Translations under genes and position numbers: made by a program
Shown here: piece after piece, positions 1 through 53,670 of the stretch
How the letters are laid out: every line of letters starts with the position of its first letter
Position numbering within the stretch: position 1 is the first letter of the stretch
DNA from: Candidatus Kuenenia hertensis
Lineage (GTDB): Bacteria > Planctomycetota > Brocadiia > Brocadiales > Brocadiaceae
DNA length: 53,670 nt
NCBI GenBank assembly: GCA_021646465.1
Contig: SOET01000031.1
Location: 1-53,670, forward strand
Reading direction: 5' to 3'
Notes under the pieces: generated by a model
Seen by the model: only the letters and a program-made list of their open reading frames with translations
Database searches by the model: none
Told to the model about the DNA's origin: nothing

Positions 1-11
1 TATTACAGCAG

Positions 12-37
12 GTTAAGAAACTTCGGCATTTCTTAAC
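12..37. repeat. hairpin at window start
   Basis: A perfect 9-base inverted repeat (12-20 with 29-37, arms GTTAAGAAA/TTTCTTAAC) has an 8-base loop. It is followed by TTCACGGCA, a motif resembling the sequence over the stop codon at 17708-17720. No T-run follows, so an intrinsic terminator is not clear; it may be part of a dispersed intergenic repeat. Confidence 0.4.
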
Positions 38-76
38 TTCACGGCACAAACAAAGTACACAAAGAACACTGAGAAA

Positions 77-457
77 TTAAATTTTTCCGTTGATAACTCG
101 CCGAATACCATTCTTTAGTAAAAGCTCATTGAAATTGATGAGTAATCCTAACTTCTTGCCCGATAAGCGTAAATAAGTTAAAAGTTGTTTCAAATGAATA
201 TCCTCAATTTGTTTAACCGATTTTAACTCTACCAAAACAATATCATTTACAACAATATCTACACGATATCCTTCATCTATGATTATTCCCTCATAATTTA
301 TAGAAATACTTTTTTGAGCCTCCGTTTTATAACCATTTTTGTTCAGCTCAAAAACAAGGGCTTTTTCATATGCGGATTCTAAAAGACCCGGACCCAAGGC
401 AGAATGAACCTTAATAGCCAATCCAATAATTTTTTCACTTAATTCATTTTCATTCAT
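77..457 (-). CDS. GxxExxY family protein
   Basis: This 126-residue protein matches the GxxExxY family by its N-terminal signature G-LLESAY (residues about 23-30) and its conserved core IDEGYRVDIVVNDIVLVELKSV. The D-x10-ELK pattern resembles a PD-(D/E)xK nuclease-like fold; that fold assignment is inference from the pattern, and the family's biochemical role is not established. The length is normal for the family, so the gene looks intact. It lies downstream of the restriction subunit gene on the same strand and is bracketed by imperfect inverted repeats built from CACAAAGTACAC/CTCCGTGAG-type words (about 46-76 and 461-490). That arrangement suggests it arrived as a small mobile cassette. Confidence 0.8.
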   Translation of the reverse strand: MNENELSEKIIGLAIKVHSALGPGLLESAYEKALVFELNKNGYKTEAQKSISINYEGIIIDEGYRVDIVVNDIVLVELKSVKQIEDIHLKQLLTYLRLSGKKLGLLINFNELLLKNGIRRVINGKI

Positions 458-466
458 TTTTTCTCC

Positions 467-623
467 GTGAGCTTTGTGCCCTCCGTGAGAGATACTTTTT
501 AAGCCACAGCATAAAATTCTAAATGTTTTCCTCTCACAAAGTACACAGAGTACACAAAGTTTTATATGGTTTTTTTGTGAGCTTTGTGTTCTCTGTGAGA
601 TGCTTTTTAAGCCACGGCATAAA
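467..623. repeat. direct duplication of the restriction-gene 3' end
   Basis: Two related copies, 467-515 and 577-623, share GTGAGCTTTGTG, then CTCCGTGAGAG or CTCTGTGAGA, then CTTTTTAAGCCAC(A/G)GCATAAA. In the second copy the last part encodes the C-terminal LYAVA and stop of the minus-strand restriction subunit. The first copy is a stray duplicate of that gene end. The spacer (533-566) carries CACAAAGTACACAGAG-type words like those left of the GxxExxY gene. This fits insertion of a cassette with duplication of the gene's tail. Confidence 0.6.
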
Positions 624-3042
624 GCTCGTTTTCCAGTTCTTCAATAATGCGAAGATACTGGTCTCTCCCGCCGAAAATCTGCACGATTTCCGTGGGCGTT
701 CCGATTTGATTAAACGGTTCTATTCTCAAAACTGCAAGGTCTTCGATATTTTCAATGCCTTCATCGGCATATTTATCCAGGAGTGCCTCAATAACCTTCC
801 GCGCCTTCTCCCCGTATTTTGTGAAATAATTGCGCTTCTTTACCTTTTCGACTCGTTCCCGCCGGGTAAGCGCAGGCATGTCCCATGCAATGTGGCAGAT
901 AAGGTCAAAGACGTCTAAATCTTTTTTTACCTCTGCCATTAAGTTTTCCGGAATAATCCCATGTGATTCCAATTCTTCTATAACTGCTTTCTTCTTATGA
1001 GCGCTGTTCCAGCGGGCAAGAAAATTATCGAGGGATTGAAACTCCTGTAAGATGCTTTTCTTAGTATAATCTTTGAGGCTTTCGGTGATAAGATTTCCGT
1101 TTGCGTCCAGATGTTGAACCCGCTCGTTTAACACAGAAACATCCACCCCTGCCACATATATCTTCTGTCGGGGCTCAGACACAATTTCACCTCCCTGAAT
1201 AATGTCCGGTGGGGAGTATTCGTCCGGTGTTTCTTCTTCCAAATCCACGGGCTGTCCAGTCTCCGGATCAATAATCTCCTGGTCTTCTTCAGGATGAATA
1301 TCCTGATCCGTTAATTCGTCTTCACCCGTAACCTCCCTGATCATAACCGGATCGCCGTCAAAAGCCGGATCCGCAAAAAGATCTGTCACATTGCGAAAAT
1401 CCATAATTGCGAAGAACATCTTATCGTACTCTTCGTTAATACGAGTTCCGCGTCCTATGATTTGCTTGAATTCTGTCATAGACCTGATATTTGAATCAAG
1501 CACGATCAGTTTGCAGGTCTGCGTGTCAACGCCGGTGGTCATCAATTTTGACGTGGTAGCAATAACCGGATAACGTTCCTCAGGATTTATGAAATTATCC
1601 ACTTCGCGCTTGCCTTGTTCATCATCACCGGTAATACGCATGACATACCTGTGGTTTTCAAGCGCCAGGTCAGGGTTTTCAATAGCAATGGCCTGCCTCA
1701 CGCGCTCGGCATGTTCAATATCCACACAAAAAATTATTGTTTTATCGAAACGATTCGTTTTCCTCAAATACTCTGATACTTTTCTGGCAACTATCTTCGT
1801 TCTCTCATCAATCACTAAATTTCTATCAAAGTCTTTGATGTTATAAATCCTATCCTCAATTTCATTGCCATCCATGTCTTTTTTGCCTGCTTCAGGCCGC
1901 CAACCTTCAAGATCGGTATTAAGTCCAACCCGAATGACTTTGTAAGGGGCGAGAAACCCATCCTCAATACCTTGTTTGAGTGTGTAGGTATACACCGGAT
2001 CACCAAAGTATTCGATGTTTGATATTTCTTTTGTTTCCCTCGGTGTTGCAGTAAGGCCGATATGAGTTGCGGAACGAAAATAGTCAAGTATTGCTCTCCA
2101 TGCGCTATCAGCGGCCGCGCTTCCACGATGGCACTCATCAACAACCACAAGATCAAAAAAGTCCCTACTGAATTCTTTGTACGCATCCTTGTCTTCATTG
2201 TAGTTCGTTAACCCCTGATAGAGGGCAAGGTATATCTCAAACGCCTTATCAATCCTTTTCTTTTTTATGACGGTCATGCGGTCTTTGAAATGTTTGAAAT
2301 CACCACGTTTGGTCTGATCAATAAGCACATTGCGGTCTGCTAAGAATAGAATCCGTTTTCTTCGTCCGTTTTTCCAAAGGCGGTATATAATCTGAAAAGC
2401 GGTATAGGTCTTTCCTGTTCCGGTAGCCATCACGAGAAGGATTCTATTCTGTCCGCGGGCGATGGCTTCCACGGTTCGGTTAATGGCTATCTGCTGATAA
2501 TAGCGGGGCGAGCGTCCTGATCCGTCAAAGAAATAGTCAAAAAATGCGATCTCCTCCTGTTCGGGAGTTTCTATCTTTTTATATCTTTTGTACATATTCC
2601 AAAGCTCATCGGGAGAAGGGAAAGCCATCAAAGACAATTCCTTCTCAATTTGTCCGGAGAAACCGGAGCGGTCATGTTGAACAAAGCCGTCACCGTTTGA
2701 ACTGAACGCAACCGGAACATCAAGTATCTCCGCATAGTTTAATGCCTGCTGTAATCCGGCTCCCACAGAGTGATTGTTGTCCTTCGCTTCGATAACAGCG
2801 ATAGGGATATTCGGCTTAAAGTAAAGAATAATATCCGCACGCTTTCTTTTACCCCGGACAGACATTTTGCCTTTTACAAAGATTCGTCCGTCAGTAAAAA
2901 ATACCTCTTCCCGGACTTGTTTCTCAACATCCCATCCGGCTTGAACAAGTGCAGGCAGGATAAACTGCGTGCATATATCTCTTTCCGACAAATTTTTTTT
3001 ATGAATCATTTGTTTTTTGGTACCAATTTTTCTTATTAACAT
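607..3042 (-). CDS. hsdR: type I restriction enzyme R subunit (HsdR-like)
   Basis: This 811-residue protein is the ATP-dependent translocase and nuclease subunit of a type I restriction system. The N-terminal nuclease domain shows D70, then E85-A-K87 (IAVIEAKD), a PD-(D/E)xK site. The SF2 helicase follows with Walker A ATGTGKT (206-212), DECH (302-305), a GLTATP motif and the late motif QIIGRGTR. The C-terminus resembles the EcoEI-type R subunit tail. No modification (M) or specificity (S) gene is present in the window; they may lie to the left beyond the GxxExxY gene, or the gene may be orphan. The start is uncertain: neither the ATG at 3042 nor the internal ATG at 3009 has a clear ribosome binding site. 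The stop lies inside a duplicated sequence. Confidence 0.85.
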   Translation of the reverse strand: MLIRKIGTKKQMIHKKNLSERDICTQFILPALVQAGWDVEKQVREEVFFTDGRIFVKGKMSVRGKRKRADIILYFKPNIPIAVIEAKDNNHSVGAGLQQALNYAEILDVPVAFSSNGDGFVQHDRSGFSGQIEKELSLMAFPSPDELWNMYKRYKKIETPEQEEIAFFDYFFDGSGRSPRYYQQIAINRTVEAIARGQNRILLVMATGTGKTYTAFQIIYRLWKNGRRKRILFLADRNVLIDQTKRGDFKHFKDRMTVIKKKRIDKAFEIYLALYQGLTNYNEDKDAYKEFSRDFFDLVVVDECHRGSAAADSAWRAILDYFRSATHIGLTATPRETKEISNIEYFGDPVYTYTLKQGIEDGFLAPYKVIRVGLNTDLEGWRPEAGKKDMDGNEIEDRIYNIKDFDRNLVIDERTKIVARKVSEYLRKTNRFDKTIIFCVDIEHAERVRQAIAIENPDLALENHRYVMRITGDDEQGKREVDNFINPEERYPVIATTSKLMTTGVDTQTCKLIVLDSNIRSMTEFKQIIGRGTRINEEYDKMFFAIMDFRNVTDLFADPAFDGDPVMIREVTGEDELTDQDIHPEEDQEIIDPETGQPVDLEEETPDEYSPPDIIQGGEIVSEPRQKIYVAGVDVSVLNERVQHLDANGNLITESLKDYTKKSILQEFQSLDNFLARWNSAHKKKAVIEELESHGIIPENLMAEVKKDLDVFDLICHIAWDMPALTRRERVEKVKKRNYFTKYGEKARKVIEALLDKYADEGIENIEDLAVLRIEPFNQIGTPTEIVQIFGGRDQYLRIIEELENELYAVA

Positions 3043-3863
3043 TTAATTTTTTCAATTCGTGGGATGGGCGTTTGAGGGTAAGTTCGTGAGCAAGCACTTT
3101 TTGTTGGAATAAAGAGATTTTATAATTTGATGCAGGCATTCTTGTTGAAACATTTTCCATTTTGTTTTTCGTTTCTTTTTTATTTCCCCTACTATAGTCT
3201 TAACATTTTTGTTTATACCGTAAAGCCTTACGAATGAGGTTGTCATCGGCCGTTAATAAAATAACTACTTAACCTCTTTCCGTGCAGGCATCAAGGCTTG
3301 TAAAATTCATTTGTTCAAGTTCTATTGCACGTCTTTCAATGTGAGTATCAAATTTAAGCAGCAAACATCCAAATAAATTTTCATTTTTAAAAATGTCAAC
3401 ATTCTAATTATTCCAAATTACGACTAAATGCGTTCTTACTGTACATTTATGGATTATTTTTGTCAAGGTGGAGATTGATTTGGTTAAGTACATTATTCTA
3501 TTTTGCCAACAAAGATGTTAAAAGCGGCTTATCATGAATCGTATAGCAAGAATTCCTTTTAATCGTGAGTGGGAGCATTCCCATTCATCTCTGTACAGAT
3601 TTTCGGCTGTCTTTTGTTGTCTTTTTTGTTTTATTCGTCCTCTATTTGTTTTGCCAAGAACATAATAAATCGATTCCCAAATATCTTCAGTCTCAATGCT
3701 CTGATATTCTTTGATTATTTCCTTATTCAAAAATTAAGTTGACTTTCATATTTTCTCATTTATCATTCATTAAAGACAGTGCCGGTGGCATAAATCATGG
3801 CTTATTGATGATTTCTCTTATGTCCCTAATGTGAATGTATTGCTAAATGGTCCCGGAGAGGTT
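3043..3863. other. long intergenic stretch, AT-rich
   Basis: About 820 bases separate the restriction gene from the Rieske operon. Short reading frames occur (3052-3246 minus, 3518-3730 minus) but have poor start contexts. The only recognisable coding remnant is the DUF433-like piece listed separately. A GGGAGCATTCCC-type palindrome lies at about 3570-3581; related words occur near 21850 and 26374. No RNA gene is seen. Confidence 0.5.
3518..3730 (-). pseudogene. DUF433-like C-terminal fragment
   Basis: The first 28 residues (EIIKEYQSIETEDIWESIYYVL) resemble the C-terminal part of DUF433 antitoxin-like proteins, where a short helix is followed by D-I-x-x-x-x-x-Y. The frame opens on TTG immediately after an in-frame TAA, and the N-terminal GxPxIxGTR region of DUF433 is not found upstream in any frame. 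The rest of the frame (RIKQKRQQK onward) does not resemble DUF433. I read this as a relic of a toxin-antitoxin gene, with moderate doubt because the match is short. Confidence 0.35.
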
Positions 3864-4370
3864 ATGTTAGAAGCGGTTGAAAAATCTCAAATTCCGGTAA
3901 ATCGCAGGAAGGTCCTCTACTTTACAGGCTGGGGTTTTATTGGTGCATTTGTAACAATAATAGCCGGCTCAATTATCAGGTTTTTTTTCCCCAGAACTAT
4001 CTTTGAACCTCCCACTCGTTATTCAATCGGATTTCCTTCCCAATATACTTTAGGCGTAAGTGAAAAATTTAAAAAACAATTCAGGGTCTGGGTTGTCAGG
4101 GAAGCGGATAAATTGTACGTTCTTGAGGCAAAGTGCACCCATCTTGGCTGCACCCCCAACTGGCTTGCGTCCGAGGGAAAATTCAAATGTCCATGCCACG
4201 GCAGCGGTTTTACTCCGGAAGGCATTAACATAGAGGGTCCCGCACCGCGGCCTTTGGAACGATTTAAAGTAACATTGGCTGATGATGGTCAAATTATTGT
4301 CGATGAAAGTAGCAGATTCAGGGGAGAACGGGGAGAATGGGACAAACCGGGGGCTTTTTTAAAGGTATAA
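3864..4370 (+). CDS. Rieske [2Fe-2S] subunit of a cytochrome bc/b6f-type complex
   Basis: This 168-residue membrane-anchored protein carries electrons from quinol to cytochrome c in the Rieske/cytochrome b complex. There is one N-terminal membrane helix (residues about 18-42). Cluster-binding motifs are CTHLGC (C91, H93, with C96 for the disulfide) and CPCHGSGF (C109, H112, with C111). The serine that tunes potential is present (S114), but the usual tyrosine two residues later is phenylalanine (F116), which would lower the redox potential and suits a menaquinone-based chain (inference). I chose ATG 3864 because GGAGAGG precedes it; a GTG at 3831 would add 11 residues. It is the first gene of the operon, with 1 base before the cytochrome b gene. 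Confidence 0.93.
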
Positions 4371-4371
4371 A

Positions 4372-5199
4372 ATGGAAAACCAGCAAAAAGATACATTTAT
4401 CAGCAAATACAAAAAACTTGTAAAAGAAAAAGGATTCTTTGGCGCATATTTCACTTTAGTGCTTCAATCAAAGGTGTGGGGTTCTGTTTTCAGGCATGGT
4501 TTTTCCGATACACCTAAAAACAGGATGTTAAAGATTGTTTCCAATGTGTTTCTCCATTTGCACCCCGCAAAGGTTAAAAGGCACGCCCCGCAATTTAAAT
4601 TTACCTGGTGTATGGGAGGGATCAGCTTTTTCCTGTTTTTAGTGCTTACGGTTACCGGCATATTATTGATGTTTTATTATCGTCCCACTGTTCATGATGC
4701 ATATTGGGATGTAAAAGACCTTGAATATCAGGTGCCATTTGGGGCATTGTTGAGAAATCTTCATCGCTGGGCGGCACATTTAATGGTAATTACGGTATGG
4801 CTGCATATGTTCCGTGTTTTTGCAACGGGTTCGTATAAACATCCAAGGGAATTTAATTGGTGTGTTGGCGTTGTTCTGCTTGTAGTTACTCTTCTTCTTA
4901 GTTTTACCGGGTATTTGCTTACATGGGATCAGTTGGGATTTTGGGCGGTTACGGTTGGAACGAACATGGCGCGTTCCACACCATTACTTGGCCATGAAGG
5001 GCCTTTTGGGGAACAACTGGGAATGACTTCCCACAATGATATCCGTTTCGCCCTTTTGGGCGGTTCACTTGTTGGCGGCAATGCATTATTAAGGGCGTAT
5101 GTATGGCATTGTATCGGGCTTCCAATAATTATCAGTGTATTTATGATGGTGCATTTCTGGCGAATTCGTAAAGACGGGGGCATATCAGGGCCACTTTGA
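4372..5199 (+). CDS. cytochrome b, N-terminal half (b6-type)
   Basis: This 275-residue integral membrane protein binds the two b hemes. The heme ligands are H131 and H145 (14 apart) in helix B and H246 and H261 (15 apart) in helix D; the 15 spacing is the b6 type, in contrast to 14 in mitochondrial cytochrome b. C80 in FTWCMGGIS aligns by context with the cysteine in the FYCLGGIT stretch of cytochrome b6, which holds the extra covalent heme ci, so a third heme is possible. About 70 residues of soluble N-terminal extension precede the first helix. The split from the C-terminal half, encoded at 7153, is also b6f-like. It starts one base after the Rieske stop. Confidence 0.93.
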
Positions 5200-5224
5200 T
5201 GTTTTTGTTTATAGATTTTAAACC

Positions 5225-5377
5225 ATGGAAAATATATGGGCTATTATAACTAAACCGGACAACATTCCTATTGTGGCATTGATTTTTATGCTGTTCTTCT
5301 TTTCTTTTATCACCTTCCAGCAGGCATTCAGGAACGACAGCAGGCCGAAACAGGAAGAACGTCAAAAAGGAGAATAA
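5225..5377 (+). CDS. small single-span membrane protein in the Rieske/cytochrome b operon
   Basis: A 50-codon frame opens at ATG 5225, 25 bases after the cytochrome b stop, and ends with TAATGA at 5375. The product starts MENIWAIITKPDNIPI, has one strongly hydrophobic helix (VALIFMLFFFSFITF, residues about 17-31) and ends in a charged tail rich in K, E, Q and R. It lies in the same direction and in tight spacing between two complex subunits. This suggests a small structural subunit, in the manner of the PetG/L/M/N-type peptides of the b6f complex, though I see no direct sequence match to those. It is too short for usual gene-calling cut-offs. Confidence 0.65.
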   Translation: MENIWAIITKPDNIPIVALIFMLFFFSFITFQQAFRNDSRPKQEERQKGE

Positions 5378-5383
5378 TGATCC

Positions 5384-7087
5384 ATGGAGTATACGATTGT
5401 CAAGGCAGATGATCATTGGTTCCGGCAGAACATAAATTGCCAGTTTGCATGTCCTGTGAACACCCCCGCAATGAATTATATAGAACGGATTGTTTATGAA
5501 AATTTTGACTCATCGTTGTCCCTTAATTTCATGGCAAATCTCTTTCCCCATATTCTTGGGCGGGTATGTACCCATCCTTGTGAAACCGCATGCAGGAGGG
5601 GTGCAATTGACGCCCCAATTGCCATCTGTTCACTGAAAAGAAGCGCAGCGGATTTTGCCGTTAATCAATTTCCTCAAAAAAAAGTCGCCGTCAAAAAAAC
5701 CGGTAAACGCATTGCGATTATTGGCTCAGGCCCATGCGGCCTTGCAGCAGCCCATGATTTAGCGGTAAAGGGACACGATGTTATTATATATGAAGCGCTG
5801 CCGGTTGCGGGAGGCATGCTCAGCGTGGGAATTCCGCCGTATCGTCTGCCGCGCGGCATAATAGAAGATTCTATAAACTGGATAAAGAATTTTGGCGTTG
5901 AAATTCTGTTAAGCACACCTATACATACCCCGGAAAAGTTTGAAGAACTCTTAAATGCATTTGACGCCGTATACATTGCAAGCGGTGCGCACAAATCTTC
6001 CCGTATGGATATTGCCGGAGAAGAACTGGAAGGGATAATGCATGGCGTTGCTTTTATGAAAGATACTAATCTTGGAATACTGAAAAGCGTTCCAAAAAAA
6101 GTGGTGGTGATTGGCGGAGGTTTTACTGCGATTGATTGCGCACGTTCATCTCTGAGGTTGGGAGCCGGTGAGGTATCGATTGTATACCGGCGAAGCAGGG
6201 AAGAAATGCCTGCAGGCGAGATTGAAGTTCGCATGGCGGAGGAAGAGGGTATTGAAATGCTTTACCTGACTACTCCTGTCAGATTGATAGGGAAAGATGG
6301 AAAAGTGACACATATGGAATGTGTAAAGAACAAACTTGGAGAACCTGACGAATTTGGTCGCCGCAGACCGGAGGCCATTGAAGGAAGCAATTTTACAATG
6401 GATGTAGATATGGTTATTCCTGCCATTGGGCAGGCGCCGGATATTACTTTCCTTTCAGACCAATTTGGCATAAAAATCAATAAATGGGGGATGCCGTTAA
6501 TTGACGCAGAAACAGGCATGACATCACGGGAGGGAGTCTTTGCGGGAGGCGACTGTGTAACGGGGCCAAGGAACGTGATAGAGGTTATTGCTGACGGAAG
6601 AAAGGCTGCCAGGTCTCTGCATACTTACCTGACAGGGCAGAAAAAAGAAGAATTTCTGTTTTATTATAAACAACAAAGTCCTTCAAAAAGAGTCCTTGAT
6701 TATGATGCTACACCAAGACAAGAGCAGGAATCGCTCCCGCTTGACAAAAGAGGATGTTTGGAAGCCGAATCAGAACTGGGGTTTTCCAGGGAGAACGCCT
6801 TGAAGGAGGCAAATCGTTGCCTGCTTTGCCATTTTAATATCTTTATCGATGAGAAATGCGTCTTATGCGGTGGTTGTATCGATGTTTGTCCGTATGACTG
6901 CATATCGATGGTTTCTCGTGAAAATGTTTCTGTGCCGGACTCGTTCCATGATGAAGAGGACATCTCTGAAGAGTGGGATGCTGCGATGGTAATTGATGAA
7001 GAAAAGTGCATCCGATGCGGCTTGTGCGTAAAGCGTTGTCCTGTGAACGCCATTACTATGAAACGCTTTGCCTATTCTGAGGAGTAG
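5384..7087 (+). CDS. NAD(P)-binding FAD/4Fe-4S oxidoreductase, GltD-like, of the Rieske/cytochrome b operon
   Basis: This 567-residue protein has the layout of the glutamate synthase small subunit family. The N-terminal Fe-S helical domain carries C19, C23, C62, C66, C70 and C82. The FAD-binding Rossmann motif GSGPCG is at 114-119 and the NAD(P)-binding GGGFTAI at 244-250, followed by the YRRSREEMPA stretch. A further FAD contact is AGGDCVTGP. The C-terminal extension is a 2x[4Fe-4S] ferredoxin domain (clusters starting at C492 and C542). No glutamate synthase large subunit is adjacent; the gene sits inside a quinol-cytochrome c operon. The likely role is to couple NAD(P) with the quinone/cytochrome complex, as proposed for anammox Rieske/cytb complexes. 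Direction of electron flow cannot be read from sequence. Confidence 0.88.
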   Translation: MEYTIVKADDHWFRQNINCQFACPVNTPAMNYIERIVYENFDSSLSLNFMANLFPHILGRVCTHPCETACRRGAIDAPIAICSLKRSAADFAVNQFPQKKVAVKKTGKRIAIIGSGPCGLAAAHDLAVKGHDVIIYEALPVAGGMLSVGIPPYRLPRGIIEDSINWIKNFGVEILLSTPIHTPEKFEELLNAFDAVYIASGAHKSSRMDIAGEELEGIMHGVAFMKDTNLGILKSVPKKVVVIGGGFTAIDCARSSLRLGAGEVSIVYRRSREEMPAGEIEVRMAEEEGIEMLYLTTPVRLIGKDGKVTHMECVKNKLGEPDEFGRRRPEAIEGSNFTMDVDMVIPAIGQAPDITFLSDQFGIKINKWGMPLIDAETGMTSREGVFAGGDCVTGPRNVIEVIADGRKAARSLHTYLTGQKKEEFLFYYKQQSPSKRVLDYDATPRQEQESLPLDKRGCLEAESELGFSRENALKEANRCLLCHFNIFIDEKCVLCGGCIDVCPYDCISMVSRENVSVPDSFHDEEDISEEWDAAMVIDEEKCIRCGLCVKRCPVNAITMKRFAYSEE

Positions 7088-7152
7088 CGGATAACACTTT
7101 AAAAATTGTAGCTGATGTAAAATATATAATGAATACCTTTTCGTGAAAGAAT

Positions 7153-7986
7153 ATGGGTAATAGCGAAGAAAATAAAGAAAAGAAAGGCAGATACCGCACC
7201 CTTGTCTTTATAAAAGGCAAGACGTATGCCAAGGAAAAAGACCTTGATATTTCAGAGGGTGAAATAGCCACATGGCCTTACTTAATGAGAAAAGAACTCC
7301 TGGCGGCAATTATTTGCACAATAGTGCTCATAGTTTGGTCGATTCTGTTTAACGCCCCTCTTGAAGAACTTTCCGATCCTACAATGACTCCAAATCCTGC
7401 AAAGGCCCCGTGGTACTTTCTGGGGTTGCAGGAAATGCTTGTTTATTTTGATCCATGGATTGCCGGTGTTGTTTTTCCAATGCTGATAATAGCTGGTTTA
7501 ATGATTATTCCTTATGTGGATTTTAACCCAAAGGGAAATGGTTATTTTACCTTTAAGGAAACAAAATTTGCGATGCTGACATTTTGTTTCGGATTTCACA
7601 TCTTGTGGATACTATTGATCATCGTCGGTGTGTTTATGCGGGGGCCTGGCTGGTTATGGTTTTGGCCATGGCAGGAGTGGGATCCCCATCGGGTTGTTGC
7701 AGAAACAAATTATGACTTAACCAGTTTTGCAGGCGTAAAATCAGATTCTTTTTTGGGTTTTATGCTTGGCGGCGCAGTTGTATTCGGCTATTTTTATGCG
7801 GGGATATCTCTTCCCTATCGATTTTTAAAACGCGGGAAAAATATGGCAATAGAGAAGCTGGGTTTTGTTAAATACACAATCGTTGCCTTTCTTTTTCTCT
7901 GCATGATGGCGCTTCCGATAAAGGTCTTTTTACGGTTAGCGCTTCACATAAAATATATCTGGGTGACGCCCTGGTTTAACATATAA
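7153..7986 (+). CDS. cytochrome b, C-terminal half (subunit IV-like)
   Basis: This 277-residue protein with several membrane helices corresponds to the C-terminal domain of cytochrome b or subunit IV of b6f. The quinol-site motif that is PEWY in most complexes reads KAPWYFLGLQEMLVYFDPW here (about residues 85-103), so the glutamate is replaced by alanine; the same APWY variant is seen in other menaquinone-linked bacterial complexes. The first 45 residues are charged and soluble. It lies 65 bases after the NAD(P) oxidoreductase gene and 23 bases before the octaheme cytochrome gene, in one transcription unit. Confidence 0.88.
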   Translation: MGNSEENKEKKGRYRTLVFIKGKTYAKEKDLDISEGEIATWPYLMRKELLAAIICTIVLIVWSILFNAPLEELSDPTMTPNPAKAPWYFLGLQEMLVYFDPWIAGVVFPMLIIAGLMIIPYVDFNPKGNGYFTFKETKFAMLTFCFGFHILWILLIIVGVFMRGPGWLWFWPWQEWDPHRVVAETNYDLTSFAGVKSDSFLGFMLGGAVVFGYFYAGISLPYRFLKRGKNMAIEKLGFVKYTIVAFLFLCMMALPIKVFLRLALHIKYIWVTPWFNI

Positions 7987-8009
7987 TTTTCTATTATTCA
8001 CGTACCATT

Positions 8010-10850
8010 ATGGAAACCGGAATAAAGCAAAAAAAAGAAAAAAGAGAAGAGGAAAAATCCTATTCGGCTGTCTTTGCTGCTGTAAGTTTTATCCTTGTCG
8101 CAGTTACCTTATGGGCGGTTGTAAATGAGGTGGTTGACAGACGTCCCTGGAAAAAGTATCAAAGAAAATTTTATCAGTTGGAATATGAAAAAGTAAAGGA
8201 AGAGTACGAAAAGTCACTCGCCCTTTTTGAAAGTCCGGAAGTTCAGGAAAAATATAGGGAAACAACAGATGCGTTAAAGCAAGCCAACGACGCTTTTCTT
8301 GCTCCTGCGGTACAGGCAGAATACAAAAAATTGTCCGCAGAAGAAAAGCGTGTGGAACAAAATGTTGAATCATTGCGATTCCTGTCGGTTGTTGCGAGAA
8401 ATGAAATTATGGAGAAAGAGTATCTCTATGGAAAAACGCAGAACGAGCAAATTAAGGAAGAAATAGAAGCGCTGGAAAAAGAAAACGAAGAATATACCGT
8501 AAAACTGAAAGCGGCTGAAAACCAACTTGTGTTAATCAAGGCAAGGCTTGGGGAACTGAAAGCCGATGTCGTGAAATATACGAATGAAATAGATTCATAC
8601 ACTGCTGGTCTGGAGAATAGTAAAAACTGGCTTAAAAAGCTCGAAACCGCAAAGCCAGGCCTTCAGGTATATCAAACATATTTGGAGGATATAAACGTAG
8701 TTGACCGATGCATGTCGTGTCATGTCGGCATAAACAAATCAGAAAGTGTTTCCGAAGAAGAGCCATACGCAAGACATCCTGACATGCAATTATATCTTGG
8801 GAATCACCCCCCGGAGAAATTTGGCTGTGTTTTATGCCATGAAGGACAATCAAGCGCAACATCGGGTGTGAAAAAGGCACACGGTGAGGTTGAATACTGG
8901 CTTACTCCGTTACAGCACGGTAAGATTGCACAAGCTTCATGCATTAAATGCCATAATGAGGGAAGAGAGGTAAAAGGGGCAGATGTGCTTTGGAGAGGGA
9001 AAAAGTTATTTGAGGAACTTGGTTGTTATGGTTGTCATGATACAAAGGGTTTCGGAGAATATAAAGACAGAATTATCGGGCCAAGTTTGCGCAATATTAA
9101 AAATAAGGTAAAACCGGAATGGATAACGGACTGGATAAAAGATCCAAAGGGATTTCGGCCTACTACCCGAATGCCAAATTTCATGTTGTCAGAGGAAGAA
9201 TCTCGTGCGATAGCAGCATATTTGTGGCAGCATGCAGATGACACAAAGGAAAATTATGGTGAAACTATACAGCTTACTGAAGATGAATACGAACAGGGCG
9301 ATTTTCTTTTTGAACAAATAGGTTGTTTAGCATGCCATAGTTACGAGGAAGACGCTGAAAGAATGTTTGCTCCTAATTTGGCAAGGATTGGTGAAAAAAT
9401 GCTCGATATGTATCTGGTTGAGTGGATTCTTAACCCAAAAGCAAAAGAACCGCTTACAAGAATGCCTAATTTCAGAATTGAAGAAATGAATGCCCGCCTT
9501 ATTGCCGGTTATTTGATGAACAAAACAAAACAGCCTTCTGTCGAGGATGAATTAAAAAATGTTGAATGGCTAACAGACAAAGAAAAGGCGCGTACAGGGG
9601 ACGCATTAATCAAGAGATACGGCTGTTTCGGCTGCCATGAAATTAAAGGCATGGAAGGGATTGGAAAAATAGGCACCGAATTGTCTGACATTGGGTCAAA
9701 ACACATACAATTATTTGATTTTGGTCTTTTGGAAAAAAAGATATTGGGGGAATTTGGGCTAAAGCATTATACGGAAAACGTAGGTGCGGCAAGAAGGGCA
9801 TGGTTGCAGGCGAAGCTGGAGAATCCAAGGCAGTTTGATAAAGGAAAGTATAAAAAGCCGGAAGACCGTCTGAAAATGCCTGACTTTGAATTGTCCGGGG
9901 AACAAATAGAGGCTTTGGTCGTATTGCTTACCGGATTGAAGGAAGAAAAATTGCCTGAGAAATATGTTGCAACATTATCTGAGAGGCAAAAAGCAATCGC
10001 TGAAGGCAAGGGGCTAATAGGAAAATACAATTGTACCGGGTGCCATCAGTTTGATTTGGACAGAGTATATCTTAGCAATGGAACAGAACTTTCTGGTATT
10101 GTAAAAATACAGGAAGAGGACGGTATTTATTTCCAGTTAATGGTGGACAACGAACGTTATGGACATAAAGCAGGAGAGATAGTGTTCGTAGCAGAAGAGG
10201 ATATTGAAAAGCTGGACAAAACAACGGAAATTGAATTGGCAAATTTGATTATCGAATATCATGTAGAGGAAAAAGGTATAATGCCTGAAGAGGCAAGGGT
10301 CTTTACTCCGCCATTGTTATACGGTGAAGGCAAGAAAGTACAGTGTAAATGGGCGTTCGAATTTTTAAAAGAACCGTTTGATCTCAGACCATGGCTTGAT
10401 GTAAAAATGCCATCGTTTGGCATATCAATCGAAGAAGCAACTAATCTTGCCATATTTCTTGCGGCAAAAGATGATGAACGATACCCTTATGATTTCATAG
10501 AAGAAACAAAAAAGGGTTATATAGAAGAGAAGGAAAAAGCATTTCCTGGCTATCTTGAAATGGCAAAGAACCTTTTTGAGTCGGAAGATGTGCATTGTTT
10601 GCAATGCCATATAAGAGGCAATAAAATGCCTGAAGGAGAACCTGCCGATTGGGCGCCGGATCTTATGCTTGCAAAAACAAGACTTAAGCCGGAATGGATC
10701 AAGAGATGGCTTTTAGATCCGCAATCAATACAACCGGGGACAAAAATGCCGAAATTTTTCAGAGAAGGAGAATTTCAGAAATATATTCCTGGTTCACCCG
10801 AAGAACAGGTAGAGGTTATGAAGGACTTTTTGATGAATCTTTGGGAGTAG
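8010..10850 (+). CDS. membrane-anchored octaheme c-type cytochrome
   Basis: This 946-residue protein has an N-terminal membrane helix (residues about 19-42), a long charged coiled-coil region (about 50-215), then eight CXXCH heme sites with cysteines at 234, 273, 311, 339, 439, 539, 675 and 863. Several hemes sit in repeated mono-heme modules of the form G-C-x-x-C-H, followed about 50-60 residues later by W-L-x-x-P-K/R, then R-M-P-x-F as in class I cytochromes. It should face the p-side compartment (anammoxosome lumen if anammox) and accept electrons from the Rieske protein. It closes the operon. The coiled coil between the anchor and the hemes is unusual and may set a distance between membrane and hemes. 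Confidence 0.9.
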   Translation: METGIKQKKEKREEEKSYSAVFAAVSFILVAVTLWAVVNEVVDRRPWKKYQRKFYQLEYEKVKEEYEKSLALFESPEVQEKYRETTDALKQANDAFLAPAVQAEYKKLSAEEKRVEQNVESLRFLSVVARNEIMEKEYLYGKTQNEQIKEEIEALEKENEEYTVKLKAAENQLVLIKARLGELKADVVKYTNEIDSYTAGLENSKNWLKKLETAKPGLQVYQTYLEDINVVDRCMSCHVGINKSESVSEEEPYARHPDMQLYLGNHPPEKFGCVLCHEGQSSATSGVKKAHGEVEYWLTPLQHGKIAQASCIKCHNEGREVKGADVLWRGKKLFEELGCYGCHDTKGFGEYKDRIIGPSLRNIKNKVKPEWITDWIKDPKGFRPTTRMPNFMLSEEESRAIAAYLWQHADDTKENYGETIQLTEDEYEQGDFLFEQIGCLACHSYEEDAERMFAPNLARIGEKMLDMYLVEWILNPKAKEPLTRMPNFRIEEMNARLIAGYLMNKTKQPSVEDELKNVEWLTDKEKARTGDALIKRYGCFGCHEIKGMEGIGKIGTELSDIGSKHIQLFDFGLLEKKILGEFGLKHYTENVGAARRAWLQAKLENPRQFDKGKYKKPEDRLKMPDFELSGEQIEALVVLLTGLKEEKLPEKYVATLSERQKAIAEGKGLIGKYNCTGCHQFDLDRVYLSNGTELSGIVKIQEEDGIYFQLMVDNERYGHKAGEIVFVAEEDIEKLDKTTEIELANLIIEYHVEEKGIMPEEARVFTPPLLYGEGKKVQCKWAFEFLKEPFDLRPWLDVKMPSFGISIEEATNLAIFLAAKDDERYPYDFIEETKKGYIEEKEKAFPGYLEMAKNLFESEDVHCLQCHIRGNKMPEGEPADWAPDLMLAKTRLKPEWIKRWLLDPQSIQPGTKMPKFFREGEFQKYIPGSPEEQVEVMKDFLMNLWE

Positions 10851-10964
10851 AAGCAGTACTTACAACGTTATTGATTACAAAAGAGGCTGTCTGAAAGTAT
10901 TTGACGATAGCGAAAGGGTTTTTATTCATTAGAATGGTAAAGAATTTTTTTGGGGAGGAATGTG

Positions 10965-11498
10965 ATGAATTTCTTATTGGAAATTGCTGCACGTGATTTT
11001 GATTTGACCGATGCAAACAAAGCAGACATAAATAAGTATGCGGAAAAGCTCGAGACCGCTTATGACCGGATTATTCGTTGCAAAGTGGTGGTGGAAGCCC
11101 TCCGGCACCGGGAATACAGAGGGCTTTTGTATAATGTAAAGATTGTTGTGACAATCCCTGGTTCAGAACTTATAGTAAAACGCAAGCCAAACGAAGATTT
11201 CCACCTTGCGGTAAAAGATTCTTTTAATGCAATGCGCAGAAAACTGGAAGATTTTGTTGAGCAGCGGCGTGGCAAGGTAAAACACCATGATGAAATTCCT
11301 CTTGCCCGTATCAGCAATTTATTTCCCGAAGAGGGGTATGGTTTTATTACCTCATCCGATGGGCGGGAGATTTACTTTCACAGGAATAGCGTATTGAACC
11401 ATGATTTTACACGTTTGGAGAAGGGAATGGAAGTGCGTTTTGTTGAAGAAACAGGAGAAAAAGGGCCGCAGGCGAGTTCCGTAACGGTAACGGGATGA
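10965..11498 (+). CDS. HPF/RaiA ribosome-associated domain fused to a cold-shock domain
   Basis: This 177-residue protein has an N-terminal S30AE/RaiA-like domain (residues about 1-100), normally binding the decoding centre of idle ribosomes. The C-terminal cold-shock domain (about 110-177) shows the RNA-binding motifs EGYGFITS and EIYFHRNSV. The ATG at 10965 is preceded by GGGGAGGA at the right distance; a longer frame from TTG 10950 would read through that ribosome binding site and is unlikely. The gene stands alone after the respiratory operon, with the Nudix gene 18 bases downstream. A stress or slow-growth role in ribosome hibernation is likely but is inferred from the domains. Confidence 0.85.
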   Translation: MNFLLEIAARDFDLTDANKADINKYAEKLETAYDRIIRCKVVVEALRHREYRGLLYNVKIVVTIPGSELIVKRKPNEDFHLAVKDSFNAMRRKLEDFVEQRRGKVKHHDEIPLARISNLFPEEGYGFITSSDGREIYFHRNSVLNHDFTRLEKGMEVRFVEETGEKGPQASSVTVTG

Positions 11499-11516
11499 TA
11501 CGTTGATATTCACATC

Positions 11517-12098
11517 ATGAGTAAAAATAATCAGCCGGAATTTTGGGAAAAACAACGAAGCGAGAAAGGACCTGATTTGCATATTGTACAGGTCCGGTAT
11601 GATTGGCTTAAACATCCCAAAAGCATGAAAGAACTGAAAAGATTAATCATAGAAGCAAATGACTGGGTGAATGTTGTCGCAACCACTCCTGAAAATGAAA
11701 TCGTAGTTGTTCGGCAATTTCGATTCGGTGTTGAACGGATTACTACCGAAATACCTGGCGGCATGGTTGATCATGGAGAAAATTCCAAAACAGCGGCAAT
11801 GCGTGAATTGAGAGAAGAAACAGGGTACACCAGCGCAGAATGGCAGTATCTTGGTTCGGTCGAGCCAAATCCCGCCTTTTTAAACAATGTGTGCCATTCA
11901 TGGCATGCGAAAAACGCAATCCAAACTGATGAGATGCATCCGGATGAGGAAGAGGATATTGTGGTTGCAACGCTTACTCTGGAAGAAATACGTCAGGAAA
12001 TTCAAAAAGGCAACTTCAGGCATTCTCTGGCACTTTTAGCGCTCACCAAAATATTTGATTTGTGGAACGGAAGCCTTTATAGTGCAATTATGGCGTGA
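11517..12098 (+). CDS. Nudix hydrolase, ADP-ribose pyrophosphatase-like
   Basis: This 193-residue protein has a complete Nudix box: G82-x5-E88-x7-R96-E97-L98-x-E100-E101-x-G103. The preceding PENEIVVVRQFRFGVERITTEIPGG is typical of the NUDT5/NudF-type ADP-ribose pyrophosphatases. The likely reaction is hydrolysis of a nucleoside diphosphate derivative such as ADP-ribose to AMP plus a phosphorylated moiety; exact substrate is not determined by sequence. It follows the HPF gene by 18 bases and probably shares its transcript. A strong palindrome lies between its end and the convergent protoglobin gene. Confidence 0.85.
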   Translation: MSKNNQPEFWEKQRSEKGPDLHIVQVRYDWLKHPKSMKELKRLIIEANDWVNVVATTPENEIVVVRQFRFGVERITTEIPGGMVDHGENSKTAAMRELREETGYTSAEWQYLGSVEPNPAFLNNVCHSWHAKNAIQTDEMHPDEEEDIVVATLTLEEIRQEIQKGNFRHSLALLALTKIFDLWNGSLYSAIMA

Positions 12099-12211
12099 AT
12101 GTGGAGAAAGATATGCCCTAACATTTTTACGGTAAAATAGAATTACCAAATAGCTGTATATACAAAAATGGACATATCACTTGCAACCTAATGTCATTAA
12201 GTTAAGGAACC

Positions 12212-12244
12212 AACTCTGACAGGGTTTAAAACCCTGTCAGAGTT
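12212..12244. terminator. 32-base palindrome between convergent genes
   Basis: The arms at 12212-12227 and 12229-12244 (AACTCTGACAGGGTTT and its complement) are perfect 16-base inverted repeats around one A. The element lies between the stop of the Nudix gene and the stop of the convergent protoglobin gene, so it can serve as a bidirectional terminator. The CTGACAGGGTTT palindrome is also seen as a dispersed intergenic repeat in other bacteria. Confidence 0.6.
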
Positions 12245-12267
12245 TATCTTTATTGCACTGAAGTACA

Positions 12268-12927
12268 TTACATCCATGGCGCTAAATAATCAATATGATA
12301 CACATCGATTATCAACCAAAACAGCTTTGTCCAGGCGCTCGTAAATTTTTGCAGCTTTTCAGGTTCGTTTTTATACGCTTCCGCTAAAAGGTTAAACAAA
12401 TATTGATGGATATAACCCCAGAGAGCCAGGTTTAACCTCATTGGTATATACAAATCCTCATTTCCAAAAATCGGCACGTGTACTGCACCAACCCATCTCA
12501 CATAATTCCAGAACTCTTCGTCCCATTTGCATTCAACAATCTTCAGGATAAAGATTTTCTGCCTTGCCCTTCGAACCTTTACATACTCATCGGATATCTT
12601 GCCTGTCTCATCCATAAACCATTGTGATAGCCATGGATCATTGATTAGTTTTTCCCAGTAGATATGATCAAGAATTTTTTCCAGGTGTGGCGCTACAAAT
12701 TCCTCAACTGATTGCTTAATTGCCTCTGTATCTTTGTCGGTAAAATTCAAGCAATTCGACATATACTCAAAACGTTTCATTATGTCCATGCTTGTATCCC
12801 TATAAATGTTCCAGGGTTTGTTGAATGCCGGAACATCTAAAATAGGAATAGATTTGCCCGTTGATTTCTTATTTTTCGCTTCCATCGGAAAAGTTTTCAT
12901 CCACGCCTCTGCCATTGCTGTTGCCAT
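12268..12927 (-). CDS. protoglobin-like single-domain heme globin
   Basis: This 219-residue protein resembles archaeal protoglobins and the globin part of globin-coupled sensors: a Z-helix-like N-terminal extension, then FTDKDTEAIKQS, VAPHLEKILDHIY and RWVGAVHVPIFG, where H150 is the probable proximal heme ligand, and a C-terminal helix pair. There is no signalling domain, so it should bind a diatomic gas (O2, NO or CO) rather than act as a one-protein sensor. AGGAG lies about 13 bases before the start. A near-consensus sigma-54 promoter lies 150 bases upstream (13077-13093). In an NO-using or nitrite-using organism NO binding is an obvious possibility, but this is inference. Confidence 0.85.
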   Translation of the reverse strand: MATAMAEAWMKTFPMEAKNKKSTGKSIPILDVPAFNKPWNIYRDTSMDIMKRFEYMSNCLNFTDKDTEAIKQSVEEFVAPHLEKILDHIYWEKLINDPWLSQWFMDETGKISDEYVKVRRARQKIFILKIVECKWDEEFWNYVRWVGAVHVPIFGNEDLYIPMRLNLALWGYIHQYLFNLLAEAYKNEPEKLQKFTSAWTKLFWLIIDVYHIDYLAPWM

Positions 12928-13076
12928 TTATATTACGCTCCTTACAACTAAGTTCACAAAATAAATATTCCAAAATAATGCAAAACACTAAAAAACTCTT
13001 TTCTATTCTTTTTCCTTCATGCCTCCTTCTTATCACAAAATTTTCACGTTCTCCCTAATTTTACCCTTTTGTAGTT

Positions 13077-13093
13077 AGCAAGCGTTGTGCCAA
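13077..13093 (-). promoter_or_regulatory. sigma-54 (-24/-12) promoter of the protoglobin gene
   Basis: Read on the minus strand, the site is TTGGCACAACGCTTGCT. GG falls at 13091-13090 and GC at 13079-13078, the exact 12-base step of sigma-54 promoters, with GGCAC and TTGC both intact. It differs from the consensus only at the base after GGCAC. It points toward the protoglobin start at 12927, giving a leader of about 140 bases. A near copy lies at 29992-30009. Confidence 0.75.
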
Positions 13094-13404
13094 AAAAATC
13101 TCATATTTTATTGTTTTTGTAACTAATTATTATGCAAAGGGTTATGGTTGTGGTTGCTTTTGATGAAGTACATTGATTATATTTCAATACATAGAAAAAA
13201 ATAGGTTAACAGAAAATTTTTCGGAGATGTCTTTAAAACGCAAAAAATGGAACGAAATAATTTCGTTATCATAGATAAATTCAATATGCTTTTGCTAATT
13301 AGTATCTTTCCGGGAAAAAAATTCATAATGATGCAAGTTACAGAAAATTAAAAAGAAACCTTTTAAAAACCGGCCCTCTTTATTCGTTATACAATAATCC
13401 ATCC

Positions 13405-13432
13405 TTGATCTTTTTTTATTCTGAGATATAAT
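13405..13432 (+). promoter_or_regulatory. proC: sigma-70-type promoter of proC
   Basis: TTGATC at 13405-13410, a 16-base spacer and a perfect TATAAT at 13427-13432. The predicted transcript would begin near 13439, which favours the ATG at 13479 over the one at 13449. Confidence 0.55.
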
Positions 13433-13478
13433 CCAGCAGAAGATATTAATGAAAACAAATTACGTCAGGAAACGCATA

Positions 13479-14294
13479 ATGTTAAATGAAAAGATAGGTT
13501 TTATTGGCGGCGGCAAGATGGCAGAGGCGCTTTGCAAAGGCATTATTAATGCCGGCCTTAGTAATAGCAATAATATGATGGTAAGCGATGTCATTGCTGA
13601 ACGATGCCGTCTCTTAAATAAAGAAACTGGCATACAAACCACCCAAAACAATCACGATATTGCTGCTTTTGCAGACGTTATTATTCTCGCGGTAAAGCCG
13701 CAAATTATCGGAAAAGCTCTTACAGATATTAAAAATGATATAACTCCCCGCCATTTAATCATATCAATTGCCGCTGGCATTCCCATACATTTTATTGAAT
13801 CAAAACTCCGGGAAAACGTCCGTGTTATAAGGGTTATGCCTAATACACCATGTCTGATCGCTTCTTCTGCAACTGCCTTTGCATTGGGAACACACGCAAC
13901 AGAAAGTGACGGAACACTGGCATACAACATATTTAATGCTGTCGGAAAAGTTTTCCAGCTTGAAGAAAAATATCTGGACGCCGTAACGGGAGTAAGCGGG
14001 AGCGGGCCTGCCTATGTGTATATGTTTATTGAAGCATTGTCAGATGGAGGCGTAAAAATGGGGCTTCCAAGAGAAATAGCAACTACCCTTGCAGCGCAGA
14101 CAGTACTGGGCGCAGCGAAAATGGTGCTGGAAACCGGGCAACACCCCGCACAACTAAAAGATGCCGTTACTTCACCCGCAGGAACAACTATTGACGGAAT
14201 AAGCAAATTAGAAGATGGCGGATTACGCGCCACCGTTATAAATGCAGTAGAATCCGCCGCTTTAAAATCTAAAAAATTGGGAGAACTTTTATAA
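13479..14294 (+). CDS. proC: pyrroline-5-carboxylate reductase
   Basis: This 271-residue enzyme makes proline from pyrroline-5-carboxylate with NAD(P)H. The N-terminal Rossmann motif is IGFIGGGKMAEAL, followed by the family block VIRVMPNTPCLI and the C-terminal signature DAVTSPAGTTIDGI. The length is normal. An in-frame ATG at 13449 would add 10 residues, but CAGGA lies 8 bases before ATG 13479 and the likely promoter ends at 13432, so I prefer 13479. The gene abuts the transketolase gene directly, so the two are cotranscribed. Confidence 0.93.
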   Translation: MLNEKIGFIGGGKMAEALCKGIINAGLSNSNNMMVSDVIAERCRLLNKETGIQTTQNNHDIAAFADVIILAVKPQIIGKALTDIKNDITPRHLIISIAAGIPIHFIESKLRENVRVIRVMPNTPCLIASSATAFALGTHATESDGTLAYNIFNAVGKVFQLEEKYLDAVTGVSGSGPAYVYMFIEALSDGGVKMGLPREIATTLAAQTVLGAAKMVLETGQHPAQLKDAVTSPAGTTIDGISKLEDGGLRATVINAVESAALKSKKLGELL

Positions 14295-16307
14295 ATGGAA
14301 ATAAGCGCTATACGAAAAGAAAAAACTGAACTTGCGGTCAATACATTAAAAATGCTTTCTGCTGATGCTGTTGAAAAGGCTCAATCAGGACACCCCGGAT
14401 TACCAATGGGATTCTCAGACATTGCTTTTGTTCTCTGGATGCAGTTTTTGAAGTTTAACCCAAAGGACCCGAACTGGCCTAACCGGGACAGGTTTATCCT
14501 TTCCGCAGGTCACGGTTCTATGCTGCTTTATTCTTTATTGCATCTTTTTGAATATGATCTATCCCTGGATGAGATAAAACAATTTCGACAACTGAACAGC
14601 AAAACCCCGGGACACCCGGAATACGGCCACACACCCGGTGTGGAAGTTACTACAGGCCCTTTGGGACAAGGTTTTGCGAATGGTGTTGGAATGGCAATCG
14701 CCGAGCGGCTATTTGCGGAACGGTTTAATCAAAATGGCAACAAAATTATTGATCATACCATTTACGGAGTGGTAAGCGACGGCGATCTGATGGAGGGGAT
14801 TTCCTCTGAAGCGGCTTCCATTGCAGGCCATCTTGGACTTTCCAACATCATCTATATTTACGACAATAATCACATTACAATAGAAGGAAACACCTCCCTC
14901 GCTTTCACTGAAGACGTGGCGAAACGTTTTGAAGCGTATTCCTGGAAGGTTTTTAAAATTGACGGACACAATCATAATGAAATTGCAGAGGCCATACAAG
15001 CCGCACAGAATGAGAAAGAAAAACCATCGCTTATTATTGCAACAACACATATTGGAAAAGGGAGCCCGAATAAACAGGATACTGCGGGTGTTCACGGAGA
15101 ACCTTTGGGGAATAAAGAACTTGAATTGACAAAAGAAAATATCGGCTGGCCAAAAACACCTGCTTTTTACATTCCGGATGAAGTAAAACAATTATGTGCA
15201 GACCGGGTAAAAGAGCTAAAAGAAGTTTATGAGAATTGGCAAAATACCTTTCATGCCCGCGTAAAAGAAGATCAGAATTTTTCCAACGAGTGGAATGCTT
15301 ACATGAAAAAAGAAATTCCTGGCGGCCTTGAATCGAAACTACTCGAAACTATCAAAAAAGATTCCATAGCTACCAGGGCTGCCTCCGGAGAAATGATGCA
15401 GGTAATCGCACAGCACTTGCCCTCTCTCATCGGAGGCTCTGCTGATCTTCATCCTTCCACCAAAACATTCATTAAGGGATCACCTGCCCTCAGCAAAAAC
15501 TCCTTCGAAGGGAAAAATATTCATTTCGGAATAAGAGAGCACGCCATGGGCGCCATACTCAACGGAATGGCCCTTTATGGAGGCATTATTCCCCATGGTT
15601 CCACATTTCTTACCTTCTCAGATTACATGAGGCCATCCATCCGGCTTGCCACATTAATGAAACTTCAGGTAATTTACGTATTTACGCATGACAGCATATT
15701 TCTCGGCGAAGACGGCCCTACTCATCAGCCAATTGAACATGTACCCTCGTTGCGGCTGATACCAAATCTGCTGGTAATACGGCCATCGGACGCGACCGAA
15801 ACTGCATCGGCATGGGTGGCAGCACTCAACCATAAAAACGGACCTACAGCACTAATACTTACGCGGCAAAACCTTCCGGTAATTAATCGTTCTTTATATG
15901 CTTCTTCGGAAGGGTTAAAACATGGTGCATACATATTAAAAGATTCCTCGGGCACTCCTGACATAATTCTTATGGCATCGGGGTCTGAGGTATCGATAGC
16001 ACTTGAAGCCACTTTAAAATTGCAGGAAAAGGGCATCGCCTCCCGACTCGTAAGCTTCCCTTGTTTTGAATTATTCAGGGCAAATTCAGATTCATACAAA
16101 AACAATATTTTACCCTCATCGTGTACCAAACGTGTCGCCATTGAAGCCGCGGCAAAGGGGAGTTGGTACGAATTTGTGGGTCTCGACGGCCTTATCATCG
16201 GAATTGACCAATTTGGAGCATCTGCCCCTGCAAAGACTTTAGCAGAATATTTTGGATTTACCTCACAAAATATTCTCAATGAAATCGGGAAAAAGTGGGG
16301 CATATAA
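14295..16307 (+). CDS. tkt: transketolase
   Basis: This 670-residue enzyme transfers two-carbon units between sugar phosphates in the pentose phosphate and Calvin-type pathways, using thiamine diphosphate. The TPP motif appears as [14 protein letters not shown]...YDNN. The early active-site block [15 protein letters not shown], the TTGPLGQG loop and the later [12 protein letters not shown] block are intact. The length is normal. It begins with the base after the proC stop codon, a direct junction. No other sugar phosphate genes are adjacent. Confidence 0.95.
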
Positions 16308-16480
16308 TTTCGGGTGGTGAATATATGATGCATGATATACAACGCAGAATAACTTTATGACAGCGATAGGCATTGGTCTCAAGCATTACGCATCATGCAA
16401 CATCGAACAATTATTTAACCCCATGGTACTTTTTCTTTAGCAGCGGCACTTATATAAAAACTCAATATCTTTGATATTGA

Positions 16481-17470
16481 TTATTTTGGTATGAATTCTA
16501 CCAGAGAAAACCATTTCCTGGGATCGGTGAACCATCTGTTGATTTTCAGGCTGGCCCCTTCCGCCAGTGTTTCTATACTTTTTTGTGTAAACTTTCGGGA
16601 GACCTCTGTATGAATAGTTTCCCCCTTTTCCATTTCAATCGTTAAATCCAGATCTCTTATTTCCACGGAAACATCGCGGTTTGCCTTTAAGTGCATTTCT
16701 ATCTGTTCTTTTTCAGCATTTAAAAAGGCGATATGGTCAAAATGGTCAGGATTAAAATCGGCGTTAAGTTCACGGTTTACGACATTGAGACTGTTTTTGT
16801 TAAATTCACTCGTTACCCCCTGCGTGTCATTATAGGCGCGTTCAATCATTTCTTTTGCCTTCAGCATGTCAAAACCAAGCAGAAAACGGTCGTTTTTTTC
16901 CATTAAGGAAGATATGTTTTTCATGAAATGAATGCCTTCCTTTTCAGTTAAATTACCAATGGTGCTGCCTAAAAAAGTAAAAAATCTATTGTCCAACGTG
17001 GGAAGTTTTTCGAGGTGCTTTGTAAAATCAGCAACGATGCCCGTTACCTTCAGATCGGGGTATACCTCCAATAATTCTTCAGAGGCGTCAATTAATGCCG
17101 ATTCACTGACATCAACTGGCATATAGCGGATGTCCGAAAGATTTGCCTCATCGGTGGCGTTCAGCAGTATTTTTATCTTCCAGTTAGCACCCGACCCAAG
17201 TTCTATTATATCCCCCTTTTGAAATTCTTCCATAATTTCAGGTGCAGATTCCTTCAGGATCGACAATTCGGTACGTGTCAAATAATATTCCGGCAGTTTG
17301 CAGATCTTTTCAAACAGAGTGGAGCCATAGGCGTCGTAAAAATATTTGCTTGATATGTATTTCTGTGGTGCTGTTAATCCTTCCCGGATGTGTTCCTTCA
17401 AATCACATGAATACGTATCGATTGTGTAACTGATAATTTCTAATCGGTCAGGATAGGCGGTATAATGCAT
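16481..17470 (-). CDS. egtD: L-histidine N-alpha-methyltransferase (EgtD-like)
   Basis: This 329-residue protein matches the EgtD/DUF2260 methyltransferases: FYDAYGSTLFEKICKLPEYYLTRTE near residues 45-70, the SAM motif DIIELGSGANWK, and MPVDVSESAL. The known reaction is trimethylation of histidine to hercynine, the first step of ergothioneine synthesis. EgtB, EgtC or EgtE homologues are not present in the window, so the product may be hercynine alone, another methylated amino acid, or the partner genes may lie elsewhere. The gene is monocistronic here; a GC-rich hairpin repeat lies upstream of its start. Confidence 0.85.
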   Translation of the reverse strand: MHYTAYPDRLEIISYTIDTYSCDLKEHIREGLTAPQKYISSKYFYDAYGSTLFEKICKLPEYYLTRTELSILKESAPEIMEEFQKGDIIELGSGANWKIKILLNATDEANLSDIRYMPVDVSESALIDASEELLEVYPDLKVTGIVADFTKHLEKLPTLDNRFFTFLGSTIGNLTEKEGIHFMKNISSLMEKNDRFLLGFDMLKAKEMIERAYNDTQGVTSEFNKNSLNVVNRELNADFNPDHFDHIAFLNAEKEQIEMHLKANRDVSVEIRDLDLTIEMEKGETIHTEVSRKFTQKSIETLAEGASLKINRWFTDPRKWFSLVEFIPK

Positions 17471-17600
17471 GTTTAAGAATCCTTTCTGCTGTCAGATATT
17501 GTATACAAAGTAGTTTGACAATCTCCTTTTTTAAGTAAAAGTAATAAAGTTACATACCGTAATGTTTAATTTAATGTTTAAGACTTTCAAACTTTTCTCC

Positions 17601-17666
17601 TCCCCCTTAATCCCCCTCATTGAGGGGGACAACAACTATCCCCCGCTGGCGGGGGTGAAGGGGGTG
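17601..17666. repeat. nested GC-rich hairpin repeat
   Basis: Two tight hairpins, TCCCCCTCA/TGAGGGGGA (17611-17619 with 17621-17629) and CCCCCGC/GCGGGGG (17640-17646 with 17649-17655), are enclosed by outer CCCCCTT/AAGGGGG arms. The GC content stands out strongly from the AT-rich surroundings. It lies just past the 3' end of the molybdo-enzyme/desulfurase gene and may act as a terminator, or be one of the widespread CCCCCTT-type intergenic repeats. Confidence 0.6.
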
Positions 17667-17713
17667 GACCTATATCGTGAAAATATGCAATTATAAGTTG
17701 CCGAATACTTAAC

Positions 17714-20700
17714 TTAACGGCATGAAACAAAACGAACGGTATTCTTCGAATCGGTAATTATTTCTTTCATAAAAGATACGGTTTTTTCAATTTCTTCCAG
17801 GGTGTTTTCAATGCCCAGTGAAAACCGAATTGAACAGTGCGCTTCTTCTTCAGATAACCCCAATGCTAAAAGGGCATGCGATGGCTTCGGCGAACCGCTG
17901 CGGCATGCTGATCCTGAAGAAATGGAAACTCCTTTTTGATCCAGTGCAAGAACAATTGATTCTCCGCGCATTTTAGGTAATCTTATATTCAGGGTGTTCG
18001 GCAGCCTTTCCTGTGCGTGTCCGTTTAATCTGGCGTCAGGAATAATCTTCATTATGCCTTCTTCAAGGCTGTTACGCATTTCACCAACCTGATTCATTCG
18101 GAAAAGGTTTTGCAGCGCAACTTCCGCAGCCTTCCCGAATCCTGCTATTCCTGTTAAGTTCTCTGTTCCTGCGCGTAAATTGTTTTCCTGTTTTCCTCCG
18201 TGAATGAGCGCTTCAATTTCAATTCCCTTTCTGATATATAACGCCCCGATTCCTTTCGGGCCGTATATCTTGTGAGCAGAGAGAGACATCATATCTACTC
18301 CCAATGAGTCAATATTGACAGGCAATTTACCTACTCCCTGCACTCCATCGGTATGGAAGAGCACTCCTTTGTTCTTCGCAATTCGCGCGAGTTCCTTAAT
18401 CGGCTGCATGGTTCCTGTTTCATTATTTGCCGTCATTATACTGACAAGAAATGTCTGGCCGTTCATAGCATTGGCAAGCGCATCCGGATCAACTATCCCG
18501 TATCTATCAACATCTAAATAGGTAATATCGAAACCATACTTTTTCAACCATTCACATGTTGCGATTACTGAAGGATGTTCTACCTTCGTGGTAATAATAT
18601 GATTTTTCATGTTCCAGTGTGCGAATGCTGCACCTTTCAATGCTAAATTATTGGACTCAGAACCTCCTCCGGTAAAGAGAATGCGGCGTGCAGTGCAATT
18701 CAGCAACCGGGAAATGCTCCTGCGGGCGTTTTCCAATAAAAGGTGAGCGTCTTTTCCTTCCTTATATATACTGGAGGGATTACCGAAATATTCGCTCATG
18801 GTTTTTGTCATTACCTCATATACTTCCGGCGAAAGCGGTGTTGTCGCATTATGGTCAAGATATATGCGCCTTCCATTCATCTTGTACTCGCCTTTTGTCT
18901 CTGCCTTTTTCGCGTATGAACTGTTTTCTCCGGAATCTATTTTTACGGATTTTTTTTGACTGCATATCTTTTTTACGTCACATAAAAGAGTTTTGTACAC
19001 AGGGAAACCAGATATAGGGTCATAGCGATTGAGGTCTGTCAGTTCGTTAATATTACATTCCTGCCATGCCTTTGGGCCAACAGGGCCGCCGCCTCCCATG
19101 TTTGCATCAATAGTTCCCTTCATAATATCATCGGTAACAAGCGCCCTCATTGTTACGCCTCCCCGAAGTGTTTCCAAAGAGACAGAGTCGCCGTCGTTAA
19201 TGCCTCTCTCTTTAGCGTCATTCGTGTTGATGGTAACGGTAGGCTCCGGTCTTTTATTATATAATGCCGGTATGCCGTGATGCTGGGTACGAAAGTCTGT
19301 GGTAACTCTTGACCCGGAATTAAATATAAGGGGATATTGCTTTGCCAGCTCCGACTGAGAATAAGGCCCTTCCTGCGGTTCTGTATAAACAGGCAGTGGA
19401 TCGTATCCATATTCTTCCAGTACGGTGGAAGCAATTTCGAGTTTTCCTGTCGGCGTGTCAAATCCCGGTTTTCCATCGGGACGCAATAAGCCTTTCTCCC
19501 ATTTTTTATATTGCATCATTACTGTGGGTACCTGTACTGTTCCGCCTTTGGAACGAACATCTTCCAGCGAATATCCTGAATTTGCCAATACCTGCCGAAG
19601 AAGCTCTTCTTCATTTTGCGGGTACATATGCCCGTATCCCAGTCGTTGAGCAAGTTCTGCCAGGATAAAAAAATCGTTTCGTGCTTCCCCTACCGGATCG
19701 ACCACCTTTTCTCTTATGCGGAATACCGGGCCATATGTCATGTATGATTCAATCTCATACTGTGTAGTTCCCGGCAGCACAATATCGGCGTATGCCGAAT
19801 CTGCCGTGAGTTGCCTGTCAATGCAAACAAGAAAATCTAAAGCCTGTAATGATTCCTGCCAGATTTTTGGCTGCGGCCACGAAGTAGTAATGGAGGCGCC
19901 CAAAATGATAAGTGACTTTATGGAATAGGGAGAGCCGCGTAATACTGCATCAGGCAACGCCATAGGGTGAGATTCTTTCCGATAAAGATTATAAACGGGA
20001 AACCGGTCACGGCCTATAGTTTTATAAGGATTCGGATTGTCAAGATTGCTTGCTCTGTTTATGGGAAACGTATTTTCCCTCATGGTAAAACAACGGCCTC
20101 CGGGAACATCAAGCTGACCGGCAAGCGCCCACAACACGTGTGTTGCTCTGATTGCCTGCACGCCGCTGTCGCTGTATTCGAGACCGCTATACATCACGAA
20201 GGAAGCGCCATTTGCCGTTGCTATGCGGCGACCGAGATGCTTAATCTTTTCAGCGGAAATTCCGGTTATATTTTCTACCACTTCGGGTCTAAAATGTTGC
20301 ACATATGCTGAAAATTCCTCAAACCCTTGAGTCCAGTTAGTTACAAACGATTCATCATAAAGCTCTTCTTCAATAATCACATTACATAATCCAAGCGCCA
20401 ACGCCCCATCTGTTCCGGAACGAACAGGCATCCATTCTGCATCAGTAAGTTTCGCCGTCATGGTTCTGCGCGGGTCAATAACTATCACTTCCGCCCCGCG
20501 TTCTTTTGCTTTTATTATTCTTTTAAGGTCTAACGGGGGGCAATCGGTAGCGGGATTTGCACCCCAGACAACAATCAGTTCCGACCTCTCCAAATCAGAA
20601 AACATATTGATAAGCATGCCGCCCAGTGTTACATGGGGTGCAATCATTGCGAACGAAACATAACAGAGAGAACCAACCCCCATTGTGTTTGGTGAACCGA

Positions 20701-21127
20701 AGGGGAAAAGCACGCTTGACGCGGAAGAAACAGCAACTCCTTTTGGCTGAAAGATATCACACATGGCCAAATCAAAGCTGCCTCTGCCGGTATATATAGA
20801 TGTTGCCTCCGGACCGAACTGTTTTTTTATCTCATTCAGTTTTGTTGTCATAATATCATAGGCATCGTCCCATGAAATCCTTTCAAAGTTGTATGTTCCT
20901 TTTGGACCTTTTCTGCGCATGGGGAAAAGCAACCGGTCTTTGGAATAGACAATATCTGCAGAATGTTCTCCGAGAGTGCATAGTATTCCAAACTCGGAGC
21001 TTTCGTCAGGCTGTACGTCGATCATTTTTCCATTCTCGTCATAGCTAACAATAACCCAGCAACCTGCCGGGCAGATACCGCATAATGCGTTTTTTTTTAA
21101 GGTTGAAGTATTACTATTTATGATCAT
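17714..21127 (-). CDS. molybdopterin oxidoreductase fused to a NifS/IscS cysteine desulfurase
   Basis: One uninterrupted 1137-residue frame holds two enzymes. Residues 1-715 are a molybdopterin oxidoreductase of the formate dehydrogenase/NapA/PsrA superfamily: [4Fe-4S] cysteines C16, C19, C23 and C50, and C155 (VGSLCYVS) at the place of the Mo ligand, then VWGANPATDCPP and a C-terminal dinucleotide-binding domain. A polar linker (about 716-749) leads to a complete class V desulfurase (750-1137): YLDHNATTPLSPEV, HTDGVQG, PLP lysine K953 in SAHKIYG and catalytic C1075 in GSACRSGS. Known biology: IscS passes sulfur through FdhD to the Mo of formate dehydrogenases. A fused desulfurase could serve its own cofactor. 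An internal ATG (18880) preceded by AGGCGAG may also give a free desulfurase. GGAGG precedes the main start. Confidence 0.88.
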   Translation of the reverse strand: MIINSNTSTLKKNALCGICPAGCWVIVSYDENGKMIDVQPDESSEFGILCTLGEHSADIVYSKDRLLFPMRRKGPKGTYNFERISWDDAYDIMTTKLNEIKKQFGPEATSIYTGRGSFDLAMCDIFQPKGVAVSSASSVLFPFGSPNTMGVGSLCYVSFAMIAPHVTLGGMLINMFSDLERSELIVVWGANPATDCPPLDLKRIIKAKERGAEVIVIDPRRTMTAKLTDAEWMPVRSGTDGALALGLCNVIIEEELYDESFVTNWTQGFEEFSAYVQHFRPEVVENITGISAEKIKHLGRRIATANGASFVMYSGLEYSDSGVQAIRATHVLWALAGQLDVPGGRCFTMRENTFPINRASNLDNPNPYKTIGRDRFPVYNLYRKESHPMALPDAVLRGSPYSIKSLIILGASITTSWPQPKIWQESLQALDFLVCIDRQLTADSAYADIVLPGTTQYEIESYMTYGPVFRIREKVVDPVGEARNDFFILAELAQRLGYGHMYPQNEEELLRQVLANSGYSLEDVRSKGGTVQVPTVMMQYKKWEKGLLRPDGKPGFDTPTGKLEIASTVLEEYGYDPLPVYTEPQEGPYSQSELAKQYPLIFNSGSRVTTDFRTQHHGIPALYNKRPEPTVTINTNDAKERGINDGDSVSLETLRGGVTMRALVTDDIMKGTIDANMGGGGPVGPKAWQECNINELTDLNRYDPISGFPVYKTLLCDVKKICSQKKSVKIDSGENSSYAKKAETKGEYKMNGRRIYLDHNATTPLSPEVYEVMTKTMSEYFGNPSSIYKEGKDAHLLLENARRSISRLLNCTARRILFTGGGSESNNLALKGAAFAHWNMKNHIITTKVEHPSVIATCEWLKKYGFDITYLDVDRYGIVDPDALANAMNGQTFLVSIMTANNETGTMQPIKELARIAKNKGVLFHTDGVQGVGKLPVNIDSLGVDMMSLSAHKIYGPKGIGALYIRKGIEIEALIHGGKQENNLRAGTENLTGIAGFGKAAEVALQNLFRMNQVGEMRNSLEEGIMKIIPDARLNGHAQERLPNTLNIRLPKMRGESIVLALDQKGVSISSGSACRSGSPKPSHALLALGLSEEEAHCSIRFSLGIENTLEEIEKTVSFMKEIITDSKNTVRFVSCR

Positions 21128-21523
21128 GGAAAACCTCCGTCTGAATAGGAAGCGGGATTTAATTATTGAAAAATAAACTTATGAAAGGGTACAACGTTTC
21201 AGGTGAATAAGGGGTATGCTGCGTAGAATTAAAAATCAAGCAAATACGCAACCAACAATGATAAACAGATTTTATGTTTTTTGAAAAGTAAAGATCGTTA
21301 AGGTATAATTCTTTATTAATTTGAGCGCTTCTCTTTGAAAGAAGGCAGACAACATATTTTTTAATGCTTTTTAATACTATAACATTCTCAACAAATTACG
21401 CAAGCATAAATAAAATGCCGGACTCTACACAGCGACAAATTATGAAAGAATTTTTTGCTTTTAAACTGCAGAAAATATCCGTTTACGAATGATACCATAG
21501 ACAATTTGAATAAAGGAGTGTCC
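21128..21523. other. divergent intergenic region
   Basis: About 400 AT-rich bases lie between the divergently transcribed molybdo-enzyme/desulfurase gene and the small gene at 21524. I see no repeat or RNA gene, and no promoter I can assign with confidence. Confidence 0.4.
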
Positions 21524-21847
21524 ATGAAAATTGAGGAGACACGTATTTCACTTATCAACCAGTTGATTGCTTTAGTTAATAAATATTGTACAAACCTGAA
21601 GGTTGAGGACGATATTAAAACATTGTTTTTTTATCACAAAAAAAGCTGGTTTTCCAGGTACGATCGTAAACTTTATATATACTCTCCTTCTTCAGAGGAC
21701 AAACCTTCGGGCCTTTTTGGCAATGGCATCAGGGAAGACATCAGGATTGTAATATTGAACGAAGAGTACTTTGAGTGTGCACAAAAGGTGGCCGAAGACT
21801 ATGAACGGGTAAGCCAGAAAACCGCTACCGTAGTCCGCGCATTTTAA
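21524..21847 (+). CDS. hypothetical protein, 107 residues
   Basis: I do not recognise this protein. AAAGGAG lies before ATG 21524, which supports this start over the longer frame from 21455. The product is soluble with no signal peptide, charged, and begins with a helical stretch (IEETRISLINQLIALVNKYC), followed by an aromatic and basic segment (FFYHKKSWFSRYDRKLYIY) and a short loop rich in G, S and P. It lies alone on the plus strand between minus-strand genes. Confidence 0.55.
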   Translation: MKIEETRISLINQLIALVNKYCTNLKVEDDIKTLFFYHKKSWFSRYDRKLYIYSPSSEDKPSGLFGNGIREDIRIVILNEEYFECAQKVAEDYERVSQKTATVVRAF

Positions 21848-21900
21848 ATTGGGAGCATTCCGCATCTAAAGTGTTACTAATTTTGTATAAAAAAACAGGA

Positions 21901-22707
21901 TTATTCTCCTCGTTTGCCCGACGTAATTAATTCATATCGTATTTGATGATGCGGGGTAAAATATTTCTTTTCCAGTAATGAAAGAAATACCCATGAGGCA
22001 ATTGCAACAGTTGCGGCAATGCTAAGAATGATTACAATTTGATACTTGACCGCCGTAACAGGAGTGGAACCCGCAATTATTTGCCCCGTCATCATTCCGG
22101 GAAGATGAACAATTCCCATCACCATCATGCTGTTTAACGTCGGGATTAACGAGGCGTTGAGCGCCTGCTGGCGGGGTTTCCGGGAAGCCGTCCTTGAATC
22201 ATGGCCAAGAGAAAGCAGCATTTCTATTTCCGGCAGTCTAATTTCTATTTCGCTTTTGTAGCGTTCCCCCGCTAACGCAGCGCCGTTCATTCCATTGGCA
22301 ATAATCATACCCGCGACAGGTATTAAATACTGTGGGTCATACCAGACAGGAATTCGGACAACTAATGAAAAAACAAAGAAGAGTGAAAATGTTGAAGCCA
22401 GTGATACGGAAATTAATGCATAACGATACATCCCTTTCACGGGATTTTTGAGCCACTTGATCAAGGTTTGTGATGCTACAACGATCATAACAAAGAGAAT
22501 GGGCATTACAACGTACCATTGTTTATAATCAAATATTATCTTTATTAAAAATCCAACGAGAATTAACTGCACAGCAGCACGAAAACTCCCAATGAGTATT
22601 GTTTTTTCCAGCCGTAATGATTCATACAGAGAGATGACGATAAGCATCATGACAAACACACTGCATAAACCAAGCTGAAACCAGGGAATGTCTATTGCAT
22701 TGTTCAT
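21901..22707 (-). CDS. fetB: FetB-type ABC transporter permease (UPF0014)
   Basis: This 268-residue protein with about seven membrane helices matches the UPF0014/FetB family: LILVGFLIKIIF, the G-M-I-I-A-N-x-M-N-G block (AGMIIANGMNGAALAGERYKSEI), EMLLSLGHDSRTA, and SLIPTLNSMMVMGIVHLPGMMTGQIIAG. Family members export iron or otherwise support iron homeostasis, judged from Escherichia coli FetAB. The start is ATG 22707, which overlaps the FetA stop as ATGA, showing translational coupling. It ends the operon headed by the dehydrogenase/racemase fusion. Confidence 0.85.
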   Translation of the reverse strand: MNNAIDIPWFQLGLCSVFVMMLIVISLYESLRLEKTILIGSFRAAVQLILVGFLIKIIFDYKQWYVVMPILFVMIVVASQTLIKWLKNPVKGMYRYALISVSLASTFSLFFVFSLVVRIPVWYDPQYLIPVAGMIIANGMNGAALAGERYKSEIEIRLPEIEMLLSLGHDSRTASRKPRQQALNASLIPTLNSMMVMGIVHLPGMMTGQIIAGSTPVTAVKYQIVIILSIAATVAIASWVFLSLLEKKYFTPHHQIRYELITSGKRGE

Positions 22708-23405
22708 AACCCATCCTTTGCAAATGCCGATTCGGGGCATTCAATTTCCTTCACTCTTCCTTTTTTAAGAACCAGAAACCGATTCCCTAATTTTTTCGCG
22801 AAGTCAAGTTGATGCGTAACAACAAGCATGGAAATGGCGTCTCTCTGAATGATGTGTTTCAGACTATGGATGAGTATTCGGATATTTTCTTCGTCTAATG
22901 CCGTATTTGGTTCATCTAATAGAAGAACAGAAGGACGATTGATTAATGTTCTTGCCAGTGCAATTCTTTGTTTTTCACCAACAGATAGTTCATGGGAACG
23001 CCGCAATAAAAACGATTCGTTAAGCCCCACCAGCATGAGGATGTTAGAAATCCGTTCTCTCAAATCATGTGGGAATTCGTTTTTGCGAAAAGGCAGCAAT
23101 AAGTTACTTTCCACAGATCCTTCAAGGAGACAGGGAGTTTGTGATAGATATGCGATTTCCTTTCTTAATACGAGAGGTGAAATAGCGTGAATATTTATGC
23201 CTTTGTATAATATCGTACCGTCTGATGCCTCCAGTAATCGGCTGCCAAGCTTTAAAAGGGTTGATTTCCCGTATCCTGATTGGCCAAGAATAACAACACT
23301 CTCTTTTTCTCTAACGGCAAGAGATAATTTATGAAGAACATCTTCACCATTGTTATATCTAAATGATACGTCTCTAAATTCGAGGAGTGGCTGTTCATTG
23401 TACAT
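22704..23405 (-). CDS. fetA: FetA-type ABC transporter ATPase
   Basis: This 233-residue ATPase has Walker A GQSGYGKST, signature SVGEKQRIALART, Walker B VLLLDEPNTALD and the switch VTHQLDFAKK. Its stop codon overlaps the start of the FetB permease gene. It follows the dehydrogenase/racemase fusion by 50 bases in the same direction, so the three genes probably share a transcript. The signature reads LSVGE where most transporters have LSGGQ; the same variation is frequent in this family. Confidence 0.85.
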   Translation of the reverse strand: MYNEQPLLEFRDVSFRYNNGEDVLHKLSLAVREKESVVILGQSGYGKSTLLKLGSRLLEASDGTILYKGINIHAISPLVLRKEIAYLSQTPCLLEGSVESNLLLPFRKNEFPHDLRERISNILMLVGLNESFLLRRSHELSVGEKQRIALARTLINRPSVLLLDEPNTALDEENIRILIHSLKHIIQRDAISMLVVTHQLDFAKKLGNRFLVLKKGRVKEIECPESAFAKDGL

Positions 23406-23455
23406 GGTTTTATTGTGAGTAGTTGTAACTCTTCATATTTCTTTGCAGCGTATGT

Positions 23456-26206
23456 TTAATTTAAATAAAAAAGACTAATAACCCTTTCCTTTCTGTTAAA
23501 TTTTACTTTAACACTGTTGCTGTCAAAAAACTTTATTTCTTCAATTTCATCCACCGTAATTTCCCCTAATTTATTTTGCAGGGTGTTTTTAATTTGATCT
23601 TCTATGTCACCTAATTTGACTTTTTCTGCAGGAGAAAGGTTCCGGGATGAAATAATTTCTTCAAGGATCAATCGATCGAAATCTTTCCCCTTTTTTGCCC
23701 TTTTTATAAATTCTAATTTCCGCTCTCCCATTTGCAGCGGCAACTGTTTTATGATATCCTGAACATCTTCGATCACGGTTTCCACGGTACTCAAAAATTC
23801 CAGTTCTCCAAAAAGGTCTTTTAGAGTAGTTTTTAAATAATCATAATGTGTGCAGGCAAGGCACATGTGAGAAATATTATTATTTTTAATAAATTCTTTT
23901 AGATTTACGTAAATTATGTCTCTTGCAATTTTATAAAATTCCTTTTGTTTTTCCTCAGTATCAAAGCTTTTTTTGTACAGCATTTCCGATAAAACAGCCA
24001 ATAATGGAGTCGATTTTACCAACACGCTGTATCCTGCATCTCTGATAATCTTTTCGTAAATACCACTTTTTATGGTACCTACCGTGCCTATGACGCCAAT
24101 CCTGGCGTCTTTTGGCAGATTTTTAATCTTTGCTATAGTTTTTTTAACAGGGCCCACAAACTGTATATACGGAAAACGGGTTCGTAATTTTTTATGATTA
24201 ACTAAGGTATCAACCGTATTGCAGGCAAAACAGACAATGATGTCTTTAGAAATAATTCCCAACCAGATAAATAAAACCTTAATAAAATACGGGGACTTGT
24301 CAATAAACCTAAAGAAAAACTCACTTGATTTATTCATAATTCTGCAACGTTCGTTTATTTCATGAACCGCCTGGAACGTGATTTCGTTTATTTCCTCTTT
24401 CGATTTTTGTCCAAAAGGAAAATTGGCTTTGTCCGTAAAAAGCAGAAGTTTTATATTCCCTTCGGGCAGCATTCTGTTAAGTTTTTCCGTTGTGATAATA
24501 CCTCCCTGCCCGGAATCAAATATTCCTATTATTATAGGTTTTTTTTCACTTTTTTTCCCAATTTGTATATTTTTTGCCTCAATGGTACTGATAATTCTTT
24601 TAATAGCAACCACATCACCTGCAATTGATAAATCAACAGAGTATTTTTCCACCAGCTTTTTAATCACATTGTTTTTTAAAACGTTTTCGACTCTCGAAAC
24701 AATATCTTCAAAGACGTATTCCCTCTCCCATTGGTCGTTTTGAGAATTTTGTATTTTTTCCAGGTAAGAGGCAATAATGCCGCCGGATTTTACAATGGAA
24801 TCCCTGCCAACGATTTTTCCGTTTTTTACAAGAACATGATAACCTTCCTGTGAAATTCCTGCGTTTGCAGCAGAAACAACATAACGCGCCTGAATACTTT
24901 CTGCATTATGGGCACGTATCTGGTTCTCTATAGCAGCCAACAAAAGAATGTCTGCCTTCTCTTTCAATAATTGGTATGGTTCAGCATAAACATTTGCCTC
25001 CTGGAATCCATAAATTCTTCCATGTACTTCTTTATATTTAATTAACGCTTCAATGTTTAATCCCTGATAATTATAAATTGCTACTACTTTCTTTTCTATC
25101 TTGTCATACTCGCTTATAGCAATTACTTTTGTTCCTTTTAAAGAAAAGAATTGTGCCGCACTTAACCCGATACCGCCGAATCCATTAATGACAACTGTCT
25201 TGCCATCTAAAAAGTTCTTTCTTTCTCTTCCAATCCGTACTTTTAAATAATCTTTTGGGTTTTCGTTATACCAAACCAGAAAATTCGTAATTTCTACCGC
25301 TGCAAATGCCGTGGCTTCTCCCCGGCCTGCTAATCCACCATATGTTTTAAATGTAACAGATCCTAACTCGGGAACGCTTCGTTTTATGTCCCCATTGTTT
25401 CTTATTTCCTTCGCAAATGCAGCCGCTGTTTTTATATAAGGCAATCCCGCTGTCCATACAATTTCAGCATCGCGAATGCTTTTCAATTTTTCTAAAAGCT
25501 CTTTTTCTCCGATTTTTTCCATTTCAGTCAATGCTCTGAAATGACCGTCTGCCATAGAATCCATCATTGTGCCGTCAGTTCCGACGTCCGGCCCCGGAGA
25601 ATAGGCATCGTGCCCCATAATCCCTTCCTTGGTAAGTGAATAACCTATTTCCCGTGCTAATCGTTTTTTCTCCTCATTTGTCAGTTCTATGGATTTAAGA
25701 AATATTTCTCCATTGATATATTCCGGCTCGCCAAGGAAAATTCCACACATTCCTCCCCCGAGAGGTAAAGAATACAATGCAAGTTTTAAAGTGGTTACAA
25801 TGGAAAGGGCTTCGATTTCTTCAGATATCCATTCGAAACAGAATTCTCTGATTTCGTCAAGAGAAGCTTTCTGATCTCGCAATCTGTCAAAATGTTCAAA
25901 AAAGTCATCTCCAAGAATATGCGGAAGGATAAATAGCATTCCTCCTTTGGGAGGACCGAGAGCGAAATTGTGAAAAACAACTGTTATAAGCAGAATTAAT
26001 TTTCTACCACCATCAGTGTAAAATTCCAAAGGCATTTTCCAGACATTTTGCGGAATTTTAAGAATGGGAAATAATTTATGACAATTCTTATAAAAAACAG
26101 GGTCTTTCTCCCGGATGACTTCAATCGCCTCGTCAAGTCGTTTGTGAACATTTTTTAACAGAGGGTTTTTGATTTTTCTGCTTCTGATCAAATGGGATGA
26201 GTTCAT
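23456..26206 (-). CDS. glutamate-dehydrogenase-like domain fused to a glutamate racemase-like domain
   Basis: A single 916-residue frame joins two amino-acid enzymes. Residues 1-545 resemble Glu/Leu/Phe/Val dehydrogenases: K87 in GPPKGGM, K141, D207 in SPGPDVGTDG and the NAD(P) motif GFGGIG (342-347). The catalytic lysine of PxGGGKGG is absent; the segment reads PLGGGMCGI (M153, C154). Residues about 557-825 match MurI: FDSGQGG, CFACNT (C662) and CLACTHYDYL (C785), so both racemase cysteines are present. About 90 extra charged residues follow. The racemase half could work, making D-glutamate or another D-amino acid; the dehydrogenase half may be inactive, regulatory or changed in reaction. 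It heads an apparent operon with fetA-fetB. Confidence 0.85.
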   Translation of the reverse strand: MNSSHLIRSRKIKNPLLKNVHKRLDEAIEVIREKDPVFYKNCHKLFPILKIPQNVWKMPLEFYTDGGRKLILLITVVFHNFALGPPKGGMLFILPHILGDDFFEHFDRLRDQKASLDEIREFCFEWISEEIEALSIVTTLKLALYSLPLGGGMCGIFLGEPEYINGEIFLKSIELTNEEKKRLAREIGYSLTKEGIMGHDAYSPGPDVGTDGTMMDSMADGHFRALTEMEKIGEKELLEKLKSIRDAEIVWTAGLPYIKTAAAFAKEIRNNGDIKRSVPELGSVTFKTYGGLAGRGEATAFAAVEITNFLVWYNENPKDYLKVRIGRERKNFLDGKTVVINGFGGIGLSAAQFFSLKGTKVIAISEYDKIEKKVVAIYNYQGLNIEALIKYKEVHGRIYGFQEANVYAEPYQLLKEKADILLLAAIENQIRAHNAESIQARYVVSAANAGISQEGYHVLVKNGKIVGRDSIVKSGGIIASYLEKIQNSQNDQWEREYVFEDIVSRVENVLKNNVIKKLVEKYSVDLSIAGDVVAIKRIISTIEAKNIQIGKKSEKKPIIIGIFDSGQGGIITTEKLNRMLPEGNIKLLLFTDKANFPFGQKSKEEINEITFQAVHEINERCRIMNKSSEFFFRFIDKSPYFIKVLFIWLGIISKDIIVCFACNTVDTLVNHKKLRTRFPYIQFVGPVKKTIAKIKNLPKDARIGVIGTVGTIKSGIYEKIIRDAGYSVLVKSTPLLAVLSEMLYKKSFDTEEKQKEFYKIARDIIYVNLKEFIKNNNISHMCLACTHYDYLKTTLKDLFGELEFLSTVETVIEDVQDIIKQLPLQMGERKLEFIKRAKKGKDFDRLILEEIISSRNLSPAEKVKLGDIEDQIKNTLQNKLGEITVDEIEEIKFFDSNSVKVKFNRKERVISLFYLN

Positions 26207-26639
26207 GAGAACGTTTAGGAATTTAAAAGCATGTAGTGAGTGAAACGGAATTATTTACTGATTTATTTTAATATTATTTCTGCTAAAGCTCAAGGAAACA
26301 TTGATGAGAGGAAATGATGATTTATTACTTCTCTAAAGTAATAATCAATTTCAAGCGGTATGTTCATGCTATCGGGAGCATTCCCGATTTTCTGCAAAAA
26401 CAATTTTCGCCGGGAGGATTCTTAATAAAAGGATGTGGATTTCTTGCTGTTTTCATGTTTGTATGGGATTCCGCTCACTTCTCAGGTCCTTCTGGCAATG
26501 GCAAGGAGCGCCTTGCCATTGCAATGCAGAATGTTACGTTTCCACTTTATTCAACATTGTTCCATTCCCTGATAAATCTGCCAATTGCTGTTTATTTACT
26601 TCTCTTATATAGAGAAGTAATACTTTTGATTTTTCAGGA
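26207..26639. other. non-coding stretch with MITE-like architecture
   Basis: No gene is supported here. Identical 12-base arms in inverted order, TATTACTTCTCT at 26323-26334 and AGAGAAGTAATA at 26611-26622, enclose about 276 bases that hold two further hairpins. It lies between the dehydrogenase/racemase fusion and the RidA-like gene. A 114-residue open frame (26314-26658) runs through the element and is treated as chance. Confidence 0.5.
26323..26622. repeat. candidate miniature inverted-repeat element
   Basis: The 12-base terminal arms are perfect inverted repeats. Inside are ATCGGGA-GCAT-TCCCGAT (26371-26388), a 12-base stem GCAATGGCAAGG/CCTTGCCATTGC with a 4-base loop (26495-26522), and a 9-base hairpin at the right end (26597-26619). 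No transposase is encoded. No second full copy is present in the window, so mobility is unproven. Confidence 0.45.
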
Positions 26640-27152
26640 CTATCTTGCCACTTTATAGGCAATAATATTTACCAGTTCAATCTGGTACGTTTTGTTCAGA
26701 TCTTGTATTCCAATCGCGGCTCGGGTGGGGCATGATTTCACAAACTCTTTGTATACGGCATTCATCTCACCCCAGTAATCCATATTCTTAAGAAAAATAA
26801 TCATGTTCACAATTCTATCAAGTTTTGAACCCATACTTTCCAATGCAGTTTTCACGTTTGAAAAAACCAATTTGAATTGTTCTTTTGGTACGAGACTTGG
26901 CACTTCTCCCGTTGAGTCGACAGGGATAAAACCTCCGCAACGTATTTTAATCGCCCGCACTTTTGCAAGCCTTACCATGTCCTCTTCAAAATAATCGCTC
27001 ATCAGCCCGATTTGCCGTTCCGGCTGTTTCCCGACATTTTTTAATGAATCCTTTAGTATCAGGTCTAATAATTTATCTCTTTCTTCAAACGACAACTGCT
27101 GTGCTTTATCAACAGACATCGCATCCAAATCCGCTAAAGTTAAATTTGCCAT
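26640..27152 (-). CDS. RidA/YjgF-family protein
   Basis: This 170-residue protein has the Rid fold core: FSNVKTALESMGSKLDRIVNMIIFL, MNAVYKEFVKSCPTRAAIGIQDL and a C-terminal IELVNIIAYK. The arginine of PTRAAI is the one that binds the imine substrate carboxylate in active RidA enzymes, so 2-aminoacrylate or a related imine deaminase activity is possible. An unusual N-terminal extension of about 50 residues precedes the domain. It lies downstream of the glutamate-synthase-like gene in the same direction with about 200 bases between them; it may belong to the sigma-54 operon. Confidence 0.8.
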   Translation of the reverse strand: MANLTLADLDAMSVDKAQQLSFEERDKLLDLILKDSLKNVGKQPERQIGLMSDYFEEDMVRLAKVRAIKIRCGGFIPVDSTGEVPSLVPKEQFKLVFSNVKTALESMGSKLDRIVNMIIFLKNMDYWGEMNAVYKEFVKSCPTRAAIGIQDLNKTYQIELVNIIAYKVAR

Positions 27153-27355
27153 TACTTTCCTCTATTCATTTCGTTAATAATGTAAAAAATATTCCCGTAA
27201 GGTACAACCCACTGTTGCACCTCTTTTGCCTGATTATAGAAAGAGGGGGGTAGAGGGTGGAATATTTATGCATATTTGCGCCACCTTCTCATCCCCTCTT
27301 TTCCGGAGGAAGCTCTTGTGAAAATTCCTCTTATAATGCGAAGAAACAAAGGGAA

Positions 27356-28933
27356 TCATGCATCCAGAACCCTTTCTGCCTGTTCTTTGTCATAATCCAT
27401 GATATAGGTGATTCCTGTGGCATCTGTTGCTTCTCTCGTTAAAGTGAAAATATCATCCCTTGTGATGTCCATAATCGACCATCTCCTCGACCCGGCCATT
27501 AGCTGTCTCAGCCCCGTTGCCAATCGCTGATAATAAGAATACATTCCAATGGCGCCGATGGGAATATTGCCAAATTGATCTTTTACCTTTTGTGAGTAAT
27601 AGAAGATTTGATCAGTAGAAGAGCCATATTCCGAAACAGGCTTTGGAACCTTTCCTTCGGCAACCGCCTTGCCGATTGTGTTGCCAACCATGGCAGCGCA
27701 AATGGTAGACCGGGACATTCCAACCGCCTTAATAAATGGAGATAAAAGAGCAAAAGATTTATAAATATGATCTTCTGAAACGAGCCCTCCTGCCAGGACA
27801 ATATCCGGCACATATTCTCCGCGATCCGCAAGTTTTTTACAATATTGATACGTTAGTGCGGCAATATAGACGGTTGGTAATCCCCATTCATTCATCATAC
27901 GCCAGGGGCTCATGCCCGTTCCGCCGCCGGAACCATCGATCGTCAAAACGTCTATCCTCGCCCATGAGGCAAACTTAATTGCACGCGCTAAATCAGAAGG
28001 ACGGTAAGATCCCGTTTTCAAAAAGATATATTTAGCGCCAGCATCTCTTAAATGTTGTACATTATCCATGAAACCATCAAATGCACGCGATACTGCGTCG
28101 GGTATTGCACAAATTCTGGTATGCCTTTCAAATCCCTTAATTGTACCGTTCTGAAATGCCTGCTGCGTAATGGGATCTTCAGGGTCGGGGATAACAACAT
28201 AGCCAAGTTTTTTTAACCGGATGGCTTTTTCTAAGGAGGTCAATTTAACCTCGCCGCCAATATTTTTAGCGCCCTGGCCCCATTTCAATTCGAGGGCGTC
28301 CGCTCCTAATTTTTCCAGACAGTACGGTAATACACCAAGACGCCAGTCTTCCTGGTTTGCCTGAATTGCAATAAAACCATAACCATCTGTTTGATAATCT
28401 TTAAAAGACTTGAAACGCCTTATTAATTCCGGGCTGTTAGTGACTTTGCCGTCCGTTATGGTTGAATTGTCATCCATCGCAGCCACATTTTCTCCAAGAA
28501 CAATGCCTGAACCACAAATAGCCGCACCTGTACCTAAAGATTCGAAGTGGGTTTGGGCAATTTTTGTCGAACCAAGTCCGGTACAAATTATAGGAACCCG
28601 CAATTTAAGGCCACCGTCTCTCCCCATTTTCGTTTCGATGCTGGCGTTGGTAAACAGGTCATATTCCCTTTGGTGGTGACCGGTGATTGAACCCGTTATG
28701 TTGAAATGTGAAAAATCAACAGGAAAATCCTTTTGTGCCCCGGCAGTAATCTCGCCAAAAGGTACCGGATAAATTGCTTCAGGCCCCCTGTAGGCGGATT
28801 TACCAATTTCACAATATCCGGGGCATCCATCCAGGCACGTAACACACATACCACTTTGGGGCAATACTTCATCACCTAAACGGGTCCATGTGCCGGTAGC
28901 CCTTGATCTGTTTGGGATAAACAAGGATCCCAT
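27356..28933 (-). CDS. FMN-binding glutamate synthase-like domain protein
   Basis: This 525-residue protein matches the central plus FMN domain of the glutamate synthase large subunit: LKWGQGAKNIGGEVKL, VLTIDGSGGGTGMSPWRMMNEWGLPT, LAGGLVSEDHIYKSFAL and AVGMSRSTICAAMVGN. No glutamine amidotransferase domain is present, as in archaeal-type or stand-alone GOGAT-like proteins. A cysteine cluster near the N-terminus (CVTCLDGCPGYC, about residues 33-44) could bind a small Fe-S centre. It would bind FMN and transfer electrons and perhaps ammonia, but the substrate cannot be fixed from sequence. GGAGT precedes the start; it follows the diiron oxidase gene by 73 bases. Confidence 0.85.
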   Translation of the reverse strand: MGSLFIPNRSRATGTWTRLGDEVLPQSGMCVTCLDGCPGYCEIGKSAYRGPEAIYPVPFGEITAGAQKDFPVDFSHFNITGSITGHHQREYDLFTNASIETKMGRDGGLKLRVPIICTGLGSTKIAQTHFESLGTGAAICGSGIVLGENVAAMDDNSTITDGKVTNSPELIRRFKSFKDYQTDGYGFIAIQANQEDWRLGVLPYCLEKLGADALELKWGQGAKNIGGEVKLTSLEKAIRLKKLGYVVIPDPEDPITQQAFQNGTIKGFERHTRICAIPDAVSRAFDGFMDNVQHLRDAGAKYIFLKTGSYRPSDLARAIKFASWARIDVLTIDGSGGGTGMSPWRMMNEWGLPTVYIAALTYQYCKKLADRGEYVPDIVLAGGLVSEDHIYKSFALLSPFIKAVGMSRSTICAAMVGNTIGKAVAEGKVPKPVSEYGSSTDQIFYYSQKVKDQFGNIPIGAIGMYSYYQRLATGLRQLMAGSRRWSIMDITRDDIFTLTREATDATGITYIMDYDKEQAERVLDA

Positions 28934-29006
28934 AAAATACTCCTTTCCTTGTTGTTAACAAATTGAACCGCTAGAATACGTCTAGCGCGCCAACAGTTTT
29001 TTTTGA

Positions 29007-29717
29007 TTAAAATTTGGTTGCCTTCTCTAATCCATCCCACAAAACAGTTCTTGCATCAAGGAAATCAAAAGCGCCCTTTCTTATTTTTCTCTGTTGCTCT
29101 TCGGTTTTAGAGCAAAATGCCAAAGAGTGCCTTATGTTTGCGGCATGCTCAACATCGAGTTCAATATGAGCAGAAAAGAAGAGTACGGCATCATCATTTA
29201 AGCCGGCACGTTTACAGCCTTCACGAATCGGCTGATACATTGTGGGCACTATAAATTCGGTTCCTGGTCCCAATGCACCTAGCGCTTCAACGTAATCCAT
29301 ATAATGAATGTTTAGGTATTTTTCGACAAACAGTTTTGTCTCCGGCAGCATTACTATGCTGTCCAATGCCGACTGATCGGTATTAACTCCAGCAGCTTTT
29401 AAAAATCTGCGGAAAATAGCAGGGTGGGTGAGCTCTGCATCCATACCTCTTTGCTCTTCAGTTCTGCCGCCGTATTCTTCAAATAAATTCTTAATTAAAG
29501 GAGCCCTGCCCGCCTCATCAGGACAAATTGCAACCGCTCCGGCCAAATAGCGCGAAAAATGCCTTGAAAAACAATAATATTGCTCCGCATATAATTTTAC
29601 GGCCTTCATATCTGCTTTTGCTCTGAATTTTTGCAGATATGTGTGATTATTAACCGCCGGATGTTTTAAAATATCTGATTCTAATTTGTCAAAAAATTCT
29701 CCCGTTGACATAGCCAT
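29007..29717 (-). CDS. TenA/PqqC-like heme-oxygenase-fold diiron oxidase
   Basis: This 236-residue all-helical protein fits the HDO (heme-oxygenase-like diiron oxidase) group related to CADD, UndA and PqqC. Probable metal ligands are E80 or E81 (NLFEEYGG), H98 (LTHPAIF), E154 (GPGTEF), and H184-x3-D188-x2-H191 in SAHIELDVEHA. Enzymes of this fold perform O2-dependent or radical oxidations of small carboxylates or amino acids. In an anaerobe it could use another oxidant or act as a low-oxygen enzyme; I do not assign a substrate. It is the first gene after a strong sigma-54 promoter and the NtrC-type regulator gene. Confidence 0.8.
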   Translation of the reverse strand: MAMSTGEFFDKLESDILKHPAVNNHTYLQKFRAKADMKAVKLYAEQYYCFSRHFSRYLAGAVAICPDEAGRAPLIKNLFEEYGGRTEEQRGMDAELTHPAIFRRFLKAAGVNTDQSALDSIVMLPETKLFVEKYLNIHYMDYVEALGALGPGTEFIVPTMYQPIREGCKRAGLNDDAVLFFSAHIELDVEHAANIRHSLAFCSKTEEQQRKIRKGAFDFLDARTVLWDGLEKATKF

Positions 29718-29991
29718 AATTTTTAACTCCTTCTAAAAATAATGTAAATTTTCAAACTATCTATTAAAACACTTCTCAATACTAACAATACTTTACAAGC
29801 ACAACTTCCTTATTAAATTTAACGTATCTTTGTTTAATTAAATTGACCCGCCTCCTTTCATAAATAAACAAATTATCATGAAAATTTTTTGATGTTCTGT
29901 TTTTTCAGAGATAAAAAATTCAATACATCACTTAGATTATGAAAACGTGTTTTTTTGTTTTTTGGTACATTCAAACGTCTGAATAAACAGG

Positions 29992-30009
29992 ATGCAATCG
30001 TTGTGCCCA
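29992..30009 (-). promoter_or_regulatory. sigma-54 (-24/-12) promoter of the diiron oxidase operon
   Basis: On the minus strand it reads TGGGCACAACGATTGCAT. GG at 30007-30006 and GC at 29995-29994 are in the exact 12-base step. It shares GGCACAACG-N-TTGC and the A/T-run just upstream with the protoglobin promoter at 13077-13093. It directs transcription toward the start at 29717. Confidence 0.7.
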
Positions 30010-30094
30010 AAAAAATAATTATTTTTGCCGTCTCAGTAAGTGATTGATATGTAAACGTTTATTTGTATCGCTGGTGCTTTATGTGTGAAGCGGT

Positions 30095-30115
30095 TTGTCT
30101 TAGGCGGAGAGACAA
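30095..30115. promoter_or_regulatory. dyad, candidate enhancer for the NtrC-type regulator
   Basis: TTGTCT-N9-AGACAA is a perfect 6-base dyad centred about 100 bases upstream of the -24 element at 30007, a usual position for binding of sigma-54 activators. No identical full dyad is found before the protoglobin promoter; only a half-like TGTCTT near 13228. Confidence 0.4.
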
Positions 30116-30160
30116 TTAATTGGTTTTCCGAAAAAATTACGCTGAAATGAAGTGGGGTGG

Positions 30161-30183
30161 AAAAAAGAGCGAAAATTTTTCGC
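30161..30183 (-). terminator. terminator of the NtrC-type regulator gene
   Basis: On the minus strand a short GCGAA/TTCGC-type stem (30169-30183) is followed by TCTTTTTT. A second inverted repeat, GGGATTTTCT/AGAAAATCCC (30188-30197 with 30215-30224), lies between it and the gene end. Confidence 0.5.
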
Positions 30184-30283
30184 ATTAGGGATTTTCTTTC
30201 GGGGAACTTTTAGCAGAAAATCCCTTTTGTTTAATATTGATATGTATCTTTATTAAGTTAAAACGAAAGAAATTTTTTCGTCA

Positions 30284-31630
30284 TTAACTCCATTCTTTGG
30301 TTTTGTATTCAATTTTTCGTGTAGATATGCCCAATATTTTTGCAGCGGATTGTTTGCTGCCATTGGTTACCTGAAGTGTTTTTTGAATAATCTCTTTTTC
30401 GGCTTCTTTGAGGGTAGTGCCTATGGGTATTTTAATTACCGGTACATATTCATTATCCGGTATAATGCCCTCCGGTAATTGATCAATTGAAATAGTATCG
30501 CTTTTGCACAGCACAACAGCCCGTTCTATGGTATTTTCCAATTCTCTGATATTGCCATGCCAATGGTGAGAACACAGCACTTTTATTGCCTCGGGGTCAA
30601 GTCCTTTTATCTCTTTCTTGTATTTCTTTGCGTATTTAACAACAAAATAATTTGAAAGAATGGGAATATCTTCTTTTCTTTCTCTCAACGAGGGAAGATG
30701 GATGCTGATAACGTTGAGACGGTAAAACAAATCTTCCCTGAATCTCCCTTCCGAAACTTCCTTTTCGAGGTTGCGATTTGTTGCGGCAATAAATCGCACA
30801 TCCACTTTTATTGTTTTTTCTCCGCCAACGCGTTCAAACTCTCCTTTTTCCAGAACGCGCAATAATTTCACCTGAACTTTCAGGCTCATCTCCGCTAATT
30901 CATCCAGGAAAAGAGTTCCACCGTCTGCCAGTTCAAATCTCCCTTTTCGGGATTGTATAGCCCCCGTAAAAGCGCCCTTTTCATGACCAAATAATTCGCT
31001 CTCCAGCACACCTTCCGATAGTGCAGCACAATGCAATGCCACGAATGGCTTTCCTGCCCTTTCGCTTCGGTAATGTATGGCATGTGCCACGAGTTCCTTT
31101 CCCGTTCCCGTCTCTCCCAGAATAAGAACAGAGGCTGTACTGGGAGCAACATCCTCAATCATTTTAAAAATCCGGTGCATTTGTGGTGATCCGCCTACCA
31201 GTTCGGAAAATTTATATTTATCCTTTAATTCTTCTTTTAGCTGGCGATTTTGAAGAATGAGTTGTTGTTTATTCCACAGTTTTTCCAAAACCAATTCAAG
31301 CTCTTCGACGTTAACCGGTTTTGTTAAATATTCATCTGCTCCGTGTTTCACAGCATCTACCGCCGATTTGATAGAACTGTATGCAGTCATTACTATAATG
31401 GCAATAGATTCGTCTTTTTTCTTTATTTCCTGGAGCAATGACAACCCGCCCATCCCCGGAAGCTTCATGTCTGTTATAACAATATCAAAACTTTCCCTGG
31501 AAAGTTGATTCAAGGCTTCGTAGCCGGAAGAAACACCGGAGGCGGCATATCCGCTCCGCGTTAAGATTTTGATCAATCCGTCGAGTGTGTTTTTATCGTC
31601 TTCGACCAGTAATAACTTTGGTTTTGTCAT
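30284..31630 (-). CDS. sigma-54-dependent response regulator (NtrC family)
   Basis: This 448-residue activator has a receiver domain with phospho-acceptor D54 (VITDMKLPG), an AAA+ domain with GETGTGKE, the sigma-54 contact loop GAFTGA, LFLDELAEM and a C-terminal Fis-type helix-turn-helix (SKQSAAKILGISTRKIEYK). Its partner kinase gene lies 21 bases upstream in the same direction. Downstream lies a sigma-54 promoter for the diiron oxidase operon, the most likely target; the similar promoter of the protoglobin gene is a second candidate target. Confidence 0.92.
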   Translation of the reverse strand: MTKPKLLLVEDDKNTLDGLIKILTRSGYAASGVSSGYEALNQLSRESFDIVITDMKLPGMGGLSLLQEIKKKDESIAIIVMTAYSSIKSAVDAVKHGADEYLTKPVNVEELELVLEKLWNKQQLILQNRQLKEELKDKYKFSELVGGSPQMHRIFKMIEDVAPSTASVLILGETGTGKELVAHAIHYRSERAGKPFVALHCAALSEGVLESELFGHEKGAFTGAIQSRKGRFELADGGTLFLDELAEMSLKVQVKLLRVLEKGEFERVGGEKTIKVDVRFIAATNRNLEKEVSEGRFREDLFYRLNVISIHLPSLRERKEDIPILSNYFVVKYAKKYKKEIKGLDPEAIKVLCSHHWHGNIRELENTIERAVVLCKSDTISIDQLPEGIIPDNEYVPVIKIPIGTTLKEAEKEIIQKTLQVTNGSKQSAAKILGISTRKIEYKTKEWS

Positions 31631-31651
31631 GCTTTTATTAAAACCCTTTTT

Positions 31652-32737
31652 CTAATCCTGATTCACAGGAACAGTAATAAGAAATTTGCTGCCAACAGTA
31701 GAGGGAGCCAACCGTATCGTTCCTCCATGAATCTGAATAATGTTTTGCGCGGAAGAAAGGCCTATACCGGTACCTCCATCCTTGGTAGTATAGAATAAAT
31801 TAAATATTTTACTCCTGAATTCTTCCGGTATGCCAGGTCCTGTATCCTGGCAGGTAATAATGATTTCGTCCTTTATATTACCGGCGCTTATATACATTTC
31901 TCCACCGTCCGGCATTGCTTCAATACCATTGATAAGAATGTTTAAAATGGCCTGTTTTATCTTATCCTTGTCAATATATGCAGCAGGAATGTTGTCCATG
32001 ACATCTAACTTCAACTGAATACCATTCAGTTGTGCCTGCGGCTCAAGCAATGCAACAATGTCCGTGAGCATTTCGTGAATTTTTACGTGACTTCTGTTAA
32101 GCTCGCCTGTTTTTGCAAACTGTAAACATTCTTCTACAAAACTGCTTAAGCGATTTATTTCGTTTTGAACAATGGACACAATTTTTAACAATTCATTTTT
32201 TTGGTCACTGCCATTATTGTAACTATCATTAATTTCATGCTTTAAAACTAATAGTTGAACGTTCATGGCGTTGAGGGGATTTTTTATTTCATGAGCTAAT
32301 TCAGATGCAAGTGCGCCAAAAGATGATAATGTTTTTGATTTGATGACTTCGTCAGAAAACCTTTTTGTTTCGTTAACGTCCTCTATAACAGAAATGATAT
32401 GGGTAACCCTTCCTTCTCTGTCCTTAATAGGCGAAACATTTACTCTAATCCATGATTCACTATCGTCTCCTCTGTTAATCAAAAGTTCTCGTGAGCCATG
32501 GGAAAGGCTGCCATTCAGGATTTCCGTACCAGGACAACATTTATCCGTTATGCACAACCCTGAAGAAGTATGGCATTTAAAGATATCACCACAATCTTTG
32601 CCGACAACTTCATTTTTGGTTCTTTTCGTAATTTTTTCACAAGCATGATTAAAAAAAACAACCCGGCGATTTACGTCCTGGATCATAATCCCCCTGCTTG
32701 TGTAATCTAATGCCTGGGTTAAAATATAATTTTCCAC
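31652..32737 (-). CDS. cytosolic PAS-domain sensor histidine kinase
   Basis: This 361-residue kinase has no membrane helix. A PAS domain (about 8-125) carries a cysteine-rich stretch (C49, C55, C62, C67, C68), a pattern known from PAS domains beside sigma-54 systems and able to sense redox or bind a metal centre (inference). The dimerisation box has H149 in SELAHEIKNPLNAM. The ATPase domain shows NGIEAMPDGG, DTGPGIPEE and GGTGIGLS. It is cotranscribed with the NtrC-type regulator gene. Being cytosolic, it should read an internal signal such as redox state, NO or nitrogen status. Confidence 0.92.
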   Translation of the reverse strand: MENYILTQALDYTSRGIMIQDVNRRVVFFNHACEKITKRTKNEVVGKDCGDIFKCHTSSGLCITDKCCPGTEILNGSLSHGSRELLINRGDDSESWIRVNVSPIKDREGRVTHIISVIEDVNETKRFSDEVIKSKTLSSFGALASELAHEIKNPLNAMNVQLLVLKHEINDSYNNGSDQKNELLKIVSIVQNEINRLSSFVEECLQFAKTGELNRSHVKIHEMLTDIVALLEPQAQLNGIQLKLDVMDNIPAAYIDKDKIKQAILNILINGIEAMPDGGEMYISAGNIKDEIIITCQDTGPGIPEEFRSKIFNLFYTTKDGGTGIGLSSAQNIIQIHGGTIRLAPSTVGSKFLITVPVNQD

Positions 32738-32874
32738 TGTAAAATCTCCATATATAATTCCTTTTCAAGATTATCATAATTTCTAAAAAAGGTAAATATA
32801 AAATTAACATATCCTGTTTAACCAGAAATAATTGCGATGATCTTTAAAGCCCTGGTTGTCAGTCAATAAAACGC

Positions 32875-32904
32875 TTGACACCCTTATTCACGATTCGTTA
32901 TCAT
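32875..32904 (+). promoter_or_regulatory. gltX: sigma-70-type promoter of gltX
   Basis: TTGACA (32875-32880) with a 17-18-base spacer and TTATCA/TATCAT (32898-32904). It lies about 70 bases before the gltX start in the divergent region with the kinase gene. Confidence 0.55.
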
Positions 32905-32975
32905 ATCCTGAACTATGTATTCATCCTGAAGTTTTCCTTATATTAGCATAATATATTAATACCATTTAACTTACA

Positions 32976-34328
32976 ATGAACGAAAATAATTTAAGTTCAG
33001 CGGTAAGGGTCAGATTTGCCCCCAGTCCTACTGGTTATTTACACATTGGAGGTGCAAGAACAGCTCTTTTTAACTGGCTATTTGCAAGGCATAATAACGG
33101 TGTTTTTCTTTTGCGAATCGAAGATACTGATCAGCAACGCTCTACGAAAGAGGCAACACAGGCTATTTTAGATAGTATGAAATGGCTTGGTCTGGATTGG
33201 GATGAAGGGCCATACTTCCAGAGCCAGCGGCTGCCAAAATATAAACAATACGCCGAACACCTTGTAGAAGGGGGAACGGCATATTATGATACCGATGCTG
33301 AAGGGCGTACCGCAATCAGGTTTAAGATGAAAAATAACGTTATCGTGATAAACGACCTTGTCCATGGCGCAATTACTTTTGATGCTGCCGCCATAGAAGA
33401 CTTTGTCCTTCTTAAGGCAGATGGTTTTCCCAGTTACAACTTTGCTTGTGTAGTGGATGACGCCGATATGAAAATTACCCATGTCATTCGCGGTGATGAT
33501 CATATCTCAAATACCCCAAAGCAAATTGCGCTTTATAATGCCTTAGGGTTTGAACTGCCGGAATATGCGCATATTCCGATGATTTTGGGGGAAGATGGTT
33601 CCCGTTTGAGCAAACGGCACGGGGCGACATCCGTTACTGAATACAGAGACAAAGGGTATTTGCCTCAGGCACTTGTGAATTTCCTTGCTTTGTTGGGGTG
33701 GTCTCCCGGTAACGATCAGGAAATATTATCGATCGGGGAAATGATTGAAAAATTTTCCTTAAAACGCGTAAATAAAACGAGTGCGCAATTCGATAATACA
33801 AAATTGGATTGGATGTGCGGACAGTATGTTAAGAATACGCCGATTGACCAACTTACTGCGGTTGGTAAGTTGTTTTTTGAAAAATCGGGAATTGATATTA
33901 CGAACATTTCTATGGAGTGGTTGTCCACATTGATAGAATTGTACCATGAACGGTTTAAAAATTTTCAGGAATTGGTTGATCAGACAAGATTTTTCTTTGT
34001 TAATTCCATTGAGTATGATCCGGTGGCAACGGAAAAATTTCTAAAAAAAGAAGGGGTCTCTGAGATATTGAAGGTGGTTTATTCGGCAGTTTCCTCACTG
34101 AACAGTTTTGACAGGGAAGGGTTAGAGGGATGTTTAAGGGATTTAACCGCAAAATTGGGTATCGGTTTTTCTAAAATCGCTCAACCCATAAGAGTTGCTA
34201 TAACAGGCAGAAGTGCAAGTGCGGGAATTTTTGAAACAATGGAACTTCTGGGGAGAGAAACTACTCTGAAAAGACTTGAAAACACCATAAAAAACCGGTG
34301 TGGAATTACAAATGCTGTGGGGTTGTAA
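32976..34328 (+). CDS. gltX: glutamyl-tRNA synthetase
   Basis: This 450-residue class I synthetase charges tRNA-Glu (and possibly tRNA-Gln in organisms that use the amidotransferase route). The HIGH-type motif is HIGG (23-26) in PTGYLHIGGARTALFNWL and the KMSKS-type motif is RLSKRHG. The length is slightly short of the usual 465-490 but both signature motifs and the C-terminal anticodon-binding part are present. There is no nearby glnS or gat gene. It starts a plus-strand run of housekeeping genes. Confidence 0.95.
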   Translation: MNENNLSSAVRVRFAPSPTGYLHIGGARTALFNWLFARHNNGVFLLRIEDTDQQRSTKEATQAILDSMKWLGLDWDEGPYFQSQRLPKYKQYAEHLVEGGTAYYDTDAEGRTAIRFKMKNNVIVINDLVHGAITFDAAAIEDFVLLKADGFPSYNFACVVDDADMKITHVIRGDDHISNTPKQIALYNALGFELPEYAHIPMILGEDGSRLSKRHGATSVTEYRDKGYLPQALVNFLALLGWSPGNDQEILSIGEMIEKFSLKRVNKTSAQFDNTKLDWMCGQYVKNTPIDQLTAVGKLFFEKSGIDITNISMEWLSTLIELYHERFKNFQELVDQTRFFFVNSIEYDPVATEKFLKKEGVSEILKVVYSAVSSLNSFDREGLEGCLRDLTAKLGIGFSKIAQPIRVAITGRSASAGIFETMELLGRETTLKRLENTIKNRCGITNAVGL

Positions 34329-34406
34329 ATATCCATGCAAACCGTTTTTATCAGATAAAAACTCGATAATTTTTTTCGGGTATTATTAATTTCCGGATAA
34401 TTTTGA

Positions 34407-34970
34407 ATGGACGTAAGGCTTTTCATTGCAATTGAGATTACCGACACAATACGAAAAAATTTATCAATTTTTCAAAACGACCTTAAAAAGACTTCCGCTG
34501 ACATAAAATGGGTAGCACCTGAAAATCTCCATATTACTTTAAAATTTATCGGCGCTACTGATGATGATAAAATTGGCAATATTATTACCGTCATCAATCA
34601 ATCTGTCGTTAACATAAAACCGTTTGATCTTTGCTACATGGGAGCAGGTGTTTTTCCGGCGGGCAAAAACCCGCGGGTAATTTTTGCCAAAGCGGTGGAT
34701 TCAAATGGCGTTCTGACTACTATTTACGAAAAATTAAACAGCCAGTTGTCAGTGATGGGGATAACATATGATGAACGCAAGTTTGAAGCGCACGTCACTG
34801 TCGGGAGAGTTAAAACACGTAAAAATATAAATAACCTTATGGATTGTATAAACTCATACAGAGATTTTACCTTTGGGAATGAAAATATTGATCACCTCGT
34901 GTTAATGAAGAGCGATCTCTCACGGGAGGGTCCTACCTACACGAGGTTAAATACTATTAGTTTTGGGTAA
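34407..34970 (+). CDS. thpR: RNA 2',3'-cyclic phosphodiesterase
   Basis: This 187-residue protein of the 2H phosphoesterase family (LigT/ThpR) carries the two catalytic tetrapeptides HITL (42-45) and HVTV (130-133). The family opens 2',3'-cyclic phosphates on RNA ends and was first named for 2'-5' ligation. Length and motif spacing are normal. It lies between gltX and recA, a neighbourhood often seen for this gene next to recA. Confidence 0.9.
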   Translation: MDVRLFIAIEITDTIRKNLSIFQNDLKKTSADIKWVAPENLHITLKFIGATDDDKIGNIITVINQSVVNIKPFDLCYMGAGVFPAGKNPRVIFAKAVDSNGVLTTIYEKLNSQLSVMGITYDERKFEAHVTVGRVKTRKNINNLMDCINSYRDFTFGNENIDHLVLMKSDLSREGPTYTRLNTISFG

Positions 34971-35053
34971 CTTTTCCATTACTATTTATCATATCTCGGA
35001 CGTATTAGTATTTTTATATATTATATCCTTATCCTTCTATTACAAATACAAAT

Positions 35054-36154
35054 ATGACAACCAATACAGAAATACCCGATAAAGAAAAACGGCAGCAGGC
35101 ATTAGAAAGAGCAATTTCGCACATAGACAAGCAGTTTGGAAAAGGAACAATAATGAAATTAGGGGGCGAAACAAAGTTGGATGTTCCCGTAATTTCAACC
35201 GGGGCGCTCTCGTTAGACATTGCGCTCGGCGTAGGAGGTATTCCGCGCGGGAGAGTTATCGAAATTTTCGGACAGGAATCATCAGGTAAAACAACACTAA
35301 CGCTTCAAATAATTGCAAATGCTCAGAAGGGGGGTGGAGTAGCTGCATTTATCGATGCAGAACACGCATTAGACCCTGAATATGCAAAAAAATTGGGGGT
35401 CAATTTAAATGACTTGATGGTAAACCAACCAGACACCGGAGAACAAGCACTGGAAATAGCAGAGTTACTTGTCAGGAGCAATGCCGTTGATGTTATAGTG
35501 ATTGACTCGGTAGCAGCGCTTGTACCTCGTGCTGAAATTGAAGGAGAAATGGGAGACTCACATATAGGATTACAGGCAAGGCTGATGTCACAGGCATTAC
35601 GTAAGCTCACCGCTTGCATTTCAAAATCAAGAACAAGCGTAATTTTTATCAATCAGATTCGTGAAAAGATTGGTGTTATGTATGGAGGAAGCCCGGAAAC
35701 CACTCCGGGAGGCAGAGCATTAAAATTTTACGCTTCGGTACGCATTGATATCAGGAGGATTGGAAGCATAAAAGACGGTGATGCAATAATCGGCAGCAGA
35801 GTTCGCGCCACCATTGCAAAAAATAAGGTTGCTGCTCCTTTTAAGAGAGCGGAATTTGACATTCTTTATAATACTGGCATATCACTGGCAGGAGACATCC
35901 TTGACCTTGGTGTTGAACATAATATTATAGAAAAATCAGGAACATGGTATTCATACGGAGATAGCCGACTGGGGCAGGGACGGGAGAATTCCAGGCAGTT
36001 TCTCATGGAAAAGCCCGAAATGATGAAAACTATTGAACAATCAATCATAAAAATAATGTTGCCCGCTATGGTACCTGAAAAGCTCTCCGAAAAACAAAAA
36101 CCACCTGAAAGTACAGAAAAAAACACACCTTTGAAAAAAACTAAAAGCAATTAA
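35054..36154 (+). CDS. recA: recombinase RecA
   Basis: This 366-residue protein is a full RecA without intein. Walker A is GQESSGKTT, followed by [14 protein letters not shown], the [23 protein letters not shown]1 region and the [13 protein letters not shown]2 region. The C-terminal tail is rich in K, E and P rather than acidic. It performs homologous strand exchange and triggers LexA cleavage; no lexA or recX gene is adjacent. It starts at ATG 35054 and is followed 3 bases later by alaS, an arrangement common in bacteria. Confidence 0.97.
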
Positions 36155-36157
36155 TTT

Positions 36158-38815
36158 ATGAAGACAGATGATATCCGGAATAAATTTTTAAAATTCTTCG
36201 AAAAGAAATCACATACAATTTGGCCGGGAGATTCATTGGTTCCACGGGAAGATCCTACTCTTCTCTTTACAGGGGCAGGGATGAATCAGTTTAAGGATAT
36301 GTTTCTCGGCAAAGGAAAATTGAATATAAAAAGAGCAACAACCTGTCAAAAATGTCTCAGAACGGGGGACTTGGAGAATGTTGGCAGAACGGCCTCGCAC
36401 CATACTTTCTTTGAAATGCTAGGTAATTTTTCCTTTGGAGATTACTTTAAAAAAGAAACAATTGAGTGGGCGTGGGAGTTTTTGGTTCAGGAATTAAAAT
36501 TGCCGGAAGAAAAACTCTTCGTTAGCGTTTATAAAGATGATCATGAGTCATATGAGATATGGGAAAAACATATTCCCGTTCCCAAATCAAAAATATATTC
36601 TTACGGAGAGAATGACAATTTTTGGCCGGCAAATGCCCCGGCACAGGGCCCAAATGGACCTTGCGGCCCATGTTCTGAAATATTTTACGACCAGGGGGCT
36701 GACGTTGGTTGTGGTCGAAAAGAATGTGAACCAGCATGCGATTGTGACCGTTTTGTCGAAATCTGGAATTTAGTGTTTACGCAATTCGACCGTAAAGAAG
36801 ATGGCCGGCTCGAACCATTGCCCAACAAAAATGTAGATACCGGCATGGGACTCGAAAGAATGGCGCGTGTTATGCAAGGTGTGCCGACAAATTTCGATAT
36901 AGATATTTTTATCCCGATAATTAAATCTATCGAGGGATTTACCCACTTGCGGTATCATGATAATGCAGAAAACGCCAGGTTTATGCGCCGGATTGCTGAT
37001 CATGTAAAGGCGTGTGTTTTTTGTGTTTCGGATGGCGTTTTGCCGGGCAATGAAGGGCGTGGATATGTGGAAAGGCGTTTGTTGAGACGAGCCGTTCGTG
37101 ATGGTGCGCAGCTTGGTATCAAGGAATGCTTTTTATACAAACTTGTACCAATTGTCAGTAATGTGATGCAGGGATATTACCCTGATATTAAACAACGCAG
37201 GGAAAATATAGCAAGGATTATAAAAAGTGAGGAAGAAAAATTTCTTGAAACTCTGGAACTGGGGACGGTGCGGTTAAAAGAATTAATGGATACACTGCAG
37301 AAAAATAAAATAAAGGTTCTTTCCGGAAAAGAGGCCTTTAAGTTATATGATACTTATGGATTCCCTTTGGATATGACCGAATCGATTCTCCATGAACATG
37401 GTTTTGCCATGGATAGCATAGGCGTTGAAGAGGAATTTAAACGTCAGCGAACGCAGGCAAGATCGTCATCTTCTATGACCGGTCAGGTATTTGATTCCGG
37501 TCCTCTGAGTACGATTAAAGAAATATCGAAAGGTACAACATTTTTGGGATACGAGAAGAATTCGTGCAAAGCGAAGGTCATTGCCATTATCCAAAATGAT
37601 AATCTTACAGAAAATGCACAGGAAGGATGTGAAGTATCAATAATTTTAGATCAGACGCCCTTTTATGGGGAATCTGGAGGACAAATTGGCGATACGGGAA
37701 TATTTGAGTCGAACGGGAGTCATGTTCGTATAACAGATACGAAAAAGAACAATTCATTTATTATTCACATAGGAAAGATAACAAAAGGCATAGTGAAAAC
37801 AGGTGATACAATTGATGCGCAAATAGATATACCCCGGAGAAATTTAATAAGAAGGAATCACACGGCAACACATGTACTTCATTCGGTATTAAGAAATGTC
37901 ATCGGCCAGCATGCCGAACAGGCTGGCTCACTGGTATCCCACGATCGCTTACGTTTTGACTTTCATCATTTTTCCTCTTTGGCTAAGGAGGAAATTACCC
38001 GAATTGAGGATTTGGTAAACGAAAGAATCATGGAAAACGCACCTGTATCAGTAAAAGAGCTAACGCTTCAGGAAGCAAGAAATGCTGGCGCTGTAGCTCT
38101 TTTTGGAGAAAAATACGAAGAACAGGTCAGAATGGTTTCCATTGGAAATTTCAGCAAGGAACTTTGTGGTGGCACGCACATAAATAATACGGGAGAAATA
38201 GGGCTTTTCAGAATCGTTGGTGAATCCTCTGTCGCATCAGGAATACGTCGTATAGAGGCAATGACAGGCACTTCAGCTTTATCTCGGGACAGGGAAAAGG
38301 AGATGCTGGTGCAGGAATTGTGTGGCATATTAAATGCGCGTGAAGAAGATATTTCTGCAAAAACACAAGAACTTGTGAATGAGGTGAAAAAACTCCAGAA
38401 AGAACTTCATAAGCAAAAACAAAAGGAATTGCTGGAGAAAATTGATTCGCTTTCCCTGAATGCGAAAGAAGTTTCCGGCGTTAAAATTATTACAAAGAGA
38501 ATAGACGATGCATCGGCAGATGATATGAGAAAAACTGCAGATATGTTGATGAAATCAGAAAAGAAAGCTGCTGTCGTACTAGGAAGCACTCAAAACGGAC
38601 GTGTGATATTGATTGTTTCTTTAAGTCCTAACGTAACGGGTCGTGGTTTGCATGCAGGAAGTATATCGAAAGAAGTTGCAAAAATAGTTGGCGGCGGTGG
38701 TGGTGGCAGGCCGGATATGGCACAAGCGGGAGGACAACTGGTTGATAAATTGGATGATGCACTTGATTTCGCATCGGCTTTGCTCACTGAAAAAATCCTG
38801 CAAAAATCTTCCTGA
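36158..38815 (+). CDS. alaS: alanyl-tRNA synthetase
   Basis: This 885-residue class II synthetase charges tRNA-Ala. The catalytic domain (LEMLGNFSFGDYFKKE), the editing domain with HTATHVLHSVLR and the zinc/editing motif ELCGGTHINNTGEIG, and the C-Ala domain with the glycine-rich GGGGGGRPDMAQAGG are all present. The length is normal. It begins 3 bases after recA and ends before a T-rich stretch (38818-38831). A short A/T-rich gap with a promoter follows before rpmF. Confidence 0.97.
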   Translation: MKTDDIRNKFLKFFEKKSHTIWPGDSLVPREDPTLLFTGAGMNQFKDMFLGKGKLNIKRATTCQKCLRTGDLENVGRTASHHTFFEMLGNFSFGDYFKKETIEWAWEFLVQELKLPEEKLFVSVYKDDHESYEIWEKHIPVPKSKIYSYGENDNFWPANAPAQGPNGPCGPCSEIFYDQGADVGCGRKECEPACDCDRFVEIWNLVFTQFDRKEDGRLEPLPNKNVDTGMGLERMARVMQGVPTNFDIDIFIPIIKSIEGFTHLRYHDNAENARFMRRIADHVKACVFCVSDGVLPGNEGRGYVERRLLRRAVRDGAQLGIKECFLYKLVPIVSNVMQGYYPDIKQRRENIARIIKSEEEKFLETLELGTVRLKELMDTLQKNKIKVLSGKEAFKLYDTYGFPLDMTESILHEHGFAMDSIGVEEEFKRQRTQARSSSSMTGQVFDSGPLSTIKEISKGTTFLGYEKNSCKAKVIAIIQNDNLTENAQEGCEVSIILDQTPFYGESGGQIGDTGIFESNGSHVRITDTKKNNSFIIHIGKITKGIVKTGDTIDAQIDIPRRNLIRRNHTATHVLHSVLRNVIGQHAEQAGSLVSHDRLRFDFHHFSSLAKEEITRIEDLVNERIMENAPVSVKELTLQEARNAGAVALFGEKYEEQVRMVSIGNFSKELCGGTHINNTGEIGLFRIVGESSVASGIRRIEAMTGTSALSRDREKEMLVQELCGILNAREEDISAKTQELVNEVKKLQKELHKQKQKELLEKIDSLSLNAKEVSGVKIITKRIDDASADDMRKTADMLMKSEKKAAVVLGSTQNGRVILIVSLSPNVTGRGLHAGSISKEVAKIVGGGGGGRPDMAQAGGQLVDKLDDALDFASALLTEKILQKSS

Positions 38816-38918
38816 TTAATTTTTTTTTTTGCAATTTACCCTTCTGGCACATATAATCTTGCATTTCAAAGATTTAAGTTTTCGATGCCATAGCAGTAAC
38901 AGGTATCTATAAATAGTA

Positions 38919-38947
38919 TTGTTAATTTAAAAAATAATGTGTATAAT
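38919..38947 (+). promoter_or_regulatory. promoter of the rpmF-plsX-fab operon
   Basis: TTGTTA (38919-38924), a 17-base spacer and a perfect TATAAT (38942-38947). The predicted start near 38954 leaves about 130 bases of leader before rpmF. Confidence 0.5.
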
Positions 38948-38972
38948 AATTTTTTAAAAAAATAGTTCGTTA

Positions 38973-39009
38973 GGTAATGAGTGTTACCGGATTAACCGTA
39001 AAATCCGGT
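38973..39009 (+). promoter_or_regulatory. leader with two mutually exclusive hairpins before rpmF
   Basis: GGTAA (38973-38977) can pair with TTACC (38984-38988), and ACCGGAT (38986-38992) can pair with ATCCGGT (39003-39009). The two stems share ACC at 38986-38988 and cannot form together. This is an attenuator-like pattern upstream of a ribosomal protein gene; function is unproven. Confidence 0.35.
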
Positions 39010-39085
39010 GAAAATATATATGCTGATTTCTGCGTTCGTGAGTCAGTTTTGTAAATTAAATGAATTTTTAACAATGAGGTTTTAA

Positions 39086-39313
39086 ATGGCAAATCCAAAG
39101 AGGAAACATTCTAATTCCAGAACACGTAAAAGACGCACGCATGATAAGCTTGCGCTTCCCGTTTTTCCGTTAGATAGAAATTTGGAGAGGGGAGGGCGTA
39201 TACGTTCTAAAAAATACGTTTGTTCGCACTGTAAACAAATAAATCAACCGCATACAGTATGTCACAACTGCGGATATTACCGAGGCAGGCAAGTAATTTC
39301 TGTTGAAAGGTAA
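39086..39313 (+). CDS. rpmF: 50S ribosomal protein L32
   Basis: This 75-residue protein shows the L32 signature MANPKRKHSNSRTRKRRTH and four zinc-type cysteines in CSHCKQ...CHNCGYY. It joins the large ribosomal subunit. It heads the classic rpmF-plsX-fab gene order that links ribosome and fatty acid synthesis. AATGAGG before the start is a fair ribosome binding site. The stop at 39313 lies 4 bases before the plsX start. Confidence 0.95.
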   Translation: MANPKRKHSNSRTRKRRTHDKLALPVFPLDRNLERGGRIRSKKYVCSHCKQINQPHTVCHNCGYYRGRQVISVER

Positions 39314-39317
39314 TTTT

Positions 39318-40334
39318 ATGAGGATTGCGGTAGATGCCATGGGCGGGGATAAGGCGCCGCAAGAAATCGTTAAAGGCTCTGTTTTGGCTGCTCAACAGGT
39401 TCCTGATGCTGAAATCATATTAGTAGGTGACGAAAACAGAATAAAACACGAGCTAAACCTTATCAGAACCACACCCAAAAATATAACCATCCGCCATGCC
39501 CCTCAAATAGTTGGTATGGATGACCCTGCGACACATTCCATACGGAAAAAAATAAACTCATCAATTACACGAAGTGTTGAGTTGCTTGCAAAGGGAGAAG
39601 CTGATGCGCTCGTCAGTGCAGGACATACGGGGGCTACGGTAGCGGCGGCAACACTGCATTTAAGAACCTTAAAAGGCGTTCGCCGTCCCGGCATTGCGAT
39701 ATCGCTTCCGACCCGTTATGGCACATGTATGGTTATCGATGCAGGCGCCAACATTAGTTGCAAGCCATTGCACCTGTATCAATATGGTGTTATGGCATCA
39801 ACGGTGTCCAAACATCTCTTTAATATAGAAAATCCAAAGGTTGGACTCCTTAATATAGGGGAGGAAGAGGCAAAGGGGAACGAACTTGTCCGGGAGACCT
39901 TTTCGCTTCTTTCCAACTCACATTTAAATTTTGTTGGCAACATTGAGAGCAGGGAAATATTTGATGACAAAGCAAACGTTGTTGTTTGCGATGGTTTTGT
40001 GGGAAATGTAATATTGAAATTTGCGGAAGGAATGGCAAAGAGCATATTTGTAACTATAAAGACAGAATCAATGAGCAGCTTTTGGACAAAATTTGGTATG
40101 TTTTTGTGTAAGCCGATTTTCCGATCGTTAAAAGCAAAGATGGATTTTGCCGAATACGGTGGGGTACCATTATTGGGAGTAAACGGGATTTGTATTATTT
40201 GCCACGGCAGATCTGACGCAAAGGCAATACAGAATGCCATTAAAGCGGCATTAAAATTGTCGAAAACAAAGGTTAACGAGCATATTGTTTCTGAACTGGA
40301 GAAATCCAATACACTTACTGCGGAAGTTGCTTAA
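39318..40334 (+). CDS. plsX: phosphate acyltransferase PlsX
   Basis: This 338-residue enzyme makes acyl-phosphate from acyl-ACP for phospholipid synthesis. The N-terminal signature MRIAVDAMGGDKAPQEIVKG is complete, and the SAGHTGATVAA and NIGEEEAKGNELV blocks are present. I chose ATG 39318 because it gives the standard N-terminus; the frame from 39303 would overlap rpmF. Order rpmF-plsX-fabH is conserved widely. Confidence 0.95.
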   Translation: MRIAVDAMGGDKAPQEIVKGSVLAAQQVPDAEIILVGDENRIKHELNLIRTTPKNITIRHAPQIVGMDDPATHSIRKKINSSITRSVELLAKGEADALVSAGHTGATVAAATLHLRTLKGVRRPGIAISLPTRYGTCMVIDAGANISCKPLHLYQYGVMASTVSKHLFNIENPKVGLLNIGEEEAKGNELVRETFSLLSNSHLNFVGNIESREIFDDKANVVVCDGFVGNVILKFAEGMAKSIFVTIKTESMSSFWTKFGMFLCKPIFRSLKAKMDFAEYGGVPLLGVNGICIICHGRSDAKAIQNAIKAALKLSKTKVNEHIVSELEKSNTLTAEVA

Positions 40335-40373
40335 CTTTTTAAATGCTTAGTACCTTTTTTGGATAATTAGAAT

Positions 40374-41369
40374 TTGAACGCACATCAAAACCAAATGGCA
40401 TCGATTACAGGTATAGGATCTTACCTTCCTGGCAAGATATTAACTAATCACGATTTGGAAAAAATGGTAGACACTACGGACGAATGGATTCTTCAGCGGA
40501 CTGGAATCAGGGAGCGTCGTATTGTTGAGAATGGGGTATCGACGTCAGATCTTGCTACCCATGCTTCGTTAAAGGCAATAGAAGATGCCGGGATTTCTGC
40601 AGAAGAAATCGACATGATTATTACTTCTACCATAACCCCAGACTATCTTTTTCCGTCCAGTTCGTGTTGTTTACAAAAACAAATTGGCGCTACACGCGCA
40701 TGTGCTTTTGATATTTCAGCTGCTTGTTCCGGATTTGTATATGCGCTTTCCATCGGACAAAGTTTCATAAATTCGGGGGCTGCAAAAACCATTTTAGTGG
40801 TGGGTTCGGAATGTTTATCTAAGATTACCGATTATACAGACAGATCAACTTGTATTTTATTCGGAGACGGAGCAGGTGCAGTTGTAATTCAAAATGATAA
40901 GGAAAAACATCAAATATTAGATACAAATTTAGCCTCTGACGGAACATATGCTGACGTACTTATAATTCCCGGCGGAGGTTCAAGGCACTCTGCCAGTATG
41001 GAATCTGTACAAAAAAGGTTGCACTATATTCAATTTAAAGGAAAAGAATTATTTAAACTCGCAATTAATAATATTACAAATCTGGTTATTGAAACTACCC
41101 GAAAAAATGGTTTTGATGTTCAGGATATAGATTTAATTATTCCGCACCAAAGTAATCTTAGAATTATTGAAGCGACCATGGAAAAACTGAAACTGCCAAT
41201 GGAAAAGGCATTTGTAAATATTGATAAATATGGAAATACCTCCTCTGCTTCAGTTCCCATAGCGATTGATGAGGCACAGCAGGAAGGAAGGTTAAAAAAG
41301 GGTGATTTAGTAATGCTGGTAGCTTTTGGGGGAGGGTTGACATGGGGATCATCCCTCATTAAGTGGTAG
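40374..41369 (+). CDS. fabH: beta-ketoacyl-ACP synthase III
   Basis: This enzyme starts fatty acid elongation by joining acetyl-CoA with malonyl-ACP. The catalytic triad is visible: Cys in DISAACSGFVYAL, His in IIPHQSNLRII and Asn in DKYGNTSSAS. A GTIIT-like N-terminal block (ITGIGSYLPGKILTN) is typical. The frame begins with TTG at 40374; ATG 40395 (MASITGIG) is an equally good start and would give the usual N-terminus, so the start is open. The next gene follows by 4 bases. Confidence 0.94.
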   Translation: MNAHQNQMASITGIGSYLPGKILTNHDLEKMVDTTDEWILQRTGIRERRIVENGVSTSDLATHASLKAIEDAGISAEEIDMIITSTITPDYLFPSSSCCLQKQIGATRACAFDISAACSGFVYALSIGQSFINSGAAKTILVVGSECLSKITDYTDRSTCILFGDGAGAVVIQNDKEKHQILDTNLASDGTYADVLIIPGGGSRHSASMESVQKRLHYIQFKGKELFKLAINNITNLVIETTRKNGFDVQDIDLIIPHQSNLRIIEATMEKLKLPMEKAFVNIDKYGNTSSASVPIAIDEAQQEGRLKKGDLVMLVAFGGGLTWGSSLIKW

Positions 41370-41373
41370 AGTT

Positions 41374-42294
41374 ATGCAGAAAACGGCGTTTCTTTTTCCC
41401 GGCCAGGGTACTCAATTGGTAGGCATGGGAAAAGATTTTTACAATCAATATAAAGGAGCACGCGAAGTTTTCGACCAGGCAAATGACGCTTTGGGGTTTG
41501 ACCTTGCATCTTTATGTTTTGATGGAAATCAGGAAGAATTAAACAAAACATCCCTTTGCCAGCCGGCTATTCTGGTAACTTCTATTGCAATACTTGAAGT
41601 GTTGAAGAACATTTCTTTTTTTGAACCCGGTTCATGTGATGCGGTTGCCGGATTGAGTTTGGGGGAATATACCGCACATGTATCAGCTGGTTCTATTGCT
41701 TTTACGGATGCGGTAAAATTAGTGCACAAGCGCGGTATATATATGCAGGAAGCCTGTGAGCTAAATCCCGGAGGAATGGTTTCTGTCATTGGCCTGGATG
41801 TTGCAAAGATAGAACAAATTTGCGATGAATTGAAACCACTTGGTGTGATTTGTGCTGCAAATTATAATAGCCCTGGACAGGTAGTAATATCAGGAGAAAC
41901 TACCGTGTTAGAAAAGGCCGCATTATTGGCAAAAGAAAGAGGCGCCCGGATGGCAATCCCTTTAAAAGTACATGGCGCATTTCATTCTGATTTAATGACT
42001 CCTGCCAGCGACAAGCTTTCTTCCGAACTGGAATCAACTATTATCTCGAAGCCGGGAATTCCTGTAGTTGCAAACATTCACGCTGGTTATGTTACCGAAC
42101 CGGAGGAAATAAGAATTTCACTGGCAAAACAACTAAACAGTCCTGTAAGATGGTATCAATCTATACTGAAACTGATACAGGATGGAATTAATCAATTTTA
42201 TGAAATAGGGCCGGGAAAAACATTGTCGGGACTTATGAAAAAAATTGATACTGCTCAACACGTCAAAAGTATTAGCACGATAGCTGATATTTAA
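41374..42294 (+). CDS. fabD: malonyl-CoA:ACP transacylase
   Basis: This 306-residue enzyme loads malonate onto ACP. The motifs FPGQGTQLVGMGK, the nucleophile GLSLGEYTA and the catalytic histidine in VHGAFHSDLM are intact. It lies 4 bases after fabH. The usual next gene, fabG, is not between fabD and acpP here. Confidence 0.95.
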   Translation: MQKTAFLFPGQGTQLVGMGKDFYNQYKGAREVFDQANDALGFDLASLCFDGNQEELNKTSLCQPAILVTSIAILEVLKNISFFEPGSCDAVAGLSLGEYTAHVSAGSIAFTDAVKLVHKRGIYMQEACELNPGGMVSVIGLDVAKIEQICDELKPLGVICAANYNSPGQVVISGETTVLEKAALLAKERGARMAIPLKVHGAFHSDLMTPASDKLSSELESTIISKPGIPVVANIHAGYVTEPEEIRISLAKQLNSPVRWYQSILKLIQDGINQFYEIGPGKTLSGLMKKIDTAQHVKSISTIADI

Positions 42295-42338
42295 TTGCGC
42301 AATAAATTCGAATTGTTTTTAACAAGGAGGTAAAAATC

Positions 42339-42572
42339 GTGGCATCAGTCGGGGAAAAAGTAAAAGAAATTATCACAAAACAAATGGGAGTAAAAGCAGA
42401 ACAGATAACACCAGAAACATCTTTTATCAATGATCTGGGAGCAGATTCGCTGGATACGGTGGAATTAATTATGGAATTTGAAGACGCCTTTGATATGAAT
42501 ATTCCTGATGAGGATGCGGAAAAAATTCGCACGGTAGGAGATGCGATTAAATACATAGAGGATCACAAATAA
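42339..42572 (+). CDS. acpP: acyl carrier protein
   Basis: This 77-residue acidic protein has the phosphopantetheine attachment site [16 protein letters not shown]. The start is GTG 42339 behind a strong AAGGAGGT. It shuttles acyl chains in fatty acid synthesis. It is directly followed by fabF with no spacing, as is common. Confidence 0.96.
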
Positions 42573-43817
42573 ATGCTCGGGAGAAGAAGGGTCGTCATCA
42601 CAGGAACCGGGGCAATAACTTCTGTGGGAAGTGAAAAAAAGAAAATATGGGCTGCTTTATGCAACGGTAAAAGTGGCATTAAACCTATTACTTCTTTTGA
42701 TACCTCTCTGTTTGAAGTAAATTTCGGTGGTGAAGTAAGCGATTTTGACCCAACAGAATGGTTTGATGTTAAAGAGGCCAGGAGACTGGACCGATTTTCA
42801 CAATTCGCGGTTGCAGCCACCGATATGGCAGTAAAAGATGCGTCATTAAACCTTGAATCAATAAATACTGAGCGCACTGGCGCCTTGATAGGTTCTGGTA
42901 TGGGAGGGCTTATAGAACTTGAGGCGCAACATAAAAATCTTTTAAATAAAGGACCATCACGGGTTTCCCCTTTCATGGTTCCTAAGTTAATGGTGAATGC
43001 GGCATCTGCTCAGGTAGCGATTCGATATGGTTTAAGGGGACCTAATTTTGCAGTTGTCGCAGCTTGCACAACCGGTGTAATTGCCATAGGGGAAGCGGTA
43101 CGAATAATACAGAGAGGCGATGCCGATATTATGATTACAGGAAGTTCTGAGGCTATTATTTCTCCTTTAGCTATGAGCGGATTTGGCGCAATGAAGGCAT
43201 TGTCTACCCGCACTAATGAGCCGCAAAAAGCAAGCCGGCCCTTTGATAAAGACCGGGACGGTTTTGTTATGTCTGAAGGAGCGGGAATAGTTGTAATCGA
43301 AGAACTGGAGGCCGCCAGAAAAAGAGGCGCCAATATCTATGCAGAGGTATTAGGATATGGAATCACCGCTGATGCGTACCACATCGCTGCTCCGGAAAAC
43401 AGCGGCGATGGGGCAGTAAGATGTATGACGCACGCACTTAATGACGCCCAATGTGGCGCTGAAAACATAGATTATATAAACGCACATGCAACGTCTACCC
43501 CGCTGGGCGATCAGATAGAGGTTGGAGCCATTAAAAGGGTTTTTGGAGAACATGCTTCAAAAATTCCGGTAAGTTCTACCAAATCTATGTTAGGGCATCA
43601 GCTTGGAGCTTCCGGCAGCGTTGAAATTATAATCTGCACGTATGCACTGAATGAAGGAGTTATTCCACCAACAATAAATTATGAAACACCTGATCCTCAG
43701 TGCTCAGGACTGGATTTCGTTCCTAATGAAGCACGCGAAAAAAAGATCGACAAAGCCCTTTCTAATTCATTCGGCTTTGGCGGTCATAATGCAACCATCG
43801 TTCTCGGCAGGGTATAA
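42573..43817 (+). CDS. fabF: beta-ketoacyl-ACP synthase II
   Basis: This 414-residue condensing enzyme elongates acyl-ACP. The Cys-His-His triad is visible in VVAACTTGVIAIGEA, NAHATSTPLGD and TKSMLGHQLGASG. The length is normal for FabF. It starts at the base after the acpP stop. Lipid A synthesis gene lpxD follows by 18 bases, extending the operon toward envelope synthesis. Confidence 0.95.
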   Translation: MLGRRRVVITGTGAITSVGSEKKKIWAALCNGKSGIKPITSFDTSLFEVNFGGEVSDFDPTEWFDVKEARRLDRFSQFAVAATDMAVKDASLNLESINTERTGALIGSGMGGLIELEAQHKNLLNKGPSRVSPFMVPKLMVNAASAQVAIRYGLRGPNFAVVAACTTGVIAIGEAVRIIQRGDADIMITGSSEAIISPLAMSGFGAMKALSTRTNEPQKASRPFDKDRDGFVMSEGAGIVVIEELEAARKRGANIYAEVLGYGITADAYHIAAPENSGDGAVRCMTHALNDAQCGAENIDYINAHATSTPLGDQIEVGAIKRVFGEHASKIPVSSTKSMLGHQLGASGSVEIIICTYALNEGVIPPTINYETPDPQCSGLDFVPNEAREKKIDKALSNSFGFGGHNATIVLGRV

Positions 43818-43835
43818 TGAAAATTTTAAGAACCC

Positions 43836-44843
43836 ATGGAATACACCTTAAACCAAATTCAATCGATTATAGGCGGCAGAATCTTTGGCGAAGGGGAAAC
43901 TGTTATTTCCGGGATTGCCAGCATTGAATATGCGGAAAAAGGCGATGTTACTTTTATTAAAAATGATGCTCTTATCCCAAAAGCATTATCATCTCTGGCT
44001 TCAGCATTAGTAGTACACCGGGAAATACCTGAACTAAAAAAACCTTACATTGTAATAAAAAATCCTTTTTATGCATTCACTCTTCTTATGGAAGATGTAG
44101 CAAAAAAAAGATTTGCTCGCCCTGCAAATATTCACCATTCAGCAATTATCAGCAACAACACTACTATTGGCAAAGGTGCTTCTATTGGCGCGTATGTTGT
44201 GATTGAAGATAACGTAGTAATAGGAAACGATGTTGTCATTTACCCTCATACTTTTATCGGAAAAGATTGTAAGATCGGTGACAATGCTCTTATTTACGCA
44301 AACGTTTCTATCAGGGAAAAATGCAGTATTGGTAAAAATGTAATCATTCATTGCAATAGTGTTATTGGCGACGATGGTTTCGGTTATCTTCAAATCGAAA
44401 AAAAACACGTGAAGATTCCTCAAATAGGAACGGTAGAAATTGGGAATGATGTGGAAATCGGATCAATGGTAACCATCTGTCGCGCTGCAATTGATAAGAC
44501 AATAATTGGAAACGGTGTAAAAATAGACAATCATTCACATGTTGCGCATAATGTGGAAATCGGAGACAATACGATGCTCGTTGGATATGCAAAAATCGCC
44601 GGTAGTGCAAAAATCGGAAAAAATGTTATGATAGCCGAAGACGTTGGCGTTACCGACCATGCAACGATTGGAGACAATTGCGTTATAGGTGGAGGTTCTA
44701 AGGTTTATAAGAGCCTGAAACCGGGATCTGTTGTCTGGGGCGCTCCGGCAAAGGCAATAAATGAAGAAAAACGAATGCAGGTATTATTGAGAAAACTTCC
44801 CGAAATGTACCAGGCACTAAAAAAAATCATGCACACATCGTAA
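43836..44843 (+). CDS. lpxD: UDP-3-O-acylglucosamine N-acyltransferase
   Basis: This 335-residue enzyme adds the N-linked acyl chain in lipid A synthesis. An N-terminal uridine-binding domain is followed by a left-handed beta-helix made of hexapeptide repeats ([LIV]-G-x-x-x-x, about residues 100-300). The catalytic histidine is in DNHSHVAHNVEIGDN. Presence of lpxD argues for a lipid A-containing Gram-negative envelope. No other lpx gene is in the window. Confidence 0.93.
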   Translation: MEYTLNQIQSIIGGRIFGEGETVISGIASIEYAEKGDVTFIKNDALIPKALSSLASALVVHREIPELKKPYIVIKNPFYAFTLLMEDVAKKRFARPANIHHSAIISNNTTIGKGASIGAYVVIEDNVVIGNDVVIYPHTFIGKDCKIGDNALIYANVSIREKCSIGKNVIIHCNSVIGDDGFGYLQIEKKHVKIPQIGTVEIGNDVEIGSMVTICRAAIDKTIIGNGVKIDNHSHVAHNVEIGDNTMLVGYAKIAGSAKIGKNVMIAEDVGVTDHATIGDNCVIGGGSKVYKSLKPGSVVWGAPAKAINEEKRMQVLLRKLPEMYQALKKIMHTS

Positions 44844-44858
44844 ATCAGGAGATTGTAT

Positions 44859-46685
44859 ATGTGTGGAATTGTCGGTTATATTGGACACAAAAATGCCATC
44901 AATGTTTTGATGGACGGCATCAAAAGGCTGGAATATCGCGGTTATGATTCTTCCGGAATCGCCTTTTTTGAAGCAGGCTTATTGAGAGGAGAAAAGGCCG
45001 TTGGGAAGATAGTAATGCTGGAGGAGAAATTAAGTAATCATACCTATAATTCACACGTTGGAATTGTCCATACACGATGGGCAACCCATGGAGCACCAAC
45101 ATTAGAAAATGCGCATCCCCACTTTGATTGTCATAATGAAATTGCGGTAGTGCACAACGGAATTATTGAAAATTATGACTATTTAAAATCAAAATTACAG
45201 CAAAATGGCCACACCTTTAGAAGTCAAACAGATACCGAAATACTGGCTCATCTGATTGAGGAGCATTATCTTGGCAATCTTGAGACTGCCGTTATGGAAG
45301 CATTGAAAAAAGTGGAAGGAACATATGGGATTGCGGTTATTTCTTCAAAAGATCCAGAAAAAATCGTAGCGGCAAGAAGCGGATCACCGTTAATACTGGG
45401 GATAGGTGATCAGGAATATTTCATTACTTCCGATGTCTCAGCTTCATTGGAACACACACGGGAGGTAATTTACCTCGATGACAATGAGATTGCCATCCTT
45501 ACCCGCGACGGTTATAAAACAAAGACAATACAAAATATCCCTACCTATAAAAAAACAGAAGAGGTGTTGTGGAATATTGATATGATCGAAAAAGGCGGCT
45601 ACAAACATTTCATGCTGAAGGAAATCCACGAACAGCCACAGGCACTTCACAATCTGATGAGAGGGAGAGTCGACGGACATCGGGGCCCGATAAAATTGGG
45701 TGGTCTCATTAACCGGGAAAAAGAACTTCTGGAAGCAAAGCGGATTATTATTGTTGCATGCGGAACCTCATGGCATGCGGGATTAGTAGGGGAATACATG
45801 CTGGAAGAGTTAGTCAGAATCCCGGTTGAAGTGGAATATGCCTCTGAATTCCGGTATCGCAACCCTATCATTACCAAAGACACCATTGTAATCGCCATCA
45901 GTCAATCAGGGGAAACTGCGGATACACTGGCAGCAATGCGCGAAGCAAAGGAAAAAGGCGCCATCATATTGTCCATTTGCAATGTCGTCGGCAGCAGCAT
46001 CGCCCGCGAAGCCGGATCGGGGATTTACCTGCATATTGGCCCTGAAATAGGAGTTGCATCCACAAAGGCTTTCACTGCACAGATAACCGCGTTATATTTA
46101 TTTTCCCTTTACCTGTTACAACTGAAAAACAATCAATCTTCCGTAGCGCCTGACATGACTGCCGCCATCAAGGCTATTCCGGATAAGATGCAAGCCATTC
46201 TCGATAAAGAAAAGGAAATTGCAGAAATTGCAGAAATATATAAGAACACGAACCACGCGCTCTATCTGGGCAGGGGGTTCAACTATCCGGTGGCATTGGA
46301 GGGAGCACTTAAATTAAAAGAAATCTCTTACATTCATGCCGAAGGATATCCGGCTGCTGAAATGAAACATGGCCCTATTGCACTTATCGATAAAAACATG
46401 CCGGTAATATTTATTGCAACAAAAGACAGCACTTACGGGAAAATACTGAACAATATTGAGGAAGTGAAATCAAGGGGAGGAAAAGTCATTGTAATCGCTA
46501 CGGAAGGAGACAGAGAAATTACCGAAAGGGTCGATCATGTATTTCATATCCCGGAAACTTCAAACGTCCTGATACCAATTCTTTCGGTAATCCCCCTTCA
46601 ATTGCTCGCATATTACATGGCCGTTCTGCGCGGTTGCGATGTGGACAAACCAAGGAACCTGGCAAAGAGTGTTACGGTAGAATAA
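44859..46685 (+). CDS. glmS: glutamine--fructose-6-phosphate aminotransferase (isomerizing)
   Basis: This 608-residue enzyme makes glucosamine-6-phosphate for cell wall and lipid A. The N-terminal nucleophile cysteine must be residue 2; ATG 44859 gives MCGIVGYIGHKNA, with AGGAG 6 bases before, so this start is preferred over TTG 44853. The glutaminase domain (HTRWATHGAP, AVVHNGIIENY) and the two SIS domains (VACGTSWHAGLVGEYMLEE, SQSGETADTL) are complete, ending DKPRNLAKSVTVE. I see no glmS ribozyme-like sequence in the very short upstream gap. Confidence 0.95.
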   Translation: MCGIVGYIGHKNAINVLMDGIKRLEYRGYDSSGIAFFEAGLLRGEKAVGKIVMLEEKLSNHTYNSHVGIVHTRWATHGAPTLENAHPHFDCHNEIAVVHNGIIENYDYLKSKLQQNGHTFRSQTDTEILAHLIEEHYLGNLETAVMEALKKVEGTYGIAVISSKDPEKIVAARSGSPLILGIGDQEYFITSDVSASLEHTREVIYLDDNEIAILTRDGYKTKTIQNIPTYKKTEEVLWNIDMIEKGGYKHFMLKEIHEQPQALHNLMRGRVDGHRGPIKLGGLINREKELLEAKRIIIVACGTSWHAGLVGEYMLEELVRIPVEVEYASEFRYRNPIITKDTIVIAISQSGETADTLAAMREAKEKGAIILSICNVVGSSIAREAGSGIYLHIGPEIGVASTKAFTAQITALYLFSLYLLQLKNNQSSVAPDMTAAIKAIPDKMQAILDKEKEIAEIAEIYKNTNHALYLGRGFNYPVALEGALKLKEISYIHAEGYPAAEMKHGPIALIDKNMPVIFIATKDSTYGKILNNIEEVKSRGGKVIVIATEGDREITERVDHVFHIPETSNVLIPILSVIPLQLLAYYMAVLRGCDVDKPRNLAKSVTVE

Positions 46686-46712
46686 AACAATAAAAATAGT
46701 AAAATGTCATTC

Positions 46713-47399
46713 TCAATCACTGCTGGTAAATTTAAATGTAGTGGCAAATCCGCTTCTTCCATCATAATTCCATTCGTAGTCGCCTTCGTGAAAACGGTGT
46801 TTAATTGCCTTGCCCATATTTAAAGTAGTATCGAACTCGCTTGCCCATATAGCGAATTTTTTATTTATGATTTGGAGAGGCTTTGTCGGATCCCCTTTGC
46901 CACGTAATATTTCAACCTCCAATACAAGGTTGTCACCTGCCATCGCCTTTTTATACCACGCTGAAGATTCTATTTGAATGGGCAATGATTTTACAATAAT
47001 TCTGTTGGAAGGCACTTCGGCAAAGTTAAACACGCGGTTCTTAAAAATCTCCAGCAAGGCATTTTTCTGAATACCGGAAACTTTATCGCTCAGATAGAAA
47101 ACGACCCAGTTGTTATTTGGGTCTGCGGTAAAATCAGTCATTCCAATAACAGTTTGTCCAGCCAGGGGATATTCGCCGTATCTGCCCTTTTTAATATGGA
47201 AAACTCCGGCAATCTTGCATTTTTTATAGGTTGGTTCGCTTCCAAAAAGACATGGACAACCAGGGTCGCAGGTACATCCCTCAAAATACTCACCTTCAAT
47301 ATTCCATGACGGTCCGGCAAAACTATCCGTTGCTAAACAAAAAAGAAATACCATTGCAATAACAAATCCTGACAACACATATTTACCTCTGCAAATCAT
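46713..47399 (-). CDS. secreted DUF1326 protein
   Basis: This 228-residue protein has a signal peptide (hydrophobic core VLSGFVIAMVFLFCLAT, cleavage near DSFAG). The mature part begins with the DUF1326 motif GEYFEGCTCDPGCPCLFGSEPTYKKC, with five closely spaced cysteines, followed by FHIKKGRYGEYPLAGQTVIGM. Function of the family is unknown; the cysteines suggest a metal or redox role (inference). It lies downstream of the ferritin-like gene in the same direction with 33 bases between, so they are probably cotranscribed. Confidence 0.8.
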   Translation of the reverse strand: MICRGKYVLSGFVIAMVFLFCLATDSFAGPSWNIEGEYFEGCTCDPGCPCLFGSEPTYKKCKIAGVFHIKKGRYGEYPLAGQTVIGMTDFTADPNNNWVVFYLSDKVSGIQKNALLEIFKNRVFNFAEVPSNRIIVKSLPIQIESSAWYKKAMAGDNLVLEVEILRGKGDPTKPLQIINKKFAIWASEFDTTLNMGKAIKHRFHEGDYEWNYDGRSGFATTFKFTSSD

Positions 47400-47432
47400 A
47401 ATCTCCTCCCTTTAAAAAAAAGAAATAAAATA

Positions 47433-47918
47433 CTAGCCTACTTCCATCATCCACGGTATATCCTCACTGGAGAAACGGATAACATTCTCAGTAGCATAAT
47501 TATATTCTGTCCGGAACTGCTCAAAATGGGCTTGTTCCATCTTTGCCAGCGTTTTGAATATTTTTTTATCCTTCGGATCAGTGGAACGCTCGCTGGCCTT
47601 TTTGTAGAACTCATATGCCCGCTGTTCCGTATCCATAATTATTTTAATAGCCTCTTCAAACGATGCAGTCCTGGAAGGCGTTTCCGGTCGTACTATCGTA
47701 AACACTTCCACCTCTTTAATGGCAGGTCGCTGCCCGAATTTTCCCTCATAATATGTCAAAAGACTTTCATAGTGCTTAAGTTCAAGATCGGCCATAATCT
47801 CGAACTTCATCCGTGCCCCCTTCTCTTTCATCTGCGAGGCAAGATTAAGATAAAACCGGTTCGCCTTTTTTTCTTCCGCAATAGCTGTTTCGATGATACT
47901 TTTTACATCCGTTTGCAT
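47433..47918 (-). CDS. ferritin-like/rubrerythrin-type diiron protein
   Basis: This 161-residue four-helix protein shows two repeated E-x-x-A/x-x-F/Y-Y motifs (AIAEEKKANRFYLNLA and IIMDTEQRAYEFYKKA) and the metal-binding patterns DLELKHYESL and KMEQAHFEQF. It lacks the C-terminal rubredoxin-like cysteines of full rubrerythrin. It could act in iron storage, peroxide defence or electron transfer; the sequence does not decide. It is divergent from modE and precedes the DUF1326 gene. Confidence 0.85.
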   Translation of the reverse strand: MQTDVKSIIETAIAEEKKANRFYLNLASQMKEKGARMKFEIMADLELKHYESLLTYYEGKFGQRPAIKEVEVFTIVRPETPSRTASFEEAIKIIMDTEQRAYEFYKKASERSTDPKDKKIFKTLAKMEQAHFEQFRTEYNYATENVIRFSSEDIPWMMEVG

Positions 47919-48286
47919 AATACCTATTATAAAATTCTTTTTAATAATATCAATTGAGAAAAGAAATGAACAACGAAAGAAGATTAAAGCAGGCTATTTT
48001 TCTCACCGTTCGCCTCTTGACAAAAAAGAATCCATAAATGTAATGAAAAGTATTACTTGTTGCAGAAAAAATACGGCAGGAGTAATTAGTAATCAACCTG
48101 GATTAAAGCTAACGGAGGGCTCGTCTCTTTTGCTCTTTATGGAGATATTTTTTCTTTGCATTTTAGAACGCTGTAAAAAAATCCCTCTATAGCAAAATAA
48201 GAATATAAATTTTCAATGAATTTTGTAACAGATACACACGCCCACGCAATGGTCAGACCAACGGGCTATAAATAATTGAATTTCAG

Positions 48287-48316
48287 TTGACATCGCTATG
48301 TCATATTTGGCATAAT
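48287..48316 (+). promoter_or_regulatory. modE: modE promoter overlapping its operator
   Basis: TTGACA (48287-48292), an 18-base spacer and CATAAT (48311-48316). The ModE-type palindrome at 48292-48319 covers the spacer and -10 element, which fits autorepression. Confidence 0.6.
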
Positions 48317-48319
48317 GAT
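48292..48319. promoter_or_regulatory. ModE-type operator before modE
   Basis: A 28-base imperfect palindrome with outer halves ATCGCTATG and CATAATGAT. The length and the outer ATCG-TAT/ATA-GAT words match the known ModE operator layout (ATCGCTATATA, 6 bases, TATATAACGAT). It ends 12 bases before the modE start codon. Confidence 0.65.
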
Positions 48320-48331
48320 TGGCATAATTTT

Positions 48332-48664
48332 ATGAAAGTAAAAATAAAAATATGGTTGGAAGGTGAGAATGGGGTGGCTTTTGCCGAAGGCAGGAGATTG
48401 CTGTTAGAGGCGGTAGGCCGTCTTGGCTCTTTGAATGCAGCCGCAAAGGAGTTGGGTATGTCGTATCGTGCGGCATGGGGAAAAATCAAGGCAACGGAAA
48501 AAGTATTAGGAACGAAATTGTTAAAGGTTACCACCGGGGGCAAAGGCGGCGGCGGTGCGGAACTAACAGCTGACGCAAAAAAACTCGTCGCGAACTTTAA
48601 TAAATATAGAGACAGGCTGAATGCTATTGCAGAAAAGGAATTTAAGCGCATTTTTGGTAAATAA
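48332..48664 (+). CDS. modE: ModE-type transcription regulator, DNA-binding domain only
   Basis: This 110-residue protein matches the N-terminal winged-helix domain of ModE: WLEGENGVAFAEGRRLLLEAVGRLGSLNAAAKELGMSYRAAWGKIKATEKVLG, then the wing TTGGKGGGGAELT. The molybdate-binding Mop domains of full ModE are missing but occur as a separate gene 2 bases downstream, so the regulator is split into two proteins. ATG 48332 starts after the operator; the longer frame from 48287 would run through the promoter and is rejected. It should repress or activate molybdate genes in response to molybdate via the partner protein or by itself. Confidence 0.88.
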   Translation: MKVKIKIWLEGENGVAFAEGRRLLLEAVGRLGSLNAAAKELGMSYRAAWGKIKATEKVLGTKLLKVTTGGKGGGGAELTADAKKLVANFNKYRDRLNAIAEKEFKRIFGK

Positions 48665-48666
48665 TA

Positions 48667-49077
48667 ATGGCCAGCAAACTTAAAGGTAAAATAATCAAAA
48701 TACTTCCAAGCAAAGTCCATGCCCAGATACAGATATTGTGGAAGAATACACCGCTCAGTGTGATTGTTACCAAAGCATCCTGCGAGGAAATGGGTCTCAG
48801 AGAAGGAGATTTTCTCTATGTACTGGTTAAAGGCACTGATGTTATGCTGGCAAAATCTTTTTCAGGAAAGCTGAGCGCAAGGAACAGGGTGGAAGGAACG
48901 GTACAACACATTGTTCATGGTGATGTATTGTCAAAGGTGGCCTTTGAATCCCAAGGGGATTTGCTTTACGCAATTATTACCAATATGTCATTGAAAGAGA
49001 TGGATATAGGAGAGGGAGATAAGGTGACAGCCATTGTTAAATCAACGGAGCTAATCCTGATGAAAGGTGAGGAGTAA
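48667..49077 (+). CDS. tandem Mop (molbindin) protein
   Basis: This 136-residue protein is made of two Mop/TOBE repeats: residues about 3-64 (GKIIKILPSKVHAQIQI...VTKASCEEMGLREGD) and about 71-134 (RVEGTVQHIVHGDVLSKV...ITNMSLKEMDIGEGD). Such di-Mop proteins (ModG type) bind molybdate or tungstate in oligomers; the same pair forms the C-terminal half of ModE. Placed directly after the ModE DNA-binding gene, it may act as its sensor half or as a storage protein. The gene is in the modE-modC operon. Confidence 0.85.
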   Translation: MASKLKGKIIKILPSKVHAQIQILWKNTPLSVIVTKASCEEMGLREGDFLYVLVKGTDVMLAKSFSGKLSARNRVEGTVQHIVHGDVLSKVAFESQGDLLYAIITNMSLKEMDIGEGDKVTAIVKSTELILMKGEE

Positions 49078-49105
49078 TGAACAAAGGAAACAGGAGGTTC
49101 AATAA

Positions 49106-49987
49106 TTGCTGAGTATTTTATTGAAAAAAACATGGAATACCTTTCATCTGGATGTGGATTTTACGATTCCAAAAGGGAAGATCACCATATTGTTTGGTCC
49201 CTCCGGCGCCGGCAAGTCCAGCATATTGCGTTTTATTTCAGGATTGGAAAGACCCGATGACGGATTGATTTGTTATGAACATGCGACATGGTTTGATAAA
49301 GAACGAAATATTCACCTCCCCCCTCAGCAGAGAGCGATAGGGTTTGTCTTTCAGGATTATGCTTTGTTTCCCCATATGACCATTGAACAAAACGTGTCGT
49401 ATGGAATAGAGGAAAAGAAGAATAAAAGAAACGAGGTTGATAAACTTTTATCGCTTGTCGGTTTGTCGGGATATGAAGACTATTATCCTTCACAATTGTC
49501 CGGCGGTCAAAAACAGCGGGTAGCCCTGATAAGGGCGCTCGCAAAAAAACCCGATCTCCTGCTAATGGATGAGCCGCTTTCTGCAGTAGACTGGGAAACG
49601 CGGAGACAACTACAGGAAGATTTAAAGCACATTATAAGGAGTTTTGGGGTGACAACTCTTTATGTAACGCATGATGTTGCAGAGGTGCATAAACTGGCTG
49701 ATAAGGTCGTAGTATTGCAATCAGGGAAAATTGTTAAAGAGGGTACACCTGAAGAAGTATTTTTAGGAAAGAGGCTTAGCACACGGATACAACTGGCTGG
49801 TAAAGTAGTCGGTATTGAATACGATTCTATTATGGCAATAGTGACTGTTTTGCACGCAGAGCAATATTTTAAAACCCTTATTGATGCTGAAGAAGTGGAG
49901 AAATTACGATTAAGGATTGGCGAAGATGTCATTATCGGGGCAAAATCTTCAGATGTGGTTTTATTCAAGACTACAGTATCAATATAA
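49106..49987 (+). CDS. modC: molybdate ABC transporter ATPase
   Basis: This 293-residue ATPase energises molybdate import with ModB and ModA. Walker A is GPSGAGKSS, signature LSGGQKQRVALIRALA, Walker B LLLMDEPLSAVD and switch VTHDVAEV. A C-terminal TOBE domain (about 228-293) is present, as in ModC. The start is TTG 49106 behind CAGGAGG. The permease gene is not adjacent but lies 3 kb downstream at 53136, after the porin and modA genes. Confidence 0.9.
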   Translation: MLSILLKKTWNTFHLDVDFTIPKGKITILFGPSGAGKSSILRFISGLERPDDGLICYEHATWFDKERNIHLPPQQRAIGFVFQDYALFPHMTIEQNVSYGIEEKKNKRNEVDKLLSLVGLSGYEDYYPSQLSGGQKQRVALIRALAKKPDLLLMDEPLSAVDWETRRQLQEDLKHIIRSFGVTTLYVTHDVAEVHKLADKVVVLQSGKIVKEGTPEEVFLGKRLSTRIQLAGKVVGIEYDSIMAIVTVLHAEQYFKTLIDAEEVEKLRLRIGEDVIIGAKSSDVVLFKTTVSI

Positions 49988-49996
49988 ATTTTTACC

Positions 49997-50024
49997 ATCG
50001 TTATGTCTAATTTGATATATCGAT
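49997..50024. promoter_or_regulatory. ModE-type operator before the porin gene
   Basis: A 28-base imperfect palindrome with outer halves ATCGTTAT and ATATCGAT, the same length and spacing as the operator at 48292-48319 and the known ModE site. It lies 61 bases before the porin start codon. One site before the regulator and one before the porin strongly suggests both are controlled by ModE. Confidence 0.65.
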
Positions 50025-50084
50025 TTTCAGAAGTGGCTGCATATTTATTTTTTATCATTTTATTTTTAGAAAGGAGAGTCTTTT

Positions 50085-51545
50085 GTGTTTATTAAGAAGT
50101 TTAAGCATGTTCTTTGGCCTTTATTAACAGTTTGCAGTATCTTTGTAGTTGGCACGATGCAGCATTGCATGGCATATGGGGGTGAATTGGATGAATTAAA
50201 TGGACAGTTAAAACAGATGGAAGAGGCGTTTCTGGCTCAGCAAAAAATGATGAAGCAGATGGAGACATTAGCGTTAAGCCAGCAGGAGCAAATCAAAGAC
50301 TTGAAAAACCGTATTGATACTATGAGTGAAAAACCGGTGACAGTTGCAAAAGAGGAAATCAAGGAAAATGTAAAGCAAGAAGTAGAGAACTACCTTGCAT
50401 CGGACGAGGCGAGGGAAATGCTGGGATTAGGCTTGCCCAGCGCTCCGCACATGGAATGGCGCAGGACAGAAGCTGACATCTGTGACGTTTCCTATACCCC
50501 TGATGATAGCAGTTATGCATTGCACATAGGAACATCGGATGACAAGTATTCATTAAATATCGGCGGCAGATTGCAGATGCGGTATCAGTTTACCGACAAG
50601 GATGAAGACTTTGGAGGGGCGGATACGCAAAATATTGACGTACGCCGCGCAAGGGTCTATATGGGGGGAAACATTTACAGCAAAATGTTTCATTACTACT
50701 GGGCTATAGATGCGGATAGCTTTAATGTCAGCTTGAGGGATTTTTACATTTACTGGACGCCTCTTAAAGAATTGAATGCAAAAATTGGTTATTTTAAGGT
50801 ACCGTTTAACAGAGAAAGGCTTGCATCATCACAAAGACTGTTGTTTCAGGATAGAGCCATTGCCAGCGAAACCTTTGATCAGGACCGTGACTATGGTCTG
50901 GATATTTACGGAAAACCTTTTGACGGACGCATTGAATACCATGCCGCAATTTTTCAGGGCGCCGGAGAAAATCCGGCAAAAAGGATTACAGGTAAAGACG
51001 AAAATCTCGATAACGAACTTATGTATGTAATGAGTCTGAGATATAATCCGTTAGGAAAATTTAATTACTATGACGGGACTGATCTGGGATATTCCGAGAC
51101 TCTTAAGGCAACTGTGGGAGCATCTGTTGCCTTTAATGGAAAGGAGAAAGATGTAAAAAGTGATGATGCAGACGTAATAGTGGGTGTGGCTGATTTCGGG
51201 CTAAGGTACAGGGGCTTTTCATGGGATAGCGAATACTATATGATGACAGAAAATCCTGAGTCTAACAGTGGAGGAGATTCAATAGAATCAGACGGATTCT
51301 TTACGCAGGCCGGTTACTTTGTCATACCCAAAAAACTCGAGATAGCCGCCCGCTATTCCATGGTTGACCCTGATGACGATGTATCAGACGATATCCAGAG
51401 GGAGTATACAGCGGGAGTAAATTATTATTTCCGTGGTCATCGGTCAAAGATACAGGCCGATTTTGGCACTTTTATCACAGAACAAGGCAGTGAACAGGAT
51501 AAAAACGAAAACAAATTCAGATTACAATACGAAATTGCATTTTAG
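50085..51545 (+). CDS. OprP/OprO-type outer-membrane porin with coiled-coil N-terminus
   Basis: This 486-residue protein has a signal peptide (VLWPLLTVCSIFVVGTM), a coiled coil (about 30-85, heptads of L/M/Q), then a beta-barrel of the phosphate-selective porin O/P family: SLNIGGRLQMRYQF, DVRRARVYMGGNIY, IGYFKVPFNRERLASSQRLLFQDRAI and a final aromatic strand ending F. The start is GTG 50085 behind GGAGAG. It sits inside the molybdate locus between modC and modA with a ModE-type operator just upstream, so its likely cargo is molybdate or tungstate rather than phosphate (inference). Confidence 0.85.
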   Translation: MFIKKFKHVLWPLLTVCSIFVVGTMQHCMAYGGELDELNGQLKQMEEAFLAQQKMMKQMETLALSQQEQIKDLKNRIDTMSEKPVTVAKEEIKENVKQEVENYLASDEAREMLGLGLPSAPHMEWRRTEADICDVSYTPDDSSYALHIGTSDDKYSLNIGGRLQMRYQFTDKDEDFGGADTQNIDVRRARVYMGGNIYSKMFHYYWAIDADSFNVSLRDFYIYWTPLKELNAKIGYFKVPFNRERLASSQRLLFQDRAIASETFDQDRDYGLDIYGKPFDGRIEYHAAIFQGAGENPAKRITGKDENLDNELMYVMSLRYNPLGKFNYYDGTDLGYSETLKATVGASVAFNGKEKDVKSDDADVIVGVADFGLRYRGFSWDSEYYMMTENPESNSGGDSIESDGFFTQAGYFVIPKKLEIAARYSMVDPDDDVSDDIQREYTAGVNYYFRGHRSKIQADFGTFITEQGSEQDKNENKFRLQYEIAF

Positions 51546-51611
51546 TGTGATAAAGTAAAACGAAAACAGATTCAGAGTACAATATTAAATGTTTTTTTAG
51601 AGGAGGACATA

Positions 51612-52418
51612 ATGCGTTTGAAAATACCGAAAAGACGGGTTAAGAGATCTCTGCCGATAGTTTGTGCAGCCTGGTTCCTATTTTTATTCATAGCTTTTCA
51701 CAATACTACCCGAGCAGATGAAAAGATCCTTATTGCAGCGGCAGCTAACCTGAACCCTGCCATGAATGATATTTGCAAAGGATTTGAGAAGGCAAATCCA
51801 ACCATAGATGTAGAGTTGTCGTACGGTTCTTCCGGCAATTTTTTTGCACAGATCAAACAGGGGGCGCCTTTCGATATTTTTTTCGCTGCCAATACAACCT
51901 ATCCTGCGCGTCTGGAAGAGGAAGGTTTAGGGGTAAAAGGGAAGTGTAAAATTTATGCCTTTGGAAGTATTGTACTCTGGGTACCGAAGAGTTCTGCATT
52001 AAATCCCCGAAAGGGATTGCATATCGTCTTAGACCCGAAAGTAAAAAAGATTGCCATTGCAAACCAAAAACATGCGCCTTATGGCATGGCGGCAGAGGAG
52101 GCGCTTCGCCACTATGGATTGTGGGACCAGGTGCAGAATAAACTGGTCTTTGGGGAAAACATCTCGCAAACGGCGCAATATGTCCAGTCGGGCGCAGCCG
52201 ACGTGGGAATTCTTGCCCTGTCTCAGGCAGTTTCTCCAAAACTGGAAAGTGCTGGAGATTATTGGGTCATCCCTGCCGAAGCATATAACAAACTTGGGCA
52301 AGCCTATGTTGTCCTGCAAAGGGGCAAGGATAAGCCGGGTGTCAGGGAATTCCTGGAATTCGTGAAAGGGAAAAAGGGGGAAAAAGTATTTACCAAATAC
52401 GGTTATTTACTCCCGTAA
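51612..52418 (+). CDS. modA: periplasmic molybdate-binding protein
   Basis: This 268-residue protein has an N-terminal signal peptide (LPIVCAAWFLFLFIAFHN) and the ModA fold: LIAAAANLNPAMNDICKGFE, YGSSGNFFAQIKQGAPFDIFFAAN, where serines of the SSG block bind the oxyanion, and SGAADVGILALSQAV. It hands molybdate or tungstate to the ModBC importer. AGAGGAGG precedes the start. It is preceded by the porin gene and followed by a degraded region and the frameshifted mop gene before modB. Confidence 0.92.
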   Translation: MRLKIPKRRVKRSLPIVCAAWFLFLFIAFHNTTRADEKILIAAAANLNPAMNDICKGFEKANPTIDVELSYGSSGNFFAQIKQGAPFDIFFAANTTYPARLEEEGLGVKGKCKIYAFGSIVLWVPKSSALNPRKGLHIVLDPKVKKIAIANQKHAPYGMAAEEALRHYGLWDQVQNKLVFGENISQTAQYVQSGAADVGILALSQAVSPKLESAGDYWVIPAEAYNKLGQAYVVLQRGKDKPGVREFLEFVKGKKGEKVFTKYGYLLP

Positions 52419-52558
52419 TCGATGAAGAGTATTTATCAATGTAGAGAAGAAATTGCTTGAAAAGGGAAAAACGGTTTTTTTTCCTGAGGACCCAGATATC
52501 CTGAATTTATTATAGGGATCAGTGATCTGGAACTGACTCCAGAAGTGAAGAGAAAGGC
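52419..52558 (+). pseudogene. degraded coding remnant between modA and mop
   Basis: Three short frames look coding in turn: MKSIYQCREEIA (from 52422), NVEKKLLEKGKTVFFPEDP, and RYPEFIIGISDLELTPEVKRKA, the last ending in a TGA that overlaps the next gene as ATGA. Joined with frame changes they suggest a small gene that has decayed. I do not recognise the family. Confidence 0.35.
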
Positions 52559-52769
52559 ATGAAGATCAGCGCTCGTAATATCTTAAAGGGCAAGGTCAAA
52601 GAAGAGAAGCATGGTATGGTGGACTCAGAAGTGGATATAGAATTACCGGGAGGGGCTGAGATTTGTTCGATAATTACCAAACAATCTGCAGAAACGCTGA
52701 AACTGGCCAAAAGGCAAAGAGGTTTACGCGGTTATCAAGGCTTCCAATGTAATGATCATGGTCGACTAA
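52559..52769 (+). pseudogene. Mop (molbindin) gene with a frameshift
   Basis: The first 50 residues match single-domain Mop proteins: MKISARNILKGKVKE...EVDIELPGGAEICSIITKQSAETLKLAK. At the A-run 52709-52712 the frame is broken; deleting one A restores GKEVYAVIKASNVMIMVD and a stop at 52767-52769, exactly the Mop C-terminus. Translated as it stands, the frame runs on to 52879 with unrelated sequence. This could be a true mutation, a sequencing error at a homopolymer, or (least likely) a slippery site. A 15-base hairpin follows the ancestral stop. Confidence 0.75.
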
Positions 52770-52815
52770 CCAGGAAAAGGCAAGATGTTATATTGAACAT
52801 AGGCAAAGGTACAAT

Positions 52816-52856
52816 TCAAATACAGCCACCGTACCCTGTGTGGTGGCTGTATTTGA
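52816..52856 (+). terminator. hairpin after the mop gene
   Basis: Perfect 15-base arms, TCAAATACAGCCACC (52816-52830) and its complement (52842-52856), with an 11-base loop. It follows the ancestral mop stop by about 47 bases. There is no clear T-run, so it may be a terminator or an mRNA-stabilising stem between mop and modB. Confidence 0.5.
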
Positions 52857-52879
52857 TAACAGTCCGGCCTCCTTCCTGA

Positions 52880-53135
52880 CTTTCTCCCAAATTCTTTTGA
52901 AACTCCTCCTTCAAGAGGCGGAGAAACATTTCCTCCCATAATGTTAAGGTTAGGTTGGAGGCTGAACTATAACGTTGTAAGCAGCAAGGCGCACCTTGCT
53001 GCTACATTAAACAGCTTGAAATTCCTTAAACGTTATATTACGTTAACTACTTGCATGCTAATCGTTATTATGTAAGATACCTGTGTGTACAGCGTATACA
53101 GGCTAAATATTTTTAACCTACAGGAGTATTTTTAC
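52880..53135. other. intergenic region before modB
   Basis: It contains a hairpin at 52981-53002 (GCAGCAAGG-CGCA-CCTTGCTGC) and four direct half-like words near 52973, 53030, 53040 and 53062 (ACGTTGT, ACGTTAT, ACGTTAA, TCGTTAT) that resemble the ModE half-site, but no 28-base palindrome. An imperfect dyad CCTGT...ACAGG lies at 53080-53102. Confidence 0.4.
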
Positions 53136-53670
53136 ATGAATTTTGCGGCTCCTTTCCTTTTAACCTTAAAGCTTTCTACCATAACAACACTTTTATTATT
53201 TGTCCTGGGTATCCCTTTTGCCTACTGGCTTGCTTTTTCAAGATTTCGCGGGAAGTTCTTCGTTGAGTCTGTAATATCCTTACCCCTTGTTCTTCCACCG
53301 ACCGTCCTGGGTTTTTATCTCCTCATGGCTATTGGGGGAAACAGTTTTGTCGGGCGTTGGTACGAAGGCATTTCTAATAAGACCCTTGCATTCTCTTTTC
53401 AAGGAATTGTTGTAGGTTCATTCATCTATAATCTGCCCTTTGCAATACGTCCGTTTCAATTGGCTTTTACCGGGGTGGATAAAAAATTGCTTGAGGCGTC
53501 ATGGAGCCTGGGCAGATCTAAATTACATACCTTCCTTTTCGTTATTTTTCCGCTTTCCTGGCAAGGTATTATAACAGGCTGCATACTCACCTTTGTGCAC
53601 TGCATGGGTGAATTCGGGGTTGTCCTGATGATCGGAGGAAATATTCCGGGTGTTACCAGGGTTGCATCGG
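53136..53670 (+). CDS. modB: molybdate ABC transporter permease, N-terminal part (cut by window end)
   Basis: An open frame starts at ATG 53136 behind AGGAG and runs off the window after 178 codons. It reads as a membrane protein beginning MNFAAPFLLTLKLSTITTLLL and matches ModB: SLPLVLPPTVLGFYLLMAIG, then the EAA loop EASWSLGRSKLHTFLFVIFP that contacts ModC, and CMGEFGVVLMIGGNIPGVTR. It forms the membrane channel of the molybdate importer with ModC and ModA encoded upstream. Confidence 0.92.
   Translation, partial: MNFAAPFLLTLKLSTITTLLLFVLGIPFAYWLAFSRFRGKFFVESVISLPLVLPPTVLGFYLLMAIGGNSFVGRWYEGISNKTLAFSFQGIVVGSFIYNLPFAIRPFQLAFTGVDKKLLEASWSLGRSKLHTFLFVIFPLSWQGIITGCILTFVHCMGEFGVVLMIGGNIPGVTRVAS

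Follow-up and report, generated by a model that had tools for sequence, protein, structure and literature searches.

How is one to explain a protein in which a molybdopterin oxidoreductase continues, without interruption, into a complete cysteine desulfurase? Such a protein is encoded at 17714-21127 of the window (the whole stretch of 53,670 nucleotides analysed here, from an anammox bacterium). We conclude that it is almost certainly a metallopterin-dependent ergothioneine synthase (MES), partnered by the methyltransferase EgtD encoded beside it; this identity rests on the EgtD neighbour and on the literature concerning the MES of Caldithrix abyssi (CaMES).

One gene, two modules

The features of the locus are the following:

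17714..21127 (stop codon included), minus strand: putative MES gene, 1137 amino acids, assigned from its frame, Pfam and profile matches, its relatives and the residue match with published CaMES numbering (PMC9516567)
18968..21127, minus strand: N-terminal bis-MGD (Mo or W) module, residues 1-720, with FeS cysteines C16, C19, C23 and C50, metal ligand C155 and the invariant C716
18881..18967, minus strand: linker between the two modules (residues 721-749), which varies across the family and is modelled with low confidence at 742-751
17717..18880, minus strand: C-terminal cysteine desulfurase module, residues 750-1137, with PLP lysine K953, catalytic C1075, C1098 and the penultimate, putative relay C1136
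17596..17675, no strand assigned: C-rich palindromic dispersed repeat that separates MES from egtD and has 28 matches in the genome
16481..17470, minus strand: EgtD, L-histidine N-alpha-methyltransferase, which forms trimethylhistidine, the MES substrate (TIGR03438 363 bits, cut-off 290.9; Pfam Methyltransf_33; PDB EgtD 4pim 240 bits)

On the minus strand, 1137 codons are open from the ATG at 21127, which follows a GGAGG Shine-Dalgarno sequence (rated good) at 6 nt, and the plus-strand reading contains many stops. This single chain contains the Pfam domains Molybdopterin (65-494), Molydop_binding (601-713) and, as the class V aminotransferase domain of a cysteine desulfurase, Aminotran_5 (755-1115). 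The earlier note had described, giving no strand, an uninterrupted frame of this length, a Mo-enzyme half with [4Fe-4S] cysteines and Cys155, and a full NifS/IscS domain with K953 and C1075. These observations hold: the strand is minus, the modules cover about 1-720 and 750-1137, and C16, C19, C23, C50, C155, K953 and C1075 are exact.

The structure model was computed from an alignment of the window's protein with 40 of its 55 relatives, short, split and near-duplicate loci being left out. It shows two well-formed domains (mean pLDDT 84, pTM 0.69), for which the first Foldseek matches are acetylene hydratase (2e7z) in the N-terminal half and Nfs1/IscS in the C-terminal half. Model confidence is low at, among other places, the catalytic-cysteine loop 1075-1079 and the tail 1128-1137, as would be expected if these were mobile parts of a relay, a fit that is suggestive only.

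Several other genes of the window may be mentioned. Upstream of MES lie a FetA/FetB-like iron-efflux ABC pair (21901-23405, minus strand; scores under the equivalog cut-offs) and, at 23456-26206 (minus strand), an unusual fusion of 916 amino acids, whose first half resembles glutamate dehydrogenase and whose second half resembles glutamate racemase. A Protoglobin-family protein (12268-12927, minus strand) is encoded not far from clustered Rieske, cytochrome b and multihaem genes (3831-10850). The plus-strand genes at 48287-52418, which encode a LysR/ModE-type HTH protein, a Mop-domain protein, an ABC ATPase, a porin-like protein (by eye) and a ModA-like binding protein, are likely to serve molybdate uptake. 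Rfam and tRNA scans of the whole 53,670-nt window gave no match.

The fusion is widespread

Assembly error, chance or a local frameshift could in principle produce such a frame. As the earlier note had proposed, the fusion was looked for in related genomes: one scan of genome contigs with six peptide patterns returned 55 relatives, 56-74% identical, of which 54 carry the fusion in a single frame as far as their contigs reach (several are cut by contig ends). These sources are ruled out by so wide a spread. The exception, L061, consists of two overlapping frames with ambiguous residues. Judged by record titles, the carriers belong to the Planctomycetota (including anammox bacteria), Nitrospirota, Thermodesulfobacteriota, Chloroflexota, Gemmatimonadota, Actinomycetota, Acidobacteriota, Spirochaetota, Bacteroidota, Calditrichota and other phyla, and include one Methanosarcinales archaeon; in a search centred on Calditrichota, 9 of 82 genomes had MES. 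MES also appears as two overlapping frames (L070) in one single-contig anammox genome, through either a sequencing error or a true frameshift.

In the window's own genome, the other Mo enzymes, at C37:105173-107281 (35% identity), C37:119156-121231 (26%) and on C68 (24%), are Mo-enzyme-only frames, and C75:22895-24121, considered as a second long fusion, is a desulfurase frame of 395 amino acids. The first of them, 35% identical to the N-terminal module of MES, is a stand-alone enzyme that keeps the metal-ligand cysteine and C716 and in which the second FeS cysteine is followed by His; its relatives occur also in anammox genomes without MES. Its neighbours (glycosyltransferase, Memo-like, UDPGP, AAA) indicate no sulfur pathway.

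A further proposal was that an internal ATG at 18880 (Met750) yields a free desulfurase, for which a product of 388 residues is predicted. Of the 60 rows covering the linker, 8 contain a Met anywhere between the positions aligned to 736 and 762 (the window counted in both numbers), and the relatives mostly have K, E, A, Q or P at position 750. A conserved second product is rejected, since Met is absent there in most of them. The free desulfurase also agrees poorly with CaMES, for which the published text describes sulfur transfer as obligatorily within one polypeptide (PMC9516567).

Association with EgtD

The gene that follows MES on this strand, after a gap of 243 bp, is egtD, and the solved chains closest to its product are EgtD structures. 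Six of the matches to the repeat in the gap, counting its own, reach at least 93% over no fewer than 74 bases. Among the 55 relatives, EgtD is encoded inside the fetched flank in 37; where each flank measures 1.3 kb or more, this holds for 26 of 32. Another 11 of the remaining 18 carry it at a different place in their genome, which brings the total to 48; of these 11 matches, the one in G045 is a fragment of 52 positions where a contig ends. For the other seven relatives EgtD was not found in the genome searched. In five of them (L010, L045, L049, L054 and L055) the contig breaks off beside MES, and two (L012 and L032) lack EgtD despite about 4.3-6 kb on both sides. We count against the MES reading both these seven cases and the 243-bp gap with its dispersed repeat, across which the two genes may or may not be co-transcribed.

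The breadth of the family, together with L012 and L032, which have no EgtD nearby or in the genome searched despite long flanks, could point to MES-type sulfur transfer onto a heterocycle other than trimethylhistidine (TMH). For the protein of the window this is highly unlikely: its EgtD is adjacent, and the aligned residues match those that form the histidine site of M. smegmatis EgtD.

The association extends to the family of the window. Among 33 Brocadiaceae genomes, MES is present in 7 (in G018 as the two overlapping frames) and EgtD in 6, and all 6 EgtD genomes carry MES (Fisher p 6e-6 over the 33 family genomes, kinship uncorrected). In the seventh MES genome, G017, the gene lies on the same contig as in the Ca. 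Jettenia ecosi record, and this contig ends 211 bases after MES.

These observations meet a published function. MES was described by Beliaeva & Seebeck (2022, PMC9516567) as a fusion of a cysteine desulfurase to a metallopterin module that resembles acetylene hydratase. According to the text of that paper, CaMES yields ergothioneine in E. coli; each of the substitutions K952A, C1074S, C1135S and C153S abolishes this production; sulfur transfer is strictly intramolecular, on one polypeptide; and desulfurase activity is required for turnover, not for activation. The same source gives MES as co-encoded in 55 of about 80 genomes that have the methyltransferase without another sulfurizing enzyme, and presents the chemistry at the metal as a tentative proposal.

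Conserved residues and the predicted path of sulfur

Conservation was counted in 62 rows representing 60 related loci, L066, a copy of L010, being left out; each count refers to the rows covering the position. The FeS cysteines C16, C19, C23 and C50 are invariant (58/58 each), as are the metal-ligand C155 (59/59), K953 (55/55), C1075 (54/54) and C1136 (54/54), the last of which stands directly before a terminal Arg or Lys in the MES chains. C1098, found in 52 of 54 rows, is the sole counterpart of a CaMES residue to fall short of invariance. We regard the invariance of C1136 as the most telling of these results, as an ordinary NifS or IscS would have no need for such a cysteine. Two further cysteines are retained, C716 in 59/59 rows and C123 in 57/59, the latter in a stretch missing from the other Mo enzymes compared.

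By analogy with CaMES, the pathway would run as follows. EgtD would methylate histidine three times to give TMH, and the PLP desulfurase (K953) would draw sulfur from L-cysteine and leave it as a persulfide on C1075. The sulfur would then pass to the penultimate C1136 on its flexible tail, and from there to the Mo/W-bis-MGD centre held by C155. A metal sulfido would finally add sulfur to C2 of the TMH imidazole, forming ergothioneine without oxygen, with metal chemistry that we infer. The early transfer steps are predicted from the mutants of the homologue, and we infer that the window copy acts like CaMES inside the anammox cell.

The earlier note had taken the protein for a self-sulfurating or sulfur-transferring Mo enzyme. 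The CaMES literature supports part of this, in that persulfide would reach the Mo or W and the protein's own domain would sulfurate the cofactor; the part that does not stand is the purpose, which would be the product, at each turnover, and not maturation (PMC9516567).

Other functions for the metallopterin module

Two other readings concern what the metallopterin module does. In the first, the protein is a self-sulfurating enzyme of the formate dehydrogenase kind, whose desulfurase only matures the cofactor in place of FdhD, and whose Mo domain oxidises formate or a similar compound. FdhF-type matches to the N-terminal half (TIGR01591, 298 bits; structure 1aa6) agree with it. A search for fdhD, which the earlier note had suggested, gave 0 matches in the window's genome and was positive in 8 of 14 control genomes; a formate dehydrogenase here would need a substitute for FdhD. 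However, the 298 bits compare with a curated cut-off of 666, and acetylene hydratase is nearer than formate dehydrogenase by both sequence and fold. Formate dehydrogenases have His after the metal-ligand Cys, whereas Tyr directly follows it in 59/59 rows. The EgtD association also speaks against this reading, as does the CaMES desulfurase, which serves turnover and not activation (PMC9516567). We thus consider such an enzyme very improbable, and the analogy with FdhD and formate dehydrogenase drawn in the earlier note finds no support, FdhD being not found in the genome and the N-terminal half being closest to acetylene hydratase.

In the second, the Mo domain reduces polysulfide or thiosulfate that the desulfurase makes or feeds to it. 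Thiosulfate and polysulfide reductases of the PhsA/PsrA type do match the N-terminal half (NF012032, 283 bits; 2vpw), but this score is far under the PhsA cut-off of 694, and the adjoining EgtD with its genome-wide co-occurrence speaks against this reading. Moreover, by eye, no ferredoxin-like or membrane partner subunit adjoins MES in the frame list and no signal peptide was seen on the protein. A sulfur-species reductase is accordingly given almost no chance, and the protein is read as an MES in what follows.

MES in anammox bacteria

A quick-search tree was computed from 53 of 64 rows, L066 and any row no longer than about 1050 residues being set aside, and was rooted at its midpoint. It puts the window's MES in one group with Ca. 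Jettenia and two more family lineages. In a separate group it joins Ca. Scalindua with G020, a genome that belongs to the genus of the window; in that genome the gene order is reversed, egtD preceding MES. Well-supported branches force two changes of the anammox label on this midpoint-rooted, sparsely sampled tree, which would fit horizontal acquisition of MES by anammox bacteria more than once.

We lean towards the view that an MES-EgtD pair, which came into the anammox lineage at least twice, gives some of these bacteria an anaerobic route to ergothioneine, with C716 and C123 as candidate extra stations on the sulfur path between tail and metal. In the literature searched we found no report of ergothioneine in anammox bacteria, and the main text of the MES paper does not mention Brocadia, Scalindua or Planctomycetes, although its Table S1 may list anammox members (PMC9516567). 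What appears to be new here is the presence of MES in anammox bacteria; otherwise the protein appears to be an ordinary member of its family. A fusion that seems startling already has a function, tested in CaMES, which would now extend to anammox bacteria, 7 of the family's 33 genomes carrying MES. It would be of interest to measure a redox-active thiol where hydrazine and nitric oxide are handled by the cell, speculative as the link is.

Comparison with known systems

CaMES and the window's MES share the two-module chain (1136 and 1137 amino acids) and a co-encoded EgtD, and differ in host, Caldithrix abyssi as opposed to an anammox bacterium (PMC9516567). By the published numbering, Cys14/17/21/48, Cys153, Lys952, Cys1074 and Cys1135 of CaMES correspond to C16/19/23/50, C155, K953, C1075 and C1136; CaMES has one residue more between metal ligand and PLP lysine, spacing being otherwise alike (PMC9516567). 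None of the 58 frames of more than 1050 amino acids that were looked at has exactly the CaMES numbering; in L010, from Ca. Jettenia ecosi, the residues are spaced in the same way.

The closest solved relative of the N-terminal module is the tungsten acetylene hydratase 2e7z (248 bits; TMt 0.84), with the cysteine metal ligand aligned. It has no desulfurase domain, and after the second FeS cysteine it carries Asp13, which is catalytic, where MES has Pro, Ser or Ala (P20 in the window; P 44, S 11 and A 4 in 59 covering rows), a replacement that speaks against an acetylene hydratase identity. The C-terminal module shares the PLP lysine and catalytic cysteine of NifS, IscS and Nfs1 and is 34-44% identical to the solved desulfurases among the fold matches listed, but scores under the equivalog cut-offs (487 against 531 for NifS, 379 against 643 for IscS). 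The CaMES paper likewise names acetylene hydratase and Nfs1/IscS as relatives of the two halves (PMC9516567).

Finally, no EgtB exceeds the TIGR03440 cut-off in the window's genome (best 126 against 360 bits), a weak negative, as none of 14 control genomes exceeded it either. As the published accounts describe them, the EgtB and EanB routes have TMH from EgtD and the product ergothioneine in common with MES, but use unrelated enzymes, EgtB being an O2-dependent iron sulfoxide synthase and EanB a rhodanese-like user of polysulfide (PMC9516567, PMC10903977).

Follow-up and report, generated by a model that had tools for sequence, protein, structure and literature searches.

Within the window analysed here, a stretch of DNA of 53,670 nucleotides, a single frame of 916 codons on the minus strand joins a glutamate dehydrogenase (GDH)-like half to a MurI-like racemase. 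This fusion is a real and conserved domain architecture, apparently undescribed so far, built from two known families; no description of a GDH-racemase fusion was found in the literature searched. The reading that we favour, with reasonable though limited confidence, is that of a live MurI-type racemase with a pseudo-dehydrogenase in front of it, which acts in cis as a regulatory or oligomerisation module. That the racemase is active and on which substrate, that the dehydrogenase is inactive, and that the protein forms oligomers, binds ligands and gates its racemase are all points that we infer from sequence comparison and a predicted structure. The peptidoglycan of the group to which this planctomycete, an anammox relative, belongs was long disputed; D-glutamate has since been shown to be among its constituents (PMC4432595, Kuenenia). 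If confirmed, the fusion would represent a new way to control the supply of D-glutamate, the first committed D-amino acid of peptidoglycan.

Results and Discussion

Domain architecture and predicted structure of the fusion

An initial annotation, made from the letters of the window, had described one frame with a GDH-like and a MurI-like domain. This is confirmed by Pfam and NCBIfam matches (Table 1): ELFV_dehydrog is recognised at residues 330-542 (E=7.6e-36), ELFV_dehydrog_N at residues 128-220 (E=6.2e-9) and glutamate racemase at residues 657-817 (E=6.3e-26). In the PDB, the first half matches glutamate dehydrogenases by sequence, and the second half glutamate racemases. The residues singled out at that time were each found at the number given, namely K87 (context GPPKGG), K141 (TTLKLA), M153-C154 (GGGMCG), D207 (PGPDVGT), the nucleotide motif GFGGIG, C662 (ACNT) and C785 (ACTH).

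Table 1. Coordinates of the fusion gene, its parts, its neighbours and the MurI2 loci. Positions are those of the window unless a locus is named.
Feature	Position	Strand	Basis or remark
GDH-like/racemase fusion gene	23456..26206	minus	916 aa, ATG start at 26206; full-length homologues found
GDH domain I-like part, residues 15-225	25532..26164	minus	PF02812 and structure model
K87 codon (K89 equivalent)	25946..25948	minus	present in all six long forms; short forms have K, Q or H
K141 codon (K113 equivalent)	25784..25786	minus	retained in 6/6 long forms, absent from short forms
M153 codon, catalytic-lysine position	25748..25750	minus	followed by C154, invariant among long forms
D207 codon (D165 equivalent)	25586..25588	minus	
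Rossmann NAD-binding domain and C-terminal GDH helix, residues 290-545	24572..25339	minus	PF00208; GFGGIG at 342-347
MurI-like racemase domain, residues 557-820	23747..24538	minus	TIGR00067; PDB glutamate racemase matches
C662 codon, first racemase cysteine (CNT)	24221..24223	minus	
C785 codon, second racemase cysteine (CTH)	23852..23854	minus	
C-terminal extension, residues 821-916	23459..23746	minus	alignable in part to short forms
RidA-family protein, 170 aa	26640..27152	minus	PF01042; conserved synteny and co-inheritance
Glutamate-synthase-like protein, 525 aa	27356..28933	minus	PF01645
CADD-like haem-oxygenase-fold protein, 236 aa	29007..29717	minus	PF14518; TIGR04305 under cut-off
MurI2	L049:1383-2189 (G000:C35), L050:8261-9061, L051:8344-9150, L042:7678-8493, L052:2655-3461, L079:1172-1762		

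The protein was modelled from an alignment of 35 rows (mean pLDDT 83.6, pTM 0.60), which solved the poor NAD domain (pLDDT 52) of a model built from 12 rows. When the model is compared with solved GDHs, its residues 14-549 align over 409 residues at an rmsd of 2.4 A, with Z 40.5 to plant GDH2, the fold-search list being filled by matches of the GDH half. According to this model, the GDH half is an intact two-domain GDH fold with one catalytic residue replaced. As in NAD-dependent glutamate dehydrogenases (PF02812 and PF00208), the substrate lysines K87 and K141, the catalytic D207, S480 and a nucleotide motif are retained. Unlike these enzymes, the fusion has Met or Ile in place of the lysine, an extra segment at about residues 226-289 and an attached racemase, and it scores far under the GDH equivalog cut-off (124 vs 750 bits).

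The catalytic lysine of the dehydrogenase half

M153 stands where clostridial GDH has its catalytic lysine, K125. In nine GDH sequences of related genomes the motif reads GG[AS]KG[GA], and its lysine lies 12 residues after the lysine of T-x-K; the spacing between K141 and M153 is the same (TxK + 12 = GG[AS]KG). An early MAFFT alignment matched GGAKGG to residues 150-152 and 165-167, opening a gap of 12 residues, as if the lysine were merely misaligned. The spacing of 12 and a split-row alignment rule this out. In the latter, M153 falls gap-free onto the GDH lysine, the GDH rows having been divided by hand directly after the motif, so that the spacing is the independent argument. The claim that the lysine of PxGGGKGG is replaced is thus borne out.

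The lysine is gone in all 20 carriers of the fusion, which occur in a long form, as in the window, and a short form described below: Met or Ile stands in its place in six of six long forms, and Ser or Cys in 14 of 14 short forms. Conservation of GGGMCG, proposed as a check in the initial annotation, holds for five of the six long forms, the sixth having GGGICG; it does not extend to the short forms, all 14 of which read GGA[S/C][N/S/C][A/S] and have K141 replaced as well. K87, K141, D207, S480, C662 and C785 do not vary among the six long forms; the nucleotide motif is GFDNIG in one of them.

In GDHs the role of the lysine is to prime water for attack on the imine, and that of the aspartate is to relay protons (PMC7326016). 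It is safe to regard the dehydrogenase reaction of the GDH half as strongly impaired, judging by its sequence. It may be a fully dead dehydrogenase, but it need not be, since in leucine dehydrogenase lysine-80 mutants retain about 1.5% activity, which 1 M ammonia raises to 20% (PMC12018205).

Among the long forms dN/dS lies mostly at 0.08-0.18, in the racemase as in the GDH-N and NAD parts; the few values above this stem from G025 and G027, which are nearly identical to each other. This argues that the GDH half is kept for some purpose.

Long and short forms in the order

A profile search with the N-domain found the fusion in 20 of the 62 genomes of the order. Six of these carry the long form, whose identity to the window protein is 82 and 80% within the same genus and 69-71% in three others of the same family; the remaining 14, all of one sister family, carry the short form. 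A scan that sampled 392 genomes of the phylum did not find the fusion outside the order; the only matches there were weak (E about 1e-9) and lay in frames as long as ordinary GDHs (454-526 aa). It had been pointed out that close relatives with separate genes and a normal lysine would speak for a recent accidental fusion or an assembly error. What we found instead is a fusion kept in 20 genomes, with the lysine gone in every one. Its conservation excludes chance or assembly error, the same layout being present in six long-form genomes, one of them a single contig.

In the short forms the GDH N-domain, independently recognised by PF02812 in Pfam (E=1.7e-9 and 2.7e-6), runs straight into the racemase with no Rossmann domain between them. 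Of the 14 short forms, four have K at the K87 position and ten have Q or H; in the racemase DTG replaces DSG, and PFG is missing. Their linker matches long-form residues of about 233-287 and 521-542, the latter being the terminal GDH helix, weakly (profile, E=0.007 each). This is the pattern expected if the short forms are long forms that lost the NAD domain by internal deletion, a derivation that may be put forward on modest statistics. The racemase domains of long and short forms group together in a tree with moderate support (89/91); the tree of the GDH half has long branches and singles out no donor lineage. Taken as a series, complete GDH, lysine-less GDH with its NAD domain and lysine-less domain I alone would form a natural record of an enzyme becoming a non-catalytic module.

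The racemase half and the supply of D-glutamate

The racemase motifs DSG, PFG, CNT and CTH are complete in all six long forms. Both cysteines, noted before in the window protein, are indeed there and are kept in all 19 readable fusion forms, six long and 13 short, the fourteenth short form (G050) having a broken frame in its assembly. In these motifs and in its database matches the racemase half resembles MurI (TIGR00067). It differs from MurI by an insert of about 36 residues ahead of the CNT motif, by a C-terminal extension, by its place behind a GDH fold and by its scores, which lie under the cut-offs (91.3 vs 146.65 bits for TIGR00067 and 29.2 vs 31 for PF01177). The substrate of the racemase could differ from glutamate, and that of the short forms may differ as well; glutamate is less sure because of the low MurI score and because the short forms have DTG and lack PFG.

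All six genomes with the long form also encode a divergent stand-alone MurI, here called MurI2 (Table 1), in which SNT and STH replace CNT and CTH. In the four genomes whose whole protein was scanned MurI2 passes TIGR00067 (148.7-152.6 vs 146.65 bits). This is a warning for annotation: MurI2 passes the racemase cut-off without both cysteines, whereas the fusion, which has the two, falls under it.

The window's genus (g1, including one single-contig genome) is without canonical MurI, and the fusion is the only MurI-type protein there with both cysteines. MurD is present in the genus. Of class-IV transaminases the window's genome has two, which exceed the PabC and IlvE cut-offs and not that for D-amino-acid transaminase; G001 has one further protein of this class. 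On these grounds the D-glutamate of the peptidoglycan in this genus probably comes mainly from the fusion. Canonical MurI is also kept in three long-form genomes.

The view of the fusion as the sole possible source of D-glutamate is weakened by DapF, which is found in nearly all these genomes. DapF is described as racemising glutamate in one report on Chlamydia (PMC5885031). Family f2 (G033, G037, G040, G042 and others) and the genomes G041 and G046 have MurD and neither a MurI-type protein nor the fusion, DapF being a candidate there. Another route to D-glutamate is thus possible.

Neighbouring genes

In G000, G002, G022 and G027 the genes for the CADD-like, glutamate-synthase-like and RidA proteins lie ahead of the fusion and in its orientation, with one extra gene between in G027; in G001 about 90 kb separate the trio from the fusion. 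Of the genomes of the window's family, only the six with the fusion have the CADD-like gene, the glutamate-synthase-like gene (88-96% identical), a close RidA and MurI2, which therefore look co-inherited with the fusion. The CADD-like and glutamate-synthase-like genes occur together in fusion-free families too, and families f2 and f5 have neighbouring genes of this kind and no fusion. A link between trio and fusion is suggestive, as judged by gene order and distribution.

The conservation of the trio itself (window 26640-29717, minus strand) extends to other families of the order, those lacking the fusion included. In G022 (contig C1) there are two CADD-like copies about 11 kb apart (L041:14392-15105 and L042:5909-6622) with 100% protein identity, one adjoining the fusion cluster and the other MurI2, which points to a recent duplication or gene conversion.

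The FetAB-type transporter, which the initial annotation had put forward as a possible exporter of the product, did not hold up as a partner of the fusion, as its linkage is not conserved. The FetAB-like pair is near the fusion in two of the six long-form genomes, G000 and, with two genes between, G001, a count that includes the short contigs of G025 and G027. Its scores lie far under the FetA and FetB cut-offs (152.2 vs 292 and 131.9 vs 410 bits).

Possible roles of the dehydrogenase-like half

In the reading that we favour, the N-terminal half would derive from a complete glutamate dehydrogenase which, with the loss of the lysine that acts on both water and substrate, could no longer carry out its reaction efficiently. 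In the long form, binding of glutamate or 2-oxoglutarate and of NAD(H) has most likely been retained, as the carboxylate-binding lysines and the NAD domain are still there, and closure of the two GDH domains would gate the attached racemase. In the short form of the sister family only the domain-I scaffold would remain. The racemase would be an amino-acid racemase of the MurI type, most likely for glutamate. The earlier suggestion that the first domain may sense NAD(H) and an amino acid and act as a gate for the racemase would fit the ligand residues retained in the long form and the purifying selection; sensing of NAD cannot be the role shared by all forms, since the sister family lost the whole NAD domain. 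A known parallel is GdhA of Thermus thermophilus, a catalytically inactive GDH subunit that serves as a regulator (PMC9570180; PDB 3aoe). Both would be regulatory GDH folds after loss of activity, a role which for the fusion we infer. GdhA differs in being a separate subunit that regulates another GDH, whereas the fusion has its racemase in cis.

A more specific version, which we consider rather unlikely, has the GDH-like half reading 2-oxoglutarate or glutamate together with NAD(H) and switching D-glutamate production accordingly, possibly with MurI2 as a pseudo-racemase partner, so that the nitrogen and redox state would gate cell-wall synthesis. If true, a single protein pair would combine two dead enzymes, a dehydrogenase and a racemase, with one live racemase.

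Domain I of GDHs is a substrate-binding and oligomerisation domain and drives hexamer assembly. The GDH part might accordingly sense nothing and only build the oligomer that keeps the racemase in the right state. All 14 short forms fit such a role, as they keep domain I and yet have lost the NAD domain, K141 and mostly K87. The conservation of K87, K141, D207, S480 and the NAD domain in the long forms, under selection as strong as that on the racemase, exceeds what a scaffold needs, and we give this explanation only an outside chance.

RidA proteins are a family of imine deaminases. Their presence next to the fusion, or co-inherited with it, in the long-form genomes together with the glutamate-synthase-like gene would suit an altered chemistry, in which the GDH part with Met for Lys moves hydride between glutamate and NAD without imine hydrolysis and so yields or uses up 2-iminoglutarate, which these two proteins would handle. 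The other active-site residues are retained and C154 is invariant, as such a reaction would have it. The same neighbours, however, occur without the fusion in f2 and f5 and lie far from it in G001, one long form has the nucleotide motif GFDNIG, and we know of no precedent for the reaction; we hold it to be very unlikely.

Least probable of all is that both halves are ordinary enzymes, a weak GDH channelling 2-oxoglutarate through L-glutamate to D-glutamate: the ammonium-rich habitats of anammox-type bacteria might compensate for the missing lysine as ammonia does in the leucine dehydrogenase mutants cited above, but that rescue took 1 M ammonia, an ordinary GDH with GGAKGG is also encoded elsewhere in the window's genome, and the short forms, which have no NAD domain, cannot use NAD.

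Other genes of the window

Two further genes on the minus strand of the window deserve mention. A frame of 1137 aa (17714-21127) joins a molybdopterin oxidoreductase of the formate-dehydrogenase-alpha/PhsA-like kind (residues of about 10-715) to a cysteine desulfurase of the NifS/IscS type (residues 755-1129), possibly a sulfur donor fused to its client. The gene at 16481-17470 encodes the histidine N-alpha-methyltransferase EgtD (363 vs a cut-off of 290.9 bits), which points to a possible pathway of the ergothioneine type in this planctomycete.
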